A DNA stretch of 62,225 nucleotides, taken from NCBI RefSeq assembly GCF_008087345.1, contig NZ_ML701736.1:544386-606610 (forward strand), given 5' to 3'. The stretch is from Nocardioides caldifontis (GTDB taxonomy: Bacteria > Actinomycetota > Actinomycetes > Propionibacteriales > Nocardioidaceae). The position numbers and the translations under genes were made by a program. Below are positions 1 to 62,225 of the stretch, piece by piece. The notes under the pieces are model-generated. The model did no database searches. It was not told the DNA's origin and saw nothing but the letters and a program-made list of their open reading frames with translations. How positions within the stretch are numbered: position 1 is the first letter of the stretch; each line of letters opens with the position of its first letter.

Positions 1-94
1 GCGCCCCACACCCCCCCCCGCCCCCCCGCGGAGGGGCCCCCACACCCCCGTCCCGCGCCCACGACTCGGCACATGGAGCGGGACGGAGACCGGG
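1..94. other. C-rich intergenic edge, no gene
   Basis: This stretch lies downstream of the betaine-binding protein gene and is dominated by runs of C on the + strand, including runs of nine and seven within the first 30 bases. I see no ORF, no clean hairpin with a T tract and no RNA gene. The G runs on the minus strand could affect 3' end formation of the importer transcript, but that is a guess. Confidence 0.4.
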
Positions 95-1087
95 TCAGCC
101 GAGCCAGGCCTCGACCTTGTCGGGGTTGTCCTCGACCCACTTGGCCGCCGCGTCCTCGGGGCTCATCCCGTCGGCGGTGATGTACGCCGCGATCTGGTTC
201 TGGTCCTCGTTCGACAGCGTCCACTTCTCGACCAGCGAGGCGGCCGGCGACCCGGAGTCCATGAACTCCTTGGACGCGACCTTCTTCAGCTCGGTCTCGG
301 CGTAGTCGCAGTCGACCTCGGCCTTGTTCTTGTCGCAGCCCTCCTCGTAGGGCGGCAGCTCGACCCGGGCGAACGGGATCTCCGCGTGGATGTAGTGCGG
401 CTCCCAGAAGTAGCCGAGCAGCCACTCCTTGTTCTTCTGCGCCTTCTCGAAGGCCTCGACCGTCGCGGTCTCACCGCCGGAGAAGACCACCTTGAAGTTC
501 AGCCCCAGGTTCTTGATGATCGCCTCGTCGTACTGGGTGTAGGTCGGGTCGGAGCCGAGGAACTGCCCCTGGTTGCCCGACTCCGAGGTGCGGAACTCGT
601 CGGCGAAGTCGTTGAGGTTCTCCCAGTTGAGGACCTCCGGGTGCTCCTCGGCGAGCCAGCCGGGGACGTACCAGCCGATGATGCCGACCGCGCCCATCGA
701 GCCGAGGTCGACGGCGGTGCCGTCGGCGACGGCCGCCTCGAGCTCGGCCTGGTGCGACCACTCCTCCAGGATGACGTCGCCGTCGCCGGAGGCGAGCGCC
801 TGGTACGACGGCCCGCCTTCCTTCAGCTCGACGTAGTTCACGGTGCAGCCGAGCTCCTCCTCGGCCACGTGGCCCACCACGTAGGCGTCGGCGGTGTAGC
901 CCACCCACGGGTGGACGAGGATGTTGAACTCGCCGCAGTCACCGCCGGCGGCGGCCGCCTGCTCCTCGTTGGCCTCGGTCTGCTCGGACACAGAGCCCCC
1001 GCCGCACGCCGTCAACGCCAGCAAGGCCGCCGCCGCGAGAGCGGACAGCCCCGCGCGTCGCTTGATCGGATCCAGCATTGTCTTCAC
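95..1087 (-). CDS. opuAC/proX: Glycine betaine ABC transporter, substrate-binding lipoprotein
   Basis: The 330-residue product binds a quaternary ammonium osmolyte, most likely glycine betaine, outside the membrane and delivers it to the adjacent permease. It begins with a charged n-region and a hydrophobic segment ending in the lipobox LTAC, with the acylated Cys at residue 28. The mature part has the OpuAC/ProX fold signature, starting with HPWVGYTADAYVV, which in this family holds ligand-contacting aromatic residues. It is the last gene of a minus-strand operon after betB, betA, the ATPase and the permease, separated from the permease by 78 bp. Choline or another betaine cannot be excluded as ligand. 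Confidence 0.93.
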   Translation of the reverse strand: MKTMLDPIKRRAGLSALAAAALLALTACGGGSVSEQTEANEEQAAAAGGDCGEFNILVHPWVGYTADAYVVGHVAEEELGCTVNYVELKEGGPSYQALASGDGDVILEEWSHQAELEAAVADGTAVDLGSMGAVGIIGWYVPGWLAEEHPEVLNWENLNDFADEFRTSESGNQGQFLGSDPTYTQYDEAIIKNLGLNFKVVFSGGETATVEAFEKAQKNKEWLLGYFWEPHYIHAEIPFARVELPPYEEGCDKNKAEVDCDYAETELKKVASKEFMDSGSPAASLVEKWTLSNEDQNQIAAYITADGMSPEDAAAKWVEDNPDKVEAWLG

Positions 1088-1165
1088 TCCATTTCCCTCG
1101 AGTCGCTCGCGCGACCTCCCACGTGCCGCGAAGCGCGACGCGTCCTGTGCTGACCAGCCACGGCC

Positions 1166-3142
1166 TCACCTGCCCGGTCCCGCGCGGTCCGCTGCCGCAC
1201 GCATGACCCGGTCGATGAGGATGCCGAGGAGGACGATCGAGAAGCCGGCGGCGGCGCCCTTGCCGGCGTAGTCGGCGTGCGCCAGCGCGTACACCACGTC
1301 GTAGCCCAGGGCGCCGGCACCGACCAGCCCGCCGATGACCACCATCGCGAGCACGTAGAGCAGCCCCTGGTTGGTCGCCAGCACCAGCGAGCCCTTGGCC
1401 ATCGGCAGCTGGACCTTGGTGATCTCCTGCCAGGTCGTCGACCCGGTGGAGCGTCCGGCCTCGACGACCGTCTCGCCGACGCCGCGCACGCCGTCGGCGA
1501 CGAGCTTGATGGCGGCCGGGGCGGCGTAGATGATGCCGGCCACGATCGCGGTGAACCGGGTCGGCCCGAAGAGCGCGAGCACCGGGATCAGGTAGACGAA
1601 GGCGGGGATCGTCTGCCCCGCGTCGAGCGTCGGCCGGACGATCAGGTCGACCCGGCGGCTCCTCGCCATCCAGACGCCGAACACCAGGGCGAGGACCATG
1701 ACGAGCGCCGTCGCGACGATCGTCATGTTGAGCACGACCATCGTGTCGTTCCACAGGTCGAGCAGGTAGATCCCGGTGAGGCCGACGACCGCGGGCACCA
1801 GCGCGCGGAGCCCGCCGACGACCAGGCTCAGTGCGAGCAGCCCGGCGTAGGCGAGCCACCACGGCGACTCGGCGAGCAGCGACTGCAGCGGGTTCAGCAG
1901 CCCGTACGTCACCGCGTCCTTGAACGCACCGGACGGACCGTCCAGCGCCGAGGTGATCGACTCCATCCAGTCGTTGGCCCGGGAGGCGACCGAGCTGGCG
2001 AGGTCGTTGCTCGGAAACACCGCAGCGTCGATGGCGTAGCGGGAGTACCAGACCGCGACCGCCACCGGGACGAGCAGCGACCCGAGGACGATGCGGCGGC
2101 GCCGCGGGTCCTCCCCGCCGCCCCGCGCCACCCGCTCGGACCGCTCGCTGGCGGCCGTCGTGGTGCGGTCGAGCATGATCCCCATGACGACGATCAGGAG
2201 ACCGGGGACCAGGCCGGCGCCGAAATTGTTTTGGGTCAGGGCCGAGAGCACCGGCTTGCCGAGGCCCGGGCCGTTGACGTAGCCGGCGATGATCGCGATC
2301 GACAGCGCGGCGAGGATCGTCTGGTTCAGCCCGAGGATGATCGTCCGGCGGGCCATCGGGACCTGCACCTTCCACAGCCGCTGCCAGGTCGTCTGGCCCA
2401 ACGAGTCGGTGGCCTCGATCGCCGCCGGCGACACGTCCCTGATGCCGAAGCCGGCGATGCGCACGATCGGCGGCAGCGCGTAGGCAACCGTGCAGACCAC
2501 GGCGTTGGGCGCCCCGATGCCGAACAGGATGAAGACGAACATCAGGTAGACGAAGGTCGGCATCGTCTGCAGCAGGTCGAGGACCGGCGTCACGATGCGG
2601 CTCGCGGTCCGGCTCAGCCCGATCGCGATCGCCACCGGGAACCCGATGAGCACCGCGAAGAACACCGACACGAGCGTCACGATCAGCAGGTCCATCGAGT
2701 CTTCCCAGAACCCGAAGAGCCCGAAGGAGACGAAGGACGCCGCGACGAGCAGCGCGATGCGCCAGCTCGCCACCGCGTAGCCGACCCACGTCGCGATCGC
2801 CACGACGCCCAACCAGCCGATCTGCGGGGCGGGACGCGGCGCCTCCGGCGTGGAGATCAGCCCCTGCAGGGTCTCGACGATCGCGTTGATCCCGTCGGCG
2901 ATCACCCCGGTGATCGCGCTGCCGCCCAGGCCGTCGGCGATGTCGGTGATGCGCTCGTGCAGGTCGGTCTGCTCGGTGCCGGAGACGAACAGCGTGTCGT
3001 CGCCGCGCGTGAAGCTCCACACCAGGATCCAGAGCCCGAGCACCACCAGCGCCCATACCCAGCGGGGGACGCGACGCGGCTCGGGAGGGGGCGGGGGCGC
3101 CGCACCGGGTTCGACCGGGCGGGCCACCGTGGCGGTGGCCAT
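1166..3142 (-). CDS. opuAB/proW: Betaine ABC transporter permease with two fused permease domains
   Basis: This is the membrane channel of the betaine importer. At 658 residues it is roughly twice the usual ProW/OpuAB length and contains two BPD-type permease domains in one chain. The first lies around residues 110-310 and the second around 420-640, and each has its own coupling-helix region (TTWQRLWKVQVPMAR and TTWQEITKVQLPMAK). The protein can therefore supply both halves of the pore. A proline-rich N-terminus precedes the first membrane segment. The start codon shares a base with the stop of the ATPase gene, so the two are translationally coupled. Confidence 0.92.
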   Translation of the reverse strand: MATATVARPVEPGAAPPPPPEPRRVPRWVWALVVLGLWILVWSFTRGDDTLFVSGTEQTDLHERITDIADGLGGSAITGVIADGINAIVETLQGLISTPEAPRPAPQIGWLGVVAIATWVGYAVASWRIALLVAASFVSFGLFGFWEDSMDLLIVTLVSVFFAVLIGFPVAIAIGLSRTASRIVTPVLDLLQTMPTFVYLMFVFILFGIGAPNAVVCTVAYALPPIVRIAGFGIRDVSPAAIEATDSLGQTTWQRLWKVQVPMARRTIILGLNQTILAALSIAIIAGYVNGPGLGKPVLSALTQNNFGAGLVPGLLIVVMGIMLDRTTTAASERSERVARGGGEDPRRRRIVLGSLLVPVAVAVWYSRYAIDAAVFPSNDLASSVASRANDWMESITSALDGPSGAFKDAVTYGLLNPLQSLLAESPWWLAYAGLLALSLVVGGLRALVPAVVGLTGIYLLDLWNDTMVVLNMTIVATALVMVLALVFGVWMARSRRVDLIVRPTLDAGQTIPAFVYLIPVLALFGPTRFTAIVAGIIYAAPAAIKLVADGVRGVGETVVEAGRSTGSTTWQEITKVQLPMAKGSLVLATNQGLLYVLAMVVIGGLVGAGALGYDVVYALAHADYAGKGAAAGFSIVLLGILIDRVMRAAADRAGPGR

Positions 3143-4215
3143 CAGCGTTCTTCCGCCACGACGACGCGCAGGATGTCGTCGTCGTCGACCATCCCGACCA
3201 CGCGGTCGCCCTCGGCGACGAGCACGGGGCCGTTGTGGTCGAGCACGACCCGGGCGGCCTCGCGGACGACCGTGTCGCAGGGCAGGACGGGCGTGTCGGG
3301 GGCGACCTGGTCGTCGACCGGCCGCATCACCCAGCGCAGCGTGAGCACGTGGGACTTCGGCACGTCGCTGACGAACTCGCGCACGTAGTCGTCGGCGGGC
3401 CTGGCGACCACCTCGTCGGGGCGGCCCACCTGCACGATCTGTCCGTCGCGCATGATCAGGATCCGGTCGCCGAGCTTCAGCGCCTCCTGCAGGTCGTGGG
3501 TGATGAAGACCATCGTCTTGCCGAGCTCGCGGTGGAGCCGCACGACCTCGTTCTGCATGTCCCGCCGGATCAGCGGGTCGAGCGCGGAGAACGGCTCGTC
3601 GAAGAGGAGCAGCTCCGGGTCGTTGGCGAGGGCCCGGGCGAGCCCGACGCGCTGCTGCATGCCGCCGGAGAGCTGGTCGGGGTAGGACTGGTCGTAGCCG
3701 CTGAGCCCCACCAGCTCGATCATCCGCATCGCCCGCTCGCGGCGGGCGGCCTTCTTCTCGCCGCGGATCTCCAGCCCGTAGGACACGTTGTCGACGACCT
3801 TGCGGTGCGGCAGCAGCCCGAAGTGCTGGAAGACCATCGAGACGTGCTTGCGGCGCAGCTCGCGCAGCCGGCTGTCCGGGGCCTTGGTGATGTCCTGCCC
3901 GCCGATCTCCACGGTGCCCGCCGTCGGCTCGATCAGCCGGGTCAGCATCCGCACGAGCGTCGACTTCCCCGAGCCCGAGAGCCCCATGACGACGAAGACC
4001 TCGCCGGGCGCCACGTCGAAGGAGACGTCCTTCACGCCGACCACGCAGCCGGTCTTCCTCTTCAGCTCCGCGCGGCTGAGCTCGGCGTCGGGAGTGCCGA
4101 TGATCCGCTCCGCGCGCGGGCCGAAGATCTTCCAGAGCCCTTGCACGGACAGGGCCGGGTCCCCCGCGACCCTCTCGGTGGCGACAGGGGTGGTGGGCGG
4201 GACGGTCTGGGTCAT
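3142..4215 (-). CDS. opuAA/proV: Betaine ABC transporter ATP-binding protein with C-terminal CBS domain
   Basis: This is the 357-residue ATPase of the importer. Walker A is GLSGSGKST at residues 78-86, the ABC signature is LSGGMQQR near residue 185, and Walker B with the D-loop is [13 protein letters not shown]. The insert before Walker A (around residues 30-60) is typical of the ProV/OpuAA class, which couples to quaternary amine permeases. The last ~65 residues form a CBS-like domain; in the OpuA family CBS domains sense ionic strength or cyclic dinucleotides, so direct osmotic gating is plausible. It starts inside the betA stop (4-bp overlap). Confidence 0.94.
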
Positions 4216-5903
4216 GGCGAGACTCCGGAGGGCGGCTCCAGCGGCATGCCGTCGCGGTGGCGGTAGTACGGCACGTCGAGCGGAGGCAGTGGCGTGTTCC
4301 CGAGGATCAGGTCGGCCGACTTCTCGGCCAGCATCATCACCGGGGCGTAGATGTTGCCGTTCGTGATGTAGGGCATCGCGGAGGCGTCGACGACCCGCAG
4401 CCCCTCGACGCCGTGCACCCGCATCGACTCCGGGTCGAGCACCGCCTGGTCGTCGACGCCCATCTTGGCGGTGCAGGAGGGGTGGAGGGCCGTCTCGGCG
4501 TCCTTGGCGACCCAGTCGAGGATCTCCTCGTCGGTCTCGACGCTCGGCCCCGGCGAGAGCTCACCGGCATTGAAGACGTCGAACGCCGGCTGGTTGAGGA
4601 TGTGGCGCGCGGCGCGCACCATCTCGATCCACTCGCGACGGTCGTTCTCGGTCGAGAGGTAGTTGAACTGCAGGGCCGGGTGCTGGCGCGGGTCGCGGCT
4701 CTTGAGCCGGAGCGTCCCCCGGACGTCGGAGTACATCGGGCCGATGTGCACCTGGTAGCCGTGGTCGGACGCCGGCCGCGACCCGTCGTACCGGATCGCG
4801 ATCGGGAGGAAGTGGAACATGAGGTTCGGGTAGTCGACCTCGTCGTTGGAGCGGATGAAGCCGCCGGCCTCGAAGTGGTTGCTCGCCCCCACCCCGCGGC
4901 GCAGGAAGAGCCACTCGGCACCGATCCGCGGCTTGTGCCGGTGCTTGAGCCACGGCCCGATGGAGACCGGCTGCTTGCTGGCGTACTGGATGTAGACCTC
5001 GAGGTGGTCCTGGAGGTTGCTGCCGACACCGGGCAGGTCGGCGACGACGGGGATGCCGAGCTGCTCGAGGTGCTCCTTCGGTCCGATCCCGGCGAGGAGC
5101 AGCAGCTGGGGGGAGCCGATCGCGCCGCCGCAGAGGATGACCTCGCCGGCCCGGACGCGGCGGGCGCCGCGGCCTGCCCGGTGGTAGTCGACGCCGGTGA
5201 CGCGGTTGCCTTCGGTGACCAGCCCGGTGACCGTCGCCAGGGTCTCGACGCGGAGGTTCTTCCGGTGCCGCACCGGGTGGAGGTACGCGCGGGCCGCGCT
5301 GAGCCGACGCCCCTTGTGCACGTTGCGGTCGAACGGCGCGAACCCCTCCTGGCGGTAGCCGTTGACGTCGTTGGTCAGGGGGTAGCCGGCCTGCTGGACG
5401 GCCTCGAAGAAGGCCCCGAACAGCGGGCTCGTCGCGGGGCCGCGCTCGAGCACCAGCGGCCCGCTACCCCCGCGCCAGGCGTCGGCGCCGGCGAGGCAGG
5501 TCTCCATCCGCTTGAAGTAGGGCAGGCAGTGGGCGTAGTCCCACGACTCCATGCCCTTGTCGGCGGCCCACCGCTCGTAGTCCATCGGGTTGCCCCGCTG
5601 GAAGATCATCCCGTTGATGCTGCTGCTGCCGCCGAGCACCTTGCCGCGGGCGTGGTAGACGCGGCGGCCGCCCATGTAGGGCTCGGGCTCCGACTCGTAC
5701 TTCCAGTCGTAGAGGCGGTTGCCGATCGGGTAGGGCAGCGCGGCCGGCATGTGGATGAACGGGTCGAGCCTGACGTCCGAGCGCCCCGCCTCGAGCACCA
5801 GGACGCTCGTGGAGGGATCGGCGCTCAGCCGGTTCGCCAGCGCACAGCCGGCGCTGCCGCCCCCCACGATCACGAAGTCATAGCTGCGCCCGCTGTCGAC
5901 CAT
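4212..5903 (-). CDS. betA: Choline dehydrogenase, GMC oxidoreductase family
   Basis: The 563-residue flavoenzyme should oxidise choline to betaine aldehyde. The FAD-binding motif [13 protein letters not shown] begins at residue 14, a GMC signature ([14 protein letters not shown]) follows near residue 85, and the C-terminus has the catalytic HPSCTAKMG and the [13 protein letters not shown] segment. The frame stays open well upstream, but ATG at 5903 gives the normal BetA N-terminus and only a 13-bp gap to betB. betB lies upstream and the betaine importer downstream in the same operon, which supports choline over the many other GMC substrates. Confidence 0.92.
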
Positions 5904-5916
5904 CCGCCCGCCTCCC

Positions 5917-7386
5917 TCAGCCCCGGAACCACTGCTGCACCGCCGGGCGCACGTTGTGCCAGACGTGCTTGGTCTCGCGGTACTCGTCGAGCCCGGCGAG
6001 GCCGAGCTCGCGCCCGATCCCCGACTGCTTGTAGCCGCCCCACTCGGCCTGCGGCACGTAGGGGTGGAAGTCGTTGATCCACACGGTGCCCATCCGCAGC
6101 CGCCCGGCGACCCGCTCGGCGCGGCCGGCGTCCCTCGTCCACACCGCGCCGGCGAGGCCGTAGATGCTGTCGTTGGCGGTCTCGACGGCCTGGTCCTCGC
6201 CGGTGAACCCCTCGACGGTGAGCACCGGCCCGAACGACTCGTCGTGCACCACCGACATCGAGGTGTCACACCGGTCGAGCACCGTCGGCGGGTAGTAGAA
6301 CCCGTCGGCCAGCCGCGGGTCGTCGGGGCGCCGGCCACCGCAGCGCAGCTCCGCGCCTTCCTCGAGCCCGAGCGCGACGTACTTCTCGACCTTGTCGCGG
6401 TGGGCGGCGGAGATGAGCGGGCCGGTCTCGGCCTCCTCGTCGAAGGGGCCGCCGAGCCGGATGCGGGAGGCGCGCGCGACCAGCTCGTCGACGAACTCCG
6501 TGCGCACGCTCTCCTCGATGACCAGCCGCGCACCGGCCGAGCAGACCTGGCCGGAGTGCAGGAAGACGGCGGTCAGCGCGAAGTCGAGGGCGACCTCGAG
6601 GTCGGCGTCGGCGAAGACGACGTTGGGGTTCTTGCCGCCGAGCTCGAGCGCGATCTTCTTCACCGTGCTGCTCGCCGCGGCCATGATCCGCTTGCCGGTC
6701 TCGAGGCCGCCGGTGAACGACACCAGGTCGACGCGCGGGTCCTCGGACAGCGGCGCACCCGCCTGGGCCCCGGCCCCGAGCACCAGGTTGCCGACGCCGG
6801 CGGGGAGCCCGGCCTCCTCGAGGATCCGCATCAGGTGGATGGCGGTGTGCGGGGTCAGCTCGCTGGGCTTCAGCACGAAGGTGTTGCCGGCGGCGAGCGC
6901 GGGCGCCACCTTCCACGAGGTCTGCAGCAGCGGGTAGTTCCACGGCGTGATCAGCGCGCAGACGCCGACGGGCTCGTGGACGACCCGGCTCACCACGTCG
7001 GGGCGGCCGGTGTCGACGACCCGCCCGGTGTCCTCGGCGGCGATGTTGCCGTAGTGCCGGAAGACGCCGACCACGTCGTCGACGTCGTACTCGCTCTCGA
7101 CGAACCGCTTCCCGGTGTCCAGGCTTTCTGCCCGGGCGACGTCGGCCTTGTCGCGCTCGAGCAGGTCGGCGACGCGGTGCAGCAGCCGGCCGCGCTCCAG
7201 CGTCGAGCTCGACGACCAGGTGCCGGCGTCGAACGCCTCGCGCGCGGCCGCGATGGCCCGGGCGGTGTCCTCGGGCCCGGCCTCGTCGACCTCTCCCACG
7301 AACGACCCGTCGGCCGGGCACAGGATGGTCCGTGAGCCGCCCTCGCGAGCGGAGATCCACTCCCCCTTCACGTACAACGTGGGCAC
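5917..7386 (-). CDS. betB: Betaine aldehyde dehydrogenase
   Basis: This NAD(P)-dependent aldehyde dehydrogenase oxidises betaine aldehyde to glycine betaine. It has the catalytic Glu in ELGGKNP, the catalytic Cys in [10 protein letters not shown] and the usual cofactor-fold elements. I chose GTG at 7386 because AGGAG lies five bases upstream and the resulting 489 residues match the family length. Earlier in-frame GTG (7398) and TTG (7422) starts would put the coding sequence into the GTTGCGCAAC operator. It is the first enzyme gene of the choline/betaine operon, 156 bp downstream of the IclR gene on the same strand. Confidence 0.92.
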
Positions 7387-7406
7387 GGGGCTCCTCACGT
7401 CAGGGC

Positions 7407-7442
7407 GTTGCGCAACGCGCAACGACGTTTGCCTGACGCAAC
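7407..7442. promoter_or_regulatory. Putative IclR operator upstream of betB
   Basis: A perfect 10-bp palindrome GTTGCGCAAC sits at 7407-7416, followed by a further GCGCAACG and then the word TGACGCAAC at 7434-7442. The same TGACGCAAC occurs at the iclR start (8331-8339) and at the metF start (16864-16872). Its position just upstream of the preferred betB start suits a repressor or activator site. That the adjacent IclR protein binds it is inference. Confidence 0.55.
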
Positions 7443-7542
7443 AGCATTGTGGGGCGGAGCCGTCGGGTCAAGGACCGTTACGCCCTCGTTGTGAATGCGT
7501 TCGCTGCCCGCGGGTACCGTCGCCGGCTCTCGGCCGTCCGCG

Positions 7543-8331
7543 CTAGCCGCCGACAGCGGCCTGGCGGTGCCACCCGAGCCGGTGGGAGACCTCGTCCGCG
7601 GCGTCGACCAGCACGGGGACCAGCTCCTCGACCCGGCGCTCCGGAAGCCGCAGGGTGGGCCCTGAGATGCTCATCGACGCGACGACGTCGCCGTGCGCGC
7701 TGCGCAACGGCGCCGCGATCGCGGTCAGCCCGAGCTCCAGCTCGTCGGTGGCGACGGCGAACCCCTGCGCCCGCACGGTGGCGAGCTGGCGGTGGAGCGT
7801 CCGCCGCGCCGTGATCGTGTGCTCGGTGTACGCCGGCAGCGTCTCGACCAACCGGTCGACCTCGTCCGCCTCGAGCTCGCAGAGGAGCACCTTGCCGTTG
7901 GAGGTGGCGTGCAGCGGGATGTGCTGGCCGACCCAGTTGTGGGACTGCAGCCCCGAGCCGCCGGTGACCTGGTCGACGTAGAGCGCCGCATGGTCGGCCA
8001 GCACCGCGATGTTCACCGTCTCGCCGCACTCGGCCGCGAGCCGCCGGCACACCGGCCGCGCCTCCTGCACCACGTCGAGCCGCGCGGTGCTGGCGCCGGC
8101 GAGCCGGACCAGCCCCATGCCGAGGCGGTACTTCCCGCGGTCCTCGGTCTGCTGCACGAGCTCGTGGCCCTCGAGGGTGGTCACCAGCCGGAAGGCCGTG
8201 CTCTTGTGCACGCCGAGCTCCGCGGCGATCTCGGTGACGCCGGCCTCGCCGACCCGCGCGAGGATGGACAGCACCGTCAGCGCCCGGTCCACCGACTGCA
8301 CGCCGCCGACCGCCTCGGTGGTGTTCCCCAT
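7543..8331 (-). CDS. IclR family transcriptional regulator (betaine/C1 locus)
   Basis: This 262-residue regulator has an N-terminal winged helix-turn-helix (GVTEIAAELGVHKSTAFRL) and a C-terminal IclR effector domain with the typical MSISGPTLRL segment near the end. It lies between the bet operon downstream on the same strand and purU, which is divergent. The ATG is directly preceded by GTTGCGTC, part of the suspected operator, so autoregulation is likely. The effector may be choline, betaine or a breakdown product; the sequence does not say which. Confidence 0.88.
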   Translation of the reverse strand: MGNTTEAVGGVQSVDRALTVLSILARVGEAGVTEIAAELGVHKSTAFRLVTTLEGHELVQQTEDRGKYRLGMGLVRLAGASTARLDVVQEARPVCRRLAAECGETVNIAVLADHAALYVDQVTGGSGLQSHNWVGQHIPLHATSNGKVLLCELEADEVDRLVETLPAYTEHTITARRTLHRQLATVRAQGFAVATDELELGLTAIAAPLRSAHGDVVASMSISGPTLRLPERRVEELVPVLVDAADEVSHRLGWHRQAAVGG

Positions 8332-8390
8332 GACGCAACGCTAGCGTGTGGGCGTTGCGCATGACAGGCCCACGAGGCGCCACACGCAAC
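8331..8390. promoter_or_regulatory. Divergent iclR/purU operator with 8-bp inverted repeat
   Basis: Between the divergent iclR and purU genes there is a perfect inverted repeat, CGCAACGC at 8334-8341 and GCGTTGCG at 8352-8359, with the shared word TGACGCAAC starting at 8331. A third half-site, CGCAAC, lies at 8385-8390 just before the purU ribosome-binding site. The arrangement resembles a dimer-binding site controlling both directions. It is probably the binding site of the adjacent IclR protein. Confidence 0.55.
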
Positions 8391-8408
8391 AGACGGAAGG
8401 AAGTTGCC

Positions 8409-9275
8409 TTGAACCGGACGCTGCCGCCGCACAGCTACGTGCTCACCATCATCTGCCCGGACCGGCCGGGCATCGTGCACGCGGTCAGCGGCTTCCTCGT
8501 CGAGCACGGCGGGAACATCCTCGAGTCCCAGCAGTTCGACGACCTCGACGAGGACCGCTTCTTCATGCGGGTGCAGTTCGTGGCCCCGCCCCCGGCGAGC
8601 CTCGAGGGGCTGCGCACCGCGTTCGCGGACCGGGCCGCGGAGTTCTCGATGACCTGGGAGCTGTGGGAGGCCGCCGCGCCGTACCGCACGCTGATCCTGG
8701 TCTCGAAGTTCTCCCACTGCCTCAACGACCTGCTCTTCCGGTGGCGCAACGGCGACCTCCAGATCGACGTCGCCGGCGTCGTCTCCAACCACATGGACTG
8801 CGCACCGCTCGCCGCGTCGTACGACGTCGACTTCCACCACCTCCCGGTGACCCCGGACACCAAGGCCGAGGCCGAGGCGGAGCTGCTCACCATGGTCGAC
8901 GAGCTCGACGTGGACCTCGTGGTGCTGGCCCGCTACATGCAGGTGCTCTCCGACGAGGCGTGCGACGCGCTCGCCGGCCGGGCGATCAACATCCACCACT
9001 CGTTCCTGCCGAGCTTCAAGGGCGCCAAGCCCTACCACCAGGCGTTCGAGCGGGGGGTGAAGCTCGTCGGCGCGACCGCGCACTACGTCACCGCCGACCT
9101 CGACGAGGGGCCGATCATCGAGCAGGACGTGGTGCGCGTCGACCACCGCTTCGACGCCGCCCAGCTGGTGTCGGCCGGCCGCGACGTCGAGGCACAGGTG
9201 CTCTCGCGGGCGGTCCGCTGGCACTCCGAGAGCCGGGTGCTCCTCAACGGCTCCCGCACCGTCGTCTTCCGCTGA
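8409..9275 (+). CDS. purU: Formyltetrahydrofolate deformylase
   Basis: The enzyme hydrolyses 10-formyl-THF to THF and formate in the cytoplasm. An N-terminal ACT domain (SYVLTIICPDRPGIVHAV, about residues 9-85) is followed by the formyltransferase-type catalytic domain with INIHHSFLPSFKG and LDEGPIIEQD. I chose TTG at 8409 because AAGGAAG lies five bases upstream and the resulting 288 residues match PurU; the longer frame from 8346 runs into the operator. In this neighbourhood it would drain one-carbon units from betaine methyl groups to formate and regenerate THF. Confidence 0.92.
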   Translation: MNRTLPPHSYVLTIICPDRPGIVHAVSGFLVEHGGNILESQQFDDLDEDRFFMRVQFVAPPPASLEGLRTAFADRAAEFSMTWELWEAAAPYRTLILVSKFSHCLNDLLFRWRNGDLQIDVAGVVSNHMDCAPLAASYDVDFHHLPVTPDTKAEAEAELLTMVDELDVDLVVLARYMQVLSDEACDALAGRAINIHHSFLPSFKGAKPYHQAFERGVKLVGATAHYVTADLDEGPIIEQDVVRVDHRFDAAQLVSAGRDVEAQVLSRAVRWHSESRVLLNGSRTVVFR

Positions 9276-9280
9276 CCGCC

Positions 9281-9342
9281 CCTCCCCCGCCGAGTCGTCG
9301 CATCTTCACGCGCCTCCCCCGCCGAGTCGTCGCATCTTCACG
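9281..9342 (+). repeat. Direct pair of 30-bp repeats, 32-bp period (left arm)
   Basis: Two identical 30-bp copies occupy 9281-9310 and 9313-9342, separated by 2 bp. The core is GAGTCGTCGCATCTTCACG, preceded by a C-rich CCTCCCCCGCC. The first copy starts 5 bp after the purU stop codon. The right arm at 9562-9616 carries the same repeat inverted, and a degenerate pair with the same 32-bp period lies beside the HNH relic at 47560-47619. Confidence 0.9.
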
Positions 9343-9561
9343 GACGAGCGCGCCGACGCAGGCGAGTCGAGCTCAGGGGAAGCTCGTCGGCCCGGTGGTC
9401 GGCAGGGGCGTCAGGCACGCCACGGCTGACGGCGACCGGCTCTGCGACTGGTGGCGCCGCTGGCAGACCCGCGGCGCCAGTCGTTTCACGACAGGGCCGA
9501 CCGCATCCAGGTCGTACGCCGGCGCGGCGGCTGACGACCTCGACCGCTCGGCGCGGTCGAC

Positions 9562-9616
9562 CGTGAAGATGCGACGACTCGGCGGGGGATACGCGTGAAG
9601 ATGCGACGACTCGGCG
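9562..9616 (-). repeat. Inverted pair of the same repeats, 32-bp period (right arm)
   Basis: Copies lie at 9562-9588 and 9594-9616 in inverse orientation to the pair at 9281-9342, with core CGTGAAGATGCGACGACTCG and the same 32-bp spacing. The outer copy ends one base before the stop codon of the convergent methyltransferase gene at 9617. The two arms could fold together into a long imperfect stem of ~55 bp with a ~220-nt loop. Confidence 0.9.
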
Positions 9617-11056
9617 TCAGTCGCCCAGCTCGGCCCTGCGCCGGACGACGTACTCCTCGAGCTCCTGGCGGACGGCGTCGTCGAGCGTCGGCTGCTCGTA
9701 CTCCTCGAGCCGCTGCTGGTAGATCTTCTTCGCCCGGCCGGCCGCGTCGACGCCGCCGTTGCGCATCCACCGCTCGTAGTTCTCCGACGAGGAGAGCATG
9801 GGCCGGTAGAAGCAGGTGCGGAACCGCTCCATCGTGTGCATCGCCCCGAGGAAGTGCCCGCCGTGGCCGACCTCCTGGTGGGCGTCGAAGGCCAACGACG
9901 CCTCGTCGATCTCGAGCGGGGTGAACTCCGCCTGGAGCATCTGCAGGATCTCGACGTCGACGATGAACTTCTCGAACCCCGCCACGAGGCCGCCCTCGAG
10001 CCACCCCGCGGAGTGCATGACCCAGTTCGCCCCGGCCAGGAAGGTCGGCAGCATCGTCATCAGCGCCTCGTAGCCGGCCTGCGCGTCGGGCACCTGCGAC
10101 GAGGTGAGCGCACCACCGGACCGGAAGGGCAGCCCGAAGTGCCGGGCAATCTGTCCGGTGCACAACAAGCCGAGCCCGGACTCGGGGGTGCCGAACGTCG
10201 GGGAGCCGGACTGCATGTCGATGTTCGACAGGAACGACCCGAAGATCACCGGGCACCCCGGCCGGATCAGCTGCGCCAGCGCGATGCCGGAGAGTGCCTC
10301 GGCGATCTGCTGCACCAACGCCGCCGGGATGGTGACCGGCGACATCGCGCCCATGAGCAGGAACGGGGTGAGCACGCACGGCTGGCCGGCCGCGGCGTAC
10401 TCGAACAGCGCGTCGAGCATCCGGTCGTCCCACCGCAGCGGCGAGTTGCAGTTGATCAGCGAGATCGAGACCGGCGTCTCCTCGATGGCGGCGCGGCCGC
10501 CGAAGAGGATCTCCCCCATGGCGATCGTGTCGCGGGCGTTCACCCCCGAGACGACGTTGCCCATGTAGACCTTGTCGGTCAGCGTCATGAGCGCCAGCGT
10601 CATGTCGAGGTGCCGCGAGTCGAGCGGGGTGTCGTTGGGCTCGCAGATCACGCCGCCGGCGGAGTCGAGCACGTCGAAGGACTGCGACAGCATCGTGAAC
10701 CGGCGGAAGTCGTCCATCGTCGCGTCGCGGCGCACCTCGCCCTCACGGACGAAGGGCGGCCCGTAGACCGAGCCGAACGCCATCGAGTCGCCGCCGATGT
10801 GGATGTTGTGGGCGGGGTTGCGGGCCTGGACGTCGAACTCGCGCGGCGCCTTGGCCACCTGCTCCAGCACGAAGTCGGGGTCGAGGAAGACGGTGTTCTC
10901 CTCGACCTTCTGCCCCGCCGACCGGAAGAGCTCGAGCGCCTTCTCGCTCATGAACTCCACGCCGATCTCGGTGACCAGGCGTCGCCACCCCTTGTCGAGC
11001 TGGGCCATCGCGTCGGCGGAGAGGACCTCGTAGCGCGGCATCGTGTTGCGGAACAT
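9617..11056 (-). CDS. mtgB: MttB-family corrinoid-dependent methyltransferase, probably for glycine betaine
   Basis: This 479-residue member of the trimethylamine methyltransferase (MttB/COG5598) superfamily would transfer a methyl group from a quaternary amine to the cobalt of the corrinoid protein encoded nearby. The frame is uninterrupted and contains no in-frame amber codon, so it belongs to the non-pyrrolysine branch. That branch includes glycine betaine, proline betaine and carnitine methyltransferases. The ATG at 11056 has AAGGAGG five to six bases upstream. With bet genes and a betaine importer on one side and corrinoid, methyl-THF and activator genes on the other, glycine betaine is the best substrate guess. 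Dimethylglycine would be the product. Confidence 0.85.
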   Translation of the reverse strand: MFRNTMPRYEVLSADAMAQLDKGWRRLVTEIGVEFMSEKALELFRSAGQKVEENTVFLDPDFVLEQVAKAPREFDVQARNPAHNIHIGGDSMAFGSVYGPPFVREGEVRRDATMDDFRRFTMLSQSFDVLDSAGGVICEPNDTPLDSRHLDMTLALMTLTDKVYMGNVVSGVNARDTIAMGEILFGGRAAIEETPVSISLINCNSPLRWDDRMLDALFEYAAAGQPCVLTPFLLMGAMSPVTIPAALVQQIAEALSGIALAQLIRPGCPVIFGSFLSNIDMQSGSPTFGTPESGLGLLCTGQIARHFGLPFRSGGALTSSQVPDAQAGYEALMTMLPTFLAGANWVMHSAGWLEGGLVAGFEKFIVDVEILQMLQAEFTPLEIDEASLAFDAHQEVGHGGHFLGAMHTMERFRTCFYRPMLSSSENYERWMRNGGVDAAGRAKKIYQQRLEEYEQPTLDDAVRQELEEYVVRRRAELGD

Positions 11057-11097
11057 CTTGCGCCTCCTTGACCGGGGTTCTGCGGCATCCTAGCCTC

Positions 11098-11125
11098 ATC
11101 ATGTGGGAGTCAGGTTCCACATCAT
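11098..11125. promoter_or_regulatory. Putative IclR operator between mtgB and the second iclR gene
   Basis: An imperfect palindrome has arms ATCATGTGG (11098-11106) and CCACATCAT (11117-11125), matching at eight of nine positions around a 10-bp centre. It lies in the short intergenic space between divergent mtgB and iclR genes and ends on the ATG of the latter. Binding here would block both directions. It differs from the GTTGCG operators of the other IclR locus, so the two regulators probably read different sites. Confidence 0.5.
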
Positions 11126-11938
11126 GGAAGACACGCCAGCACCCAGCAACACCTCGAGGAGCTTCGTGGCACAGAACCTCAAGACGGCAGTCCCCGGGAC
11201 CCAAGCGGTCGACCGGGCGTGCGCGCTGCTGTCGATGGTCGTGCTCGCCGACGAGCCCCTGACGTTCACCGAGATCAGCGAGGCCAGCGGGCTCGCGCGG
11301 TCGACGACGTCGCGGCTGCTCGCCGCGCTCGAGCGCACCGACCTGCTCCGTCGCGACGCCGAGGGGGCCTACCTCGCCGGCTCGCTCTTCGCGCTCCACG
11401 CCGCCCGCCACGACCGCTGGCAGGAGGTCGCGCGCGTCGCGATGCCCTACCTGGAGCGGCTGCGGGACGAGACCGGCGAGACCGCCCACCTCGGCGGCGC
11501 CCAGGGCGGCACCGTCCTCCACGTCGCCCAGGTCGACTCTCACTACCTGCTCGGCACGCGGGACTGGACCGACACGCACGTCCCGGACCACACCAGCGCG
11601 CTGGGCAAGGTGTTGCTGGCGTTCGGCCGGCTGCGGATGCCGGAGCGGCCGCTGGAGCAGTTCACCGAGCACACCGTCACCGACCTGCGCCGCATCGAGC
11701 GCCAGCTCGTCGAGACCCGCACGCGCGGCTACGCCGTGGCGGTCGACGAGCTCGAGGTGGGGCTGGCCGCGGTCGCCGCCCCGGTCACCGGGCGCGACGG
11801 CGAGGTCTTCGCCGCGCTCGGTGTCTCCGGGCCGACCGCCCGCCTCGAGGACCGGCTCGACACCGTCGGGCGACTTCTGATCGAGCAGGCCGACGACCTG
11901 TCGGGGCTGCTGCGTGGCTTGCACAAGGAGGGAGCGGC

Positions 11939-11942
<4 letters not shown>
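11124..11942 (+). CDS. IclR family transcriptional regulator of the corrinoid methyltransferase cluster
   Basis: This regulator of about 272 residues has an N-terminal winged helix-turn-helix (LTFTEISEASGLARSTTSRL) and an IclR effector domain. A GTG at 11103 would extend it by seven residues, but ATG 11124 begins just after the palindromic operator and is preferred. It is divergent from mtgB and its stop overlaps the start of the corrinoid protein gene by 4 bp. It is therefore both the first gene of the mtg operon and its likely regulator. The effector is unknown; betaine is an obvious candidate. Confidence 0.86.
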
Positions 11943-12600
<658 letters not shown>

Positions 12601-12604
<4 letters not shown>

Positions 12605-13476
12605 CCGAGAAGCACGAGACCGTCCTCCGCTCCGCGAGCAAGGAGGTGGTGATCGGCCACGGGCGCCGGTTCTGCCTCATCGGCGAGCGGATCAACCCGA
12701 CGGGCCGCCGGATCTTCCAGGAGCAGCTCCGCAACGGCGACATGTCTGCGATCGAGCGTGACGTGCGCGCCCAGGTCGAGGGCGGCGCCGACGTCCTCGA
12801 CGTCAACATGGGGGTGCCGCTGACCGACGAGCCCGACCTGCTGGCCAAGGCGATCCGGATGGTGCAGGGGCTCACCGACCTGCCGATCTGCATCGACTCC
12901 TCGGTGGTCGAGGCGCTGGAGGCCGGGCTCCAGGCCTACGAGGGGCGCGCGCTGGTCAACTCGGTCACCGCCGAGGACGACCGGATGGAGCTGATCCTCC
13001 CGCTGGTCAAGAAGTACGACGCCGCGATCATCGCGCTGCCGAACGACGCCGACGAGATCCCGATGGAGGCCGACCGCCGCCTCGAGCTCGTGCAGCACGT
13101 CGTCGACGTGGCGACCGGGGAGTACGGCATCGCCAAGGGCGACATCGTCATCGACCCGCTCGCGATGCCGATCGGTGCGGACACGACGACCGCGCTCACG
13201 GCGTTCGAGACCATGCGGCGGATCCGTGACGAGCACGGGCTGAACATGACCTGCGGCGCGTCCAACGTCTCCTTCGGGATGCCCGACCGGCACTCCCTGG
13301 GGGCGGCGTTCCTGCCCATGGCGATGCAGGCCGGGCTGACCAGCGCGATCATGGACGTCCGCACGCCCCAGATCGTCACGGCGGTGAAGGCCGCGGACCT
13401 CCTGCTCGGCCACGACGAGTGGGGCGGCAGCTGGATCACGGCCCACCGCGCACGTCAGGCAGCCGTGGCGGGGTGA
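12601..13476 (+). CDS. mtgA: Methyl-THF:corrinoid methyltransferase, pterin-binding
   Basis: The 291-residue TIM-barrel protein of the DHPS/AcsE-like pterin-binding family would move the methyl group from methyl-Co(III) corrinoid to tetrahydrofolate. Family marks are GERINPTGRR near residue 29, DVLDVNMG for the folate pocket, and the conserved CGASNVSFGMP segment shared with methyl-THF:corrinoid enzymes. It starts inside the stop of mtgC (4-bp overlap) and ends inside the start of the activator gene. The order C-A-activator is what a complete corrinoid methyl transfer system needs. Confidence 0.92.
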
Positions 13477-15395
13477 CCGTGAGCGAGTCGGCGGCGGCCG
13501 TGCCGGACCCCCCGGGGCGCGGGGCGGCCCCGCTCTCCCCGGAGCCCTCCGCCGCCCACGACGGCACCGGTCGGGTGCGGCTGTCGTTCGCGCCGTCGGG
13601 CCGCGAGGTGAAGGTGCCTCCCGGCGTGACGGTGTTCGACGCGGCCAGCTGGAACGGCATCGCGATCGACTCGACCTGCGGCGGGCACGGCACCTGCAAG
13701 AAGTGCAAGGTGCAGGTCGTCGACGGCACGGTCCCGGTCTCCCGCCTCGACGTGCGCGCGTTCACGCCCGAGCAGCTACGCAACGGCTGGCGGCTGGCCT
13801 GCCTCGCGCAGGCGACCGCCGACCTCGCGGTCGACGTGCCCCCGCTCACCACCCGACCGAAGGCCGCGACCGTCGGCGTCGGGCGGCAGGTGATCCTGCG
13901 GCCTGCGGTCAAGAAGCGCTACGTCGAGCTCGACGAGGCGACGCTGTCGGACCAGCGCCCCGACCTCGACCGGCTGCTCGACGCGATGGACGACCTCGAG
14001 CTCACCGCCGACCTCTACGCCCTGCAGCGGTTGCCGAAGGTGCTGCGGGAGGCCGACTTCAAGGTCACCGCGGTCGTCGTGGACGACGCACTGGTCGACG
14101 TCGAGCCGGGCGACACCACAGGGCGTCAGCTGGCGCTCGCCTACGACCTCGGCACGACCACCGTCGTCGCCACGCTCCTCGACGTCACCACCGGCACGCC
14201 GGTCGCGGTGGCGTCCATGCTCAACAAGCAGCAGCCGTTCGGCGGCGACGTGATCAGCCGGATCAGCGCGACGATGCTCGACCCCGACGCGCTCCCCCGG
14301 CTCCGCGACCTCGCCCAGGAGACGCTCCGCGAGCTGGCCCGCGAGGTGTGCGACGAGGCGGGCGTGCCCCCGACCGAGGTCCACGAGGTGGCGCTCGCCG
14401 GCAACGCGACGATGGCCGCGCTGGCGCTGGGCATCGACCCCGAGCCGCTCGGCGTGGCGCCGTTCGTGATGTCCACGGCCACCGTGCCGACGCTGCTCGC
14501 CGCCGACCTCGGCCTCGCCCTGCACCCGCGGGCGCGGGCGTTCGTCCTCCCGGCCCTCGGCGCCTACGTCGGCGGCGACATCGTCGCCGGGATGCTCGCG
14601 ACCGGGATGGACCGCGACAAGCGGGTCCGGCTCTTCATCGACGTCGGCACCAACTGCGAGATCGTCCTCAGCGACGGCGAGACGATCCTGGCCACCGCGG
14701 CCCCCGCCGGGCCGGCCTTCGAGGGCGGCGCGATCCGCTGCGGCATGCGGGCCGCCGACGGCGCGATCGAGGTCGTGAAGCTCGGCGACGACGTCGAGCT
14801 CCAGGTGATCGGCGACAAGGAGCCGCAGGGGCTCTGCGGCTCGGGGCTCGTCGACGCGGTCGCCGAGCTGTGCCGGGTCGGGCTGCTCGACGGCTCGGGG
14901 CGCTTCGTCCCCGACGACCGGGCCGCGGAGCTCGTGCCCAGCCTCGCCGACCGGCTCACCGCCATCGGGCAGGAGCGGGTCTTCGTGCTCCACCGACCGC
15001 ACCCGGAGGCGCCCCCGGAGGAGTCGGTCTACCTCTCGCAGCGGGACGTCCGCGAGCTGCAGTTCGCCAAGGCCGCGATCTCGACGGGGTGGACGCTGCT
15101 CCTCGAGCAGCTCGGCCTCGAGCACGGCGACGTGCAGCAGGTCCTGCTCGCCGGGTCCTTCGGGAGCTACCTCTCCCCCGCGGCCGCCGTACGCATCGGG
15201 CTGGTGCCGAAGCTGCCCGTGCTCCGCATCGTCTCGGCCGGCAACGTCGCCGGCGAGGGGGCGAAGATGAGCCTGCTCAGCGTGCAGGAGCGCGCCGGCG
15301 CCCTCGCCCTGCTGGAGGAGGTGAGCTATGTCGAGCTCTCCGACCGTGCCGACTTCAACGACCGCTTCGTCGAGCTCCTCGCCTTCCCGGGCTGA
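13473..15395 (+). CDS. RACo-type reductive activator of corrinoid proteins (DUF4445)
   Basis: The 640-residue ATP- and iron-sulfur-dependent protein should reduce inactive Co(II) corrinoid back to Co(I). A disordered ~30-residue N-terminus precedes a 2Fe-2S ferredoxin domain with Cys69, Cys75 and Cys78 (STCGGHGTCKKC) and a further Cys in LACLAQ. A linker and a C-terminal ASKHA ATPase domain follow, starting at LAYDLGTTTVVATLLD, with FIDVGTNCEI and LLAGSFGSYL. GTG at 13473 gives a 4-bp overlap with mtgA; GTG 13479 is also possible. Repeated adventitious oxidation of cobalt in an aerobe would make this protein essential to the cluster. Confidence 0.92.
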   Translation: MTVSESAAAVPDPPGRGAAPLSPEPSAAHDGTGRVRLSFAPSGREVKVPPGVTVFDAASWNGIAIDSTCGGHGTCKKCKVQVVDGTVPVSRLDVRAFTPEQLRNGWRLACLAQATADLAVDVPPLTTRPKAATVGVGRQVILRPAVKKRYVELDEATLSDQRPDLDRLLDAMDDLELTADLYALQRLPKVLREADFKVTAVVVDDALVDVEPGDTTGRQLALAYDLGTTTVVATLLDVTTGTPVAVASMLNKQQPFGGDVISRISATMLDPDALPRLRDLAQETLRELAREVCDEAGVPPTEVHEVALAGNATMAALALGIDPEPLGVAPFVMSTATVPTLLAADLGLALHPRARAFVLPALGAYVGGDIVAGMLATGMDRDKRVRLFIDVGTNCEIVLSDGETILATAAPAGPAFEGGAIRCGMRAADGAIEVVKLGDDVELQVIGDKEPQGLCGSGLVDAVAELCRVGLLDGSGRFVPDDRAAELVPSLADRLTAIGQERVFVLHRPHPEAPPEESVYLSQRDVRELQFAKAAISTGWTLLLEQLGLEHGDVQQVLLAGSFGSYLSPAAAVRIGLVPKLPVLRIVSAGNVAGEGAKMSLLSVQERAGALALLEEVSYVELSDRADFNDRFVELLAFPG

Positions 15396-16017
15396 GCAGG
15401 CGGCCTCCCGCGTCGCGCTGGTCGCCTGCGGCGCGATCGCCCAGCCGTGCGCGGAGGTCGCGGCACGGCGTGGCTGGCCGCTCGACGTGCACCCGCTGCC
15501 GCCCCTGCTCCACAACCGTCCTGGGCTGATCGCGGAGCGGGTCGAGGAGCTGGCCGACGAGCTCGAGGAGCGCTACGCGGCGGTCGCGGTCGGGTACGCC
15601 GACTGCGGCACGTACGGCGCCCTCGACGCGCTCTGCACCCGGCGCGGGTGGAGCCGGCTGACCGGGCTCCACTGCTACGACCTGTACGCCGGCGCCGAGC
15701 GGATGCGGGAGCTCCTGGACCAGGAGCCCGGCACCTACGTGCTCACCGACTTCCTGGTGAGGTCGTTCGACCGCACCGTCGTCGCCGAGCTCGGCCTCGA
15801 CCGCCACCCCGAGCTGCGCGACGACTACTTCGCGCACTACCGCCGCGTGGTCTGGCTCGCCCAGCACCCCGACGCCGAGCTGCGGGCGCTCGCCGAGCGC
15901 GCGGCGGAGCGGATCGGGCTGCCGCTCGAGGTGGTCGACACCGGTCAGACGCTGCTCGAGGAGGCCGTCGAGCAGCTCCTGCGCGATGCCGCAGCCACCG
16001 GTGTCGTCACTGGGTGA
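15328..16017 (+). CDS. DUF1638 domain protein of the corrinoid cluster
   Basis: The 229-residue DUF1638 protein has no established enzymatic role. It is Cys-containing (VACGAIAQPC, GYADCGTYGALD, LHCYDLY), so a metal or cofactor role is possible. The start at 15328 lies 68 bp inside the activator gene but has a strong GGAGGAGG-type ribosome-binding site, and no later ATG/GTG/TTG precedes the conserved core. The first ~25 residues are Ser/Thr-rich and look dispensable. Tight coupling to the activator suggests a role in corrinoid handling or folate chemistry. Its end overlaps the convergent metF by 11 bp. Confidence 0.8.
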   Translation: MSSSPTVPTSTTASSSSSPSRAEQAASRVALVACGAIAQPCAEVAARRGWPLDVHPLPPLLHNRPGLIAERVEELADELEERYAAVAVGYADCGTYGALDALCTRRGWSRLTGLHCYDLYAGAERMRELLDQEPGTYVLTDFLVRSFDRTVVAELGLDRHPELRDDYFAHYRRVVWLAQHPDAELRALAERAAERIGLPLEVVDTGQTLLEEAVEQLLRDAAATGVVTG

Positions 16018-16864
16018 CGGGCGCCAGCCGCTCCTGGAACTCCCGGCACCACCGCTCGGTCTCAGCGATCTGGTTGAAGGTGTACAGGTGCAGCCCGGTC
16101 ACGTTCGACTCGGGCCGGGCCATCGTCTTCGCGCACCGCTCGAGGAACTGCTCCCCGGTGTAACCGCCAGGCGCCGCGAGCCTGGCGAACATCTTCTTGT
16201 GCTTCATGAGGAAACGCGTCGAGTCTCCCACACCGATGCGCGTGGCCATCGCGAGCAGCTTGGCGCGCTCCACCGGGCCGGGAGCACCGACGAGCACCGG
16301 CAGGGTGATGCCGCGGCTGCGCATCCGGTTCAGCCAGGTCTGGATGGTGCCCGGGTCGAAGTTGAGGTTGCTGACGATGTGCGTGGCGTGGCGCCGCTTG
16401 TCCCACATCGACTGCACGGTCAGGTCGTCGCTGATCGTGGGGTGCGACTCGGGGTAGCCGGTGATCCCGACCTCTGGGAAGGGGCGCCCGAGCTCGGTGA
16501 GGTCCTCGAGCAGGTCGAGAGCCGCGTGGTACTTCCCCGCGGGCGGGTCCTGGTCACCGCCCGGGACGAAGACGGTCGTCACGTCGGCCGCCAGCAGCCG
16601 GTCGCAGAGCTCGCTGAGCTCGGCGCGGTCGCGCACCATCCGCGCCGCGAGGTGCGGGACGACGTCGTACCCCTGGCGGGAGAGCCGCTCGGTGAGCTCG
16701 ACGGTGGTCTCGAGTCCCTTCGCCGGGGACGCCGTGACCGTGACGGTGCGCCGCAGCGGGACGTGCTCGAGCACCTTCTCCTCGACGCTCGGCGTCGGCA
16801 GCACCTCGAACCGCGCCGAGGCGACGAGCCGGCTCAGGACGGCCGCGTGGGCTTTGTTTCGCAT
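16007..16864 (-). CDS. metF: Methylenetetrahydrofolate reductase, divergent actinobacterial type
   Basis: This 285-residue TIM-barrel MTHFR-family protein interconverts 5-methyl-THF and 5,10-methylene-THF. FVPGGDQDPPAGKYHAALDLL and VGITGYPESHP match the family barrel. It resembles the shorter divergent actinobacterial branch more than E. coli MetF. Normally MetF runs in the reducing direction to supply methionine synthesis. Beside a system loading betaine methyl groups onto THF it could instead run as an oxidase of methyl-THF. Its ATG is directly preceded by GTTGCGTC, exactly as at the first iclR gene, which suggests joint control. Confidence 0.82.
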   Translation of the reverse strand: MRNKAHAAVLSRLVASARFEVLPTPSVEEKVLEHVPLRRTVTVTASPAKGLETTVELTERLSRQGYDVVPHLAARMVRDRAELSELCDRLLAADVTTVFVPGGDQDPPAGKYHAALDLLEDLTELGRPFPEVGITGYPESHPTISDDLTVQSMWDKRRHATHIVSNLNFDPGTIQTWLNRMRSRGITLPVLVGAPGPVERAKLLAMATRIGVGDSTRFLMKHKKMFARLAAPGGYTGEQFLERCAKTMARPESNVTGLHLYTFNQIAETERWCREFQERLAPVTQ

Positions 16865-16872
16865 GACGCAAC
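16864..16872. promoter_or_regulatory. TGACGCAAC word at the metF start (third copy)
   Basis: The nine bases TGACGCAAC overlap the metF start codon. The same word lies at 7434-7442 (betB) and 8331-8339 (iclR/purU), and no other copies were noticed by eye. The iclR and metF sites share 11 bases including the ATG. This ties metF to the choline/betaine regulon, pending a genome-wide count of the word. Confidence 0.4.
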
Positions 16873-16938
16873 CTGGTTCGTGATACGCACAATGCAGCGT
16901 AGCCCCGCGGCTCGCCCGTCAGCAACGGACCGGACGAC

Positions 16939-17823
16939 CTAGTCCGAGAGGGCGGTCAGCAGCGCCGGCACGCGCCCGGGCACCTCCCGGGCCAGGAACC
17001 CGACGGCACCGACCTCCTGAGCCAGCACCTCGCCGGCGCGCCCGTGCAGGTAGCCGCCCCACACCGCCGCCTGGACCGGGTCGGCGCCGCGTGCCACCAG
17101 CCCGGCCACGATCCCCGCCTGGGTGTCGCCCGAGCCGGAGACCCCGAGCCCCGGTCCACCGACGTCCGCGACCCAGCACCGCCCGTCCGGGGCGGCCGTC
17201 CACTTCGACGTACCTCCGCAGAGCACGACGGCACCGGTGCGCCGCGCCGCGTCCGACGCGGCGCGCGCCGGGTCGCGCTCCACCTCGTCCTCGTCGCGGT
17301 CCAGGATCCGGGAGAGCTCGGTGGGATTGACGGTCAGGACGCAGCCGTCGAGGTGCGCGAGCCCGTCGGGGTGGTGGGTGACGAAGACCGAGCCGAGCGC
17401 GTCGACGACGACGCGGCCCTCGAGCTCCGGCACGACGCCTTCCATGAACGCCAGCGCGTGGTCCACGTCGACGAGCCCGGGGCCGAGCAGCACGACCTCG
17501 GCGCTCCCGGTTTCCCGCACGACCGCCGACGCCGCGCGGCTGCCGAGCGCGCCGTCCTCGCCCTCGCCCGGGAGCGGGAGCACCCGGCTCTCCGGGGCCG
17601 CGACGGCGACGGGTGCGCAGGCCGACGCCTCCGTGGCGATGCGCAGCTTGCCGCCGCCCGCGCGCAGCGCGGCCTCCCCCGCGAGCAGGACGGCGCCGGG
17701 CGTCTGCGCGCTGCCGCCGACGACGAGGACCGTGCCTCGGGCGTGCTTGTCGTCCCCCGGAGCGGGCAGCGCCCAGTCGCGCAGCAACGGCTCGGTGACG
17801 GGCGTCGGAGCGGGCTCAGCCAC
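16939..17823 (-). CDS. nnrD: ADP-dependent NAD(P)H-hydrate dehydratase
   Basis: This 294-residue ribokinase-like repair enzyme dehydrates damaged NAD(P)HX using ADP. Family marks are HARGTVLVVGGSAQTPGAVLLA near the N-terminus and the C-terminal GLGVSGSGDTQAGIVAGL segment with the catalytic Asp. It lacks the N-terminal epimerase domain (NnrE) found in bifunctional versions, so it is the stand-alone type. Its start overlaps the end of the upstream phosphatase gene by 8 bp. Confidence 0.9.
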   Translation of the reverse strand: MAEPAPTPVTEPLLRDWALPAPGDDKHARGTVLVVGGSAQTPGAVLLAGEAALRAGGGKLRIATEASACAPVAVAAPESRVLPLPGEGEDGALGSRAASAVVRETGSAEVVLLGPGLVDVDHALAFMEGVVPELEGRVVVDALGSVFVTHHPDGLAHLDGCVLTVNPTELSRILDRDEDEVERDPARAASDAARRTGAVVLCGGTSKWTAAPDGRCWVADVGGPGLGVSGSGDTQAGIVAGLVARGADPVQAAVWGGYLHGRAGEVLAQEVGAVGFLAREVPGRVPALLTALSD

Positions 17824-18610
17824 GACCGGCGCCTTCCGCGGCGCGCTCGTCGCCGGCCGTGCCTCGGCCCGAGTGGTGCTCCTCGTGGGTGACGTCGGCG
17901 TCGGCCCTGCCGACGGCGGTGGTGTCCGCGAACGCGACGAGCTCGTAGCCGTCGTCGCCGCGGCGGTAGCAGGTCATCGAGGCGTTGCCGATCTGCGTCT
18001 CGCCGTCGATCTCGAGCAGCTCCTGCTCGGTGAGCCCCTCGAGCACGTAGCGGAAGCTCATGATCACCGCCTGGTGCGTGAACAGCCACACCCGTGCGCC
18101 GTCGAACCCCTCACGCAGGTCGGACAGGAGCGAACGGACCCGGAGCACGACGTCGGCCCAGCTCTCCCCCGACGGCGGCTGGTAGTAGAACTTGCCGAGC
18201 TTCGTGCGGCGCTCGGCCTCCTCGGGGTACTCCGCCCGGATCCCCGCGCCGGTGAGCCCGTCGAACACCCCGAGGTCGCGCTCGCGGAGCCGTTCGTCGA
18301 GCAGCCGCTCCACGTCGAGCCCGCGCACGGCCAGCTCGGCGGTCTCCGAGGCCCGCCGGTAGGGCGACGACAGCACGATCGTCGGGCGCGCGTCCTCGTC
18401 CGCCCCTGCCAGCCAGTCCCCGACGGCCTCCGCCTGGCGCCTGCCGTTGTCGGTGAGCTCGACGTCGGCGTCGCGTGCCGACAGCTCGAGCCGGTCCGCA
18501 CCGCGGTCGCGGGCCTCCGCGTCGGCGACGTTGCCCGCGCTCTCGCCGTGCCGCACGAGCACCAGCTCGGCAGGGCCGCGACGGGCGTCGAGCAGCTTGG
18601 ACAGCGTCAT
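17816..18610 (-). CDS. Histidine phosphatase family protein
   Basis: This 264-residue phosphoglycerate-mutase-like phosphatase has the phosphohistidine motif LVRHGES near residue 20 and a second catalytic His in VWLFTHQAVIM. The substrate is not evident. The N-terminal MTLSKLLDARRGP extension is short. It shares an operon-like arrangement with nnrD (8-bp overlap) and lies 60 bp from the MFS transporter gene on the same strand. A second, shorter member of the family is encoded at 31661. Confidence 0.86.
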   Translation of the reverse strand: MTLSKLLDARRGPAELVLVRHGESAGNVADAEARDRGADRLELSARDADVELTDNGRRQAEAVGDWLAGADEDARPTIVLSSPYRRASETAELAVRGLDVERLLDERLRERDLGVFDGLTGAGIRAEYPEEAERRTKLGKFYYQPPSGESWADVVLRVRSLLSDLREGFDGARVWLFTHQAVIMSFRYVLEGLTEQELLEIDGETQIGNASMTCYRRGDDGYELVAFADTTAVGRADADVTHEEHHSGRGTAGDERAAEGAGRG

Positions 18611-18670
18611 GGGGCCCTCCCACGGTGACGGTCGGTCCGGTCGGCTTCACGTTCTCCCCGTGGCGGGCGG

Positions 18671-20056
18671 TCAAACGGCGGGAGCGGTGGCGGTCGTCGC
18701 CTCCTCCAGCACCTCCCCGCGCCGCTCGGGCAGCCCCCAGGTCGCGGCCGCCGCGACGGCGAAGAACGCGGCGAACACCGCGAACAGCACCGCGTTCGAC
18801 CCGCCGGCGTCGAGGATCCACGGCACCGCGAGCGGCGCCAGGATCGACGCGATGCGGCCGAACCCGGCCGCCCAGCCGGTGCCCGTGCCCCGCAGGTCGG
18901 TCGGGTAGACCTCCGGCGACACCGCGTAGAGCGCCCCCCACGCACCGAGGTTGAAGAACGACAGCGCCATCCCGGCCGCGAGGATCGCCCCTTCCGAGTC
19001 GGCGTTGCCGTAGAGGAGCGCCGCGACCGCCGACCCCACGAGGAACGTCGAGAGCGTCGGCCGCCGGCCCCACACCTCGACGAGCACCGCGGCGACGGCG
19101 TACCCCGGGAGCTGGGCGAGGGTGATGACGAGCGTGAAGCCGAACGAGCGGACCAGGTCCATCCCGGAGGCGACCAGCAGGCTCGGGATCCAGATGAAGG
19201 CGCCGTAGTAGGAGAAGTTCACGCCGAACCAGACCAGCCACAGCGACCCGGTGGCGCGCGCGTGCTCCCGCCGCCACAGCGCCGCGGGGCCGGGCACCGG
19301 CCGCGGGGGTCGTGGCTCCGGTTCTGCGCCTGCCGGCGGCGGTGGCTCTCCGGCCGCCGCCTCGAACCGGCGGACCGCGGCCTCGGCCTCTCCATGCCGC
19401 CCCCGCGCCTCGAGGAACCGCACCGACTCCGGCAGCCCCAGCCGGACCACCACCGCGTACACCGTCGGCAATGCGCCGATCGCCAGCGCCCACCGCCAGC
19501 CGTCGTCCGACTGCGGCACGACGTAGTAGCCGATCAGCGCGGCGAGCACCCAGCCGACGGCCCAGAAGGACTCGAGCGCCACCACCACCCGCCCGCGGAT
19601 CCGGGCCGGTGCGAACTCGCTGACCAGCGTCGAGGCCACCGGCAGCTCCGCGCCGAGCCCCAACCCGATGAGGAACCGGAAGACGAGCAGCGCCGCCACC
19701 GACCACGAGAGCGCCGCCGCTCCTGTCGCCAGCCCGTAGACCAGCAGCGTCACGGCGAAAACCTGCCGCCGGCCGAACCGGTCGGCGAGGAGCCCGCCGA
19801 TGCTGGCGCCGAGGGCCATCCCGACGAAGCCGATCGAGGCCACCCACGACAGCGTGGAGTCGCTCAGCCCCCACTGCTTCGCGAGCGCGGCCATCACGAA
19901 GCTGATCAGCCCGACATCCATGGCGTCGAGCGCCCAGCCGGCCCCCGACCCGAGCACGAGGCGGCGGTGCTCGCGGGTGAACGGCAGCCGGTCGAGCCGC
20001 TCGGACCGGGTCAGGGCACGGTCGCCGACCGGTGTGCGGGGGTCCGGGTGGCTCAT
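18671..20056 (-). CDS. MFS transporter, sugar/aromatic acid porter type
   Basis: The 461-residue major facilitator has about 12 membrane segments. The N-terminal GAGWALDAMDVGLISFVMAA segment and LADRFGRRQ between TM2 and TM3 are typical of the metabolite:H+ symporter branch that takes up organic acids, niacin or sugars. A Pro/Glu/Arg-rich cytoplasmic loop around residues 232-260 separates the two halves. The substrate cannot be read from sequence. A 129-bp divergent space separates it from the histidine kinase gene. Confidence 0.87.
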   Translation of the reverse strand: MSHPDPRTPVGDRALTRSERLDRLPFTREHRRLVLGSGAGWALDAMDVGLISFVMAALAKQWGLSDSTLSWVASIGFVGMALGASIGGLLADRFGRRQVFAVTLLVYGLATGAAALSWSVAALLVFRFLIGLGLGAELPVASTLVSEFAPARIRGRVVVALESFWAVGWVLAALIGYYVVPQSDDGWRWALAIGALPTVYAVVVRLGLPESVRFLEARGRHGEAEAAVRRFEAAAGEPPPPAGAEPEPRPPRPVPGPAALWRREHARATGSLWLVWFGVNFSYYGAFIWIPSLLVASGMDLVRSFGFTLVITLAQLPGYAVAAVLVEVWGRRPTLSTFLVGSAVAALLYGNADSEGAILAAGMALSFFNLGAWGALYAVSPEVYPTDLRGTGTGWAAGFGRIASILAPLAVPWILDAGGSNAVLFAVFAAFFAVAAAATWGLPERRGEVLEEATTATAPAV

Positions 20057-20185
20057 GCGGGCGTCCTACCCCGTTTCAGGGTCGGCGGCCCCACGGGAAC
20101 TTCGCCGTTTCGCAGCGCCGGCGCGCACGAACGCGCACGATGGTGAGGACTGCAGGCGGAGGACGTCGCGGCCGAAGAAGGAGAC

Positions 20186-23185
20186 ATGAGGCTCGTACCT
20201 TCCCTCACGAAGTCGACCCCGATGGCGGACCCCCGTCCGGCGCGCCGACGGCTCACGGGCATCGTCGCGGTCGCGTTCGCCGTGGCGGCGCTGCTCGCGT
20301 ACGCCGCGGCGCCGACGGGCTGGGCCGCCGACGTGGCGTACCTCGGGACGGTGTGGGGCGCGACGATGTACGCCTTCGTCCGGACCCGCCGCGCGGCACG
20401 GCGCTCGGTTCCCGTCCTCGTTCCTGGACTCGTGACCGCCGGGGTCATGCTCTCCGCGCTTGCCGATACGTTGTGGGTCTGGCTCGTCCGGATCGGGGCG
20501 GACCCGGACGTCTCCGTGGCCGACGTGTTCTACCTCTCGAGCTATGTGGCGGTCGTCGCGGCGCTCGTGGTCCTGCTCCCTCGAGGCAGACGCGACGGGG
20601 AGGGCCTCGATGCCGCCGTCGACGCGCTGACCGTGGTCGCGATCAGCGTCATGGTCATGTGGAGCCTCACGATCGAGGAGATGGTCGCCGACACCTCGGT
20701 GTCGCCCCTGGTGAGGACCGTCTGGGCGGCGTACCCGGTGCTCGACGCGGTCGTCATCGGCCTTGCGCTGAGGGTGCTGACCACCAGGCCGCGCGACCGC
20801 GGCGTGATCCTGCTGGCGGGTGGCGCCGTCGCCTGGTTCGCATCCGACCTCGGCTACATGCTCCTGGCCGCGACCGACGGCATCACCACCGCCCTGGATC
20901 TGGGCTGGATGGTCGGAGCGCTCCTGCTTGCGGGCGCGACGCGCGTGGAGCCCGGCGAGTCGCGGACCCGGAGGTCCCCACGGCTCCGCGTCCACGGCAA
21001 GGTCGCCATCGCGGTGCTCCCGCTGCTGGTCCCGCCCGCGATGGAGGTCGCGCAGGACGCTTGGCGCGACGAGAAGACCTCCTACGCGGCGCTCGCCGGC
21101 ATGGCGGTCCTCGTGGTGCTTGCCTACCTGCGCACGGCCCGGGTCCTGCGCTCGGAGCTGGCGCTGCGCGAAGAGCTCCGTGCGAGCGAGCGCCGGTCGA
21201 GCGCCCTCGCGGCGAACAGCTCCGACGCGGTCATCGTGCTGGGCGAGCACGGGGCGGTGCTCCAGGACTCCCCGCACCTCCCTCGGCTCGTGGGGCGTCC
21301 CGAGGCCCGCGACACCGGCGAGGCCCTGTCCTCGCTGACCCCGGCGGACCGTGAACGGCTCGCCGCATCGCTGCGCGAGGTGCTGCAGCGGCCCGGCGGG
21401 GTGGTGACCACGGAGCTCCGGGCCACCGGCACCGACGGACGCGAGCGCTGGCTCAGCGCGCGGTTCGCCAACCTGCTCGAGAACCCGGACGTGGGCGGGG
21501 TCGTGGTGGCCGTCAGCGACGTGACCGCCCGCAAGGAGATGGAGCAGGAGCTGGAGCGCTCCCGCGACGCCGCGCTCGAGGCCTCCCGCGCCAAGTCGGC
21601 CTTCCTGGCGAACATGAGCCACGAGATCCGCACCCCGATGAACGGTGTCATCGGCCTCACCGAGCTGCTGCTCACCACTCCGCTCGAGGAGCGCCAGCAC
21701 CGGTACGCCGACGGCATCCGCACCGCGGGCAGCGCGCTGCTCACGATCATCGACGACATCCTCGACTTCTCGAAGGTCGAAGCCGGCAAGCTCGTCCTCG
21801 AGACGATCGACTTCGACCTCGAGCGGGTCGTCGAGGAGGCCGGCGAGGTGGTCGCGGAGAGCGCGTCGGCCAAGGGGCTCGAGCTGCTCGCCTACTGCTC
21901 CCCCGAGGTGCCCGTCGCGTTGCGCGGCGACCCGTCCCGGCTCCGCCAGGTGCTGCTCAACCTGCTGTCCAACGCGGTCAAATTCACCGCGACCGGCGAG
22001 GTCGTGCTCTCCGCCCACCTCGTCGACAGCGACGCGGACGGCCACCTCGTCCGCTTCGAGGTCACCGACACCGGCATCGGGCTGGACCCGGAGCGGGCCG
22101 AGCAGCTCTTCGCGCCGTTCTCGCAGGCCGACTCCTCCACGACCCGGAGGTACGGCGGCACCGGGCTCGGCCTGGCGATCACCCGGCAGCTCGTCGAGGC
22201 GATGGGCGGCACCGTCGGCGTCACCAGCACCCCCGGCACCGGGAGCACCTTCTGGTTCACCCTGCGGCTCGCGCCCGCGCTCGACCCGCGGGTGACCACC
22301 ATCGCTCCGATCGAGGACCTGGGCGGCGTCCGCGTGCTGGTCGTGGACGACAACGAGACCAACCGGCTGATCCTCCTCGACCAGCTCAGCGCGTGGGGCA
22401 TGCTCCCGCAGGCCGTCGCCGACGTCCCGTCCGCCCTGGCCGAGCTGCGCCGCTCGACCCGCGCCGGCACGCCGTACCGGCTCGCGGTGCTCGACCTGTG
22501 CATGCCCGACGCTGACGGGCTCGACCTCGCCGACCGGGTGGCGGCGGACCCGGAGCTCACGGGGCTGGGCATGGTCCTGCTCACCTCGGGGCCGGACCTG
22601 TCATCGGAGGAGTCGCGGAGCCACGGCATCACGCAGGCCCTGCGCAAGCCGGTGCGGCTCTCGCAGCTCGCGGTCGCGCTGCGCGAGGCGCTCGTCGAGT
22701 CGAGCATCGGCGGCCCGCGGGCTGACGCAGTCCCGGGCGGGCCCGGCGAGGGCGAGGTGGCCGCCGAGGTGCCCGGTCCAGTGCCCGGTCCAGTGCTCGG
22801 TCGGGTGCTCGTCGTCGAGGACAACGAGATCAACCAGCTGGTGACCTGCGGCCTGCTCGAGCACCTCGGTTACGGCCACCAGGTGGTGGAGAACGGACGC
22901 GAGGCACTGGCGGCGCTCGCCGCGACGCGCTTCGACGCGGTGCTGATGGACTGCCAGATGCCGGAGATGGACGGCTACGCCGCCACCCGCCGGCTCCGGG
23001 CTCGCGAGGGAACCGGGCCCCGGACGCCGGTCATCGCGATGACCGCCGGCGTCACCGAGGGCGATCGCGAGCGCTGCTTCGACGCAGGGATGGACGACTA
23101 CGTCTCCAAGCCGGTCGAGGTGGCCGACCTCGCCGTCGCCCTGACCCGCTGGGTCACCTCCCCCGGCCGGGCCCTCTCCTCCTGA
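20186..23185 (+). CDS. Membrane hybrid histidine kinase with two receiver domains
   Basis: The 999-residue sensor has a multi-pass N-terminus (~25-310), a PAS-like region (~330-450), HisKA with phospho-acceptor His479 in [10 protein letters not shown], an HATPase domain, and two receivers. Receiver 1 has phospho-acceptor Asp770 (VLDLCMP) and receiver 2 has Asp922 (LMDCQMP); both keep the acidic pocket, Thr/Ser and Lys residues. The linker between receivers carries a small 12-bp repeat coding Pro/Gly/Val. AAGGAG precedes the ATG. There is no output domain, so signalling must pass to a separate phosphotransfer protein. It sits 116 bp before the osmolyte genes, so osmotic sensing is possible but unproven. 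Confidence 0.92.
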
Positions 23186-23301
23186 GCGACCCACCTCACG
23201 ACGCTCCGAGGCGTGGGGCGCGTGTGACAGGGTAGTGAGACGGCGGGATGCTCCTCGGAGCACGTGACGGCGGCTCGACCGGAGGGTGTGGAACCGGGAC
23301 G

Positions 23302-25083
23302 ATGTGTGGATTCGCAGGTGAGATGCGGCTCGACGGCTCCCTCGCGGACGTCGCCACGGTCGCCAGGATGGGCGACCTGGTCAGTCCGCGCGGCCCGGAC
23401 GGCGCCGGTGTCTGGGCGCAGGGCCCTGTGGCCCTCGCACACCGGCGGCTGAAGATCATCGACCTCAGCGAGAGCGGCGCGCAGCCCATGGTCGACGCCG
23501 ACCTCGGGCTGACGGTCGCGTTCAACGGGTGCGTCTACAACTACCCCGAGCTGCGCCGCGAGCTGGAGGCGAGGGGCCACCGGTTCTTCTCCACCAGCGA
23601 CACCGAGGTGATCCTCAAGTCGTACGCCGAGTGGGGGCTCGACTGCGTCGACCACTTCCTCGGGATGTTCGCCTTCATCATCAACGAGCACGCGACCGGC
23701 CGCGTCGTGCTCGGCCGTGACCGGCTCGGCATCAAGCCGCTCTACGTCGCCGAGACGCCCGGCTGCATCCGGTTCGCCTCCTCGCTCCCCGCCCTCGTGA
23801 AGGCGGGCGGCGTCGACACCGGCATCGACCCGGTGGCGCTCCACCACTACCTCACGTTCCACGCGGTCGTGCCCGCGCCGTACACGATCGTGAAGGGGGT
23901 CCGGAAGCTCCCACCCGCCACGGTGCGGGTCATCGAGCCCGGCGGCGCCACGCGCGACCACACGTACTGGGAGCCCTCCTACATCCGCGACCCGGCACGC
24001 GCCGGGATGGACGCGCGTGACTGGGAGGAGGCCGTGCTGGCCTCGCTGCGCACCGCGGTCGAGCGGCGGCTCGTCGCCGACGTGCCGGTGGGCGTGCTGC
24101 TCTCCGGCGGCGTCGACTCCAGCCTGATCGTCGGGCTGCTCGCCGAGGCGGGGCAGCACGGGCTCTCGACCTTCTCCATCGGCTTCGAGGCCGCTGGTGG
24201 CGAGGAGGGCGACGAGTTCAAGTACTCCGACATCGTCGCCGAACGCTTCGGCACCGACCACCACCAGATCCGCATCGGCACCGACCGGATGCTGCCCGCA
24301 CTCGGCGACGCGATCTGCGCGATGAGCGAGCCGATGGTCAGCCACGACGCGGTCGCGTTCTTCCTGCTCTCGCAGGAGGTCTCGAAGCACGTCAAGGTCG
24401 TGCAGTCGGGCCAGGGCGCCGACGAGGTGTTCGCCGGGTACCACTGGTATCCGCCCCTGCTGCACGCCACGGACGACGGCGTGTCGACGTACGCGGAGGC
24501 CTTCTTCGACCGCACCCACGCCGAGCTCGCCCAGGTCGTGAACCCCGACCACCTCGCCGACCACGACGCGAGCCTCGAGCTCGTGCGCGCCCACTTCGGC
24601 CGGCCGCAGGCCGACACCCCGGTCGACCGGGCCCTACGCCTCGACACCGAGGTCATGCTCGTCGACGACCCGGTCAAGCGTGTCGACAACATGACGATGG
24701 CGTGGGGGCTCGAGGCCCGCGTGCCGTTCCTCGACCACGAGCTCGTCGAGCTCGCCGCGAGCTGCCCGCCCGAGCTCAAGCTCGCGCACGGCGGCAAGGG
24801 GGTGCTCAAGGAGGCGGCTCGCCGGGTCGTCCCCGCCGACGTGATCGACCGGCCGAAGGGGTACTTCCCGGTGCCGGCGCTCAAGCACCTCGAGGGGCCC
24901 TACCTCGACCTCGTGCGCGACGCGCTGCACAGCCCGGAGGCCCGCGAGCGCGGCCTGTTCCGCAGCGAGTACGTCGAGCCGCTGCTGGCCGCTCCCAACG
25001 AGAGCCTGACCCCGCTCCGCGGCAACAAGCTGTGGCAGCTCGCCGTCCTCGAGCTGTGGCTCCAGGCGCACGGGATCCGATGA
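23302..25083 (+). CDS. asnO: N-acetylglutaminylglutamine amidotransferase (asparagine synthase-like)
   Basis: This 593-residue glutamine-dependent amidotransferase would amidate N-acetylglutaminylglutamine to the osmolyte NAGGN. The catalytic Cys2 follows the initiator Met (MCGFAGEM), so ATG 23302 is required and the upstream in-frame extension is rejected. The glutaminase domain spans ~1-200. The synthetase domain has the PP-loop SGGVDSSL near residue 275. The length and the coupled ATP-grasp/GNAT gene separate it from AsnB. The downstream gene begins within its stop codon (ATGA). Confidence 0.9.
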   Translation: MCGFAGEMRLDGSLADVATVARMGDLVSPRGPDGAGVWAQGPVALAHRRLKIIDLSESGAQPMVDADLGLTVAFNGCVYNYPELRRELEARGHRFFSTSDTEVILKSYAEWGLDCVDHFLGMFAFIINEHATGRVVLGRDRLGIKPLYVAETPGCIRFASSLPALVKAGGVDTGIDPVALHHYLTFHAVVPAPYTIVKGVRKLPPATVRVIEPGGATRDHTYWEPSYIRDPARAGMDARDWEEAVLASLRTAVERRLVADVPVGVLLSGGVDSSLIVGLLAEAGQHGLSTFSIGFEAAGGEEGDEFKYSDIVAERFGTDHHQIRIGTDRMLPALGDAICAMSEPMVSHDAVAFFLLSQEVSKHVKVVQSGQGADEVFAGYHWYPPLLHATDDGVSTYAEAFFDRTHAELAQVVNPDHLADHDASLELVRAHFGRPQADTPVDRALRLDTEVMLVDDPVKRVDNMTMAWGLEARVPFLDHELVELAASCPPELKLAHGGKGVLKEAARRVVPADVIDRPKGYFPVPALKHLEGPYLDLVRDALHSPEARERGLFRSEYVEPLLAAPNESLTPLRGNKLWQLAVLELWLQAHGIR

Positions 25084-26831
25084 CCGCCAGCCAGTGGCAC
25101 CTCCCGGCCGACCCGCCGTCGACCGGGGAGCACCGTGACGTCACGCTCGAGTGCGGCTGGGGCCGGCTGATCTTCGGCCAGACCTTCGGCGACGACGACC
25201 GGATGCTGGAGGTGCTCCGGGCCGAGGCACCGGGGCGCCGTGACATCTGCGTCTACGTGCGCGACCCGCACGTGCTGGTCGCCCGCGCCCCGCACGAGCT
25301 GTTCATCGACCCCTCCTACGTCTACCGGCTCGCGCTCGACACCCCGCCGGAGGGCGAGCCACCCCCGGGGGCCACGATCCGCCCGATGTCCGGCGCCGCC
25401 GACGCGGAGGCGGTGAACCGGCTCTACGAGCTCAACCGCATGGTGCCGGCGCAGACCGCGGCGATGCTGCACAACCTCGAGGACGACCGGTTCACCTACC
25501 TGGTCGCCGAGGACCCCGCCTCGGGGGAGGTCGTCGGCACCGTCACCGGGGTCGACCACCACCTCACGTTCGGCGACCCCGAGCAGGGCACGAGCCTGTG
25601 GTGCCTGGCGGTCTCCCCGCACTGCACGATCCCGGGGGTCGGCGAGGCGCTGGTACGGGCGCTCGCCGACGGGTACCGCGGGCGTGGCCGCGCGTACCTC
25701 GACCTCTCGGTGCTGCACGACAACGAGCCCGCGATCCGGCTCTACGAGAAGCTCGGCTTCGTCCGCGTCCCGGCGTTCTCGGTCAAGCGCAAGAACCCGA
25801 TCAACGAGCCCCTGTTCGCCTCCTCGGGCACCGACGGTCTCGACCAGCTCAACCCCTACGCCGCGATCCTGGCCCGCGAGGCGCGGCGCCGCGGCATCGC
25901 GGTCGAGGTCACCGACCCCGAGTGGGGCGAGATGCGGCTCTCGCACGGCGGCCGGTCGATCCTGACCCGCGAGTCGCTCTCCGAGCTGACCACCGCGGTG
26001 GCGATGAGCCGCTGCGACGACAAGCGGGTCACCCGGCGGATCCTCGAGCGGGCCGGGTTGAAGGTGCCCCGGGGGCGCGTCGCGTCGTTCGACGACGCCG
26101 ACCTCACCTTCGTCCGCGAGCTCGGTGAAGCGGTCGTCAAGCCGGCGCGCGGCGAGCAGGGGCGCGGCATCACCGTCGGCGTCGACGACGAGGAGTCGCT
26201 GCGCGCCGCCCTCGACCTGGCGCAGACCTACTGCCCCGACGTGCTCGTCGAGGAGTGCGTCGACGGGCTCGACCTCCGGGTGGTGGTCATCGACCACGAG
26301 GTCGTCGCCGCCGCCGTACGCCGTCCGGCGACCGTGGTCGGCACCGGCCGGCACACCGTGCTCGACCTGATCAAGGCCGCCAGCCGGCGCGCCTCGGCCG
26401 CGACCGAGGGCGAGTCGACGATCCCGCTCGACGACACCACGATGGCGGTGGTGAAGGCGGCGGGGTACTCCCCCGACGACGTGCTCCCCGAGGGCGAGTC
26501 GCTCGCCGTCCGCCGGACGGCCAACCTCCACACCGGCGGCACCATGCACGACGTGACGAGCGAGCTGCACCCCACGCTGATCCAAGCGGCTGTGGAGGCG
26601 AGCCGGGCCATCGGCATCCCGGTCACCGGCATCGACCTGCTGGTCCCGCACGTCGACGGCCCCGACTACGTGATCATCGAGGCCAACGAGCGGCCGGGAC
26701 TGGCCAACCACGAGCCGCAGCCGACCGCCGAGCGGTTCATCGACCTGCTGTTCCCCAACCTCGCGGCGCCACCGCGGGCCTGGCGGCCACCGGCGCCCCA
26801 GCACGCCGACGGGTCGGCGGGTCGGGACTGA
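25080..26831 (+). CDS. ngg: N-acetylglutaminylglutamine synthetase (GNAT + ATP-grasp fusion)
   Basis: The 583-residue fusion has an N-terminal acetyltransferase domain (~100-240, with EKLGFVRVPAF) and a C-terminal ATP-grasp ligase (~290-560). It should acetylate glutamine and ligate a second one. ATP-grasp marks are VVKPARGEQGRGI and the C-terminal IIEANERPGL. The frame is open upstream, but ATG 25080 overlaps the amidotransferase stop by 4 bp. The third usual member of this cluster, an M42-like peptidase gene, does not follow. Confidence 0.9.
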   Translation: MTASQWHLPADPPSTGEHRDVTLECGWGRLIFGQTFGDDDRMLEVLRAEAPGRRDICVYVRDPHVLVARAPHELFIDPSYVYRLALDTPPEGEPPPGATIRPMSGAADAEAVNRLYELNRMVPAQTAAMLHNLEDDRFTYLVAEDPASGEVVGTVTGVDHHLTFGDPEQGTSLWCLAVSPHCTIPGVGEALVRALADGYRGRGRAYLDLSVLHDNEPAIRLYEKLGFVRVPAFSVKRKNPINEPLFASSGTDGLDQLNPYAAILAREARRRGIAVEVTDPEWGEMRLSHGGRSILTRESLSELTTAVAMSRCDDKRVTRRILERAGLKVPRGRVASFDDADLTFVRELGEAVVKPARGEQGRGITVGVDDEESLRAALDLAQTYCPDVLVEECVDGLDLRVVVIDHEVVAAAVRRPATVVGTGRHTVLDLIKAASRRASAATEGESTIPLDDTTMAVVKAAGYSPDDVLPEGESLAVRRTANLHTGGTMHDVTSELHPTLIQAAVEASRAIGIPVTGIDLLVPHVDGPDYVIIEANERPGLANHEPQPTAERFIDLLFPNLAAPPRAWRPPAPQHADGSAGRD

Positions 26832-26907
26832 CCGCCTCCGGCAAGGCGACCTTCGCCCTGCCTCCCCCTGCCTCGATCGGCCTAGGGTCTCCACCGTGGG
26901 GGTGGAG

Positions 26908-29658
26908 ATGGGATACCTACGTTCGGCTGCCCGTGGACGTGGGGTGCGGCGTGCCGTCGTGGTCGCGCTGCTCTCCGGGTTGATGACCCTCGGCAACATC
27001 GCGCTGCTGAGCCAACCGGCGGCCGCGGACTACGCCATGGCCCCACGCACGACGACGTGGTCGCCGACCAGCGGCCGCGTCTACGCCATCGAGCGGGTCG
27101 GCGGCACGGTCTTCATCGGCGGCACGTTCACCGCGCTGCGCCACCCGAGCAACGGCTCGACCGTCACCCGCAACCGGCTCGCCGCCTTCGACGCGACCAC
27201 CGGTGAGCTGCTGCCCTGGAACCCGGGCGCCAACGGCGAGGTCCGGGCCCTCCATGCCGACGCCAGCGGCACCGGCCTCTTCGTCGGCGGGGCCTTCACC
27301 ACGATCGGCGGCCAGACCCGCCAGCGGCTGGCGCTGCTCGACGCCTCCACCGGCGCGGTCGTCACCGGGTTCACCGCCAACGCCAACGGGGCCGTCCGCG
27401 CGATCGAGCGGGTCGGCGACCGGCTCTTCGTCGCCGGCGCGTTCACCACGGTCGGCGGTGCGGCCCGCACCCGGGTCGCCGCGGTCTCCGCGACCGACGG
27501 CGCGCTGGTGACGCCGTGGTCCGGCTCCGCGGACGCGGTCGTCACCAGCCTCCAGGCATCGACGGACGGATCCCGGGTCTTCGCCGGTGGCCAGTTCCGC
27601 ACCCTGTCCGGGCAGCCCCGCGACTACATCGGCGCCTTCGACGCGGCGAACGGTGCCGCGACGAGCTGGCGCCCCCCGATCCCGTGCACCGACACGCAGA
27701 ACCCCTGCCACGTCTTCGACCTCGCCGCGGACTCCGCGCGGGTCTACGCCGCCGTCGGCGGTCCCGGCGGCCGGGTCGTCGCCTGGGACACCACGACGGC
27801 GGTCCGCCGGTGGGCGGCGTACGGCGACGGTGACGTGCAGGCGATCGCGCTCGAGGGCGGCACGGTCTACGCCGGCGGCCACTTCAACCCGCTCTTCGGT
27901 CAGCAGGAGCGGGTCGGCATGGTGGCACTCAGCTCCACGACCGGCGGCGTGCTCGAGTTCGCCCCCCGCGTCTTCGGCAACCTGATGGTCTTCGACATCC
28001 TCGCCGAGCCGGGGGTGCTCCGGATCGGCGGCGAGTTCACCCGCATCGGCAACAGCACCGCCAAGCAGCGGTACGCCGAGTTCCCGGAGGTCGGCGGGAC
28101 CACCGACACGACTCCGCCATCGACGCCCGGCGGGCTCCGGATGACCAGCGTCTCCGACGACCTCGTCAGCCTGAGCTGGAACGCGTCCACCGACGACGTC
28201 GTGGTCAGCGGCTACCGGATCTACCGCGACGACGTGCTCGTCGCCGAGACCGGCGTCACCAACCACACCGACCGCCCGCTCCAGCCGGCGACCGCCTACG
28301 CCTACCGGGTGCGCGCGGTCGACGGGGCCGGGAACGAGTCCCCGCTGAGCGCCGCGCTCACCGTCACGACGCGGCCTCCGTCGCAGAACTTCGTCGACGC
28401 CGGCGACTCCTGGCGCTACCTCTCCAACGGCTCCAACCAGGGCACGGCGTGGCGGGCGCCCGGGTTCAACGACGCGAGCTGGTCGGTCGGCAACGCGCAG
28501 CTCGGCTTCGGCGACTCCGACGAGACCACGGTGATCAGCCCGCTCGGGCTCACGCACTACTTCCGGACCCAGTTCACGGTCGCCGACGCCGACGCGGTCT
28601 CCTCCCTGACGGCGCGGCTGCTCCGCGACGACGGCGCGGTCGTCCACCTCAACGGCACCGAGGTGTGGCGCTCCAACATGCCGACCGGCACGATCGGCTA
28701 CCAGACCCCGGCCGCCAGCGACGTGGCGGGCGCGGCCGAGTCCACCTTCGTCGAGCAGGCGATCTCCGCGGCCGCTCTCGTCGACGGGACCAACACGCTG
28801 GCCGTCGAGGTGCACAACCGGAGCGGCTCCGACGACGTGAGCTTCGACCTCGAGCTGGTCCCGACGTTCGGGGAGCCGACGCAGGACACCACGCCCCCGT
28901 CGCAGCCCGGGAACCTCCGCACCACCTCGGTGACGAGCAGCTCGGTCGCGCTCGCCTGGAACGCCTCGACGGACGACGTCGGCGTGACCGGCTACCAGGT
29001 CCGCCGCGACGGCGCGCTCGTCGCGACGGTCACCGGCACCTCCTGGACCGACACCGGCCGCACCGCGGGCGCCACCCACGGCTACACGGTGACCGCGGTC
29101 GACGCGGCCGGCAACGCGTCGGCGCCGAGCGCCACGCTCACCGTGGTGGTGCCGTCGACGACCGGGCCGCTGCAGCTGTCCACGACCGGGGCCACCTGGC
29201 GCCACCGCTCCACGGCGAGCGCCGCCCCCAACGGCTGGCAGCTCCCGTCGTTCAACGACTCGACGTGGGCGAGCGGCCCCAGCCAGCTCGGGTTCGGCGA
29301 CGGTGACGAGGCGACGACGATGACCCGCGGCGCGACGACGTTCTACTTCCGCCGCGAGGTGACGGTGCCCGACCCGTCGGCGTACACCACGCTCGCCTTC
29401 GAGCTGCTGCGCGACGACGGCGCCGTGGTCTACGTCAACGGCGCCGAGGTGCAGCGGACGAACATGCCGAGCGGACCGGTCACCTACTCGACGCTGGCCT
29501 CGAGCAACATCTCGGGCAACGCGGAGAACCGCTACGTGTCGTTCACCGTGCCGGCGTCGGTCCTGGTGGCGGGCACCAACGTGATCGCGATCGAGGTCCA
29601 CCAGGACGCGACCCGCTCCAGCGACCTCAGCATGGACCTCCGGCTGACCGCGCGGTGA
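26908..29658 (+). CDS. Secreted modular protein: beta-propeller, two FN3 and two galactose-binding-like repeats
   Basis: The ~916-residue exported protein has a signal peptide with predicted cleavage after QPAAA (about residue 31). A propeller-like region of ~350 residues repeats GGTFTALR, GGAFTTIGG and GGQFRTLSG motifs about every 50 residues. FN3 domains follow (both begin DTTPPSxPG and contain LSWNASTDDV or LAWNASTDDV). Each is followed by a ~160-residue beta-sandwich with LGFGDxDE and RDDGAVVxxNG. The FN3-sandwich unit is an internal duplication. GTG 26896 is an alternative start. It probably binds surface glycans or cell-wall material; no catalytic motif is seen. Confidence 0.82.
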   Translation: MGYLRSAARGRGVRRAVVVALLSGLMTLGNIALLSQPAAADYAMAPRTTTWSPTSGRVYAIERVGGTVFIGGTFTALRHPSNGSTVTRNRLAAFDATTGELLPWNPGANGEVRALHADASGTGLFVGGAFTTIGGQTRQRLALLDASTGAVVTGFTANANGAVRAIERVGDRLFVAGAFTTVGGAARTRVAAVSATDGALVTPWSGSADAVVTSLQASTDGSRVFAGGQFRTLSGQPRDYIGAFDAANGAATSWRPPIPCTDTQNPCHVFDLAADSARVYAAVGGPGGRVVAWDTTTAVRRWAAYGDGDVQAIALEGGTVYAGGHFNPLFGQQERVGMVALSSTTGGVLEFAPRVFGNLMVFDILAEPGVLRIGGEFTRIGNSTAKQRYAEFPEVGGTTDTTPPSTPGGLRMTSVSDDLVSLSWNASTDDVVVSGYRIYRDDVLVAETGVTNHTDRPLQPATAYAYRVRAVDGAGNESPLSAALTVTTRPPSQNFVDAGDSWRYLSNGSNQGTAWRAPGFNDASWSVGNAQLGFGDSDETTVISPLGLTHYFRTQFTVADADAVSSLTARLLRDDGAVVHLNGTEVWRSNMPTGTIGYQTPAASDVAGAAESTFVEQAISAAALVDGTNTLAVEVHNRSGSDDVSFDLELVPTFGEPTQDTTPPSQPGNLRTTSVTSSSVALAWNASTDDVGVTGYQVRRDGALVATVTGTSWTDTGRTAGATHGYTVTAVDAAGNASAPSATLTVVVPSTTGPLQLSTTGATWRHRSTASAAPNGWQLPSFNDSTWASGPSQLGFGDGDEATTMTRGATTFYFRREVTVPDPSAYTTLAFELLRDDGAVVYVNGAEVQRTNMPSGPVTYSTLASSNISGNAENRYVSFTVPASVLVAGTNVIAIEVHQDATRSSDLSMDLRLTAR

Positions 29659-30244
29659 CCTCGAGGACGTGCCAGTGCTTCGGCTCCCCGCCGAAGGCGG
29701 TGCCGTCCCACTCCTCCTCGTCGACCGCGTGCACCTCCATGCCGTCCACGAGTGCGACCACCTCCGCACGTGAGTGGAAGGTGAGCGGCTGCGACCCGCG
29801 CCAGCTGTCCCGGTCGCCGAACAACGTGACCGCCAGCCAGCCCCCGGGGAGCAGGCAGCCCCGCACCCGACGCCACACCGCCGGGAAGTCGCCCGGGGGC
29901 ACGAACGGCAGCGCGTAGCTGCTGTGCACCAGCGCCGCGGGCGGCAGCCGCACCGTGCGGAGGTCTTCCACGACGGTCTTCACCAGCCCACCCCGGACCA
30001 GGTCCCGGAGGTGGCCCGGCATCGTCGGGTCCGCGTCGACAGCCGTCACCCGCCATCCGGCCGCGACCATCGCCCGGGTCTCCACCCCGCTCCCGCAGCC
30101 GAGGTCGACCGCCCGCCTCCGCTTCCCCGGACCCGCCAGCTCGAGCACCCGCACCGCCAGCGGCCGCGGCGCCCTCCCGGCCTGGGCGTCGTTGTACGCC
30201 GCCCACACCGACCGAGCCGCCCGTCCTGTCCGCTCCACGCCCAC
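29627..30244 (-). CDS. Class I SAM-dependent methyltransferase
   Basis: The 205-residue methyltransferase has motif I VDLGCGSGVETR and the acidic motif II TAVDADPTM; HWHVLEVTAR closes the fold. The substrate is unknown, and small proteins of this type act on metabolites or small molecules. The start GTG 30244 has GGGAGG eight bases upstream; GTG 30238 is an alternative. Its 3' end overlaps the convergent secreted-protein gene by 32 bp. Confidence 0.83.
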   Translation of the reverse strand: MGVERTGRAARSVWAAYNDAQAGRAPRPLAVRVLELAGPGKRRRAVDLGCGSGVETRAMVAAGWRVTAVDADPTMPGHLRDLVRGGLVKTVVEDLRTVRLPPAALVHSSYALPFVPPGDFPAVWRRVRGCLLPGGWLAVTLFGDRDSWRGSQPLTFHSRAEVVALVDGMEVHAVDEEEWDGTAFGGEPKHWHVLEVTARSAGGPC

Positions 30245-30274
30245 CCGCCGATCCTCCCCTTCCTCGGCCCTGGT

Positions 30275-30315
30275 GGGTGTTGAACCGCCCCTCGTGGCGC
30301 GCGGTCGGGCGCTTG
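30275..30315 (-). repeat. Dispersed repeat copy 1 (inverted)
   Basis: Read on the minus strand, this copy contains CGCGCCACGAGGGGCGGTTC followed by AAC. Two further copies lie at 30394-30418 and 31606-31628 on the + strand with consensus GCCACRARGGGCGGYTCRAC. Copies 1 and 2 could pair as a 15-bp imperfect stem enclosing ~100 bases. Confidence 0.7.
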
Positions 30316-30393
30316 TCCCGTGCAGATGGGCTCTTCGCGGGCCGATCGAGGACCCAACTGCACAGGATGAGGCCCACGCCGTACGACGCCGCC

Positions 30394-30418
30394 GCTCGCC
30401 ACGAAGGGCGGCTCGACA
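30394..30418 (+). repeat. Dispersed repeat copy 2
   Basis: The core GCCACGAAGGGCGGCTCGAC lies immediately before the stop codon of the first VOC gene. It matches the copy at 31606-31628, which lies immediately before another gene, and is inverted relative to the copy at 30275-30315. Confidence 0.7.
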
Positions 30419-30420
30419 GC

Positions 30421-30882
30421 TCAGTCCAGGCAGAACTCGTTGCCCTCCGGGTCGGCCATGATCAGATGGCCCGCCTCGAGCGGTGGCGCCGGCTCGTGTC
30501 GCTGCAGCCGCTTCGCCCCGAGCGCGACGAGCCGGTCGGCCTCGGCCTCGAGCGCGGCCATCCGCTCCTCGCCCTGCAGCCCCGGTGCGGCTCGTACGTC
30601 GAGGTGGACCCGGTTCTTGGTGACCTTCTCCTCCGGCACCTGCTGGAAGAACAACCGCGGGCCTTGACCGGCCGGGTCCTCGACAGCCGACCGTGCGTTC
30701 CGGTGCTCGGGGGGCACACCGATGCGCTCGAGGAACCCGTCCCACGCGGCGAGCGGGTCGGCCCCTTCGGCCAGCTGGACGCCCGGTGGCGCGGGGTGCA
30801 CGTACCCCAGCACGTCGCGCCAGAAGGTGGACAGCGCCCGGGGGTCGTGCGCGTCGAAGGTGATCTGGACCTGACGGCTCAT
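30421..30882 (-). CDS. VOC family (glyoxalase-like) protein 1
   Basis: The 153-residue vicinal-oxygen-chelate protein begins VQITFDAHDPRALSTFWRDVLGY and has the glyoxalase-like second half ending in DPEGNEFCLD. Conserved His and Glu residues at strand ends suggest a metal site, but no reaction can be assigned. A second, shorter VOC gene lies 0.3 kb away on the same strand, and both are bordered by the same dispersed repeat. The upstream ribosome-binding site is AGGAGGAG. Confidence 0.82.
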   Translation of the reverse strand: MSRQVQITFDAHDPRALSTFWRDVLGYVHPAPPGVQLAEGADPLAAWDGFLERIGVPPEHRNARSAVEDPAGQGPRLFFQQVPEEKVTKNRVHLDVRAAPGLQGEERMAALEAEADRLVALGAKRLQRHEPAPPLEAGHLIMADPEGNEFCLD

Positions 30883-31203
30883 GCTCGCTCCTCCTGCTCC
30901 GGTGGGACGGCACCACCCTCACACCCGATGCGGACAGCTCCGGTCCGCTACCTCCTGCGAAGTCGCCGATCTGAGGCACCGGAGGGCGCGAGATAGGGAA
31001 ATCGTCCGATCCGCGCTCGCCGACCGAGGCGGACGATGGGCAGGTGCCGCAACGTCAGGAGCCCCGATGATCACCGCCACCGACATGGCCGCCGCTCGCG
31101 CCCTTCCCCACGTGGGCGCGGGGATCGAGCGGATCGTCCACCGCGCACGACGCCGAGCGGCCGCCGCCGTGGTCGGGTCCCCCCGCCACGGACGGTCCCC
31201 CCG
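30883..31203. other. 321-bp stretch between VOC genes, possibly one small ORF
   Basis: The stretch lies between the start of VOC gene 1 and the stop of VOC gene 2, both on the minus strand. I see no RNA gene. The only candidate gene is a 46-codon ORF on the + strand at 31067-31207, listed separately. TAGGGA near 30992 could be a weak -10 element for a + strand transcript. Confidence 0.4.
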
Positions 31204-31207
31204 CTAG
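31067..31207 (+). CDS. Possible small basic protein (46 residues)
   Basis: The ORF begins MITATDMAAARALPHV and is Arg/Ala-rich toward the C-terminus. AGGAG lies five bases before the ATG, better than chance for this region. No family is recognised, and the ORF overlaps the end of the convergent VOC gene by four bases. It could equally be an accidental ORF in GC-rich DNA. Confidence 0.3.
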   Translation: MITATDMAAARALPHVGAGIERIVHRARRRAAAAVVGSPRHGRSPR

Positions 31208-31578
31208 CCCCATACCGTCGCGTGCTCGGCGAAGTCCTCGCTCTGCACGGGGACGACGCAGAACAGCAGCCCCGCCGGGTCCCGCAGGTGCACGCACCCG
31301 TCGTACTCACCGACGCGTTCCGCTCCGAGCGCCTCCAGCCGCTCCACCTCGGCCTCGGTGTCGTCGGTCTCGATGTCGAGGTGGACCCGAGAGGCCCCGC
31401 TCCCGAGCCGCTGGTGCGCCAGCACCATCCCGGAACCCAGCGGAGCGACGACGGTGAACGGCGTCCCCTCCTCGACCTCCGGTGTGCTACCGAGCGCGCC
31501 GGCCCAGAAGGACACCTCGGCGTCCGAGACCTGCGCGGGAGAGTCGAGGAGGACCACGTGCAGTCGGCTGCGATGCAT
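31204..31578 (-). CDS. VOC family (glyoxalase-like) protein 2
   Basis: The 124-residue single-module VOC protein begins MHRSRLHVVLLDSPAQ and ends LRDPAGLLFCVVPVQ. RVHLDIETDD and GCVHLRDPAG place putative metal-binding residues in the family positions. The frame is open to 31689, but ATG 31578 gives the normal N-terminus and the extension would read through the dispersed repeat. The function is unknown. Confidence 0.8.
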   Translation of the reverse strand: MHRSRLHVVLLDSPAQVSDAEVSFWAGALGSTPEVEEGTPFTVVAPLGSGMVLAHQRLGSGASRVHLDIETDDTEAEVERLEALGAERVGEYDGCVHLRDPAGLLFCVVPVQSEDFAEHATVWG

Positions 31579-31605
31579 CCCGGCACGGTACGCCGCAGGG
31601 GGCCG

Positions 31606-31628
31606 CGCGCCACAAGGGGCGGCTCGAC
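31606..31628 (+). repeat. Dispersed repeat copy 3
   Basis: The core GCCACAAGGGGCGGCTCGAC lies between VOC gene 2 and the histidine phosphatase gene. Similarity to copy 2 extends weakly upstream, where both have a GTACG...CCGC stretch. Confidence 0.7.
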
Positions 31629-31660
31629 GGACCAGGAGGTCGTCCGCCACCGGACGGAGC

Positions 31661-32392
31661 TCAGCGGTAGGTGAGCGGCCGCCGGTCACCTTCGAGGTGA
31701 GCGTGCTCGTTGTACGTCGACAGGGTCAGCCCTCGTCGTCCGCTGAGGACCTTCGTGACCGCCGTGTTCACGGCGACCCGGTTGAGGGCCCCGAACGTCG
31801 CGGCGACGTGGGCGGTGGACGTGGCGCCGCCACCCAACCCGGCCGCCTCCGCGCCGAGGAGCGTCGTCACGGCCATCGCGATCGGGCCACCGGAGCTCAC
31901 GACCGCGACGGTGCGGTGCAGGGCGAGCAGCTCGCGGGCCCGCTCGAGGGCGGCGACGACGCGCTCCTGGAAGGCCGGGAACGACTCGTCGTACTCGTCG
32001 TCCCACTCCCCCGACGTCCAGCGCCGGGTCGCCTCCTCGAACACCTCCTGGAAGGCCTGCTTGGGGCGGAGCGTCCGCGCGAGGTCCGCGATCATCAGCG
32101 CGGTGTTGCGGTAGAGCGGCTTGTGCACCTCCACGACGTGCTCGAAGTCGAACTCGTCCCAGCCCTTGTCGACCTCACAAGAAATTTCGGCGCCGAGCCC
32201 TTCGACCAGTCCGGCCGCGGTCTCCTCGTGACGACGCATGCCTCCGCGCACGACGAGGTCCGGCACCACGCCGCGCTCCCGCAGCGCAGCGCCCAGGACG
32301 CGGGACTGCTCGTGGCCGACCTCGGACAGCGCGTCGTAGTTCTTCGCGCCGAAGGACGCCTGGCCGTGGCGCACCAGGAGAAGGACGCTCAC
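31661..32392 (-). CDS. Histidine phosphatase family protein
   Basis: The 243-residue phosphatase has the catalytic motif LLVRHGQAS near residue 6 and a second His region around AVVSSGGPIAMAV, where the usual His is replaced by Ser/Gly context. This is typical of divergent members. The start GTG 32392 overlaps the stop of the upstream phosphotransferase by 4 bp. It is the last of five coupled genes with an acyl-CoA dehydrogenase, two SDRs and a kinase-like protein. Confidence 0.85.
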   Translation of the reverse strand: MSVLLLVRHGQASFGAKNYDALSEVGHEQSRVLGAALRERGVVPDLVVRGGMRRHEETAAGLVEGLGAEISCEVDKGWDEFDFEHVVEVHKPLYRNTALMIADLARTLRPKQAFQEVFEEATRRWTSGEWDDEYDESFPAFQERVVAALERARELLALHRTVAVVSSGGPIAMAVTTLLGAEAAGLGGGATSTAHVAATFGALNRVAVNTAVTKVLSGRRGLTLSTYNEHAHLEGDRRPLTYR

Positions 32393-33456
32393 CGTTCCGC
32401 CTTCCGGATCAGCCGGCGGCACCGCAGCTCGAGCATCACGACCGCGATGCCGAAGTGGCGGAACGCCGGGTTGGTGGTCTGCTTGTGGTGGTAGCGGTAG
32501 TAGATCTGCTGGCAGATCACCGCGAGCCGGAACAGCCCGAACACCTCGTAGAATGCCCACTCCCGGTCGGTGAGGACGAGCCCGGTGCGCGCGCAGTAGT
32601 GGTCGACCACCTCACGCCGGGTCATCATTCCCGGCGCGTGGGTGGGCTGCCGGCGGAACATCCGGAACCACCGGCTGTCGTCGGCCTGCACCCAGTAGGC
32701 GAGTGCCCCGCCGAGATCCATCAGCGGGTCGCCGACGGTCGCCATCTCCCAGTCCAGCAACCCGATCGGACGCGTCGGGTCGTCGGGCGAGAGCACGAGG
32801 TTGTCGAGGCGGAAGTCGTTGTGGATCAGGCAGCTACGCACGTCGGCCGGCTGGTGCTCGTCCAGCCAGCGCATCACCTTCTCGCAGGAGCCCACGTTGC
32901 GGGTGCGGGCCTTGCGGTAGCGCGTCGACCACCCGGCGACCTGGCGGGCGACGTACCCCTCACCCTTGCCGAGCGACGCGAGCCCTGCCGCCTCGACGTC
33001 GATCGAGTGGAGCTCGACGAGCAGGTCCACCGCGTTGGTGCACAGCCGTCGCACCTCCTCGGGTGAGAGCGCCAGCCCGAGCTCCTTGCGCGGGATGTGG
33101 CCGACCAGCCGCTCCATCACGTAGAACGGCGAGCCGATCACCGACTCGTCCTCGCAGAGCGCGACCATCCGCGGCACGTGCGGGAAGACCGGCCCGAGCT
33201 GCGACTGGATCCGGAACTCGCGCGCGACGTCGTGGGCGCCCTTCGCCTTCTGCCCCGCCGGCGGGCGGCGCAGGATCAGGTCCTGGTCGGGGTAGCGCAG
33301 CAGGTAGGTCAGGTTCGAGGCGCCGCCCGAGAACTGCCGCACCTCCGGCGTGCCGTCGACCCCGGCCCGCGCGGCGAGCCAGGTCGCGACCGCCTCGACG
33401 TCGAAGGCGTCCTCGTGCCTGACGGGCCGCGCCCCGGCGACCGATCCCTCCACCAC
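32389..33456 (-). CDS. Phosphotransferase (APH/ACAD10-like kinase fold)
   Basis: The 355-residue aminoglycoside-phosphotransferase-like protein has the nucleotide loop RQFSGGASNLTYLL, the catalytic loop CLIHNDFRLDNLVL with the Asp/Asn pair, and GLLDWEMATVGDPLMDLG for metal binding. Such proteins are regularly encoded beside acyl-CoA dehydrogenases and are fused to one in human ACAD10/11, where the kinase phosphorylates a 4-hydroxyacyl-CoA. The operon here fits that scheme: a kinase, an acyl-CoA dehydrogenase and two SDRs for hydroxy-fatty acid breakdown. That assignment is inference. Confidence 0.86.
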   Translation of the reverse strand: MVEGSVAGARPVRHEDAFDVEAVATWLAARAGVDGTPEVRQFSGGASNLTYLLRYPDQDLILRRPPAGQKAKGAHDVAREFRIQSQLGPVFPHVPRMVALCEDESVIGSPFYVMERLVGHIPRKELGLALSPEEVRRLCTNAVDLLVELHSIDVEAAGLASLGKGEGYVARQVAGWSTRYRKARTRNVGSCEKVMRWLDEHQPADVRSCLIHNDFRLDNLVLSPDDPTRPIGLLDWEMATVGDPLMDLGGALAYWVQADDSRWFRMFRRQPTHAPGMMTRREVVDHYCARTGLVLTDREWAFYEVFGLFRLAVICQQIYYRYHHKQTTNPAFRHFGIAVVMLELRCRRLIRKAER

Positions 33457-33460
33457 GGGC

Positions 33461-34213
33461 TCAGCTGAGCTTGCGGACGACCGACAGCGGCAGCGTCCGC
33501 ATGAGCACCGAGATCGGCACCCACGGCCAGGCGGGCACGAAGGCCTTCGGCTTCCGCTTCTCGATCGCCTCGACCATCGCGCGCACGCCGGTCTCGGTGT
33601 CGACCATGAACTTGGTCCGCTGCTGGACGTGCTCGTTCATCTCCGAGCGGATGTACCCCGGGTAGACGACCGACACGTCGACCCCCTTCACCCGCTCGCT
33701 GCGCAGCCCCTCGGCGAGCGAGGCCACGCCCGCCTTGGTCGCGGCGTACGTCGTCATCGACTTGCGCATCCCGCGCAGCGCCGACATCGAGGAGACCATC
33801 ACGAGGTGGCCGTGGCCCTGCTCGCGGAAGAGCTCCATGGCGGCCTCGGACTGGGCCAGCGCACCGATGAAGTTGGTCATCGCGGTCTGCTTGTTGGCGT
33901 CGTAGCGGCCGGTGCCGAGAGGAGCGCCCTTGCCGAGCCCGGCGTTGACCACGACCCGGTCGATCGTGCCGAGCTCGGCGGCCAGCTCACGGAACACCCG
34001 GAACACCGCAGTGTCGTCGGTGACGTCGAGCGCGCGGAGCGCCACCGTCCGGTCCGGGTGCGCGGCGCCGATCCCCTTGGCGAGCAGCTCGAGCCGGTCG
34101 GTGCGCCGCGCGCAGAGGGCGAGGTCGTAGCCGAGCGCGGCGAACTGCCGTGCCATCTCCTCGCCCAGGCCGGAGCTCGCGCCGGTGATGAGGATCGTCC
34201 CCTTGCTGCTCAT
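33461..34213 (-). CDS. SDR family oxidoreductase 1
   Basis: The 250-residue short-chain dehydrogenase has the cofactor motif TGASSGLGEEMA and the catalytic Ser plus YAATK (Tyr-x3-Lys). The Arg in CARRTDRLELLAKG after the second strand suggests NADP(H). It ends four bases before the phosphotransferase start, and its own start overlaps SDR 2 by 4 bp. Confidence 0.9.
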   Translation of the reverse strand: MSSKGTILITGASSGLGEEMARQFAALGYDLALCARRTDRLELLAKGIGAAHPDRTVALRALDVTDDTAVFRVFRELAAELGTIDRVVVNAGLGKGAPLGTGRYDANKQTAMTNFIGALAQSEAAMELFREQGHGHLVMVSSMSALRGMRKSMTTYAATKAGVASLAEGLRSERVKGVDVSVVYPGYIRSEMNEHVQQRTKFMVDTETGVRAMVEAIEKRKPKAFVPAWPWVPISVLMRTLPLSVVRKLS

Positions 34214-35025
34214 GCCCCGTCCTTCGTGGTCGATCGGTCGGCGGCGCCCTCGGCCGCCTCCTTGATGCGCCGGGCGAACCCGTGCTGCTCACGTTCGTAC
34301 ACCGGCCGCGCGAACCGCTTGGCGAGCACCGCGCGGCGGCCCGGGCGGTCGGTGAGGATGACGGGGCGGCCGGCGTCGACGCCGCGCACGACCTCCGCGG
34401 CGATCTGCTCGGCGGTCGTCCCCGACCGGTCGATCAGCCGTCGGGCGATCGACTGGAGCACCGTGTCGCTGCCGCTGAGCGAGGCGCCGAGGTTGGTCCG
34501 GAAGAACGACGGGCAGACCACCGAGGTGGTGATGCCGTACGGCGCCAGCTCGAACTGCAACGTCTCGCTGAGCGCCACGACCCCCGCCTTCACCGCGTTG
34601 TACGACGCCATGCCGGGCGGGTGCACGAGCCCGGCGAGCGAGGCGGTGTTCACGAGGTGGCCGCTCCGCTGCCGCTTCATCACCGGGGTGAAGGTGCGGC
34701 AGCCGCGGACCACCCCCAGCAGGTTGATGTCGATGACGCGCCGCCACTCCTCGAGCGTCGCGACGTCGATCCGGCCGCCGGACGCGATGCCGGCGTTGTT
34801 CACCAGCACGTCGAGGCCGCCCCACTGCTCCTCGACGTGGGCGCGCGCGGCCTCCCAGTCGGCCTCGGAGGTCACGTCCAGCCGGAGGTACGACGCGCCG
34901 TCCGGCACGGAGGCGTCCTCGCGGACGTCCGTCACCAGCACCCGGTCCCCCCGGGCCACGAAAGCCGTGACGAGGGCAGCACCGAGCCCCGACGCGCCCC
35001 CGGTGACGAGGACCCGGCGGCTCAT
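34210..35025 (-). CDS. SDR family oxidoreductase 2
   Basis: The 271-residue SDR begins MSRRVLVTGGASGLGAAL and has the catalytic Ser (TASLAG) and YNAVK. Asp in VTDVRED after beta-2 suggests NAD(H). A longer in-frame start at 35124 is rejected because ATG 35025 overlaps the acyl-CoA dehydrogenase stop by 4 bp and gives a standard SDR N-terminus. The C-terminus (RRAVLAKRFARPVYEREQHG) is longer than the minimal fold and may contact a membrane or partner. Confidence 0.9.
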   Translation of the reverse strand: MSRRVLVTGGASGLGAALVTAFVARGDRVLVTDVREDASVPDGASYLRLDVTSEADWEAARAHVEEQWGGLDVLVNNAGIASGGRIDVATLEEWRRVIDINLLGVVRGCRTFTPVMKRQRSGHLVNTASLAGLVHPPGMASYNAVKAGVVALSETLQFELAPYGITTSVVCPSFFRTNLGASLSGSDTVLQSIARRLIDRSGTTAEQIAAEVVRGVDAGRPVILTDRPGRRAVLAKRFARPVYEREQHGFARRIKEAAEGAADRSTTKDGA

Positions 35026-36281
35026 CGCGCCACCCCGTGCTTGCCGAGCTCGAGCCGGGCGACCATCCCGAGGTGCACCTCGTCGGGCCCGTCGGCGAGC
35101 CGGAGCGCGCGGGCGTTGGCCCACGCCCCGGCCAGCGGGAAGTCGTCGGTCATCCCGCCGCCACCGTGGAGCTGCATCGCGAAGTCGATGACCTCCTGCG
35201 CCATGGCCGGCGCGGCGGCCTTGATCTGGCTCACCTCGGACAGGGCGTCGAGGGGGCCGCCGACGTCGAGCTTCCAGGCGGCGTTCAGCACCAACAGCCG
35301 GGTGGAGTCGATCGCGATCCGGGCCTTGGCGATCCGCTCGCGGTTGCCCCCCAGGTTGACCAGCGGCTTGCCGAACGCCGTGCGTGAGACCCCGCGCCGG
35401 CAGGCGAGCTCGAGCGCCTTCTCGGCGAGCCCGATCAGCCGCATGCAGTGGTGGACCCGTCCGGGGCCGAGCCGTCCCTGGGCGATCGCGAACGCCTCCC
35501 CGGGCCCGGAGACGAAGCTGGAGAGCGGGACCCGGACGTCGGTGAAGGTGACCTCGCCGTGGCCGATCGGCTCGTCGTAGAACCCCATCGTCGGCAGCAT
35601 CCGCACCACCTCGACCCCAGGGGCGTCACGGGGCACCAGCACCATCGAGTGGCGGTGGTGCCGGTCCGCCTCGGGGTCGGTCAGCCCCATGACGATGAGC
35701 AGCGCGCACTCGGGGTTGCCGACGCCGGAGGAGAACCACTTGCGCCCGTTGACGACGATCTCGTCCCCGTCCACGGCCGCGGTGAGCTCCATGTTCGTGG
35801 CGTCGGAGGAGGCGACGTCGGGCTCGGTCATGCAGAAGGCGCTGCGGATCCGGCCGTCGAGCAGGGGGTCGAGCCACTGGTCGCGCTGCTCCTGGGTGCC
35901 GTACCTCAGCAGCACCTCCATGTTCCCGGTGTCGGGCGCATTGCAGTTGAGGACCAGCGGCGCGAGGAACGACCTGCCCATCTCCTCGGCCACCGGCGCG
36001 TAGTCGACGTTGGAGAGCCCTGCCCCGCCGTCGGTGCCGTAGCGCTCGGCATAGGGGCCCTCGTGGCCGGCAGGCAGGAAGAGGTTCCACAGCCCCTGGC
36101 TCCGCGCCTTGGCCTGGAGCTCCTTGACGGCGGGCTGCGGGGCCCAGGGGTCGCCCCCGGTCTCCCGGAGCCGGCGCAGCTCCCGGTGGAGCTCGGCCTC
36201 GACCGGCTCGACCTCCGTCTCGACGAAGGCGCGCACCCGGGCGCTGAGCTCGGCGGCGCGCGCTGACGGCTCGAAGTCCAT
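35022..36281 (-). CDS. Acyl-CoA dehydrogenase
   Basis: This 419-residue FAD-dependent dehydrogenase introduces a 2,3-double bond into an acyl-CoA. Family segments include FCMTEPDVASSDATNMEL (FAD and substrate binding) and MQLHGGGGMTDDFPLA in the C-terminal helical domain. It resembles ACAD10/11-type enzymes, consistent with the downstream phosphotransferase. It is the first gene of the five-gene operon; the ~280 bp upstream should hold the promoter. Confidence 0.9.
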   Translation of the reverse strand: MDFEPSARAAELSARVRAFVETEVEPVEAELHRELRRLRETGGDPWAPQPAVKELQAKARSQGLWNLFLPAGHEGPYAERYGTDGGAGLSNVDYAPVAEEMGRSFLAPLVLNCNAPDTGNMEVLLRYGTQEQRDQWLDPLLDGRIRSAFCMTEPDVASSDATNMELTAAVDGDEIVVNGRKWFSSGVGNPECALLIVMGLTDPEADRHHRHSMVLVPRDAPGVEVVRMLPTMGFYDEPIGHGEVTFTDVRVPLSSFVSGPGEAFAIAQGRLGPGRVHHCMRLIGLAEKALELACRRGVSRTAFGKPLVNLGGNRERIAKARIAIDSTRLLVLNAAWKLDVGGPLDALSEVSQIKAAAPAMAQEVIDFAMQLHGGGGMTDDFPLAGAWANARALRLADGPDEVHLGMVARLELGKHGVAR

Positions 36282-36561
36282 GGGCAGGACCCTAGGTCAC
36301 CCCGTCCGGGTCATGCAGAGATGGCTCGGACGGGCTATCAAGCGGGGTGTCGCCCCGGCCGATGAACAAGGTGACCGCTCACGGCAGCGCTTTCCCCGAG
36401 GCGCCCGGAACCCCCACGTGGTCACCGCGGCGAGGCTCACCCCCAAGGCCAGCCGCCCCCGGTGCCGGCCCCCTCCGGCCCCGGACAGGCAGCCCCCGGA
36501 CCCCCTCCGGGGGCTCTCGCCTTTTTCGCGCCGGCCCTGACGGGCCGGACGGGCCCGGGGC
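36282..36561. other. 280-bp gap with candidate + strand small RNA
   Basis: No convincing coding sequence is seen. The gap contains a terminator-like hairpin oriented to stop + strand transcription (listed separately), yet every annotated gene for ~6.7 kb upstream is on the minus strand. That leaves room for a + strand transcript of up to ~200 nt starting after 36290. The promoter of the minus-strand acyl-CoA dehydrogenase operon must also lie here. Confidence 0.35.
36491..36526 (+). terminator. Rho-independent-like terminator, + strand
   Basis: A perfect 10-bp stem, AGCCCCCGGA with TCCGGGGGCT, encloses a 5-base C loop and is followed, after CTCGCC, by five T. The T tract lies on the + strand side, so it does not serve the minus-strand sigma factor gene. 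The 6-base gap before the T tract weakens it. Confidence 0.55.
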
Positions 36562-37290
36562 TCAGACGGCCTCGGCCAGCAGGTCGCGCAGCCCCCGGGT
36601 GGCGCGGCTCTTCAGCTGGCTGACCCGGGACTCCGAGACCCCGAGCACCTGGCCGATCTCGCCGAGGCTGAGCTGCTCGAAGTAGTACAGCGACAGCACC
36701 ACCTGGTCGCGCTCGGGCAGCCGTCGGATCGCCTCCACGGCCAGCTCGGAGACCTCCTCGAGGTCCTCGTCCAGCTCCTCGCCTCCACCGCCGGCCGGCG
36801 CGAGCCCCTCGGGCTCCCAGGTGACCTCGTCGAGGCTCCGCACCCGTGAGGAGGTCCGGTTGTCCTCCAGCGCGCGCAGCTCCTTGACGGTGGTCCCGAG
36901 CCGCTCGGCGACCTCGGCGTCGGTGGGCGGGCGCCCCACCTCGTCCTCGAGCTCGGCGCGCGCCCGCTCGGCCTTCTTCAGGTCGTCCCGGACCGAGCGC
37001 GGCACCCAGTCGGAGCTGCGGAGGCTGTCCTTGATCGCGCCGAGGATCCGCGGAACGGCGTACGTCGAGAACTGCAGCCCGCGTCCGGGCTCGAACCGCT
37101 CCACCGCGTTGATCAGCCCGATGACGCCCTCGGAGGTGAGGTCGTGCTGGTCCACGTGGTCGGGGAGCTGCGCCCGGAACCGGCCGACGACGAACTTCAC
37201 CAGCGGCGAGTAGTGGACGACGAGGTCGTTGCGCAGCTCGTCGTCGTTCGTCTCGCGGAACCGGAGCCAGACCTCGTCCATGTCGTTCAC
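36562..37290 (-). CDS. whiG: FliA/WhiG-type RNA polymerase sigma factor
   Basis: The 242-residue sigma-70 group 3 protein has region 2 (NDLVVHYSPLVKFVVGRF, DLTSEGVIGLINAVERFEPG, FSTYAVPRILGAIKDSLR), a region 3 and region 4 (LGEIGQVLGVSESRVSQLKSRA). It matches the WhiG/FliA group controlling sporulation in Streptomyces and motility elsewhere. GTG 37290 overlaps the stop of the anti-sigma-like gene by 4 bp; ATG 37281 is also possible. A chemoreceptor gene at the window end makes a motility role plausible. Confidence 0.9.
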   Translation of the reverse strand: MNDMDEVWLRFRETNDDELRNDLVVHYSPLVKFVVGRFRAQLPDHVDQHDLTSEGVIGLINAVERFEPGRGLQFSTYAVPRILGAIKDSLRSSDWVPRSVRDDLKKAERARAELEDEVGRPPTDAEVAERLGTTVKELRALEDNRTSSRVRSLDEVTWEPEGLAPAGGGGEELDEDLEEVSELAVEAIRRLPERDQVVLSLYYFEQLSLGEIGQVLGVSESRVSQLKSRATRGLRDLLAEAV

Positions 37291-37814
37291 TTGCGGACCG
37301 TCCTGTCCAGCAGCATCAGGGCCTGGGAGGGGTTCTCGCGGTAGCGCTCGACGAGCTTCGCGGTCGCCTCGTCGATGCGGCGGTGGAGGGCGGAGCGGTA
37401 CTCGGTGAGCCGCCGCTCGGCCTCCTTCAGCCGCTCGAGCAGCGCTTCGACCGCCTCGGTGTCGCCGGGGTCGACGTGGGTCGACCAGATCTCGTCGACC
37501 TCGGGCAGCTGCGGGAGCGCGGTCTCGGCGGCGATCCGCATGAGCCCGGTGCGCCGGCCGCCGCTGCCGGTGTCGGCGAGCGCGCGGACCAGCTCCTTCT
37601 GGGTGAGCGTCCGGCCCGGGCGGGCCTGCAACGTGAGCACGTCCATGCGGCCATGGGTGAGCCGCCGCCAGTAGGAGACCCGGTCCTCCTCGGCGCGCAG
37701 AGCGGCGCGGTAGCTCCTCAGCTCGCCGAGGGTCAGCTCGTCGAGCGCCCTCGGTTGCGGTACCTGCACGTCCGCCATCGCCCGTGGTTCCGGGACCTTG
37801 CCCGCGCTGATCAT
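37287..37814 (-). CDS. rsiG: RsiG-like anti-sigma factor, probable c-di-GMP-responsive partner of WhiG
   Basis: The 175-residue protein is predicted mostly helical. It carries two copies of a pattern like the RsiG c-di-GMP motif E(x3)S(x2)R(x3)Q(x3)D: residues E43-S47-R50-H54-D58 and E133-T137-R140-H144-D148. In both the expected Gln is His, and the second has Thr for Ser. In Streptomyces, RsiG with c-di-GMP sequesters WhiG. Direct coupling to whiG supports the assignment. ATG 37814 has GAGGGGAG upstream; the longer frame to 37853 has no ribosome-binding site. Confidence 0.78.
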   Translation of the reverse strand: MISAGKVPEPRAMADVQVPQPRALDELTLGELRSYRAALRAEEDRVSYWRRLTHGRMDVLTLQARPGRTLTQKELVRALADTGSGGRRTGLMRIAAETALPQLPEVDEIWSTHVDPGDTEAVEALLERLKEAERRLTEYRSALHRRIDEATAKLVERYRENPSQALMLLDRTVRK

Positions 37815-38006
37815 CCGCTCCCCCTCACGGTGTTGCCTCGTGACCCAGCTCATACAACCACAAATCAGTCATGGCTCGGCAGGGTGCCGAGGCGCAGCCG
37901 GGTGGCCGCACGCCGGAAGCACTACCCACCTGACGGCGTCCGGCACCTTCCGAAGGCCCTCGGATGCTTGCGGTCCGGTCCGGTCCGGTCGCGAGCGGCC
38001 GACGGC

Positions 38007-39419
<1,413 letters not shown>

Positions 39420-39505
39420 GGCAGAACTCTTACCCCTCTTCGGCCTACTCGCGAGTCCGGACGTGCCGGAAGGGCAGAATGCAAGGCCGACCCCCAGGAG
39501 GTTCC

Positions 39506-40678
39506 GTGCCCGCTCGACGACTGATGCCCACCCCCGAGGCCGCCGACCTGCTCCAGCTGGTGCGGGACGTCAGCGCCAAGGAGCTGCTGCCCGCGGCCGC
39601 GGACGCCGAGGCGACGGAGCGGTTCCCGCGGGAGTCGTTCCGGACGTTGGGCCGGATGGGGCTGCTCGGGCTGCCGTACCCCGAGAAGGTCGGGGGCGGC
39701 GAGCAGCCCTACGAGGTCTACCTCCAGGTGCTCGAGGAGCTCGGCTCGGTGTGGGCGAGCGTCGGGGTCGGCGTCTCGGTGCACGCGCTCTCGTGCTTCG
39801 CGCTGTTCACCGCCGGCACCGAGGAGCAGCGGCAGCGGTGGCTCCCGGAGATGCTCGGCGGTGAGCTGCTCGGCGCCTACTGCCTCTCCGAGCCGCACGC
39901 CGGCTCGGACCCGGCGGCGATGCGCACCCGCGCCGAGCGGGACGGCGACGGCTACGTGCTCACCGGGGCGAAGGCGTGGACGACCCACGGCGGCCAGGCG
40001 GACTTCTACACCGTGATGGCCCGCACCGGCGACGAGCGCGGCGCGATCTCGTGCTTCCTGGTGCCGGCCGATGCCGAGGGGCTGTCGTCGGACGCCCCGG
40101 AGCGGAAGATGGGGCTCACCGGCTCGTCGACCACGACGATGCGCTTCGACGGCGTCCGTGTCGGCGTCGACCGGCGGATCGGCGCGGAGGGCCAGGGGCT
40201 GCGGCTCGCACTGGCCGCCCTCGACTCCGGGCGGCTCGGGATCGCCGCGGTGGCCACCGGGCTCGCCCAGGCGGCGCTCGACCACGCGGTCGCCTACGCC
40301 AAGGACCGGGAGACGTTCGGCCGCCGGATCATCGACCACCAGGGGCTGGCGTTCGTGCTCGCCGACATGGAGGCGGCGGTGCAGTCGGCCCGGGCGACGT
40401 ACCTGGCCGCGGCCCGGCTCCGCGACCGCGGACTGCCCTTCGCCACGGAGGCGTCGGTCGCCAAGCTGGTGTGCACCGACAACGCGATGAAGGTGACCAC
40501 CGACGCGGTCCAGGTGCTCGGCGGCTACGGCTACACCCGCGACTTCCCGGTCGAGCGGTTCATGCGCGAGGCGAAGGTCATGCAGATCTTCGAGGGCACC
40601 AACCAGATCCAGCGGATGGTCATCGGCCGGGCCCTCGACAAGGGGACCAGCGCCCGGATCGAGGCCGACCCCGCGTGA
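39506..40678 (+). CDS. Acyl-CoA dehydrogenase
   Basis: The 390-residue FAD acyl-CoA dehydrogenase has YCLSEPHAGSDPAAMRT, the interface segment KDRETFGRRIIDHQGL, and the C-terminal catalytic region VLGGYGYTRDFPVERFMREAK followed by EGTNQIQRMVIGR. It resembles short/branched-chain acyl-CoA dehydrogenases. GTG 39506 is chosen because AGGAGG ends four bases upstream; ATG 39524 is the alternative. A small hairpin terminator follows the stop. Confidence 0.91.
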   Translation: MPARRLMPTPEAADLLQLVRDVSAKELLPAAADAEATERFPRESFRTLGRMGLLGLPYPEKVGGGEQPYEVYLQVLEELGSVWASVGVGVSVHALSCFALFTAGTEEQRQRWLPEMLGGELLGAYCLSEPHAGSDPAAMRTRAERDGDGYVLTGAKAWTTHGGQADFYTVMARTGDERGAISCFLVPADAEGLSSDAPERKMGLTGSSTTTMRFDGVRVGVDRRIGAEGQGLRLALAALDSGRLGIAAVATGLAQAALDHAVAYAKDRETFGRRIIDHQGLAFVLADMEAAVQSARATYLAAARLRDRGLPFATEASVAKLVCTDNAMKVTTDAVQVLGGYGYTRDFPVERFMREAKVMQIFEGTNQIQRMVIGRALDKGTSARIEADPA

Positions 40679-40679
40679 C

Positions 40680-40704
40680 CGAGTCGCGTAGACTCGCCCG
40701 TTTT
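40680..40704 (+). terminator. Small terminator after the acyl-CoA dehydrogenase
   Basis: CGAGTC and GACTCG form a perfect 6-bp stem around GCGTA, starting one base after the stop codon region and followed by CCCGTTTT. T-rich tracts are rare in this GC-rich window, which adds weight. A second T6 tract at 40725-40730 may assist. Confidence 0.5.
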
Positions 40705-40776
40705 GTTCGGCGTGTCGAGTTGACTTTTTTGTTCAACCCAGTCACACGAGGCGACACGCTCCCCTAACCTCACAGG

Positions 40777-42396
40777 GTGCGCGCCCCCCTCCGGTATGCC
40801 CTGACGACCGCCACGGCCCTGCTGCTGACCTGTGCCGGAGCCCTGGCGGCGCTGGCCCCGGCCTCGGCCACCGTGACCCGGCTCTGCCTCACCTACTCCG
40901 GCTGCGAGAAGGCCGGGATGGGCCACGCCGGCTACGCCCAGGCCAACCGGGTCATGTACTGGCGGATGTACTCCGGCCACAACTGCACGAACTACGTCGC
41001 CTACCGGCTGGTCAAGAACGGCATGCCGAACGTCCGCCCGTGGGACGGCAGCGGCAACGCGACCAACTGGGGCGTCGCGATGGCGAAGATCACCGACAGC
41101 ACCCCCACCGTCGGCTCGGTCGCCTGGTGGCGCGCCGGTGTCTACCCCGCGGGCTCCTCCGGCCACGTCGCGTACGTCGAGCGGGTCGTGTCGGCCGACG
41201 AGATCATCGTCAGCCAGGACAGCTGGGGCGGCGAGTTCTCCTGGGCCCGGATCACCCGCGGCTCCAAGGGGTGGCCGAGCGGCTTCATCCACTTCAACGA
41301 CAAGAAGACGACCGTCACCAAGATCCCGAAGGTGAAGGGCGCGGCCCGCGTCGGCGCCACGCTCACCGCCACCGCGGGCACGTGGAGCCCGGCGGACGTG
41401 ACCACCTCCCTGCAGTGGCGCGTCGCCGGCAAGGACGTCAAGGGAGCCACCTCGTCGACCTACCAGGTCCGCCCCGCCGACCTCGGCAAGCGGGTCCGCG
41501 TCGTCGTCACCGCGACCCGGTCGGGTTACCCGACAGCGACGGTGATGTCCCGGCGTACCGCGGTCGTGGGCGAGGCCGCGCTCGTGCCGACCGCGGTGCC
41601 GTCGGTGACCGGCGACGCCGTCGTCGGCGGCACGCTCACCGCCACCACCGGGACGTGGGACCCGGTGCCCGCCTCGCACTCCTACCAGTGGCTGGTCGGC
41701 GGGGTCGCCGTGCCCGGCGCCCAGGCCTCGACCTTCGCACCGCGCCCCGAGCACCTCGGCAAGACGGTCACCGTCCAGGTCACCGCGCGCAAGGACGGGT
41801 TCGAGCCGGTCACCGCCACCTCGCGGCCGACCGGCGCCGTCCAGCCCGGCACGCTCGCCGTCGCTCCCCCGGCGCTGGCCGACAGCGACGGCGACGGCAA
41901 GCCGACCCCCGGCGAGACGCTGACCGTCACCCCCGGCACGGTGCCCGGCGCGAGCGCCCCGAAGGTCGTCTGGCTCCGCGGCACCACCCCGGTCGCGGGT
42001 GCCACCGCCACGAAGTATGCCGTCACCGCGGCCGACCTCGGACAGCCGCTGACCGTCCGGCTCGTGTGGAGCCGCCCGGGCTACAAGGAGACGACCGTCG
42101 AGGCGTCGACCGGCCGACCGGTCAAGGCCGTCCCGACCGTCGGCGTCGCCGCGGCTCCCGGCAAGCGGACGCTGGGGCTCACGGTCAGCGTCACCGCCGC
42201 CGGCGTCACCACGCTCCCGGGCCGGGTGCGGGTCGTCAGCGGCGGCAAGGTGCTCGGCAAGGCGCGCGCCGCCACGGGCAAGGTCGTGCTCCAGCTGACC
42301 GGGCTCGCCCCGGGCACCCGGACGTACCGCATCGTCTACACCGGCGGCCGCGACGTGCGGCGCACGGTGGTGCGCCACCAGCTCACCGTCCGCTGA
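40777..42396 (+). CDS. Secreted CHAP-domain protein with Ig-like repeats
   Basis: The 539-residue exported protein has a signal peptide cleaved near ASATVT. A CHAP amidase/peptidase domain (~50-180) has the catalytic Cys in HNCTNYVAYRL, the His in SSGHVAYVERV and a downstream Asn/Asp region. Three to four beta-sandwich repeats follow, each ~85 residues with the pattern G(x)TLTATxGTW and LGKxVxVxVTA, then a C-terminal Ig-like domain. It probably cleaves peptidoglycan stem peptides, with the repeats as a wall-spanning or binding arm. GTG start. Confidence 0.87.
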   Translation: MRAPLRYALTTATALLLTCAGALAALAPASATVTRLCLTYSGCEKAGMGHAGYAQANRVMYWRMYSGHNCTNYVAYRLVKNGMPNVRPWDGSGNATNWGVAMAKITDSTPTVGSVAWWRAGVYPAGSSGHVAYVERVVSADEIIVSQDSWGGEFSWARITRGSKGWPSGFIHFNDKKTTVTKIPKVKGAARVGATLTATAGTWSPADVTTSLQWRVAGKDVKGATSSTYQVRPADLGKRVRVVVTATRSGYPTATVMSRRTAVVGEAALVPTAVPSVTGDAVVGGTLTATTGTWDPVPASHSYQWLVGGVAVPGAQASTFAPRPEHLGKTVTVQVTARKDGFEPVTATSRPTGAVQPGTLAVAPPALADSDGDGKPTPGETLTVTPGTVPGASAPKVVWLRGTTPVAGATATKYAVTAADLGQPLTVRLVWSRPGYKETTVEASTGRPVKAVPTVGVAAAPGKRTLGLTVSVTAAGVTTLPGRVRVVSGGKVLGKARAATGKVVLQLTGLAPGTRTYRIVYTGGRDVRRTVVRHQLTVR

Positions 42397-42423
42397 GCCG
42401 GCAGGCCACCGTCCGCGCAGCGG

Positions 42424-42576
42424 TCAGGACATCGCCGCCATGAAGAGGATCTCGTCGCGGGAGTACTCCCGGCCGGGGTGCTCCGCGGCGAGGTGCTCCT
42501 GGGTCAGCCGGACCAGCTCGTCGTCGTCCTCGGCCTCGATCCGGGTGCCGCACGGGCAGCGCAGGCGTGAGCTCAT
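42424..42576 (-). CDS. Small DUF1059 protein
   Basis: This 50-residue protein begins MSSRLRCPCGTRIEAEDDDE and ends REYSRDEILFMAAMS, matching the DUF1059 family of small proteins with a Cys-Pro-Cys-Gly motif and a conserved His (EHLAAEHPGR). CPCG plus His may bind a metal. The function is unknown. The ATG at 42576 is 30 bp from a block of 13-bp tandem repeats. Confidence 0.8.
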   Translation of the reverse strand: MSSRLRCPCGTRIEAEDDDELVRLTQEHLAAEHPGREYSRDEILFMAAMS

Positions 42577-42605
42577 GGCCGTCACGGTAGGCGGCGGACC
42601 GCACG

Positions 42606-42670
42606 GCGACAACGACCCGTGACCACGACCGGTGACGACGACCGGTGACAACGACCCGTGACAACGGCCC
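42606..42670 (+). repeat. Five tandem 13-bp repeats (iteron-like)
   Basis: Five consecutive 13-bp units with consensus GTGACMACGACCS start at 42606, 42619, 42632, 42645 and 42658. Units differ at one or two positions. They fill the space between the divergent DUF1059 gene and the MASE1-SpoIIE phosphatase gene, a normal place for a multi-site regulator. The annotatable GTG at 42658 lies within the last unit and is unlikely to be a start. Confidence 0.85.
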
Positions 42671-42750
42671 TTGGACCAGCCGGTCCGCCGACCGCTACGG
42701 TTTCCGGACGAGGATCCGATTCGACGGTTCCGGTGAGGCGGTGGTTCGCC

Positions 42751-44379
42751 ATGACGGTTCACTGGAGGGTCGTCCTCGTGGTCGCCGTGGCGTACCTCGC
42801 CGGCTCGACGTACAGCTTCCTGGTCCTCGAGGCGCCCAGCGCCCTCGCAGTCTTCTTCCCGCCCTCGGGCGTGACCCTCGCTGCGCTGGTGCTCACTCCC
42901 CGCTCGGCCTGGCCCTGGATCCTCGTCGCGGCCGGGCTGACCGAGGCGGCCAGCGACATGCTGCACGGGATGTCGGCGACGGCCGCACTCGGCTTCGGGG
43001 TCACCAACACCGCCGAGCCGCTGGTCTCCGCCCTGCTGCTCACCCGGTTCGTCCCGGAGATCGACCTGCGCCGGCGACGCCACCTCGGCGCCTTCCTGGC
43101 GATGCCGGTGCTCGTCGGGCCGCTGGTCGGTGGCTTCCTCGGCGCGACGACGATCGCCCTCACGCTGGACGGGCCGTGGCTCGCGTCCTTCCCCGCGTTC
43201 TGGTCCGGTGACGCGCTCGGGGTCCTCACCGTCGGGGGGACGATCCTCGCCGCCCGCGACGTCCGGTGGGACCGGGCCACCGTCCTCCGTTGCCTCGGCG
43301 TGGCCCTGGCGGCCCTCGTGGTGACGGTCGTGGCGTTCCTGCCCGAGCACAACCCGCTCGTCTACCTCCCGATCCCGCTGCTGCTCGGGATCGCGCTGCG
43401 GTTCGGCCTCTTCGAGGTGCTGCTCGGCGGGCTGGTCGTGACGGCGACCGCCAACGCCGTGAGCGCGCTGGGGTTCGGGCCCTGGGGTGACTCCGTCCTC
43501 GACCCGACGGCCGAGGTAGCGACCCTCCAGCTGTTCCTCGCGATCGCCGTGCTCGCCGCCTGGTTGCTCACCGTGGCGCTCGGCGAGCGTGACGAGGCCA
43601 CGCTGCTCTACGCCCGTGAGCGGGAGTCGGCGCTGCTGCTCCAGCGGGCGCTGCTCCCCCACGTGCCCGACTCGCTGCCCGGCGTGGAGGTCGGCACCCT
43701 CTACCGGCCGGCGGACTCGGCCCACGAGGTGGGCGGCGACTGGTACGACGTCTTCCCGCTCGGCGAGCACCACGTCGGCATTGCCGTCGGCGACGTGGTC
43801 GGCCACGAGCTGCAGGCGGCGGTCACCATGGGCCGGTTGCAGGCCTCGCTGCGGCTGGCCGCGTCGACCACGCCGCTCGGCCCGAGCTACGTGCTCACCG
43901 CCCTCGACGCCGCCACCGCCACGATGCCCGACGCGGTGTGCTCCACCGTCGGGTACGCCGCGTTCGACCCCGTCGCGGGGCGGTTGCGCTACGCCTGCGC
44001 GGGCCACCCGCCGCCGTTGCTGGTGACGGGCGGGACGGCGACGTACCTCGACGCCGGACGGTCGACACCGCTCGGCGTCGGCGACGGCCCCCGCGAGGAG
44101 GCGGTGGAGCAGGTGCCCGACGGCGCGCTGCTGGTCTGGTACTCCGACGGGCTCGTCGAGCAGCGCCAGCACGGCATCGACGAGGGGCTCGCCAAGCTCG
44201 CGATGGCGGCCACCCGGCTCGATCCCGAGGGGTCCCCCGCGCAGTGGTGCGAGACCCTGCTCTCCGACGTGATGGCCGACCACGCCCTCGAGGACGACGT
44301 CGTCGTGCTCTGCCTGCGGCTCAGCCAGGTGACGACCGGCGACCACACCGGTGTTCCGTTGTCGGAGGCCGGCGCCTGA
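42751..44379 (+). CDS. MASE1-SpoIIE membrane PP2C-type serine phosphatase
   Basis: The ~542-residue protein has an N-terminal MASE1-type integral membrane sensor (~8 helices, ~5-300) and a cytoplasmic SpoIIE/PP2C phosphatase. The latter has ALLPHVPDSLPGVEVGTLYRPA, VGGDWYDVFPL with metal-binding Asp, and LVWYSDGLVE. Such proteins dephosphorylate anti-anti-sigma factors in partner-switching. No anti-sigma or STAS gene lies beside it. ATG 42751 is chosen because the upstream GTG falls within the tandem repeats. Confidence 0.88.
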   Translation: MTVHWRVVLVVAVAYLAGSTYSFLVLEAPSALAVFFPPSGVTLAALVLTPRSAWPWILVAAGLTEAASDMLHGMSATAALGFGVTNTAEPLVSALLLTRFVPEIDLRRRRHLGAFLAMPVLVGPLVGGFLGATTIALTLDGPWLASFPAFWSGDALGVLTVGGTILAARDVRWDRATVLRCLGVALAALVVTVVAFLPEHNPLVYLPIPLLLGIALRFGLFEVLLGGLVVTATANAVSALGFGPWGDSVLDPTAEVATLQLFLAIAVLAAWLLTVALGERDEATLLYARERESALLLQRALLPHVPDSLPGVEVGTLYRPADSAHEVGGDWYDVFPLGEHHVGIAVGDVVGHELQAAVTMGRLQASLRLAASTTPLGPSYVLTALDAATATMPDAVCSTVGYAAFDPVAGRLRYACAGHPPPLLVTGGTATYLDAGRSTPLGVGDGPREEAVEQVPDGALLVWYSDGLVEQRQHGIDEGLAKLAMAATRLDPEGSPAQWCETLLSDVMADHALEDDVVVLCLRLSQVTTGDHTGVPLSEAGA

Positions 44380-44396
44380 CGGGCTACCGTGACCCG

Positions 44397-45215
44397 GTGA
44401 CGTCGACGAGCACGGTGACGGTGACCCGGTTGTCGGTCACCCCGGTCAAGGGGTTCGGGCTGCGGGAGGTCGGCGAGGTCGCGCTCACGCCGCACGGCGT
44501 CCCCGGCGACCGTTCGCTGTTCCTCGCCGACGACGGCGACAAGCTCTTCTCCGCGACCCGCAGCGGGGTGTTCCTCCCCTACTGGGCGGACCTCGACGTC
44601 GACACCGGGGTGCTCACCATCGGCCGGGGCGACGACGTGCTGCTCCGCGACGTGCTGGAGCCCGGTGAGCCGGTGCGCGCGCACTTCTTCGGCAGCCGCT
44701 ACCCCACGGGACGGGTGGTCCGCGGCCCCTGGGCGGCGTGGCTGAGCGAGGTCGCCGGCCGACCGCTGCGGCTCGTGCTCGTCGACGTCCCCGGCGCCGG
44801 CTACGACGTGCACCCGGTGACGCTGGTCTCCGAGGCCTCGGTGGCGGCCCTCGGCCGGGAGGCGGACGGGACCCCCCTCGACCCGCGCCGGTTCCGGATG
44901 ACCATGACCGTCGACGGCGTCGCACCGTTCGCCGAGGACGGCTGGCGGGGACGCACCCTGCAGGTCGGCGACGTCATGCTCCGCGCTGGCGGACCGGTCA
45001 AGAGGTGCGCCGCGATCCAGAAGCAGCCCGACGGGGAGCCCTCCGCGGTCAACGCGCTCCGGCTCATCAACGACGTCCGCGGGGTGCAGGACAGCGAGCT
45101 CGGCAAGGGGCTGGTCCTCGGCGTCTACGGCGAGGTCGTGCGGCCCGGCGCCCTCCGCGTCGGTGACCGCGTCGAGGTCGCGGAACAGGAGCCCGTCGCG
45201 GCGCCGGCCGGCTGA
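44397..45215 (+). CDS. MOSC domain protein (mARC/YcbX-like)
   Basis: The 272-residue protein has an N-terminal MOSC beta-barrel (RLSVTPVKGFGLREVGEVAL) and the C-terminal MOSC domain with PVKRCAAIQ, whose Cys would bind molybdenum cofactor sulfur, and RFRMTMTVDG. These proteins reduce N-hydroxylated compounds or deliver Moco sulfur. The ferredoxin domain of YcbX is absent, so a separate reductase is needed. The frame is open upstream across the phosphatase gene; GTG 44397 follows its stop by 17 bp. Confidence 0.86.
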   Translation: MTSTSTVTVTRLSVTPVKGFGLREVGEVALTPHGVPGDRSLFLADDGDKLFSATRSGVFLPYWADLDVDTGVLTIGRGDDVLLRDVLEPGEPVRAHFFGSRYPTGRVVRGPWAAWLSEVAGRPLRLVLVDVPGAGYDVHPVTLVSEASVAALGREADGTPLDPRRFRMTMTVDGVAPFAEDGWRGRTLQVGDVMLRAGGPVKRCAAIQKQPDGEPSAVNALRLINDVRGVQDSELGKGLVLGVYGEVVRPGALRVGDRVEVAEQEPVAAPAG

Positions 45216-45287
45216 CCCCGCCGACCGCCTCGGTCCGAGTCTCGCGCTGCTCCGCGACCGGCGGTGCCGGTGGGTAAGGAGGTGAGC

Positions 45288-46412
45288 ATGGCTCAGCTTG
45301 ACCCCGAGAACCCCACCCTGCGACGGCTGCAGGGTGAGTGGGCCGCGCGACCGCGCATCGCGCTCGCACTCAAGGCCGCGCTGGCGGCGGCGATCGCGTG
45401 GGCGTGCGTCCGCCCGTTCGGGGGGTTCGTCGCGGAGTACGAGTACTACGCGCCCTTCGGGGCCGTCGTCGCGGTGTCCAGCACCCTTGCCAACTCCCTG
45501 CGGAGCACCGGCCAGACCGCGGTCGCGATCACCCTCGGCGCCGGGCTCGCGCTGCTCGGCCGCCAGGTCCCGGGGTCGGTGGTCGTCGACCTCGCCGTCG
45601 TGGTCGCGGTCGGCACCCTGCTCGCCGGGTGGCCCCGGCTGGGCTCGATGGGCAGCTGGGTCCCGGTCGCCGCGGTCTTCACGATGATCGTCGGTGCGAA
45701 GGACCCGTTCACGTACGTGCTCGGCTACCTCGGGCTGACCACCCTCGGGGCGGTCATCGGCGTGCTCATCAACGCCGCGTTCCCGCCGCTGCCCCTGACC
45801 CCGGCGAAGCTGGCCCTGCGCCGGCTCCGGCTGGTCCTCGCCGATCAGCTGGCCGCCGTCGCGGACGGGCTCGACCAGCCCTCGGCCCCGACCCTCGAGG
45901 AGTGGGACGAACGCCGGCGAACCCTCACGCCGTACCTCTCCCACGTGCACACGCTCGTCCGTGAGGCCGACGAGGGCCGACGGATCAACTGGCGGGCCCG
46001 GCACTGGGAGCGCGAGGCCGACCAGGTGTACGACGTCGCCCGCGCGCTCGACCAGCTGAGCTCGCTCGTGGAGCAGCTCGTGGCGATGGTCGTCGAGCGC
46101 GAGAGCTCCGACCTGCACGAGGTGGCGCTCGGCCCCGAGATGCGGCCGACGACGGCGGCCGCGCTCCGGTCGATGGGCGAGCTGCTCACGACGATGGACG
46201 ACGACGAGCAGCTGCACGAACGGCGGGTCGCCACCACCGCCGCCGTCGACGACCTCCGCAAGGCGACGCGACGGGCCTGGCAGGAGGCCGGCGAGGACCG
46301 GTTCACCGCAGCCGCGATCGTGACCGTGCTCGAGCGGGCCGTCGAGGCGCTCGCCGTCGAGGAGGAGGACGAGGCGCACGACGAGCAGCTGGAGGGGACC
46401 AGTGGCTCGTGA
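45288..46412 (+). CDS. FUSC/aromatic acid exporter family membrane protein
   Basis: The 374-residue protein has about six membrane helices in residues ~25-165 (LALKAALAAAIAWACV, YYAPFGAVVAVSSTLANSL, LAVVVAVGTLLAGW, FTYVLGYLGLTTLGAVIG) and a long soluble C-terminal helical domain. It matches the FUSC/ArAE group that exports aromatic carboxylates. ATG 45288 has AAGGAGG at optimal spacing. It is a single FUSC half, so it likely dimerises. Confidence 0.82.
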   Translation: MAQLDPENPTLRRLQGEWAARPRIALALKAALAAAIAWACVRPFGGFVAEYEYYAPFGAVVAVSSTLANSLRSTGQTAVAITLGAGLALLGRQVPGSVVVDLAVVVAVGTLLAGWPRLGSMGSWVPVAAVFTMIVGAKDPFTYVLGYLGLTTLGAVIGVLINAAFPPLPLTPAKLALRRLRLVLADQLAAVADGLDQPSAPTLEEWDERRRTLTPYLSHVHTLVREADEGRRINWRARHWEREADQVYDVARALDQLSSLVEQLVAMVVERESSDLHEVALGPEMRPTTAAALRSMGELLTTMDDDEQLHERRVATTAAVDDLRKATRRAWQEAGEDRFTAAAIVTVLERAVEALAVEEEDEAHDEQLEGTSGS

Positions 46413-46429
46413 TCAGGGGCGGCTCCTGA

Positions 46430-46789
46430 TCAGGGCTGCTGCTTCGTCCGGTGGACGAGCCAGTCGGTGTCGGTGCGGATGAGCGCGTAGCGGACGCTGC
46501 CCTCCCGGCCGTGCAGCACGAACAGCAGCCGGCGCTCGTTGCTCCCGACGTCCTCCCACCAGCCGATGTCCGCGATCGACTTGTGCTCGTCCTCGTAGGT
46601 CAGGTGGTCGAGGTCGTGGTCGGGCACCGCGACGGCCAAGCGGTCCTCGCGGCTCGTCGGTGGCAGCCCGCGGGGCACCGCCCAGGAGCGCAGCACGCCG
46701 TCCTGCTCGAGCCGCAGGTCGAAGTGCGGGCGCGGCTTGCGGTGGTCGTGGAGGACGAACGCCGGTCGGCCGTCGGGCTGGTCGGTCAC
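46430..46789 (-). CDS. Stand-alone LigD-type 3'-phosphoesterase domain
   Basis: The 119-residue protein is homologous to the N-terminal phosphoesterase (PE) domain of bacterial DNA ligase D. It has FVLHDHRKPRPHFDLRLEQD, with the His-x-Asp...Arg metal and phosphate site, and GVLRSWAVPRGLP. In LigD this domain trims 3'-ribonucleotides at NHEJ ends. Stand-alone PE proteins occur in several bacteria and archaea. No polymerase or ligase domain is encoded nearby. GTG start. Confidence 0.85.
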   Translation of the reverse strand: MTDQPDGRPAFVLHDHRKPRPHFDLRLEQDGVLRSWAVPRGLPPTSREDRLAVAVPDHDLDHLTYEDEHKSIADIGWWEDVGSNERRLLFVLHGREGSVRYALIRTDTDWLVHRTKQQP

Positions 46790-46805
46790 ACCTCCGGTGT
46801 ACCCC

Positions 46806-47444
46806 TCAGCGCGGCGTCGGCACCTGCGGTGGGAGGAGGTACATGTACGACGTCAGCCCGGCGTCCCTGCCGCCGCAGGCGTGCCTGGCGACCAGTCGCC
46901 ACCCGTGCTTCTCGTAGAGCCGCACACCTTCGCGGCCCGGGCTCACCAGCTCGGCCACCGGCGTGAGCCCGCGTGCACGAACGTCGGCCACCGCGGTCGT
47001 CAGCAGCGCCGCGCCGATCCCCTGCTCGCGCGCCCGGGGCCGCACGAACAGCCGCGAGACGCCCATGAGCTGCTCGACCGGCCGTCCGGCCTCGCGCCAC
47101 CGCATCCGCGACACGGCGTCGTGGCCGACCCGGCCGACCGCGACGTGGCCGAGCACCTCGCCCTGCCGCTCCGCGATCCACGCGCCCTCGAGCCCCGCGT
47201 CGGTCAGCCAGCCCCGCAGCGACTCGGGCCGCGGGAGCGGGTAGCCGCCCTCCGCCTGCACCAGCCCCAGCAGCCGCGCGCAGGCCGCCACCTCGTGGTC
47301 GCGCCGCCGCCGCACCCGCACCCCGGCGGGCAGCATGACCTCTGGCGCGGCGCTCACCTGTGTCGCCGGCGGTGCATCCCCGCGGTGGCGCTGCCGCGCG
47401 ATCCAACGCTGGAGCGGCACGGTCAGCTGCGCGACGTCGGTCAT
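46806..47444 (-). CDS. GNAT family N-acetyltransferase
   Basis: The 212-residue acetyltransferase has the acetyl-CoA site RLFVRPRAREQGIGAALLTTA and the C-terminal LYEKHGWRLVARH. An unusual ~40-residue N-terminal extension (LTVPLQRWIARQRHRG) precedes the fold. ATG 47444 has AGGAGG five bases upstream and is preferred to GTG 47450. The substrate is unknown. It is two coupled-looking genes upstream of the LigD-like gene on the same strand (16-bp gap). Confidence 0.86.
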   Translation of the reverse strand: MTDVAQLTVPLQRWIARQRHRGDAPPATQVSAAPEVMLPAGVRVRRRRDHEVAACARLLGLVQAEGGYPLPRPESLRGWLTDAGLEGAWIAERQGEVLGHVAVGRVGHDAVSRMRWREAGRPVEQLMGVSRLFVRPRAREQGIGAALLTTAVADVRARGLTPVAELVSPGREGVRLYEKHGWRLVARHACGGRDAGLTSYMYLLPPQVPTPR

Positions 47445-47559
47445 CGGCACCTCCTGGAGCAGCGGGACGGGCGGGCGGCGTGCTCGGTAGCGCTCCGCGC
47501 CCGCCTCCGACGCTAGGACGGCCGGCTCGGCCGGTGAAGGGACGTGCGGCCCTGTCCCG

Positions 47560-47619
47560 CTCCCCGCCGACCCGTCGCATCTTCACGCCCGACCGCCGCC
47601 GAGCCGTCGCATCTTCACC
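47560..47619 (+). repeat. Degenerate pair of the 32-bp-period repeat beside an HNH relic
   Basis: Two copies, at 47560-47587 and about 47592-47619, share GTCGCATCTTCAC and the preceding CCGCCGA with the repeats at 9281-9342. The 32-bp period is the same. Three bases later the truncated DUF222/HNH frame begins. No inverted partner pair is visible downstream of the relic. Confidence 0.85.
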
Positions 47620-47621
47620 GC

Positions 47622-47987
47622 GACACCATCGGCGTGGGCGCAGCCCGCCGGTTGGCCTGCCGGGCCGGGATCATCCCCCAGGTCCTCGACTCCAGGTCGG
47701 TGGTGCTCGACCAGGGCCGCCGGACCCGGCTGCACACCCACCCCCAACGCATCGCGATGGCCTCCCGCGACAAGCACTGCACCGCCACCAGCTGCACCAT
47801 CCCGGCGTCGTCCTGCCACGCCCACCACAAACGACCCTGGTCCCGCGGCGGCCGAACCACCGTCCGGGACGGCACGATGCTCTGCCCACGGCACCACCGA
47901 ATGGTCCAGGACCCCCGCTACACCACCGAGTACGCCAGCGACGGCAAGACCTGCATCACCCGCAACCGGATCAACAGCCGCCAATAG
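47622..47987 (+). pseudogene. C-terminal remnant of DUF222/13E12 HNH endonuclease
   Basis: The reading frame from 47622 encodes ~121 residues of a 13E12-type HNH protein. It starts mid-domain at DTIGVGAARRLACRAG and contains LDQGRRTRLHTHPQRIA, a Cys pair, and the HNH core HAHHKRPWSRGG with LCPRHHRMVQ. The DUF222 N-terminal two thirds is missing, and the break falls at the edge of the CATCTTCAC repeat. A start codon is available upstream within the repeat, so a short HNH protein might still be made. Full-length family members are ~350-500 residues. Confidence 0.82.
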
Positions 47988-47997
47988 GCCAGCGGTC

Positions 47998-48115
47998 TCA
48001 CGGAGACAGGGTGGCGGCGAGGAAAGCTCGCAGCTCCTCGTCGCTGATCCCGTCGGCCTCCTCCAGCGGGAGCCGCAGCGTCCCCTTGCCCGAATCCAGG
48101 TGCGGGCGTCTCCCC
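47998..48115 (-). pseudogene. Possible C-terminal remnant of a DUF1801-like protein
   Basis: On the minus strand a frame ending at the TGA 47998-48000 reads GKGTLRLPLEEADGISDEEL followed by RAFLAATLSP. This resembles the C-terminal end of DUF1801-type proteins, which typically close with a GKGxLRF segment and a short helix. No N-terminal part is found upstream because the + strand lipoprotein gene begins there. The match rests on ~35 residues, so it is tentative. Confidence 0.35.
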
Positions 48116-48152
48116 ACCAGTCCCCCGTCCCGCCGACGGCGCGAGCGCAGAA

Positions 48153-48818
48153 ATGGCCTCGACCGCGGCGGCGGGCTGCTTGACTGTCGTGGTGCTCCGC
48201 CACCCGGTCCTGACGCTCCTCCTCGTCACCGCACCGGTCGCCCTCTCCCTCACTGCCTGCGGCGCCTCCACAACCGGCGAGAAGATCGAGATCGGCGGCT
48301 CGACGGCACTGACCTGGGGCGAAGGGTCGTACGGCGTCGTCCTGGCCCACGGTGCTTCCTACGACGCCGCCAGCTGGGAGGAGCAGGCGGTCGACATCGC
48401 CGACGAGGGCACCACGGTGGTCGCAGTGGAGGACATCTCCCCGGACAGCATCGCCGAGGCCGTGCGCCACCTGCATGACGACGGGATCGATGACGTCGCG
48501 CTGGTCGGCGGCAGTGCCGGGGCGGACGCGATCCTGCGCCTGTCGACGGCCGAGCCCGAGCTGGCGGACCAGCTGGTGCTGCTGTCACCGAACCGGGTGG
48601 TGGAGGGGCTGGGCGAGCAGCCCAAGCTGTTCGTCGCCAGCGAGGACGAGCCAGTCGCCGACGTCTCCCGTGAGCTCGCCGGCACGGCACCAGGGCCGGA
48701 CAACGAGCTGGTGCTGCTGCCCGGCTCGGCGCACGCGCAGGCGATCTTCGACAGCGAGCACGGCGACCGGACGATGGAGCTGATCCTCGACCGGATCGCC
48801 CGCGCGGTCAGTCGGTGA
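48153..48818 (+). CDS. Alpha/beta-hydrolase-like lipoprotein
   Basis: The 221-residue predicted lipoprotein has lipobox LTAC with Cys36, preceded by a hydrophobic stretch. Starting at GTG 48189 would place the signal peptide more normally. The mature part has an alpha/beta-hydrolase core with oxyanion-type VVLAHGASYDAASW, the nucleophile elbow GGSAGAD, a C-terminal acid and the His in LLPGSAHAQ. The substrate is unknown. The end overlaps the convergent reductase gene by 11 bp. Confidence 0.78.
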   Translation: MASTAAAGCLTVVVLRHPVLTLLLVTAPVALSLTACGASTTGEKIEIGGSTALTWGEGSYGVVLAHGASYDAASWEEQAVDIADEGTTVVAVEDISPDSIAEAVRHLHDDGIDDVALVGGSAGADAILRLSTAEPELADQLVLLSPNRVVEGLGEQPKLFVASEDEPVADVSRELAGTAPGPDNELVLLPGSAHAQAIFDSEHGDRTMELILDRIARAVSR

Positions 48819-49806
48819 GCCGGACGAGCATCTTGCCGGTGTTCTCGCCCTTGTGCAGCCCGAGGAAGGCGTCGACGGCGTTGCCGAGCCCGTCGACGAC
48901 CGTCTCCCGGTAGCGCAGCGTCCCGTCGGCCACCCACGCCGGCACCTGCCGGTAGAACTCCGATGCCGCCTCGCGGTGGTCGCTCACGATGAAGCCGCGG
49001 AGGGTCAACCGCTTCTGCACCGCCATGAACATGTTGCGCGGCCCCGGCACCGGGTCGTTGTACCCGGCGATGGCGCCGCAGAGCGCGAGCCGGCCGAAGT
49101 CCGCCATGTGCCGGATCGCGGCCTCGAGGTGCTCACCGCCGACGTTGTCGAAGTACACGTCGACCGGCCCGTGCGGCTCCAGCAGCGACGCGACCTTGCC
49201 GTCCTTGTAGTTGAACGCCGCGTCGAAGCCGAGCTCGTCGGTCAGCCAGGCGACCTTCTCCGCCGAGCCGGCCGAACCGACGACCTTGGCGGCGCCCAGC
49301 TTGCGGGCGAGCTGGCCGGCCACCGAGCCCACCGCGCCTGCCGCGCCGGAGACGAAGACGGTGTCGCCCTCACGGACGCCCGCGATGGTGGTGAGCCCGA
49401 CGTACGCGGTGAGGCCGGGCATCCCCAGCACCCCGAGGTAGGCCGAGGCCGGCACCGCCGCGGCGTCGACCGTGCGGACCTGGCGCGCCGGCAGCACGGC
49501 GTGCTCCCGCCACCCCGCCTGGTGCAGCACGACGTCGCCGACCGCGACCGACTCGTCCTCCGAGGCGACGACCTCGCCGACCGCCCCGCCGTCCATCGGC
49601 GCGTCGAGCTGGTACGGCGGGATGTAGGACTTCACGTCGTTCATCCGGCCCCGCATGTACGGGTCGACCGAGATGTAGCTGTTGCGCACGAGCACCTCGC
49701 CGGGCCCCGGATCGGGCAGCTCGACCTGGACGGTGCGGAAGTTCTCCTGGGTGGGCCAGCCGGTCGGTCGGGAGGCGAGGTGGATCTCGCGGGTGCGCGT
49801 CGTCAT
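48808..49806 (-). CDS. NADP-dependent MDR oxidoreductase (CurA/LTB4DH-like)
   Basis: The 332-residue medium-chain reductase is of the zinc-free double-bond reductase branch. It has ISVDPYMRGRMND near residue 45, cofactor segment VSGAAGAVGSVAGQLARKLGA, and VYFDNVGGEHLEAAI. It would reduce alpha,beta-unsaturated ketones or aldehydes with NADPH. ATG 49806 is chosen over an upstream in-frame Met that would overlap the promoter of the divergent acyl-CoA dehydrogenase (56-bp gap). Confidence 0.9.
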   Translation of the reverse strand: MTTRTREIHLASRPTGWPTQENFRTVQVELPDPGPGEVLVRNSYISVDPYMRGRMNDVKSYIPPYQLDAPMDGGAVGEVVASEDESVAVGDVVLHQAGWREHAVLPARQVRTVDAAAVPASAYLGVLGMPGLTAYVGLTTIAGVREGDTVFVSGAAGAVGSVAGQLARKLGAAKVVGSAGSAEKVAWLTDELGFDAAFNYKDGKVASLLEPHGPVDVYFDNVGGEHLEAAIRHMADFGRLALCGAIAGYNDPVPGPRNMFMAVQKRLTLRGFIVSDHREAASEFYRQVPAWVADGTLRYRETVVDGLGNAVDAFLGLHKGENTGKMLVRLTD

Positions 49807-49862
49807 GGTGCCGATCCTGCCGGGTGGAGCCCGAGCACCGGCCACCGCCTACGCTCGCGACC

Positions 49863-51689
49863 ATGAGCACGACGGCGCCCGCCCGGACGGTCAACCAGAG
49901 CCAGATCATGTCCCGACGCGACCTGGATTTCCTGCTGTTCGAGTGGCTCGGCACCGAGGAGCTGTTCGGCCGGCCGAGGTTCGCCGACCACGACCGGTCC
50001 ACCGTGGAAAGCGTCCTCGAGCTCGCCGAGTCGATCGCGACCACCCGGTTCGCGCCGCACAACCGCGCCGCGGACCTGGCCGAGCCCCGGTTCGACGGCA
50101 CCCGCGTCGAGCTGCTCCCGGAGGTCGGCGACGCGCTCCGGGCGTTCGCCGAGGCCGGCTTCCCTGCCGCGCCGCTCGACCAGGGCGTCGGCGGGCTCCA
50201 GCTCCCGTCGTCGGTGTTCGGCGCCTGCATGGCCTGGTTCCACGCCGCGAACACCGGCACCACGGGGTACGCCCTGCTGACGGCGGCGAACGCGAACCTG
50301 CTCAGCGTCCACGGCACGCCGGACCAGGTCGACCGCTACGTGCGCCCGATGCTCGAGGGCCGCTTCTTCGGCACGATGGCGCTCAGCGAGCCGCACGCCG
50401 GCTCCAACCTCGCCGACCTGACCACCCGCGCCGAGCCGCAGGACGACGGCACCTACCGGCTCTTCGGCCGCAAGATGTGGATCTCCGCCGGTGACCACGA
50501 GCTCGGGGAGAACATCGTCCACCTCGTCCTCGCCCGCACCCCCGGCGCGCCCGCCGGCACCCGCGGGGTGAGCCTCTTCCTGGTCCCCAAGCACCTCGTC
50601 GAGCCGGACGGCTCGATCGGTGAGCGCAACGACGTGGTGCTCGCCGGGATCAACCACAAGATGGGGTTCCGCGGCACGGTCAACACGGCTCCGGTCTTCG
50701 GCGACGGCGCGTTCACGCCCGGTGGACGCCCGGGTGCGGTGGGCTACCTCGTCGGCGAGGAGAACCGCGGGCTGCGCGTGATGTTCACGATGATGAACGA
50801 GGCCCGCATCGGCGTCGGGCTCTGCGCGACCGCGCTCGGCTACACCGGCTACCTCAAGTCGCTCGCCTACGCACGCGAGCGGCTGCAGGGACGCCCCGCC
50901 GGCGTCGGCCCGGAGGAGCCGCAGGTCCCGCTGGTCGAGCACGCCGACGTACGCCGGATGCTGCTGGCGCAGAAGTCGTACGCCGAGGGCGCGCTCGCCC
51001 TCAACCTGTACTGCTCCCGGCTCGTCGACGACGCGGCGTCGCTCGACGACGAGGGTGCCCGACGGGAGGCGGGGACCCTGCTCGGGGTGCTGACGCCGAT
51101 CGCGAAGAGCTGGCCGTCCCAGTGGTGCCTGGCCGCGAACGACCTGGCGATCCAGGTCCTCGGCGGGGCCGGCTACACGCGGGACTTCGACGTCGAGCAG
51201 CACTACCGGGACAACCGGCTCAACGCGATCCACGAGGGCACCCACGGGATCCAGGCGCAGGACCTGCTGGGGCGGAAGGTGATGCTGGACGGCGGCGCCG
51301 GGCTGGGGCTCCTGCTGGACCGGGTGCGTGCGACGGCGCAGCGCGCCTCGGCGACCCAGGACGACGAGGCCGCCGCGCACGCCGCTGCGCTCCTGGCCGC
51401 GGCCGACCGGCTGGTCGAGGTCACGGGTGCTCTCGGTGCGCTCGGCGACCCGCGGCTCGTGCTGGCCGACGCGACGGCGTACCTCGAGGCGGCCGGCCAC
51501 CTGGTCGTGGCCTGGCTGTGGCTGGAGCAGTGGCTGGCGGCGCACGGCAAGGAGGGCGCGTTCTACGACGGCAAGCGCGCGGCGACGCGGTACTTCTTCG
51601 CACGCGAGCTGCCGAAGGTCGGGCCGATGCTCGACCTGCTCGCCTCCGGCGACCGGACCACCCTGGACCTCGACCCGGCCTGGCTCTGA
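49863..51689 (+). CDS. Long-type acyl-CoA dehydrogenase (FadE5-like length)
   Basis: The 608-residue dehydrogenase is of the long class, with an N-terminal helical lid (~1-60), the FAD domain with MALSEPHAGSNLADLTT, WISAGDHE, and MFTMMNEARIGVGL, and the catalytic region VLGGAGYTRDFDVEQHYRDNRLNAIHEGT. A ~130-residue C-terminal extension follows. The length and extension match the mycobacterial FadE5 group for medium/long-chain acyl-CoA. An upstream in-frame Met (49824) is less likely. Confidence 0.9.
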   Translation: MSTTAPARTVNQSQIMSRRDLDFLLFEWLGTEELFGRPRFADHDRSTVESVLELAESIATTRFAPHNRAADLAEPRFDGTRVELLPEVGDALRAFAEAGFPAAPLDQGVGGLQLPSSVFGACMAWFHAANTGTTGYALLTAANANLLSVHGTPDQVDRYVRPMLEGRFFGTMALSEPHAGSNLADLTTRAEPQDDGTYRLFGRKMWISAGDHELGENIVHLVLARTPGAPAGTRGVSLFLVPKHLVEPDGSIGERNDVVLAGINHKMGFRGTVNTAPVFGDGAFTPGGRPGAVGYLVGEENRGLRVMFTMMNEARIGVGLCATALGYTGYLKSLAYARERLQGRPAGVGPEEPQVPLVEHADVRRMLLAQKSYAEGALALNLYCSRLVDDAASLDDEGARREAGTLLGVLTPIAKSWPSQWCLAANDLAIQVLGGAGYTRDFDVEQHYRDNRLNAIHEGTHGIQAQDLLGRKVMLDGGAGLGLLLDRVRATAQRASATQDDEAAAHAAALLAAADRLVEVTGALGALGDPRLVLADATAYLEAAGHLVVAWLWLEQWLAAHGKEGAFYDGKRAATRYFFARELPKVGPMLDLLASGDRTTLDLDPAWL

Positions 51690-51717
51690 GCGAGGACGGG
51701 GCCGGCCGGGCCGCGAG

Positions 51718-52719
51718 CTACCCCTGGTCGAACGCCGCGTCGAACGAGGCAGACGGCAGCTCGAAGTCGAACCGCTTGAGGAACGCCAGGGCCTCCGCGG
51801 CGCCGTGCAGCCGGTCCATCCCCGCGTCCTCCCACTCGACCGAGATCGGGCCGGTGTAGCCGGCCCGCGCGAGCGCCCGGAAGCAGTCCTCCCAGGGGAC
51901 GTCGCCGCGGCCGGTGGAGACGAAGTCCCAGCCGCGGTGCTGGTCGCCCCACGCCAGGTGGGACGAGAGCCGGCCGTTGCGCCCGTTGCCGGTCCGCATC
52001 CGCACGTCCTTGCAGTCCACGTGGTAGATCCGGTCGGCGAAGTCGGTGATGAAGCCGACCGGGTCGATCTCCTGCCACACCATGTGGCTGGGGTCCCAGT
52101 TGAGCCCGAACGCCGGGCGGTGGCCGATCGCCTCCAGCGTGCGCACCGTCGACCAGTAGTCGTAGGCGATCTCCGACGGGTGCACCTCGTGGGCGAACCG
52201 CACGCCGCACTCGTCGAAGACGTCGAGGATCGGGTTCCACCGGTCGGCGAAGTCCTGGTAGCCGGCGTCGATCGTGGCCGCGGGGACCGGCGGGAACATC
52301 GCGACGTACTGCCAGATCGAGGAGCCCGTGAACCCGACGACGGTGTCCACGCCGAGCTTCTGCGCCAGCCGGGCGGTGTTCTTCAGGTCCTCCGCCGCCC
52401 GCTGCCGCACCCCCTCGGGATCGCCGTCGCCCCACACGGCCGGGCCGACGATCGCGCGGTGCCGGTCGTCGATGGGGTCGTCGCAGACCGCCTGTCCCTT
52501 GAGGTGGTTGGAGATCGTCCAGACCTTCAGTCCGTGGCGCTCGAGGATCCCGAGCCGCTCCTGGACGTAGTCGTCGTCGTCCCAGCGGGAGGCGTCGAGG
52601 TGCTCCCCCGAGACCGCGATCTCCAGACCGTCGTACCCCCAACCGGCGGCGAGGCCGGCGACCTCGTCGAGGGTGAGGTCGGCCCACTGACCGGTGAAGA
52701 GGGTGAAGTTGCGGCCCAT
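51718..52719 (-). CDS. Sugar phosphate isomerase/epimerase-like TIM barrel 2
   Basis: The 333-residue TIM-barrel (AP endonuclease 2 family) protein has metal ligands implied by FAHEVHPSEIAYD, LNWDPSHMVWQEIDPVG, YHVDCKDVRM and ISVEWEDAGMDR. It acts on a free or keto sugar rather than a named phosphate. Similar ~330-residue barrels serve as isomerases or as catalytic subunits eliminating 3-keto-glycosides. It is last in the sugar operon, 35 bp after the dehydrogenase. ATG 52719 has AAGGAG upstream. Confidence 0.85.
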   Translation of the reverse strand: MGRNFTLFTGQWADLTLDEVAGLAAGWGYDGLEIAVSGEHLDASRWDDDDYVQERLGILERHGLKVWTISNHLKGQAVCDDPIDDRHRAIVGPAVWGDGDPEGVRQRAAEDLKNTARLAQKLGVDTVVGFTGSSIWQYVAMFPPVPAATIDAGYQDFADRWNPILDVFDECGVRFAHEVHPSEIAYDYWSTVRTLEAIGHRPAFGLNWDPSHMVWQEIDPVGFITDFADRIYHVDCKDVRMRTGNGRNGRLSSHLAWGDQHRGWDFVSTGRGDVPWEDCFRALARAGYTGPISVEWEDAGMDRLHGAAEALAFLKRFDFELPSASFDAAFDQG

Positions 52720-52754
52720 GGATGCTCCTTCGTACGTCGGGGTGGGTGCTCGGG

Positions 52755-53894
52755 TCAGAGGTCGATCGTGGCGCCGCCGCGGCGGTCGCTCTCCTCGACG
52801 GCGGCGAGGACCCGCTGGACCGCGAGGCCGTCCTCGAACGACGGGCGCGGCGAGCGGCCCTCGGAGACCGCGGCGAGGAAGTCGGCTGCCTGCGAGGTGA
52901 AGGTGTGGTCCCAGCCGAGGATGTGGCCGGGCGGCCACCACGCCTCGAGGTACGGGTGCTCGGGCTCGGTGACGAGGACCCGGGTGAACCCGCCCACCCC
53001 GTCTTCCGCCGTGTGCACCCACAGCTCGTTGAGCTGCTCGAGGTCGAAGCGGAAGGCGCCGCCGGAGCCGTAGACCTCGACCTGCAGCCCGTTCTTGCGT
53101 CCGGTGGCCACGCGGGAGACCTCGAGCGAGGCCACCGCACCGGAGGTGGTGCGCAACCTCGCCCAGGCGGCGTCGTCGACGGTGACCGGCTCGCGGCCCG
53201 ACGGGCCCTCGCGCTGGGGGACGAAGGTGCGCAGCTCGCCGCTGACCTGGGCCACCCGCTCACCGAGGAGGTGGTGGAGCAGGTCGACCGCGTGCGAGCC
53301 CAGGTCGCCGAGGGCCCCCGATCCGGCAGTCTCCTTGCGCAGCCGCCAGGTCATCGGCGCGGCCGGGTCGGCGAGCCAGTCCTGGAGGTAGCTCAGCCGC
53401 ACCTCGCGCACGGTGCCGAGCCGCCCCTCGTCGACCAGCCGGCGGGCCAGCGCGAGCGCCGGGACCCGGCGGTAGTTGAAGCCGACCATCGAACGCACAC
53501 CGGAGGCCTCCGCCGCCTGGGCCGCCTTCACCATCTGCTCCGCCTCGTCAACGGTGTTCGCCAGCGGCTTCTCGACGACGACGTGCTTTCCCGCCTCCAG
53601 TGCGGCGAGCGCGACCTCCGCGTGGAGGTGGCCCGGCGTGCAGACGTCCACCACGTCGATGTCGTCGCGCTCGAGGACGCTGCGCCAGTCGGTGCTCCAC
53701 CCGGCCCACCCGTAGCGACCGGCCGCCTCCTGCACCGCCTGCTCGTCACGGCCGACGAGGAGCTCCTGGCGGACGGCCGGGGCGGAGGGGTAGAACGCAC
53801 CGACGTTGCGCCAGGCGTTGGAGTGCGCCTTGCCCATGAAGGAGTAGCCGACGACGGCGACCCCGAGGGGGCGGCCGTGGGGGGTGGCGCTCAT
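52755..53894 (-). CDS. Gfo/Idh/MocA family sugar dehydrogenase
   Basis: The 379-residue NAD(P)-dependent dehydrogenase has the cofactor motif VAVVGYSFMGKAHSNAWRN and the catalytic Lys in VVEKPLANTVDEAEQM. The C-terminal domain has GSGALGDLGSHAVDLLHHL, carrying the Asp/His pair. It probably oxidises a sugar or inositol ring carbon to a keto group. The ATG overlaps the stop of the upstream TIM barrel by 4 bp. A dehydrogenase between two isomerase barrels suggests oxidation followed by isomerisation. Confidence 0.9.
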   Translation of the reverse strand: MSATPHGRPLGVAVVGYSFMGKAHSNAWRNVGAFYPSAPAVRQELLVGRDEQAVQEAAGRYGWAGWSTDWRSVLERDDIDVVDVCTPGHLHAEVALAALEAGKHVVVEKPLANTVDEAEQMVKAAQAAEASGVRSMVGFNYRRVPALALARRLVDEGRLGTVREVRLSYLQDWLADPAAPMTWRLRKETAGSGALGDLGSHAVDLLHHLLGERVAQVSGELRTFVPQREGPSGREPVTVDDAAWARLRTTSGAVASLEVSRVATGRKNGLQVEVYGSGGAFRFDLEQLNELWVHTAEDGVGGFTRVLVTEPEHPYLEAWWPPGHILGWDHTFTSQAADFLAAVSEGRSPRPSFEDGLAVQRVLAAVEESDRRGGATIDL

Positions 53895-54760
53895 GCGGTC
53901 GCCCTTCCTGTCGAGGTCAGCTCCCGCAGGAACGCCAGGCCGTCGTTGGCGAGCTGGTCCTGGGTCGGGGCCAGCGGCCGCCAGATCGAGGCAGCCGTGG
54001 CGATGGAGGCGTTGTCGGCGGTGAAGCTCTCGATGTTCAGCGGACCGGTGTAGCCCACCTCGTCGAGGGCGCGCAGCAGCGCGGGCCAGTCGGTCTGGTC
54101 GCCGCCGGGGGCGCCGCGGTCGTTGCCGCAGACCTGCAGGTGCACCAGGTGCTCCCCCGCCGTCCGTACGGCGCCCGCGCTCGACCGCTCCTCGATGCCG
54201 AGGTGGTAGGTGTCGAGGGCAAGCCCGACCGCCGGGCCGAGGAGCCCGTCGAGCGCCGTCAGCGCCTGTTCGGTCGTGTTCACCAGTGAGGTCTCGTAAC
54301 GGTTCAGCGGCTCGATGCCGAGCCGGGCGCCGCGCTCCCCCGCATGCGCGGCGACCGGAGCCAGGTGTTCGCGCCACTCGGCGTAGGCCGCGTCGCGCTC
54401 GGCTGCCGACATCCGCCAGACCCGACCGGTGGCGGCGTAGAACGGGCCGCACACCGAGGGCGCCCCGATCGCGACCGCGAGGTCCAGGCACGCGCGCAGG
54501 TAGTCCTGCGTCGCGGCGACCGCGTCGGGAGTGGTGGCCACCAGGTCACGGCCGGGGGCCATGGCGCCGACCACGTAGGGGCGCAACCCGGTCTCCTCGA
54601 GGAGCGGGCCGGCGACGTCGGCGCTCCAGTCCCCGGGGTTCTCGAGCGGCAGCTCCACCGCGTCGAACCCGAGCGCGGCGACCTTGCGCAGCACCGACGG
54701 GAGCAGCTCGTCCGTCAGAGGCGAGGTCCACACCCAGGTGTTGATGCCGATGGCTCTCAC
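53891..54760 (-). CDS. Sugar phosphate isomerase/epimerase-like TIM barrel 1
   Basis: The 289-residue AP endonuclease 2 family barrel begins MRAIGINTWVWTSPL and has metal-binding IEPLNRYETSLV, ALDTYHLGIEE, HLQVCGNDRG and NIESFTADN. This resembles D-tagatose/D-psicose 3-epimerase-like proteins, so a ketose epimerase role is plausible. GTG 54760 has GGAAGG seven bases upstream and is preferred to ATG 54790. It follows the ABC importer after a strong hairpin. Confidence 0.86.
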   Translation of the reverse strand: MRAIGINTWVWTSPLTDELLPSVLRKVAALGFDAVELPLENPGDWSADVAGPLLEETGLRPYVVGAMAPGRDLVATTPDAVAATQDYLRACLDLAVAIGAPSVCGPFYAATGRVWRMSAAERDAAYAEWREHLAPVAAHAGERGARLGIEPLNRYETSLVNTTEQALTALDGLLGPAVGLALDTYHLGIEERSSAGAVRTAGEHLVHLQVCGNDRGAPGGDQTDWPALLRALDEVGYTGPLNIESFTADNASIATAASIWRPLAPTQDQLANDGLAFLRELTSTGRATA

Positions 54761-54814
54761 ACGATGCCTTCCGAGATTCTGGTCTGGCATTTCTGTAGCG
54801 GTGACAACTCGTGC

Positions 54815-54853
54815 CGGGCCACGGGCGCCCAGGGTGCGGACGCCCGCGGCCCG
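54815..54853 (-). terminator. Hairpin between the sugar importer and catabolic genes
   Basis: CGGGCC-AC-GGGCG at 54815 pairs with CGCCC-GC-GGCCCG ending at 54853, an 11-bp stem with one 2-base mismatch. It lies 18 bp after the stop of the binding-protein gene on the minus strand. There is no T tract. It may be an attenuating or mRNA-stabilising structure that keeps binding protein levels high relative to the enzymes. Confidence 0.5.
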
Positions 54854-54871
54854 TGATCATGACCCGTCAGG

Positions 54872-56083
54872 TCACGGGATGATGCGTTCCTGCCACACGT
54901 CCGGGTAGCCCGGCAGGTCCTCCCCGCCGAACTTCGCGTAGTGGCCGTCGGGCATCCCGTCGTTGGCCTCCAGGAACTGCGCGCGCTCCTCCTCGGTGAT
55001 CGGCACCTGCGGGAGCACCCACTCCTTCGGGACCTCCTCGCCCTTGAAGATCTTCTCCACCGCGAGCAGCGGCGTCCGCCACTGGAAGTTCGAGTACACG
55101 GGGGCGAGGCCGGTCAGCCCGGTCTCCTCCCACTTGCGCAGGAAGCTCATCTCGTCCTCACCGGTCATCACCGGGAGGTCCGCACCCGCGTCCTCGAAGG
55201 CCTCGATCGCTGCGACCGCGCCGTCACCGGCGTCCATCCAGACGCCGTGCACGTCGCCCTTGGCGAGCTCGTCGGAGATGATCGACTTGATCTCGGTCGG
55301 GTCGGCGCCGGTGAAGTAGTCGACGGCGTCGATGCCGTTCTCCTCGAAGATCTTCTCGGCGGCCGCCCAGCGGTGCTCGAGCACGTCGACACCGGGGAGG
55401 ATCCGGAGCGCGACGACCTTGTCGCCCTCCTCGAGGTTCTCGCTGAGGAACTCGGCGGTGTCGATGCCCCAGGCGTAGCCGCCGATCGGGTGGATGAACG
55501 TCGTCGGGCAGTCGGTCTCGACGCCGCGGTCGAACACGATCACCGGCTTCCCCGTCTCGCACGCCCGCTCGACGCCCGGGGTGAGCGCGGCGGTCGAGTT
55601 CGGCGAGATCACGAAGGCGTCGCAACCGCCCTCGGAGATGAAGTAGTCGATGTCGGAGAGCTGGGTGTTGTCGTCGGCCTGCGCGTCACGGGTCTCCATC
55701 TCCGAGATCACGCCGGCGTCCTGGAGGACCTTCAGCTGCTCGTTCATGGTGATCCAGCCGGTCTGCCGCCACGGGTTGTCGATCGAGGCGTTCGAGAAGC
55801 AGACCTTCTTCGCACCCTTCGCCGCGAAGGACGAGGTGTCAGTCATCTCACCGTCGATGTACTGCAGCCACGGCTGCTCGGGGTCACCCTCGAAGGTCGC
55901 GGAGCGCTGCTCGAACTGCTCGTCGTAGTCGGCCTGGACGAACCACTCCTCGCTGCTGCCCTCGGTCTCCTCGCTCGACCCCTCGGCCTGCGGGGCGGGG
56001 TCGTCGACGTCGTCGGTGGAGCAGGCGGCCAGCGCGACCACCGCCGCGACGGCGACCGAGCCGCGGATCAACTTTCTGCGCAT
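54872..56083 (-). CDS. Sugar ABC transporter substrate-binding lipoprotein
   Basis: The 403-residue periplasmic-binding-protein-like lipoprotein has lipobox ALAAC with Cys21, an acidic Ser/Glu-rich linker (EGSSEETEGSSEEW) and a type I sugar-binding fold. Fold marks are GAKKVCFSNASIDNPWRQ, DAFVISPNSTAALTPGV and VWMDAGDGAVAAIEAF. AAGGAGAG precedes the ATG. The class serves ribose, xylose, galactose or inositol; the ligand cannot be read from sequence. Confidence 0.9.
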   Translation of the reverse strand: MRRKLIRGSVAVAAVVALAACSTDDVDDPAPQAEGSSEETEGSSEEWFVQADYDEQFEQRSATFEGDPEQPWLQYIDGEMTDTSSFAAKGAKKVCFSNASIDNPWRQTGWITMNEQLKVLQDAGVISEMETRDAQADDNTQLSDIDYFISEGGCDAFVISPNSTAALTPGVERACETGKPVIVFDRGVETDCPTTFIHPIGGYAWGIDTAEFLSENLEEGDKVVALRILPGVDVLEHRWAAAEKIFEENGIDAVDYFTGADPTEIKSIISDELAKGDVHGVWMDAGDGAVAAIEAFEDAGADLPVMTGEDEMSFLRKWEETGLTGLAPVYSNFQWRTPLLAVEKIFKGEEVPKEWVLPQVPITEEERAQFLEANDGMPDGHYAKFGGEDLPGYPDVWQERIIP

Positions 56084-57228
56084 CAGGACTCTCCTTGTGT
56101 GGTGCCCGGGACGGGCGTGCCGGGGCTGGCTGGACTGGTGGCTGGACTGGTGGCTGGACTGGTGGCTGGATCGGGACCGGCGGGGCTGCGTGAGGCCGGA
56201 CGACGGCCGGCCGACCAGGCGCGACCCGCCACCGCGACGGCGGCGATGATGATCACGCCCTGCACGGTGTCGCGCCACGTGGACTCGACCCCGAGGAAGT
56301 TGAGCAGGCTGAAGAGGAGCTCGAGGGCGAAGGCGCCGGCGGCCGCGGAGAGCACCCAACCGCGCCCGCCCCCCAGGACGACGCCACCGAGGACCACGGC
56401 GGTGATCGCGGTGAACTCGTAGCCGCGGCCGACGGAGGGGTGCACGCCGGCGTACCCGACCAGGATGATGCCGGCGACCGTCGCGGAGAGCGACGAGAGC
56501 ACGAACGCGCGGGTCTTGAGCCACCACAGGGTGGTCCCGGCGAGCCGGGCCGCCTCCGGGTTGTCACCCGCGGCGATCAGCGTCCGGCCGAAGGGGCGGC
56601 GCATCAGCACGACCGCACCCACCGCGAGCACCAGCAGGATCAGCGCCGGGTAGGGGATCACCTCGAGCACCGGGACGCCCTGGATGCCGCCCCGTCCGAT
56701 GTTGCGGAACGAGTCGGCCGGGTTCCCGGTCGCCGCTCCGCCGGTCAGGTAGAGCACCAGCCCCGAGAGGGCGAGCATCGTCCCGAGCGTGACGATGAAG
56801 CTGGGCACCTTGAGCAGCGTGGTCAGCAACCCGTTGACCAGCCCGATCAGGACCCCGAGCCCGATCATCAGCAGCAGGACCGGGACGACCTTGCCGTCGT
56901 CCTGGCCGATCAGGTTGCCGGCCATCACGACCTGGGCGGTGATGACCGCCCCCATGGAGAGGTCGAACTCGCCTGAGACGATGACGAAGTACTGCCCCAT
57001 CGCCGCGATCGCGATCGGCGCGGTGCGCCCGACGAAGCGGATCAGCGACCCGGGCTCGCCGAAGCTCGGGTTGGCGACGACCACCGCCACCAGCAGCAGC
57101 GCTGCGAGCACGAAGACCCCGCCGCCCGGCGTCTGGAGCGCCTCGACGAGCCGTCGACCGGGCCCGCCCCGGTGCTCGGGGATCGGCGGGCGCGCCCCGC
57201 TGACCGGGACCACCGTCGGCGCGCTCAT
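56083..57228 (-). CDS. Sugar ABC transporter permease 2 (RbsC-like)
   Basis: The 381-residue RbsC-type permease has about nine membrane helices, VSGEFDLSMGAVITAQVV and the coupling segment GDNPEAARLAGT. The frame is open across the neighbouring permease gene, but ATG 57228 overlaps its stop by 4 bp. The last ~25 residues come from a 12-bp tandem repeat (TSPA coded three times near 56126-56170), so the tail is probably disordered and variable. Confidence 0.9.
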   Translation of the reverse strand: MSAPTVVPVSGARPPIPEHRGGPGRRLVEALQTPGGGVFVLAALLLVAVVVANPSFGEPGSLIRFVGRTAPIAIAAMGQYFVIVSGEFDLSMGAVITAQVVMAGNLIGQDDGKVVPVLLLMIGLGVLIGLVNGLLTTLLKVPSFIVTLGTMLALSGLVLYLTGGAATGNPADSFRNIGRGGIQGVPVLEVIPYPALILLVLAVGAVVLMRRPFGRTLIAAGDNPEAARLAGTTLWWLKTRAFVLSSLSATVAGIILVGYAGVHPSVGRGYEFTAITAVVLGGVVLGGGRGWVLSAAAGAFALELLFSLLNFLGVESTWRDTVQGVIIIAAVAVAGRAWSAGRRPASRSPAGPDPATSPATSPATSPASPGTPVPGTTQGES

Positions 57229-58256
57229 CGGGCCTCCTCCAGGACCCGGTCGGTGACCGATGGTCGCTCGAACCTCGCCAACCGACGGTGGGTGTCCCGC
57301 CGTGCGTAGACCGCCACCGCGGCGACGATGACCAGGCCGCGCACCGCGTCCTTGAGGAACGCGTTGAGCGACATCACGCTCATGAGGTTGTCGAGGACCG
57401 CGAAGATCGCGACGCCGCCCAGCGTGCCGAGCACGTTGCCCTTGCCGCCGGCAAGGAGGGTGCCGCCGAGCACGACCGCGGCGATCGACATCAGGTCGTA
57501 GCCGCCCTGGGAGCCGATCGTCGGGCTGCCGACGCTGAGCCGCGAGAGCAGGAGCAGCCCGGCCATGCCGGCGAGCACCGAGGACAGCAGGTGCGCCGCC
57601 ACCACCGGCGTCGTGGTGCGGACCCCCGACATGCGAGCCACCTCGCGGTTGCCGCCCACGGCGTAGAGGTGCATCCCGAGCCGGGTGCGGCGGAGCATGA
57701 GGATCACCAGCACCGCGCAGCCGAGCATGATCAGCACCGAGATCGGCACCGGGCCGATGCGCGTCGCGCCGATCAGCCGGAACGACCGCGGCGCCTCCCC
57801 GTGGCTCCCCTTGTAGTTGGTGGCGAGGTAGCCGCTGATGATCAGCCCCATGCCGAGGGTCGCGATGAACCCGTGCACGTCGAGCAGCGTCACGACGAGC
57901 CCGTTGACCAGCCCGATGACCGCGCAGACCGCGAGGGCGGCGACCACGCCGGCGAGCACGTTCGAGGACTGCCCGGCCATGATCCCCCCGGCGACGAGGC
58001 TGCTCAGGCTGGTGACGTAGGGGACCGAGAGGTCCAGGCTCCCGGCGAGGATCACGAGCGTCTGCCCCACCGCGATGAAGCCGAGGACCCCCGTGCCGGT
58101 GAGGATCGTGGTCAGGTTGCCGGTGCTGAAGAAGTTGCGCCCCTGGGTGGCGGTGAGGATCGCGGCCAGCACCACCACGAAGACGAGGACCAGGTAGACG
58201 ATCCCGGTCGAGGTGAGGGTGACGCTGCGCCGCCCGCCCTGCTCCACCGCGCTCAT
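57225..58256 (-). CDS. Sugar ABC transporter permease 1 (RbsC-like)
   Basis: The 343-residue RbsC-type permease has GQTLVILAGSLDLSVPYV, VYAVGGNREVARMSGV-like coupling sequence and GGTLLAGGKGNVLGTLGGV. It is clearly different from permease 2, so the pore is probably a heterodimer with a single double-domain ATPase. Its start overlaps the ATPase stop by 4 bp. The longer frame through the ATPase gene is an artefact of GC-rich DNA. Confidence 0.9.
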   Translation of the reverse strand: MSAVEQGGRRSVTLTSTGIVYLVLVFVVVLAAILTATQGRNFFSTGNLTTILTGTGVLGFIAVGQTLVILAGSLDLSVPYVTSLSSLVAGGIMAGQSSNVLAGVVAALAVCAVIGLVNGLVVTLLDVHGFIATLGMGLIISGYLATNYKGSHGEAPRSFRLIGATRIGPVPISVLIMLGCAVLVILMLRRTRLGMHLYAVGGNREVARMSGVRTTTPVVAAHLLSSVLAGMAGLLLLSRLSVGSPTIGSQGGYDLMSIAAVVLGGTLLAGGKGNVLGTLGGVAIFAVLDNLMSVMSLNAFLKDAVRGLVIVAAVAVYARRDTHRRLARFERPSVTDRVLEEAR

Positions 58257-59782
58257 GCCGAGCGCTCCTGGACCACGGCACCGGTGGCGACCTGGAGGAC
58301 GTCCTCCTCGGTCGAGCCACCGGGCAGCTCGCCGGCCAGCCGGCCGTCCTTCATGACCAGGATCCGGTCGGACATCCCGATCACCTCGGGGAGCTCGCTG
58401 GACACCATGAGGATCGCCACGCCCTGCGCGCTGAGCCCCCGCATCAGCTCGTAGACGGCGTGCTTGGCACCGACGTCGATCCCGCGGGTCGGCTCGTCCA
58501 TCAGCACGACCTGCGGCTCGATGCTGAGCCACCGCGCCAGGACGACCTTCTGCTGGTTGCCGCCGGAGAGGAACTGGACTTCCTGGTCGAGGCTCCGGGC
58601 GGACACCGCGAGGGAGGAGAGCACGCCGGGCATCTGCCGGCGCGCCGCCGAGGTGCGCCCCGGGAGCACCGCGCGTACGACGCCCAGCGCGTTGTCGAGG
58701 ATCGTCTGCTGGAGGGAGAGCCCCTTGCCCTTGCGGTCCTCGGTGACGAGGGCGATCCGGTGTCGGACGGCCTGGCGGGGCGACCGGATCCGCACCGGCC
58801 GGCCGTCGAGAAGCAGCTCCCCGCGGGTGAACGGGTTGACGCCGAAGACTGCCTCGACGAGCTCGGTCCGCCCCGATCCCTGGAGCCCGGCCAACCCGAC
58901 GATCTCGCCCGCCCGGAGGGTGAGGTCGATCCCGTCGACGTACCCGTTGCCGGCCCCGCGGAGCCGGAGCCGCTCCTCCCCCACCCGGGTGCCGGGCAGC
59001 GGGTCGGGGAAGAACGAGGAGATCGACCGGCCGACCATGAGCCGGACCAGCGTGGCGTCGTCCAGGTCGCCGGCCGGCCGGGTGTCGACGAGCCGGCCGT
59101 CCTTGAGGACGGTGATCGTGTCGCAGAGGTCGAAGATCTCCTTCAGCCGGTGCGAGACGTAGAGGATCGCGACGCCGCGTGCCTTGAGCCGGGCGATGAT
59201 CGCGTAGAGCAGCGTCACCTCGTGGTCGGCGAGCGCCGCTGTGGGCTCGTCCATGGAGATGATCCGGGCGTCGTAGCTGACCGCCTTCGCGATCTCGACC
59301 ACCTGCTGCTCGGCCACCGAGAGCGACCGCACGCTCCGGGTGGTGCGGAGCCCGGTGACACCGAGTTCCTCGAGCAGCTCGGCGGTGTCGCGGTGCATGC
59401 GGGCGGTGTCGACGACCCCGCGGTCGCGCGGTTCGCGGCCGAGGTAGACGTTCTCCGCGATCGAGCGGTCCGGGAGCAGGTTGAACTCCTGGAAGACGGT
59501 CGAGACCCCGGACTGCTGGGCCTGCACCGGGTGGCTGAACCGCACCGGGCGGCCGTCGATCTCGACGGTGCCGCCGTCGGGCTGGTGGACGCCGGCGAGG
59601 ATCTTCATCAGCGTCGACTTGCCCGCGCCGTTCTCCCCGACGAGGCCGTGGACCTCCCCGGCGCGGAGCTCGAGGTCGACGTCCTGGAGCACCGGGTTGC
59701 CGAAGAAGTGTTTGGTGAGCCCGACGGCGCGGAGCAGCACGGCACCGGCACCCGGCGCGCTGGAGGCGTTCTCTGGCTGCAC
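58253..59782 (-). CDS. Sugar ABC transporter ATP-binding protein (double ABC domain)
   Basis: The 509-residue protein has two fused ABC domains. The first has a full Walker A (GENGAGKST) and the signature LSVAEQQVVEIAKA. The second has the degenerate GLQGSGRTE loop and signature LSGGNQQKVVLARW, as in RbsA/XylG/MglA ATPases. An in-frame ATG at 59869 would read through the operator, so GTG 59782 is preferred although its ribosome-binding site is weak. It is the first gene of the importer operon. Confidence 0.9.
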   Translation of the reverse strand: MQPENASSAPGAGAVLLRAVGLTKHFFGNPVLQDVDLELRAGEVHGLVGENGAGKSTLMKILAGVHQPDGGTVEIDGRPVRFSHPVQAQQSGVSTVFQEFNLLPDRSIAENVYLGREPRDRGVVDTARMHRDTAELLEELGVTGLRTTRSVRSLSVAEQQVVEIAKAVSYDARIISMDEPTAALADHEVTLLYAIIARLKARGVAILYVSHRLKEIFDLCDTITVLKDGRLVDTRPAGDLDDATLVRLMVGRSISSFFPDPLPGTRVGEERLRLRGAGNGYVDGIDLTLRAGEIVGLAGLQGSGRTELVEAVFGVNPFTRGELLLDGRPVRIRSPRQAVRHRIALVTEDRKGKGLSLQQTILDNALGVVRAVLPGRTSAARRQMPGVLSSLAVSARSLDQEVQFLSGGNQQKVVLARWLSIEPQVVLMDEPTRGIDVGAKHAVYELMRGLSAQGVAILMVSSELPEVIGMSDRILVMKDGRLAGELPGGSTEEDVLQVATGAVVQERSA

Positions 59783-59807
59783 AGCGGCACCATGGCACGC
59801 GTCACAT

Positions 59808-59833
59808 ACTTTTGTCGAGCACCGAACGAAAGT
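59808..59833. promoter_or_regulatory. Putative ROK operator between the ABC operon and its regulator
   Basis: The imperfect palindrome ACTTTTGT...ACGAAAGT matches at seven of eight arm positions around a 10-bp spacer. It is unusually A+T-rich for this window. ROK repressors often bind TTT/AAA-flanked palindromes. Its place between divergent genes suggests joint control of transporter and regulator. Confidence 0.55.
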
Positions 59834-59877
59834 TGCGTGCTGGACGATCAAAGTGTCCCGGTGGTTCACTGTCCGCC

Positions 59878-61053
59878 GTGCAGACCAGCGACATCTTCGA
59901 GCTGTTGCGCGACGGTCGGCCCCGCACCCGGACCCAGCTCGCCCAGCTCACCGGGCTGGCCCGGTCGACGGTCGCCGCGCGCATCGACGTGCTGGTCAGG
60001 CTCGGCCTGGTGGCGCCCTACGGCGACGCCGCGTCGACCGGTGGACGCCCCCCGTCGCTCTTCGCCTTCAACCCCGGCGCCCAGGTCGTCGTCGGCGTCG
60101 ACATCGGCGCGACCCACGCCCGCGCGGTGCTCGCCGACCTCTCCGGGGCGCTGCTCGCGGAGACCCGCGCGCCGCTGGACGTCGCCGCAGGCCCGGAGGA
60201 GGTGCTCGGCTGGGTCCGGCGCACGGTCGACGAGCTGGTCGGCGCCGATGCCGCCCGACTGGGCGCCATCGGCATGGGGCTCCCGGGCCCCGTCGAGCAC
60301 TCGACCGGGCGGCCGATCAACCCGCCGATCATGCCGGGCTGGGACAGGTACGACGTGGTGGGCCACGTCCAGCGCCACCACCCGGTGCCGGTGCTGATCG
60401 ACAACGACGTGAACATCATGGCGCTCGGCGAGCAGCGGACGCACTGGCCGGACGTCGACGACCTGGTCTTCATCAAGGTCGCCACCGGCATCGGCGCCGG
60501 CATCATCTCGGGCGGTTCCTTGCAGCGCGGCGCGCAGGGCACGGCCGGCGACCTCGGCCACGTCCGGGTGAGCCGCGCCGACGGCATGGTGTGCAGGTGC
60601 GGCAACGAGGGGTGCCTGGAGGCGATCGCCGCGGGCCCCGCCGTCGCCGCGCGGCTCCGTGAGGCCGGCGCCGACGTGACCGGCTCCCAGGACGTCGTCG
60701 AGCTGATCCGCGCCGGCGACCTTGCCGCCGTCCAGGCCGTCCGTGACGCCGGCCGCGACATCGGCGAGGTCGTCGCCACCCTGGTGAACCTGATCAACCC
60801 GTCCGTCGTGGTGATCGGCGGTCGGCTCGCCGCGGCCGGCGAGCAGCTGCTCGCCGGGATCCGCGAGGTGGTCTACCGGCGGTCGTTGCCGCTGGCCACC
60901 GAGCACCTCCGGGTCGTCCCGTCGGCTGCGGGCGAGCAGGCCGGCGTCCTCGGGGCCGCGGCGCTCGCGATCGGCCACGTCCTCTCACCGGCCGCCATCG
61001 AGGTGGCCAGCGCGTCCGTCGGCAGCAAGGTCGGCGGCAGGGCTGCCAAGTAG
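59878..61053 (+). CDS. ROK family transcriptional regulator
   Basis: The 391-residue ROK regulator has an N-terminal winged helix (RTRTQLAQLTGLARSTVAARI) and a sugar-kinase-like C-terminal domain. The C-terminal domain has GVDIGATHARAVLAD, FIKVATGIGAGIISGG and the zinc motif CRCGNEGCLE. It probably senses the sugar imported by the divergent ABC system and represses that operon when the sugar is absent. GTG 59878 gives a short N-terminus; a longer ATG form (59812) would begin inside the operator. Confidence 0.9.
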   Translation: MQTSDIFELLRDGRPRTRTQLAQLTGLARSTVAARIDVLVRLGLVAPYGDAASTGGRPPSLFAFNPGAQVVVGVDIGATHARAVLADLSGALLAETRAPLDVAAGPEEVLGWVRRTVDELVGADAARLGAIGMGLPGPVEHSTGRPINPPIMPGWDRYDVVGHVQRHHPVPVLIDNDVNIMALGEQRTHWPDVDDLVFIKVATGIGAGIISGGSLQRGAQGTAGDLGHVRVSRADGMVCRCGNEGCLEAIAAGPAVAARLREAGADVTGSQDVVELIRAGDLAAVQAVRDAGRDIGEVVATLVNLINPSVVVIGGRLAAAGEQLLAGIREVVYRRSLPLATEHLRVVPSAAGEQAGVLGAAALAIGHVLSPAAIEVASASVGSKVGGRAAK

Positions 61054-61065
61054 CGCCCGTCTCGC

Positions 61066-61896
61066 TCAGCCCGCGGCCTCGCGCTCGTCCTCCAGCCGTT
61101 CCTTGCTGCGCACCAGCCGGAGCAGCGTGACCAGTCCCAGCCCGCCGAGCATGTTGCCGGCGACGGTGTAGGCGAACCACTGCAGCCAGTCGAGGTAGCC
61201 GAAGGTCGCGTCGCCGGTGCGCAGAGCACCGAAGATCAGCAGCGAGTCGAGGATCGAGTGGAACATCTCGAGCCCCGCGAGCAGGAACGCGGCGGCGACC
61301 GCGGCGACGATCTTGGCGGGCATGTCGTCGGTCCCGTGCTGCATCCGGGTCATGAGCGTGATGACCATCCCCGCCAGGACCGCAAGGGCGAACGTCTCCG
61401 CGCTGAGCGGAGCGGTCGCGAAGTGGGTGCCGGAGGTGACCAGCTCCTCGTGCAGCGCGGGGAAGGCGAGTACCACGAGCCACATGATCAGCCACCCGCC
61501 GACGAGGTTCGCCGCGAGCGTGCCGCCCCAGAGCTTGGCCAGCTGCACGGGGCCAGCCCGCTTGGCGGCGACGGTCACGACCGGGATCAGGAACCCCTCG
61601 GTGAACAGCTCGCTGCGCCCGAGCAGCAGCGCCAGGAACCCGACGGAGAACGCCAGTCCGCCCAGCAGCGGGTTCCCGGTCGCGTGCACGACCGCCACGA
61701 GGGCGAGCACGCCGATGGCGACCTCGGTGCCCCCGAAGAAGCCGGTCACCAGCACCTCGCGCCACGGCCGGCCGAGGCGCTGGGCACCCTCCGAGACCTG
61801 CCGGTCGAAGGCCGCCTCGAGGGCGTCCTCCATCGGTCCGTCGCTCTCGCCGATGACGTGCCGGTCCTGCTGCGCGTGCTCTCGTCGCTCGGTCAC
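61066..61896 (-). CDS. Formate/nitrite transporter family channel
   Basis: The 276-residue FNT-family protein has six membrane helices. Features include GFFGGTEVAIGVLALVAVVHAT, LLLGRSELFTEGFLIPV, and WGGTLAANLVGGWLIMWL, the asparagine-bearing half-helix typical of FNT pores; the charged N-terminus is cytoplasmic. It resembles the YfdC-like branch, whose substrate is uncertain (formate, nitrite or a related small anion). GTG 61896 is chosen over 61944, which would run into the hairpin region. Confidence 0.85.
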   Translation of the reverse strand: MTERREHAQQDRHVIGESDGPMEDALEAAFDRQVSEGAQRLGRPWREVLVTGFFGGTEVAIGVLALVAVVHATGNPLLGGLAFSVGFLALLLGRSELFTEGFLIPVVTVAAKRAGPVQLAKLWGGTLAANLVGGWLIMWLVVLAFPALHEELVTSGTHFATAPLSAETFALAVLAGMVITLMTRMQHGTDDMPAKIVAAVAAAFLLAGLEMFHSILDSLLIFGALRTGDATFGYLDWLQWFAYTVAGNMLGGLGLVTLLRLVRSKERLEDEREAAG

Positions 61897-61935
61897 GGTT
61901 CCCCTCTCACTGCAGGAGGGGTGCCCGGTACGGCC

Positions 61936-61969
61936 GTGCGCCAACCCCGGGCTACCGGGGTCGGCACAC
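61936..61969 (-). terminator. Strong hairpin after the chemoreceptor gene
   Basis: GTGCGCCAACCCCGG and CCGGGGTCGGCACAC form a 15-bp stem with two wobble or mismatched pairs and a 4-base loop. It lies 24 bp after the chemoreceptor stop on the minus strand and before the FNT gene. There is no T tract, as is common for terminators in such GC-rich genomes. Confidence 0.55.
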
Positions 61970-61992
61970 GCCGTCGCGACGGGGCCGGACGG

Positions 61993-62225
61993 TCAGAGCG
62001 AGAACCGGCCGACGAGGGCCTGCATCTCCGCAGCCATCCGGGCCAGCTCGTCCGCAGCCTGGTTCGTCGACTGCGCCGCCGCACCGGTGTCCGCCGCCGT
62101 CCGCGCCACCCCGGTGATGTTCACCGCGATGTCCGCCGACCCCGTCGCCGCCTCCGCCACGTTGCGCGACATCTCATTCGTCGTCGCGGTCTGCTCCTCC
62201 ACCGCCGACGCAATCGTGGTCTGGG
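61993..62225 (-). CDS. Methyl-accepting chemotaxis protein, C-terminal end (partial)
   Basis: Only the last ~76 codons lie in the window; the gene continues past 62225. The sequence QTTIASAVEEQTATTNEMSR is the end of the MCP signalling hairpin's helical bundle, followed by Ala-rich heptads and a short tail (MQALVGRFSL). Sensor and membrane parts are outside the window. With the FliA/WhiG-type sigma factor it suggests a motile organism. Confidence 0.88.
   Translation of the reverse strand, partial: QTTIASAVEEQTATTNEMSRNVAEAATGSADIAVNITGVARTAADTGAAAQSTNQAADELARMAAEMQALVGRFSL

What the first reader, a model, noticed from the sequence alone, without database searches (positions are those of the whole stretch)
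5917..16864. Choline to formate: complete corrinoid-dependent betaine demethylation locus in an apparent aerobe
The sequence shows betB, betA, a betaine importer, an MttB-family methyltransferase without an amber codon, a corrinoid protein, a methyl-THF:corrinoid methyltransferase, a RACo-type activator, metF and purU, all within 17 kb. From established knowledge, non-pyrrolysine MttB proteins demethylate glycine betaine, proline betaine or carnitine in anaerobes, and RACo proteins restore Co(I). The inference is that betaine methyl groups are loaded on THF and oxidised via MetF (reverse direction) to formyl-THF, then to formate by PurU. The low-potential Co(I) chemistry is expected in anaerobes, while the neighbours (choline dehydrogenase, acyl-CoA dehydrogenases) suggest aerobic life.
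Basis: partly seen in the sequence, partly recalled or inferred. Interest (0 to 1): 0.72.

Follow-up and report, generated by a model that had tools for sequence, protein, structure and literature searches.

The report
B12-dependent betaine demethylation in actinobacteria
An actinobacterium and its relatives carry one gene cluster that probably takes up choline and glycine betaine, strips a methyl group off betaine with a vitamin-B12 protein and oxidises it; the same chemistry was recently shown in aerobic marine bacteria, so this looks like a new branch of a known pathway rather than a new kind of system.

Summary
Missed were a DUF1638 gene after RACo, two IclR regulators, and, off the window's left edge, a dimethylglycine-oxidase-like gene and two ETF genes. 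The nearest relatives are Nocardioidaceae; the genome has a haem-copper oxidase. One search found 328 encoding stretches and kept 80 loci. Of 62 with enough left flank, 62 keep corrinoid protein, methyl-THF transferase and RACo, 61 DUF1638; of 62 with enough right flank, 59 keep a bet, importer or dimethylglycine gene. In 196 genomes of the family MttB (63), DUF1638 (64) and RACo (64) co-occur with one exception. Best reading: corrinoid-dependent glycine-betaine:THF demethylation, then methyl oxidation by a divergent MetF. The aerobic 'paradox' is in print: Ruegeria MtgBCD + RamA + DUF1638 + MetF2 (PMC12478193); CmuAB-MetF2-PurU in Methylobacterium (PMC3621897). New here: an actinobacterial clade, a consolidated locus, and canonical MetH retained in 16 of 16 genomes examined, so it need not serve methionine synthesis. 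Substrate and direction are inferred.

The parts
95..1087 (-). substrate-binding protein of a betaine-type ABC importer (OpuAC)
   Evidence: PF04069 130 bits
1166..3142 (-). permease of the importer, 658 aa with two permease stretches (ProW-like)
   Evidence: PF00528, two stretches
3142..4215 (-). importer ATPase (ProV-like)
   Evidence: PF00005 127 bits; at 60% identity or more in 49 of 62 right-flanked relatives
4212..5903 (-). choline dehydrogenase betA
   Evidence: TIGR01810 831 bits, cut-off 732
5917..7422 (-). betaine-aldehyde dehydrogenase-like betB
   Evidence: best model TIGR01804 627 bits, below its cut-off 669
7543..8331 (-). IclR-family regulator 1
   Evidence: best models BhcR, KdgR, IclR, all below cut-off; kept in 58 of 62 right-flanked relatives
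8346..9275 (+). formyl-THF deformylase purU (start uncertain)
   Evidence: TIGR00655 343 bits, cut-off 286; N215, H217, S219 in 52 of 52
9617..11056 (-). non-pyrrolysine MttB-family methyltransferase (MtgB-like)
   Evidence: PF06253 625 bits; pocket residues; tree
11103..11942 (+). IclR-family regulator 2, divergent from mttB, first gene of the core operon
   Evidence: PF01614, PF09339; overlaps the corrinoid gene by 4 bases
11939..12604 (+). corrinoid protein (MtgC-like)
   Evidence: PF02310 and PF02607; D, H and G of DxHxxG in 74 of 74; below the cut-offs of the two named MtgC models
12601..13476 (+). methyl-THF:corrinoid methyltransferase (MtgD-like)
   Evidence: NF005719 316 bits, cut-off 259; closest PDB chain 2yck, 157 bits
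13473..15395 (+). RACo-type reductive activator of corrinoid proteins
   Evidence: PF14574, PF17651, PF17650, PF00111; PDB 3zyy 332 bits; four ferredoxin-domain Cys in 67 of 67
15328..16017 (+). DUF1638 protein, presumed corrinoid-activation partner (start uncertain)
   Evidence: PF07796 81 bits; same genomes as RACo; C10, C69, C79, C92 invariant over 51 rows
16007..16864 (-). divergent MetF-like methyl/methylene-THF oxidoreductase
   Evidence: PF02219 38 bits; best PDB chain 7xg9 118 bits, other MTHFR chains 26 or less; E20 and D104 in 60 of 60

Best explanation
A dedicated catabolic system for choline and glycine betaine. The ABC importer brings in betaine (and perhaps choline); BetA and BetB oxidise choline to glycine betaine. 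The MttB-family protein (MtgB) moves one methyl group from betaine to the Co(I) corrinoid of the small corrinoid protein (MtgC), releasing dimethylglycine. MtgD moves it on to tetrahydrofolate. The divergent MetF oxidises methyl-THF to methylene-THF; FolD (elsewhere in the genome) makes formyl-THF, which PurU or formyl-THF ligase turns into formate. Dimethylglycine is oxidised by the neighbouring dimethylglycine-oxidase-like flavoprotein, possibly with the adjacent ETF as acceptor. RACo, with DUF1638 as a presumed partner, re-reduces Co(II) corrinoid that oxygen or side reactions produce. Shown by sequence: the genes, their synteny, their co-occurrence. Inferred: substrate, reaction direction, DUF1638's role, regulation by the IclR proteins.
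For: Gene content. Synteny over the 80 loci kept of 328 stretches: IclR, corrinoid, transferase, RACo and DUF1638 each in 61-62 of 62 left-flanked, MetF-like in 60; at least one of BetA, BetB, ProV or the dimethylglycine gene in 59 of 62 right-flanked. A GCV_T (dimethylglycine-type) frame within 25 kb of the MttB or MetF-like gene in 15 of 16 genomes. The own genome's copy matches dimethylglycine oxidase 1pj5 at 542 bits. MttB, DUF1638 and RACo in 63, 64 and 64 of the same 196 genomes, one exception. The residues proposed for DhMtgB (Y94, N199, R309, H345, from docking in PMC6855144, passages) are all kept in the window protein; TMA MttB has V, C, Y, Y. Precedent in aerobes: PMC12478193 and PMC3621897 (passages). 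COX1 in 16 of 16 genomes, which shows a capacity for aerobic respiration, not that it is obligate.
Against: BetA is missing in 14 and BetB in 13 of 62 right-flanked loci, and 3 (L021, L025, L081) have none of BetA, BetB, ProV or the dimethylglycine gene. A fifth DhMtgB aromatic, F353, is Gly here. R309 and H345 are also kept in 7 of 8 plasmid rows and all of N199, R309, H345 in 5 of 8, so they do not single out glycine betaine. MttB, MtgC, RACo, MetF-like and BetB fall below the named NCBIfam cut-offs. The tree, a quick one with long-branch warnings, does not place the window next to DhMtgB. No match over cut-off to the one formate-dehydrogenase model searched in the own genome. One genome (G015) has the MetF-like gene as its only PF02219 hit and no GCV_T frame near it, so there it may run in the reductive direction.
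Confidence: 0.82

Rival explanations
1. The MttB protein acts on another carboxylated quaternary amine (proline betaine, carnitine, gamma-butyrobetaine) and the bet genes are incidental neighbours.
For: Apart from phosphocholine, PMC12155760 (passages) says the other known substrates are quaternary amines with a carboxyl group; the pocket residues would fit any of them; F353 is not kept; 3 of 62 right-flanked loci have no betaine context.
Against: BetA/BetB, an OpuAC-type importer and dimethylglycine oxidation genes recur beside it; of these amines only glycine betaine gives dimethylglycine (established knowledge).
Confidence: 0.1
2. The core (MtgC, MtgD, with a homocysteine methyltransferase) serves mainly as a second, split methionine synthase, as in Phaeobacter and Ruegeria.
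For: A betaine-homocysteine-methyltransferase-like gene (best model PRK07534, 296 bits, cut-off 338) is in the own genome, and a relative lies inside the locus in 9 of 62 left-flanked loci.
Against: Canonical MetH with its activation domain is present in 16 of 16 genomes, in pieces in G007; in G010 and G011 MetH is the only PF02574 match; the homocysteine gene is on another contig in the own genome.
Confidence: 0.05
3. Transport and bet genes serve osmoprotection only, and the corrinoid operon is an unrelated neighbour.
For: Osmolyte (N-acetylglutaminylglutamine amide) synthesis genes lie about 6 kb to the right of the MetF-like gene.
Against: The two blocks stay together in most right-flanked relatives (BetB 49 of 62) and dimethylglycine and ETF genes follow the importer on the same strand in the own genome.
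Confidence: 0.03

Closest known systems
MtgBCD of Ruegeria pomeroyi and relatives (PMC12478193), with RamA, DUF1638, MetF2
   Same: Same five module types (PF06253, PF02310, PF00809, RamA-like, DUF1638) plus a second MetF, in an aerobe, tied to choline and betaine catabolism.
   Different: bet genes, importer and dimethylglycine gene beside the core (the paper also reports co-located genes in other proteobacteria); canonical MetH retained in 16 of 16 genomes here, while the paper reports 108 of 156 marine MtgBCD genomes without it; IclR regulators. Paracoccus methylovorus, a named record fetched for comparison, has another MetF arrangement (two genes; best BLAST E 3.6) and 32-46% identity in the five shared modules. 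No Ruegeria MtgB sequence of the paper was compared.
MtgB/MtgC/MtgA of Desulfitobacterium hafniense
   Same: MtgB sequence family and four docked pocket residues.
   Different: Separate branch in the tree. THF transferase probably of a different family (inference): MtgA is said to lack sequence identity with known structures (PMC7154762, abstract start in listing), whereas the one here matches solved PF00809 enzymes.
CmuAB-MetF2-FolD-PurU chloromethane pathway, Methylobacterium CM4 (PMC3621897, passages)
   Same: Aerobic corrinoid methyl transfer to THF, a divergent MetF, PurU route to formate; metF2 and purU needed for growth on chloromethane.
   Different: Substrate and first methyltransferase.
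Split methionine synthase with RamA-like and DUF1638 proteins of Phaeobacter inhibens (PMC5764234, passages)
   Same: DUF1638 and the RamA-like (DUF4445) protein co-occur there as here.
   Different: There required for methionine synthesis; here MetH is present.

Membership tests
MttB superfamily (PF06253) | PF06253 over gathering score, nearly full length | tested here: met
   625 bits, cut-off 25, profile 25-500 of 500
Pyrrolysine trimethylamine methyltransferase | in-frame amber codon / pyrrolysine | tested here: not met
   no TAG in frame; Leu in the Pyl column; TIGR02369 284 of 525 bits
Glycine betaine methyltransferase MtgB | proposed pocket Y94, N199, R309, H345, F353 of DhMtgB | tested here: inconclusive
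   first four kept, F353 is Gly; the residues were proposed by docking; numbering set one lower than the 9yce chain so that all five DhMtgB letters agree
Glycine betaine methyltransferase MtgB | glycine-betaine:cob(I)alamin methyl transfer | not testable with these tools
   needs an enzyme assay
Aerobic MtgBCD system | MtgB, MtgC, MtgD, RamA-like and DUF1638 genes in one genome | tested here: met
   by Pfam family
Aerobic MtgBCD system | dual role in methionine synthesis (MtgE, usually no MetH) | tested here: inconclusive
   MtgE-like gene on another contig, but canonical MetH also present
RACo / corrinoid reductive activator | 2Fe-2S domain plus RACo linker, middle and C-terminal domains | tested here: met
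   Cys in 67 of 67; named model NF040756 not reached, 421 of 800 bits
NCBIfam MtgC (NF047996, NF047995) | curated score | tested here: not met
   200 of 370 and 158 of 310 bits
Methylenetetrahydrofolate reductase (PF02219) | gathering score; Glu of the catalytic region | tested here: met
   38 bits, cut-off 24; E20 in 60 of 60; TIGR00676 not met, 50 of 294 bits
Catabolic (methyl-THF oxidising) MTHFR | prefers methyl-THF oxidation | not testable with these tools
   only the resemblance to 7xg9; the subfamily is described in PMC13001107 (one passage)

The most novel reading that the evidence does not exclude
Nocardioides-like actinobacteria run a catabolic Co(I) methyltransferase uncoupled from methionine synthesis under air, kept working by an obligatory RACo + DUF1638 reactivation pair in which DUF1638 is a cysteine-based corrinoid or metal handling protein, and drained by a MetF specialised for methyl-THF oxidation.
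Probability: 0.4. Interest if true: 0.55.

Novelty: new member of a known kind. Interest (0 to 1): 0.38.

Why it matters
Choline and glycine betaine are abundant osmolytes. If right, the locus extends aerobic, B12-dependent betaine demethylation from the reported marine proteobacteria to a clade of Nocardioides-like actinobacteria, predicts a cobalamin need for betaine use in them, and gives a setting with MetH intact in which DUF1638 and RACo can be tested in air without a methionine phenotype in the way.

Full report
What is there. Gene finding by codon-position composition plus family scans gives, leftwards from the middle: purU (+), an IclR gene (-), betB-like, betA and a three-gene betaine-type importer (all -). 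In the middle is mttB (-), 46 bases from a divergent operon IclR - corrinoid protein - methyl-THF transferase - RACo - DUF1638 (+). The first four of these overlap by 4 bases each; the start of DUF1638 is uncertain (its first ATG lies 68 bases inside RACo). The MetF-like gene runs back towards them (-). betA, purU and the methyl-THF transferase pass curated NCBIfam cut-offs; betB, mttB, the corrinoid protein, RACo and the MetF-like protein match their families but fall under the named models, hence '-like'.

Beyond the window. The window lies at C3:544386-606610 of a 4.8 Mb genome with a single MttB. The importer strand continues off the left edge: an FAD/aminomethyltransferase protein, frame 901 aa (PF01266, PF16350, PF01571, PF08669; best PDB chain N,N-dimethylglycine oxidase 1pj5 at 542 bits against 280 for dimethylglycine dehydrogenase 5l46), then ETF beta and alpha genes. 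The adjacent ETF suggests, but does not show, a dehydrogenase rather than an oxidase. A second such protein sits beside FolD on contig C1. Canonical MetH (2123 bits), canonical MetF, FTHFS and a betaine-homocysteine-methyltransferase-like gene are elsewhere in the genome.

Conservation. One search found 328 encoding stretches and kept 80 loci at 81% identity or more, all actinobacterial by record title: mostly Nocardioides and other Nocardioidaceae, with Phycicoccus and other Intrasporangiaceae or Dermatophilaceae, Geodermatophilaceae and Jatrophihabitans. Presence was counted by tblastn with identity thresholds of 40-60% set per gene. In the 62 of 80 with 9.5 kb or more on the core side: corrinoid 62, transferase 62, RACo 62, DUF1638 61, IclR 61, MetF-like 60. 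In the 62 of 80 with 9.5 kb or more on the other side: IclR 58, PurU 49, BetB 49, ProV 49, BetA 48, ProW 43, ProX 25, dimethylglycine gene 23, ETF beta 7; 59 have at least one of BetA, BetB, ProV or the dimethylglycine gene and 3 (L021, L025, L081) have none. Loci reach at most 10 kb beyond MttB, so genes far out are undercounted. At genome scale a GCV_T frame lies 9-25 kb from the MttB or MetF-like gene in 15 of 16 genomes (13; G007 and G008 worked out by hand, about 16 and 11 kb; in G007 the frame is in pieces); the exception is G015.

Phylogenetic profile. In 196 genomes of the family (drawn evenly, 90% complete or more) MttB is in 63, DUF1638 in 64 and RACo in 64. Comparing the printed handle lists by eye, the 63 are in both other lists and the only extra genome is G116, an assembly of about 540 contigs. 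MttB is patchy: 13 of 22 genera. In 396 genomes of the phylum 51 have MttB; apart from the own genome, each listed positive is marked 'same phylum', that is, outside the own class.

Substrate. The four DhMtgB residues kept between the two biochemically tested MtgB enzymes in PMC6855144 (passages; assigned there by docking) are kept in the window protein and, for Y94 and H345, in 81 of 82 actinobacterial rows (N199 and R309 in 82 of 82). The exception is a second copy in L054 that groups with L116. TMA MttB has V, C, Y, Y. F353 is Gly, and a Trp stands at 349, as in the 4yyc chain. In the eight plasmid rows Y94 is kept in 3, N199 in 5, R309 and H345 in 7, so the last three speak for a carboxylated quaternary amine against TMA, not for glycine betaine alone; the gene neighbourhood carries that last step. 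The tree is a quick one of 99 rows with long-branch warnings: the actinobacterial rows of the main type form one group, DhMtgB lies outside.

Methyl oxidation. The MetF-like protein has 25% identity to the genome's canonical MetF and matches PDB chain 7xg9 at 118 bits, other MTHFR chains at 26 or less. Glu20 and Asp104, which I take for the catalytic Glu and the folate-side Asp (roles recalled; for the Glu see PMC11094777, passages), are in 60 of 60. MetF2 of the chloromethane pathway is similarly divergent, 25% to E. coli MetF, and was needed for growth (PMC3621897, passages). A methyl-THF-oxidising MTHFR subfamily is described in PMC13001107 (one passage). Against a strictly oxidative role: in G015 it is the only PF02219 match. 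Formate's fate is open: TIGR01591 is passed in 4 of 16 genomes, the own genome not among them; FTHFS is in 11 of 16, the own genome included, and close to the locus in G004, G007 and G013.

Relation to methionine synthesis. In Ruegeria the corrinoid and THF modules also make methionine, and 108 of 156 marine MtgBCD genomes lack MetH (PMC12478193). Here MetH with its activation domain is in 16 of 16 genomes, in pieces in G007, and in G010 and G011 MetH is the only PF02574 match. A relative of the own genome's PRK07534-like gene sits inside the cluster in 9 of 62 left-flanked loci; eight of these are placed in Intrasporangiaceae or Dermatophilaceae and the ninth is titled Micrococcales. So a dual role is possible in some lineages and not needed in others.

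DUF1638. Price and colleagues made no specific proposal (PMC5764234, passages). In this sample it occurs in exactly the genomes that have RACo. Fifty-one aligned members keep C10, C69, C79, H91 and C92 without exception. The predicted fold is a confident alpha/beta protein with only weak relatives in the PDB.

Verdict. A real, well-conserved catabolic locus, correctly read in outline. The chemistry in aerobes is already published, so it is a new, unusually complete, actinobacterial member of a known kind.

Noticed in passing
23248-25083 and 24702-26831 (+): N-acetylglutaminylglutamine amidotransferase (TIGR03104, 997 bits) and synthetase (TIGR03103, 820 bits): osmolyte dipeptide genes about 6 kb right of the MetF-like gene.
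   Followed up: no
L006, L009, L013, L016, L017, L027, L050, L051, L071: A homocysteine-methyltransferase (MtgE-like) gene sits inside the cluster near the MetF-like gene; in the window's genome its relative is on another contig (L094).
   Followed up: partly
L054 second copy and L116: A second MttB type, 57% identical to the window's in L116, with altered pocket residues (N94 and Q345): a candidate for another substrate.
   Followed up: no
L112, L113, L114, L115, L117: A further MttB paralogue group in five genomes of the family that joins Sinorhizobium, Leisingera and Phaeobacter plasmid copies in the tree, with Ala at position 94.
   Followed up: no
L096:4577-7060: A second dimethylglycine/sarcosine-type FAD-GCV_T protein, divergent from and next to FolD in the own genome; may do the sarcosine step.
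   Followed up: partly
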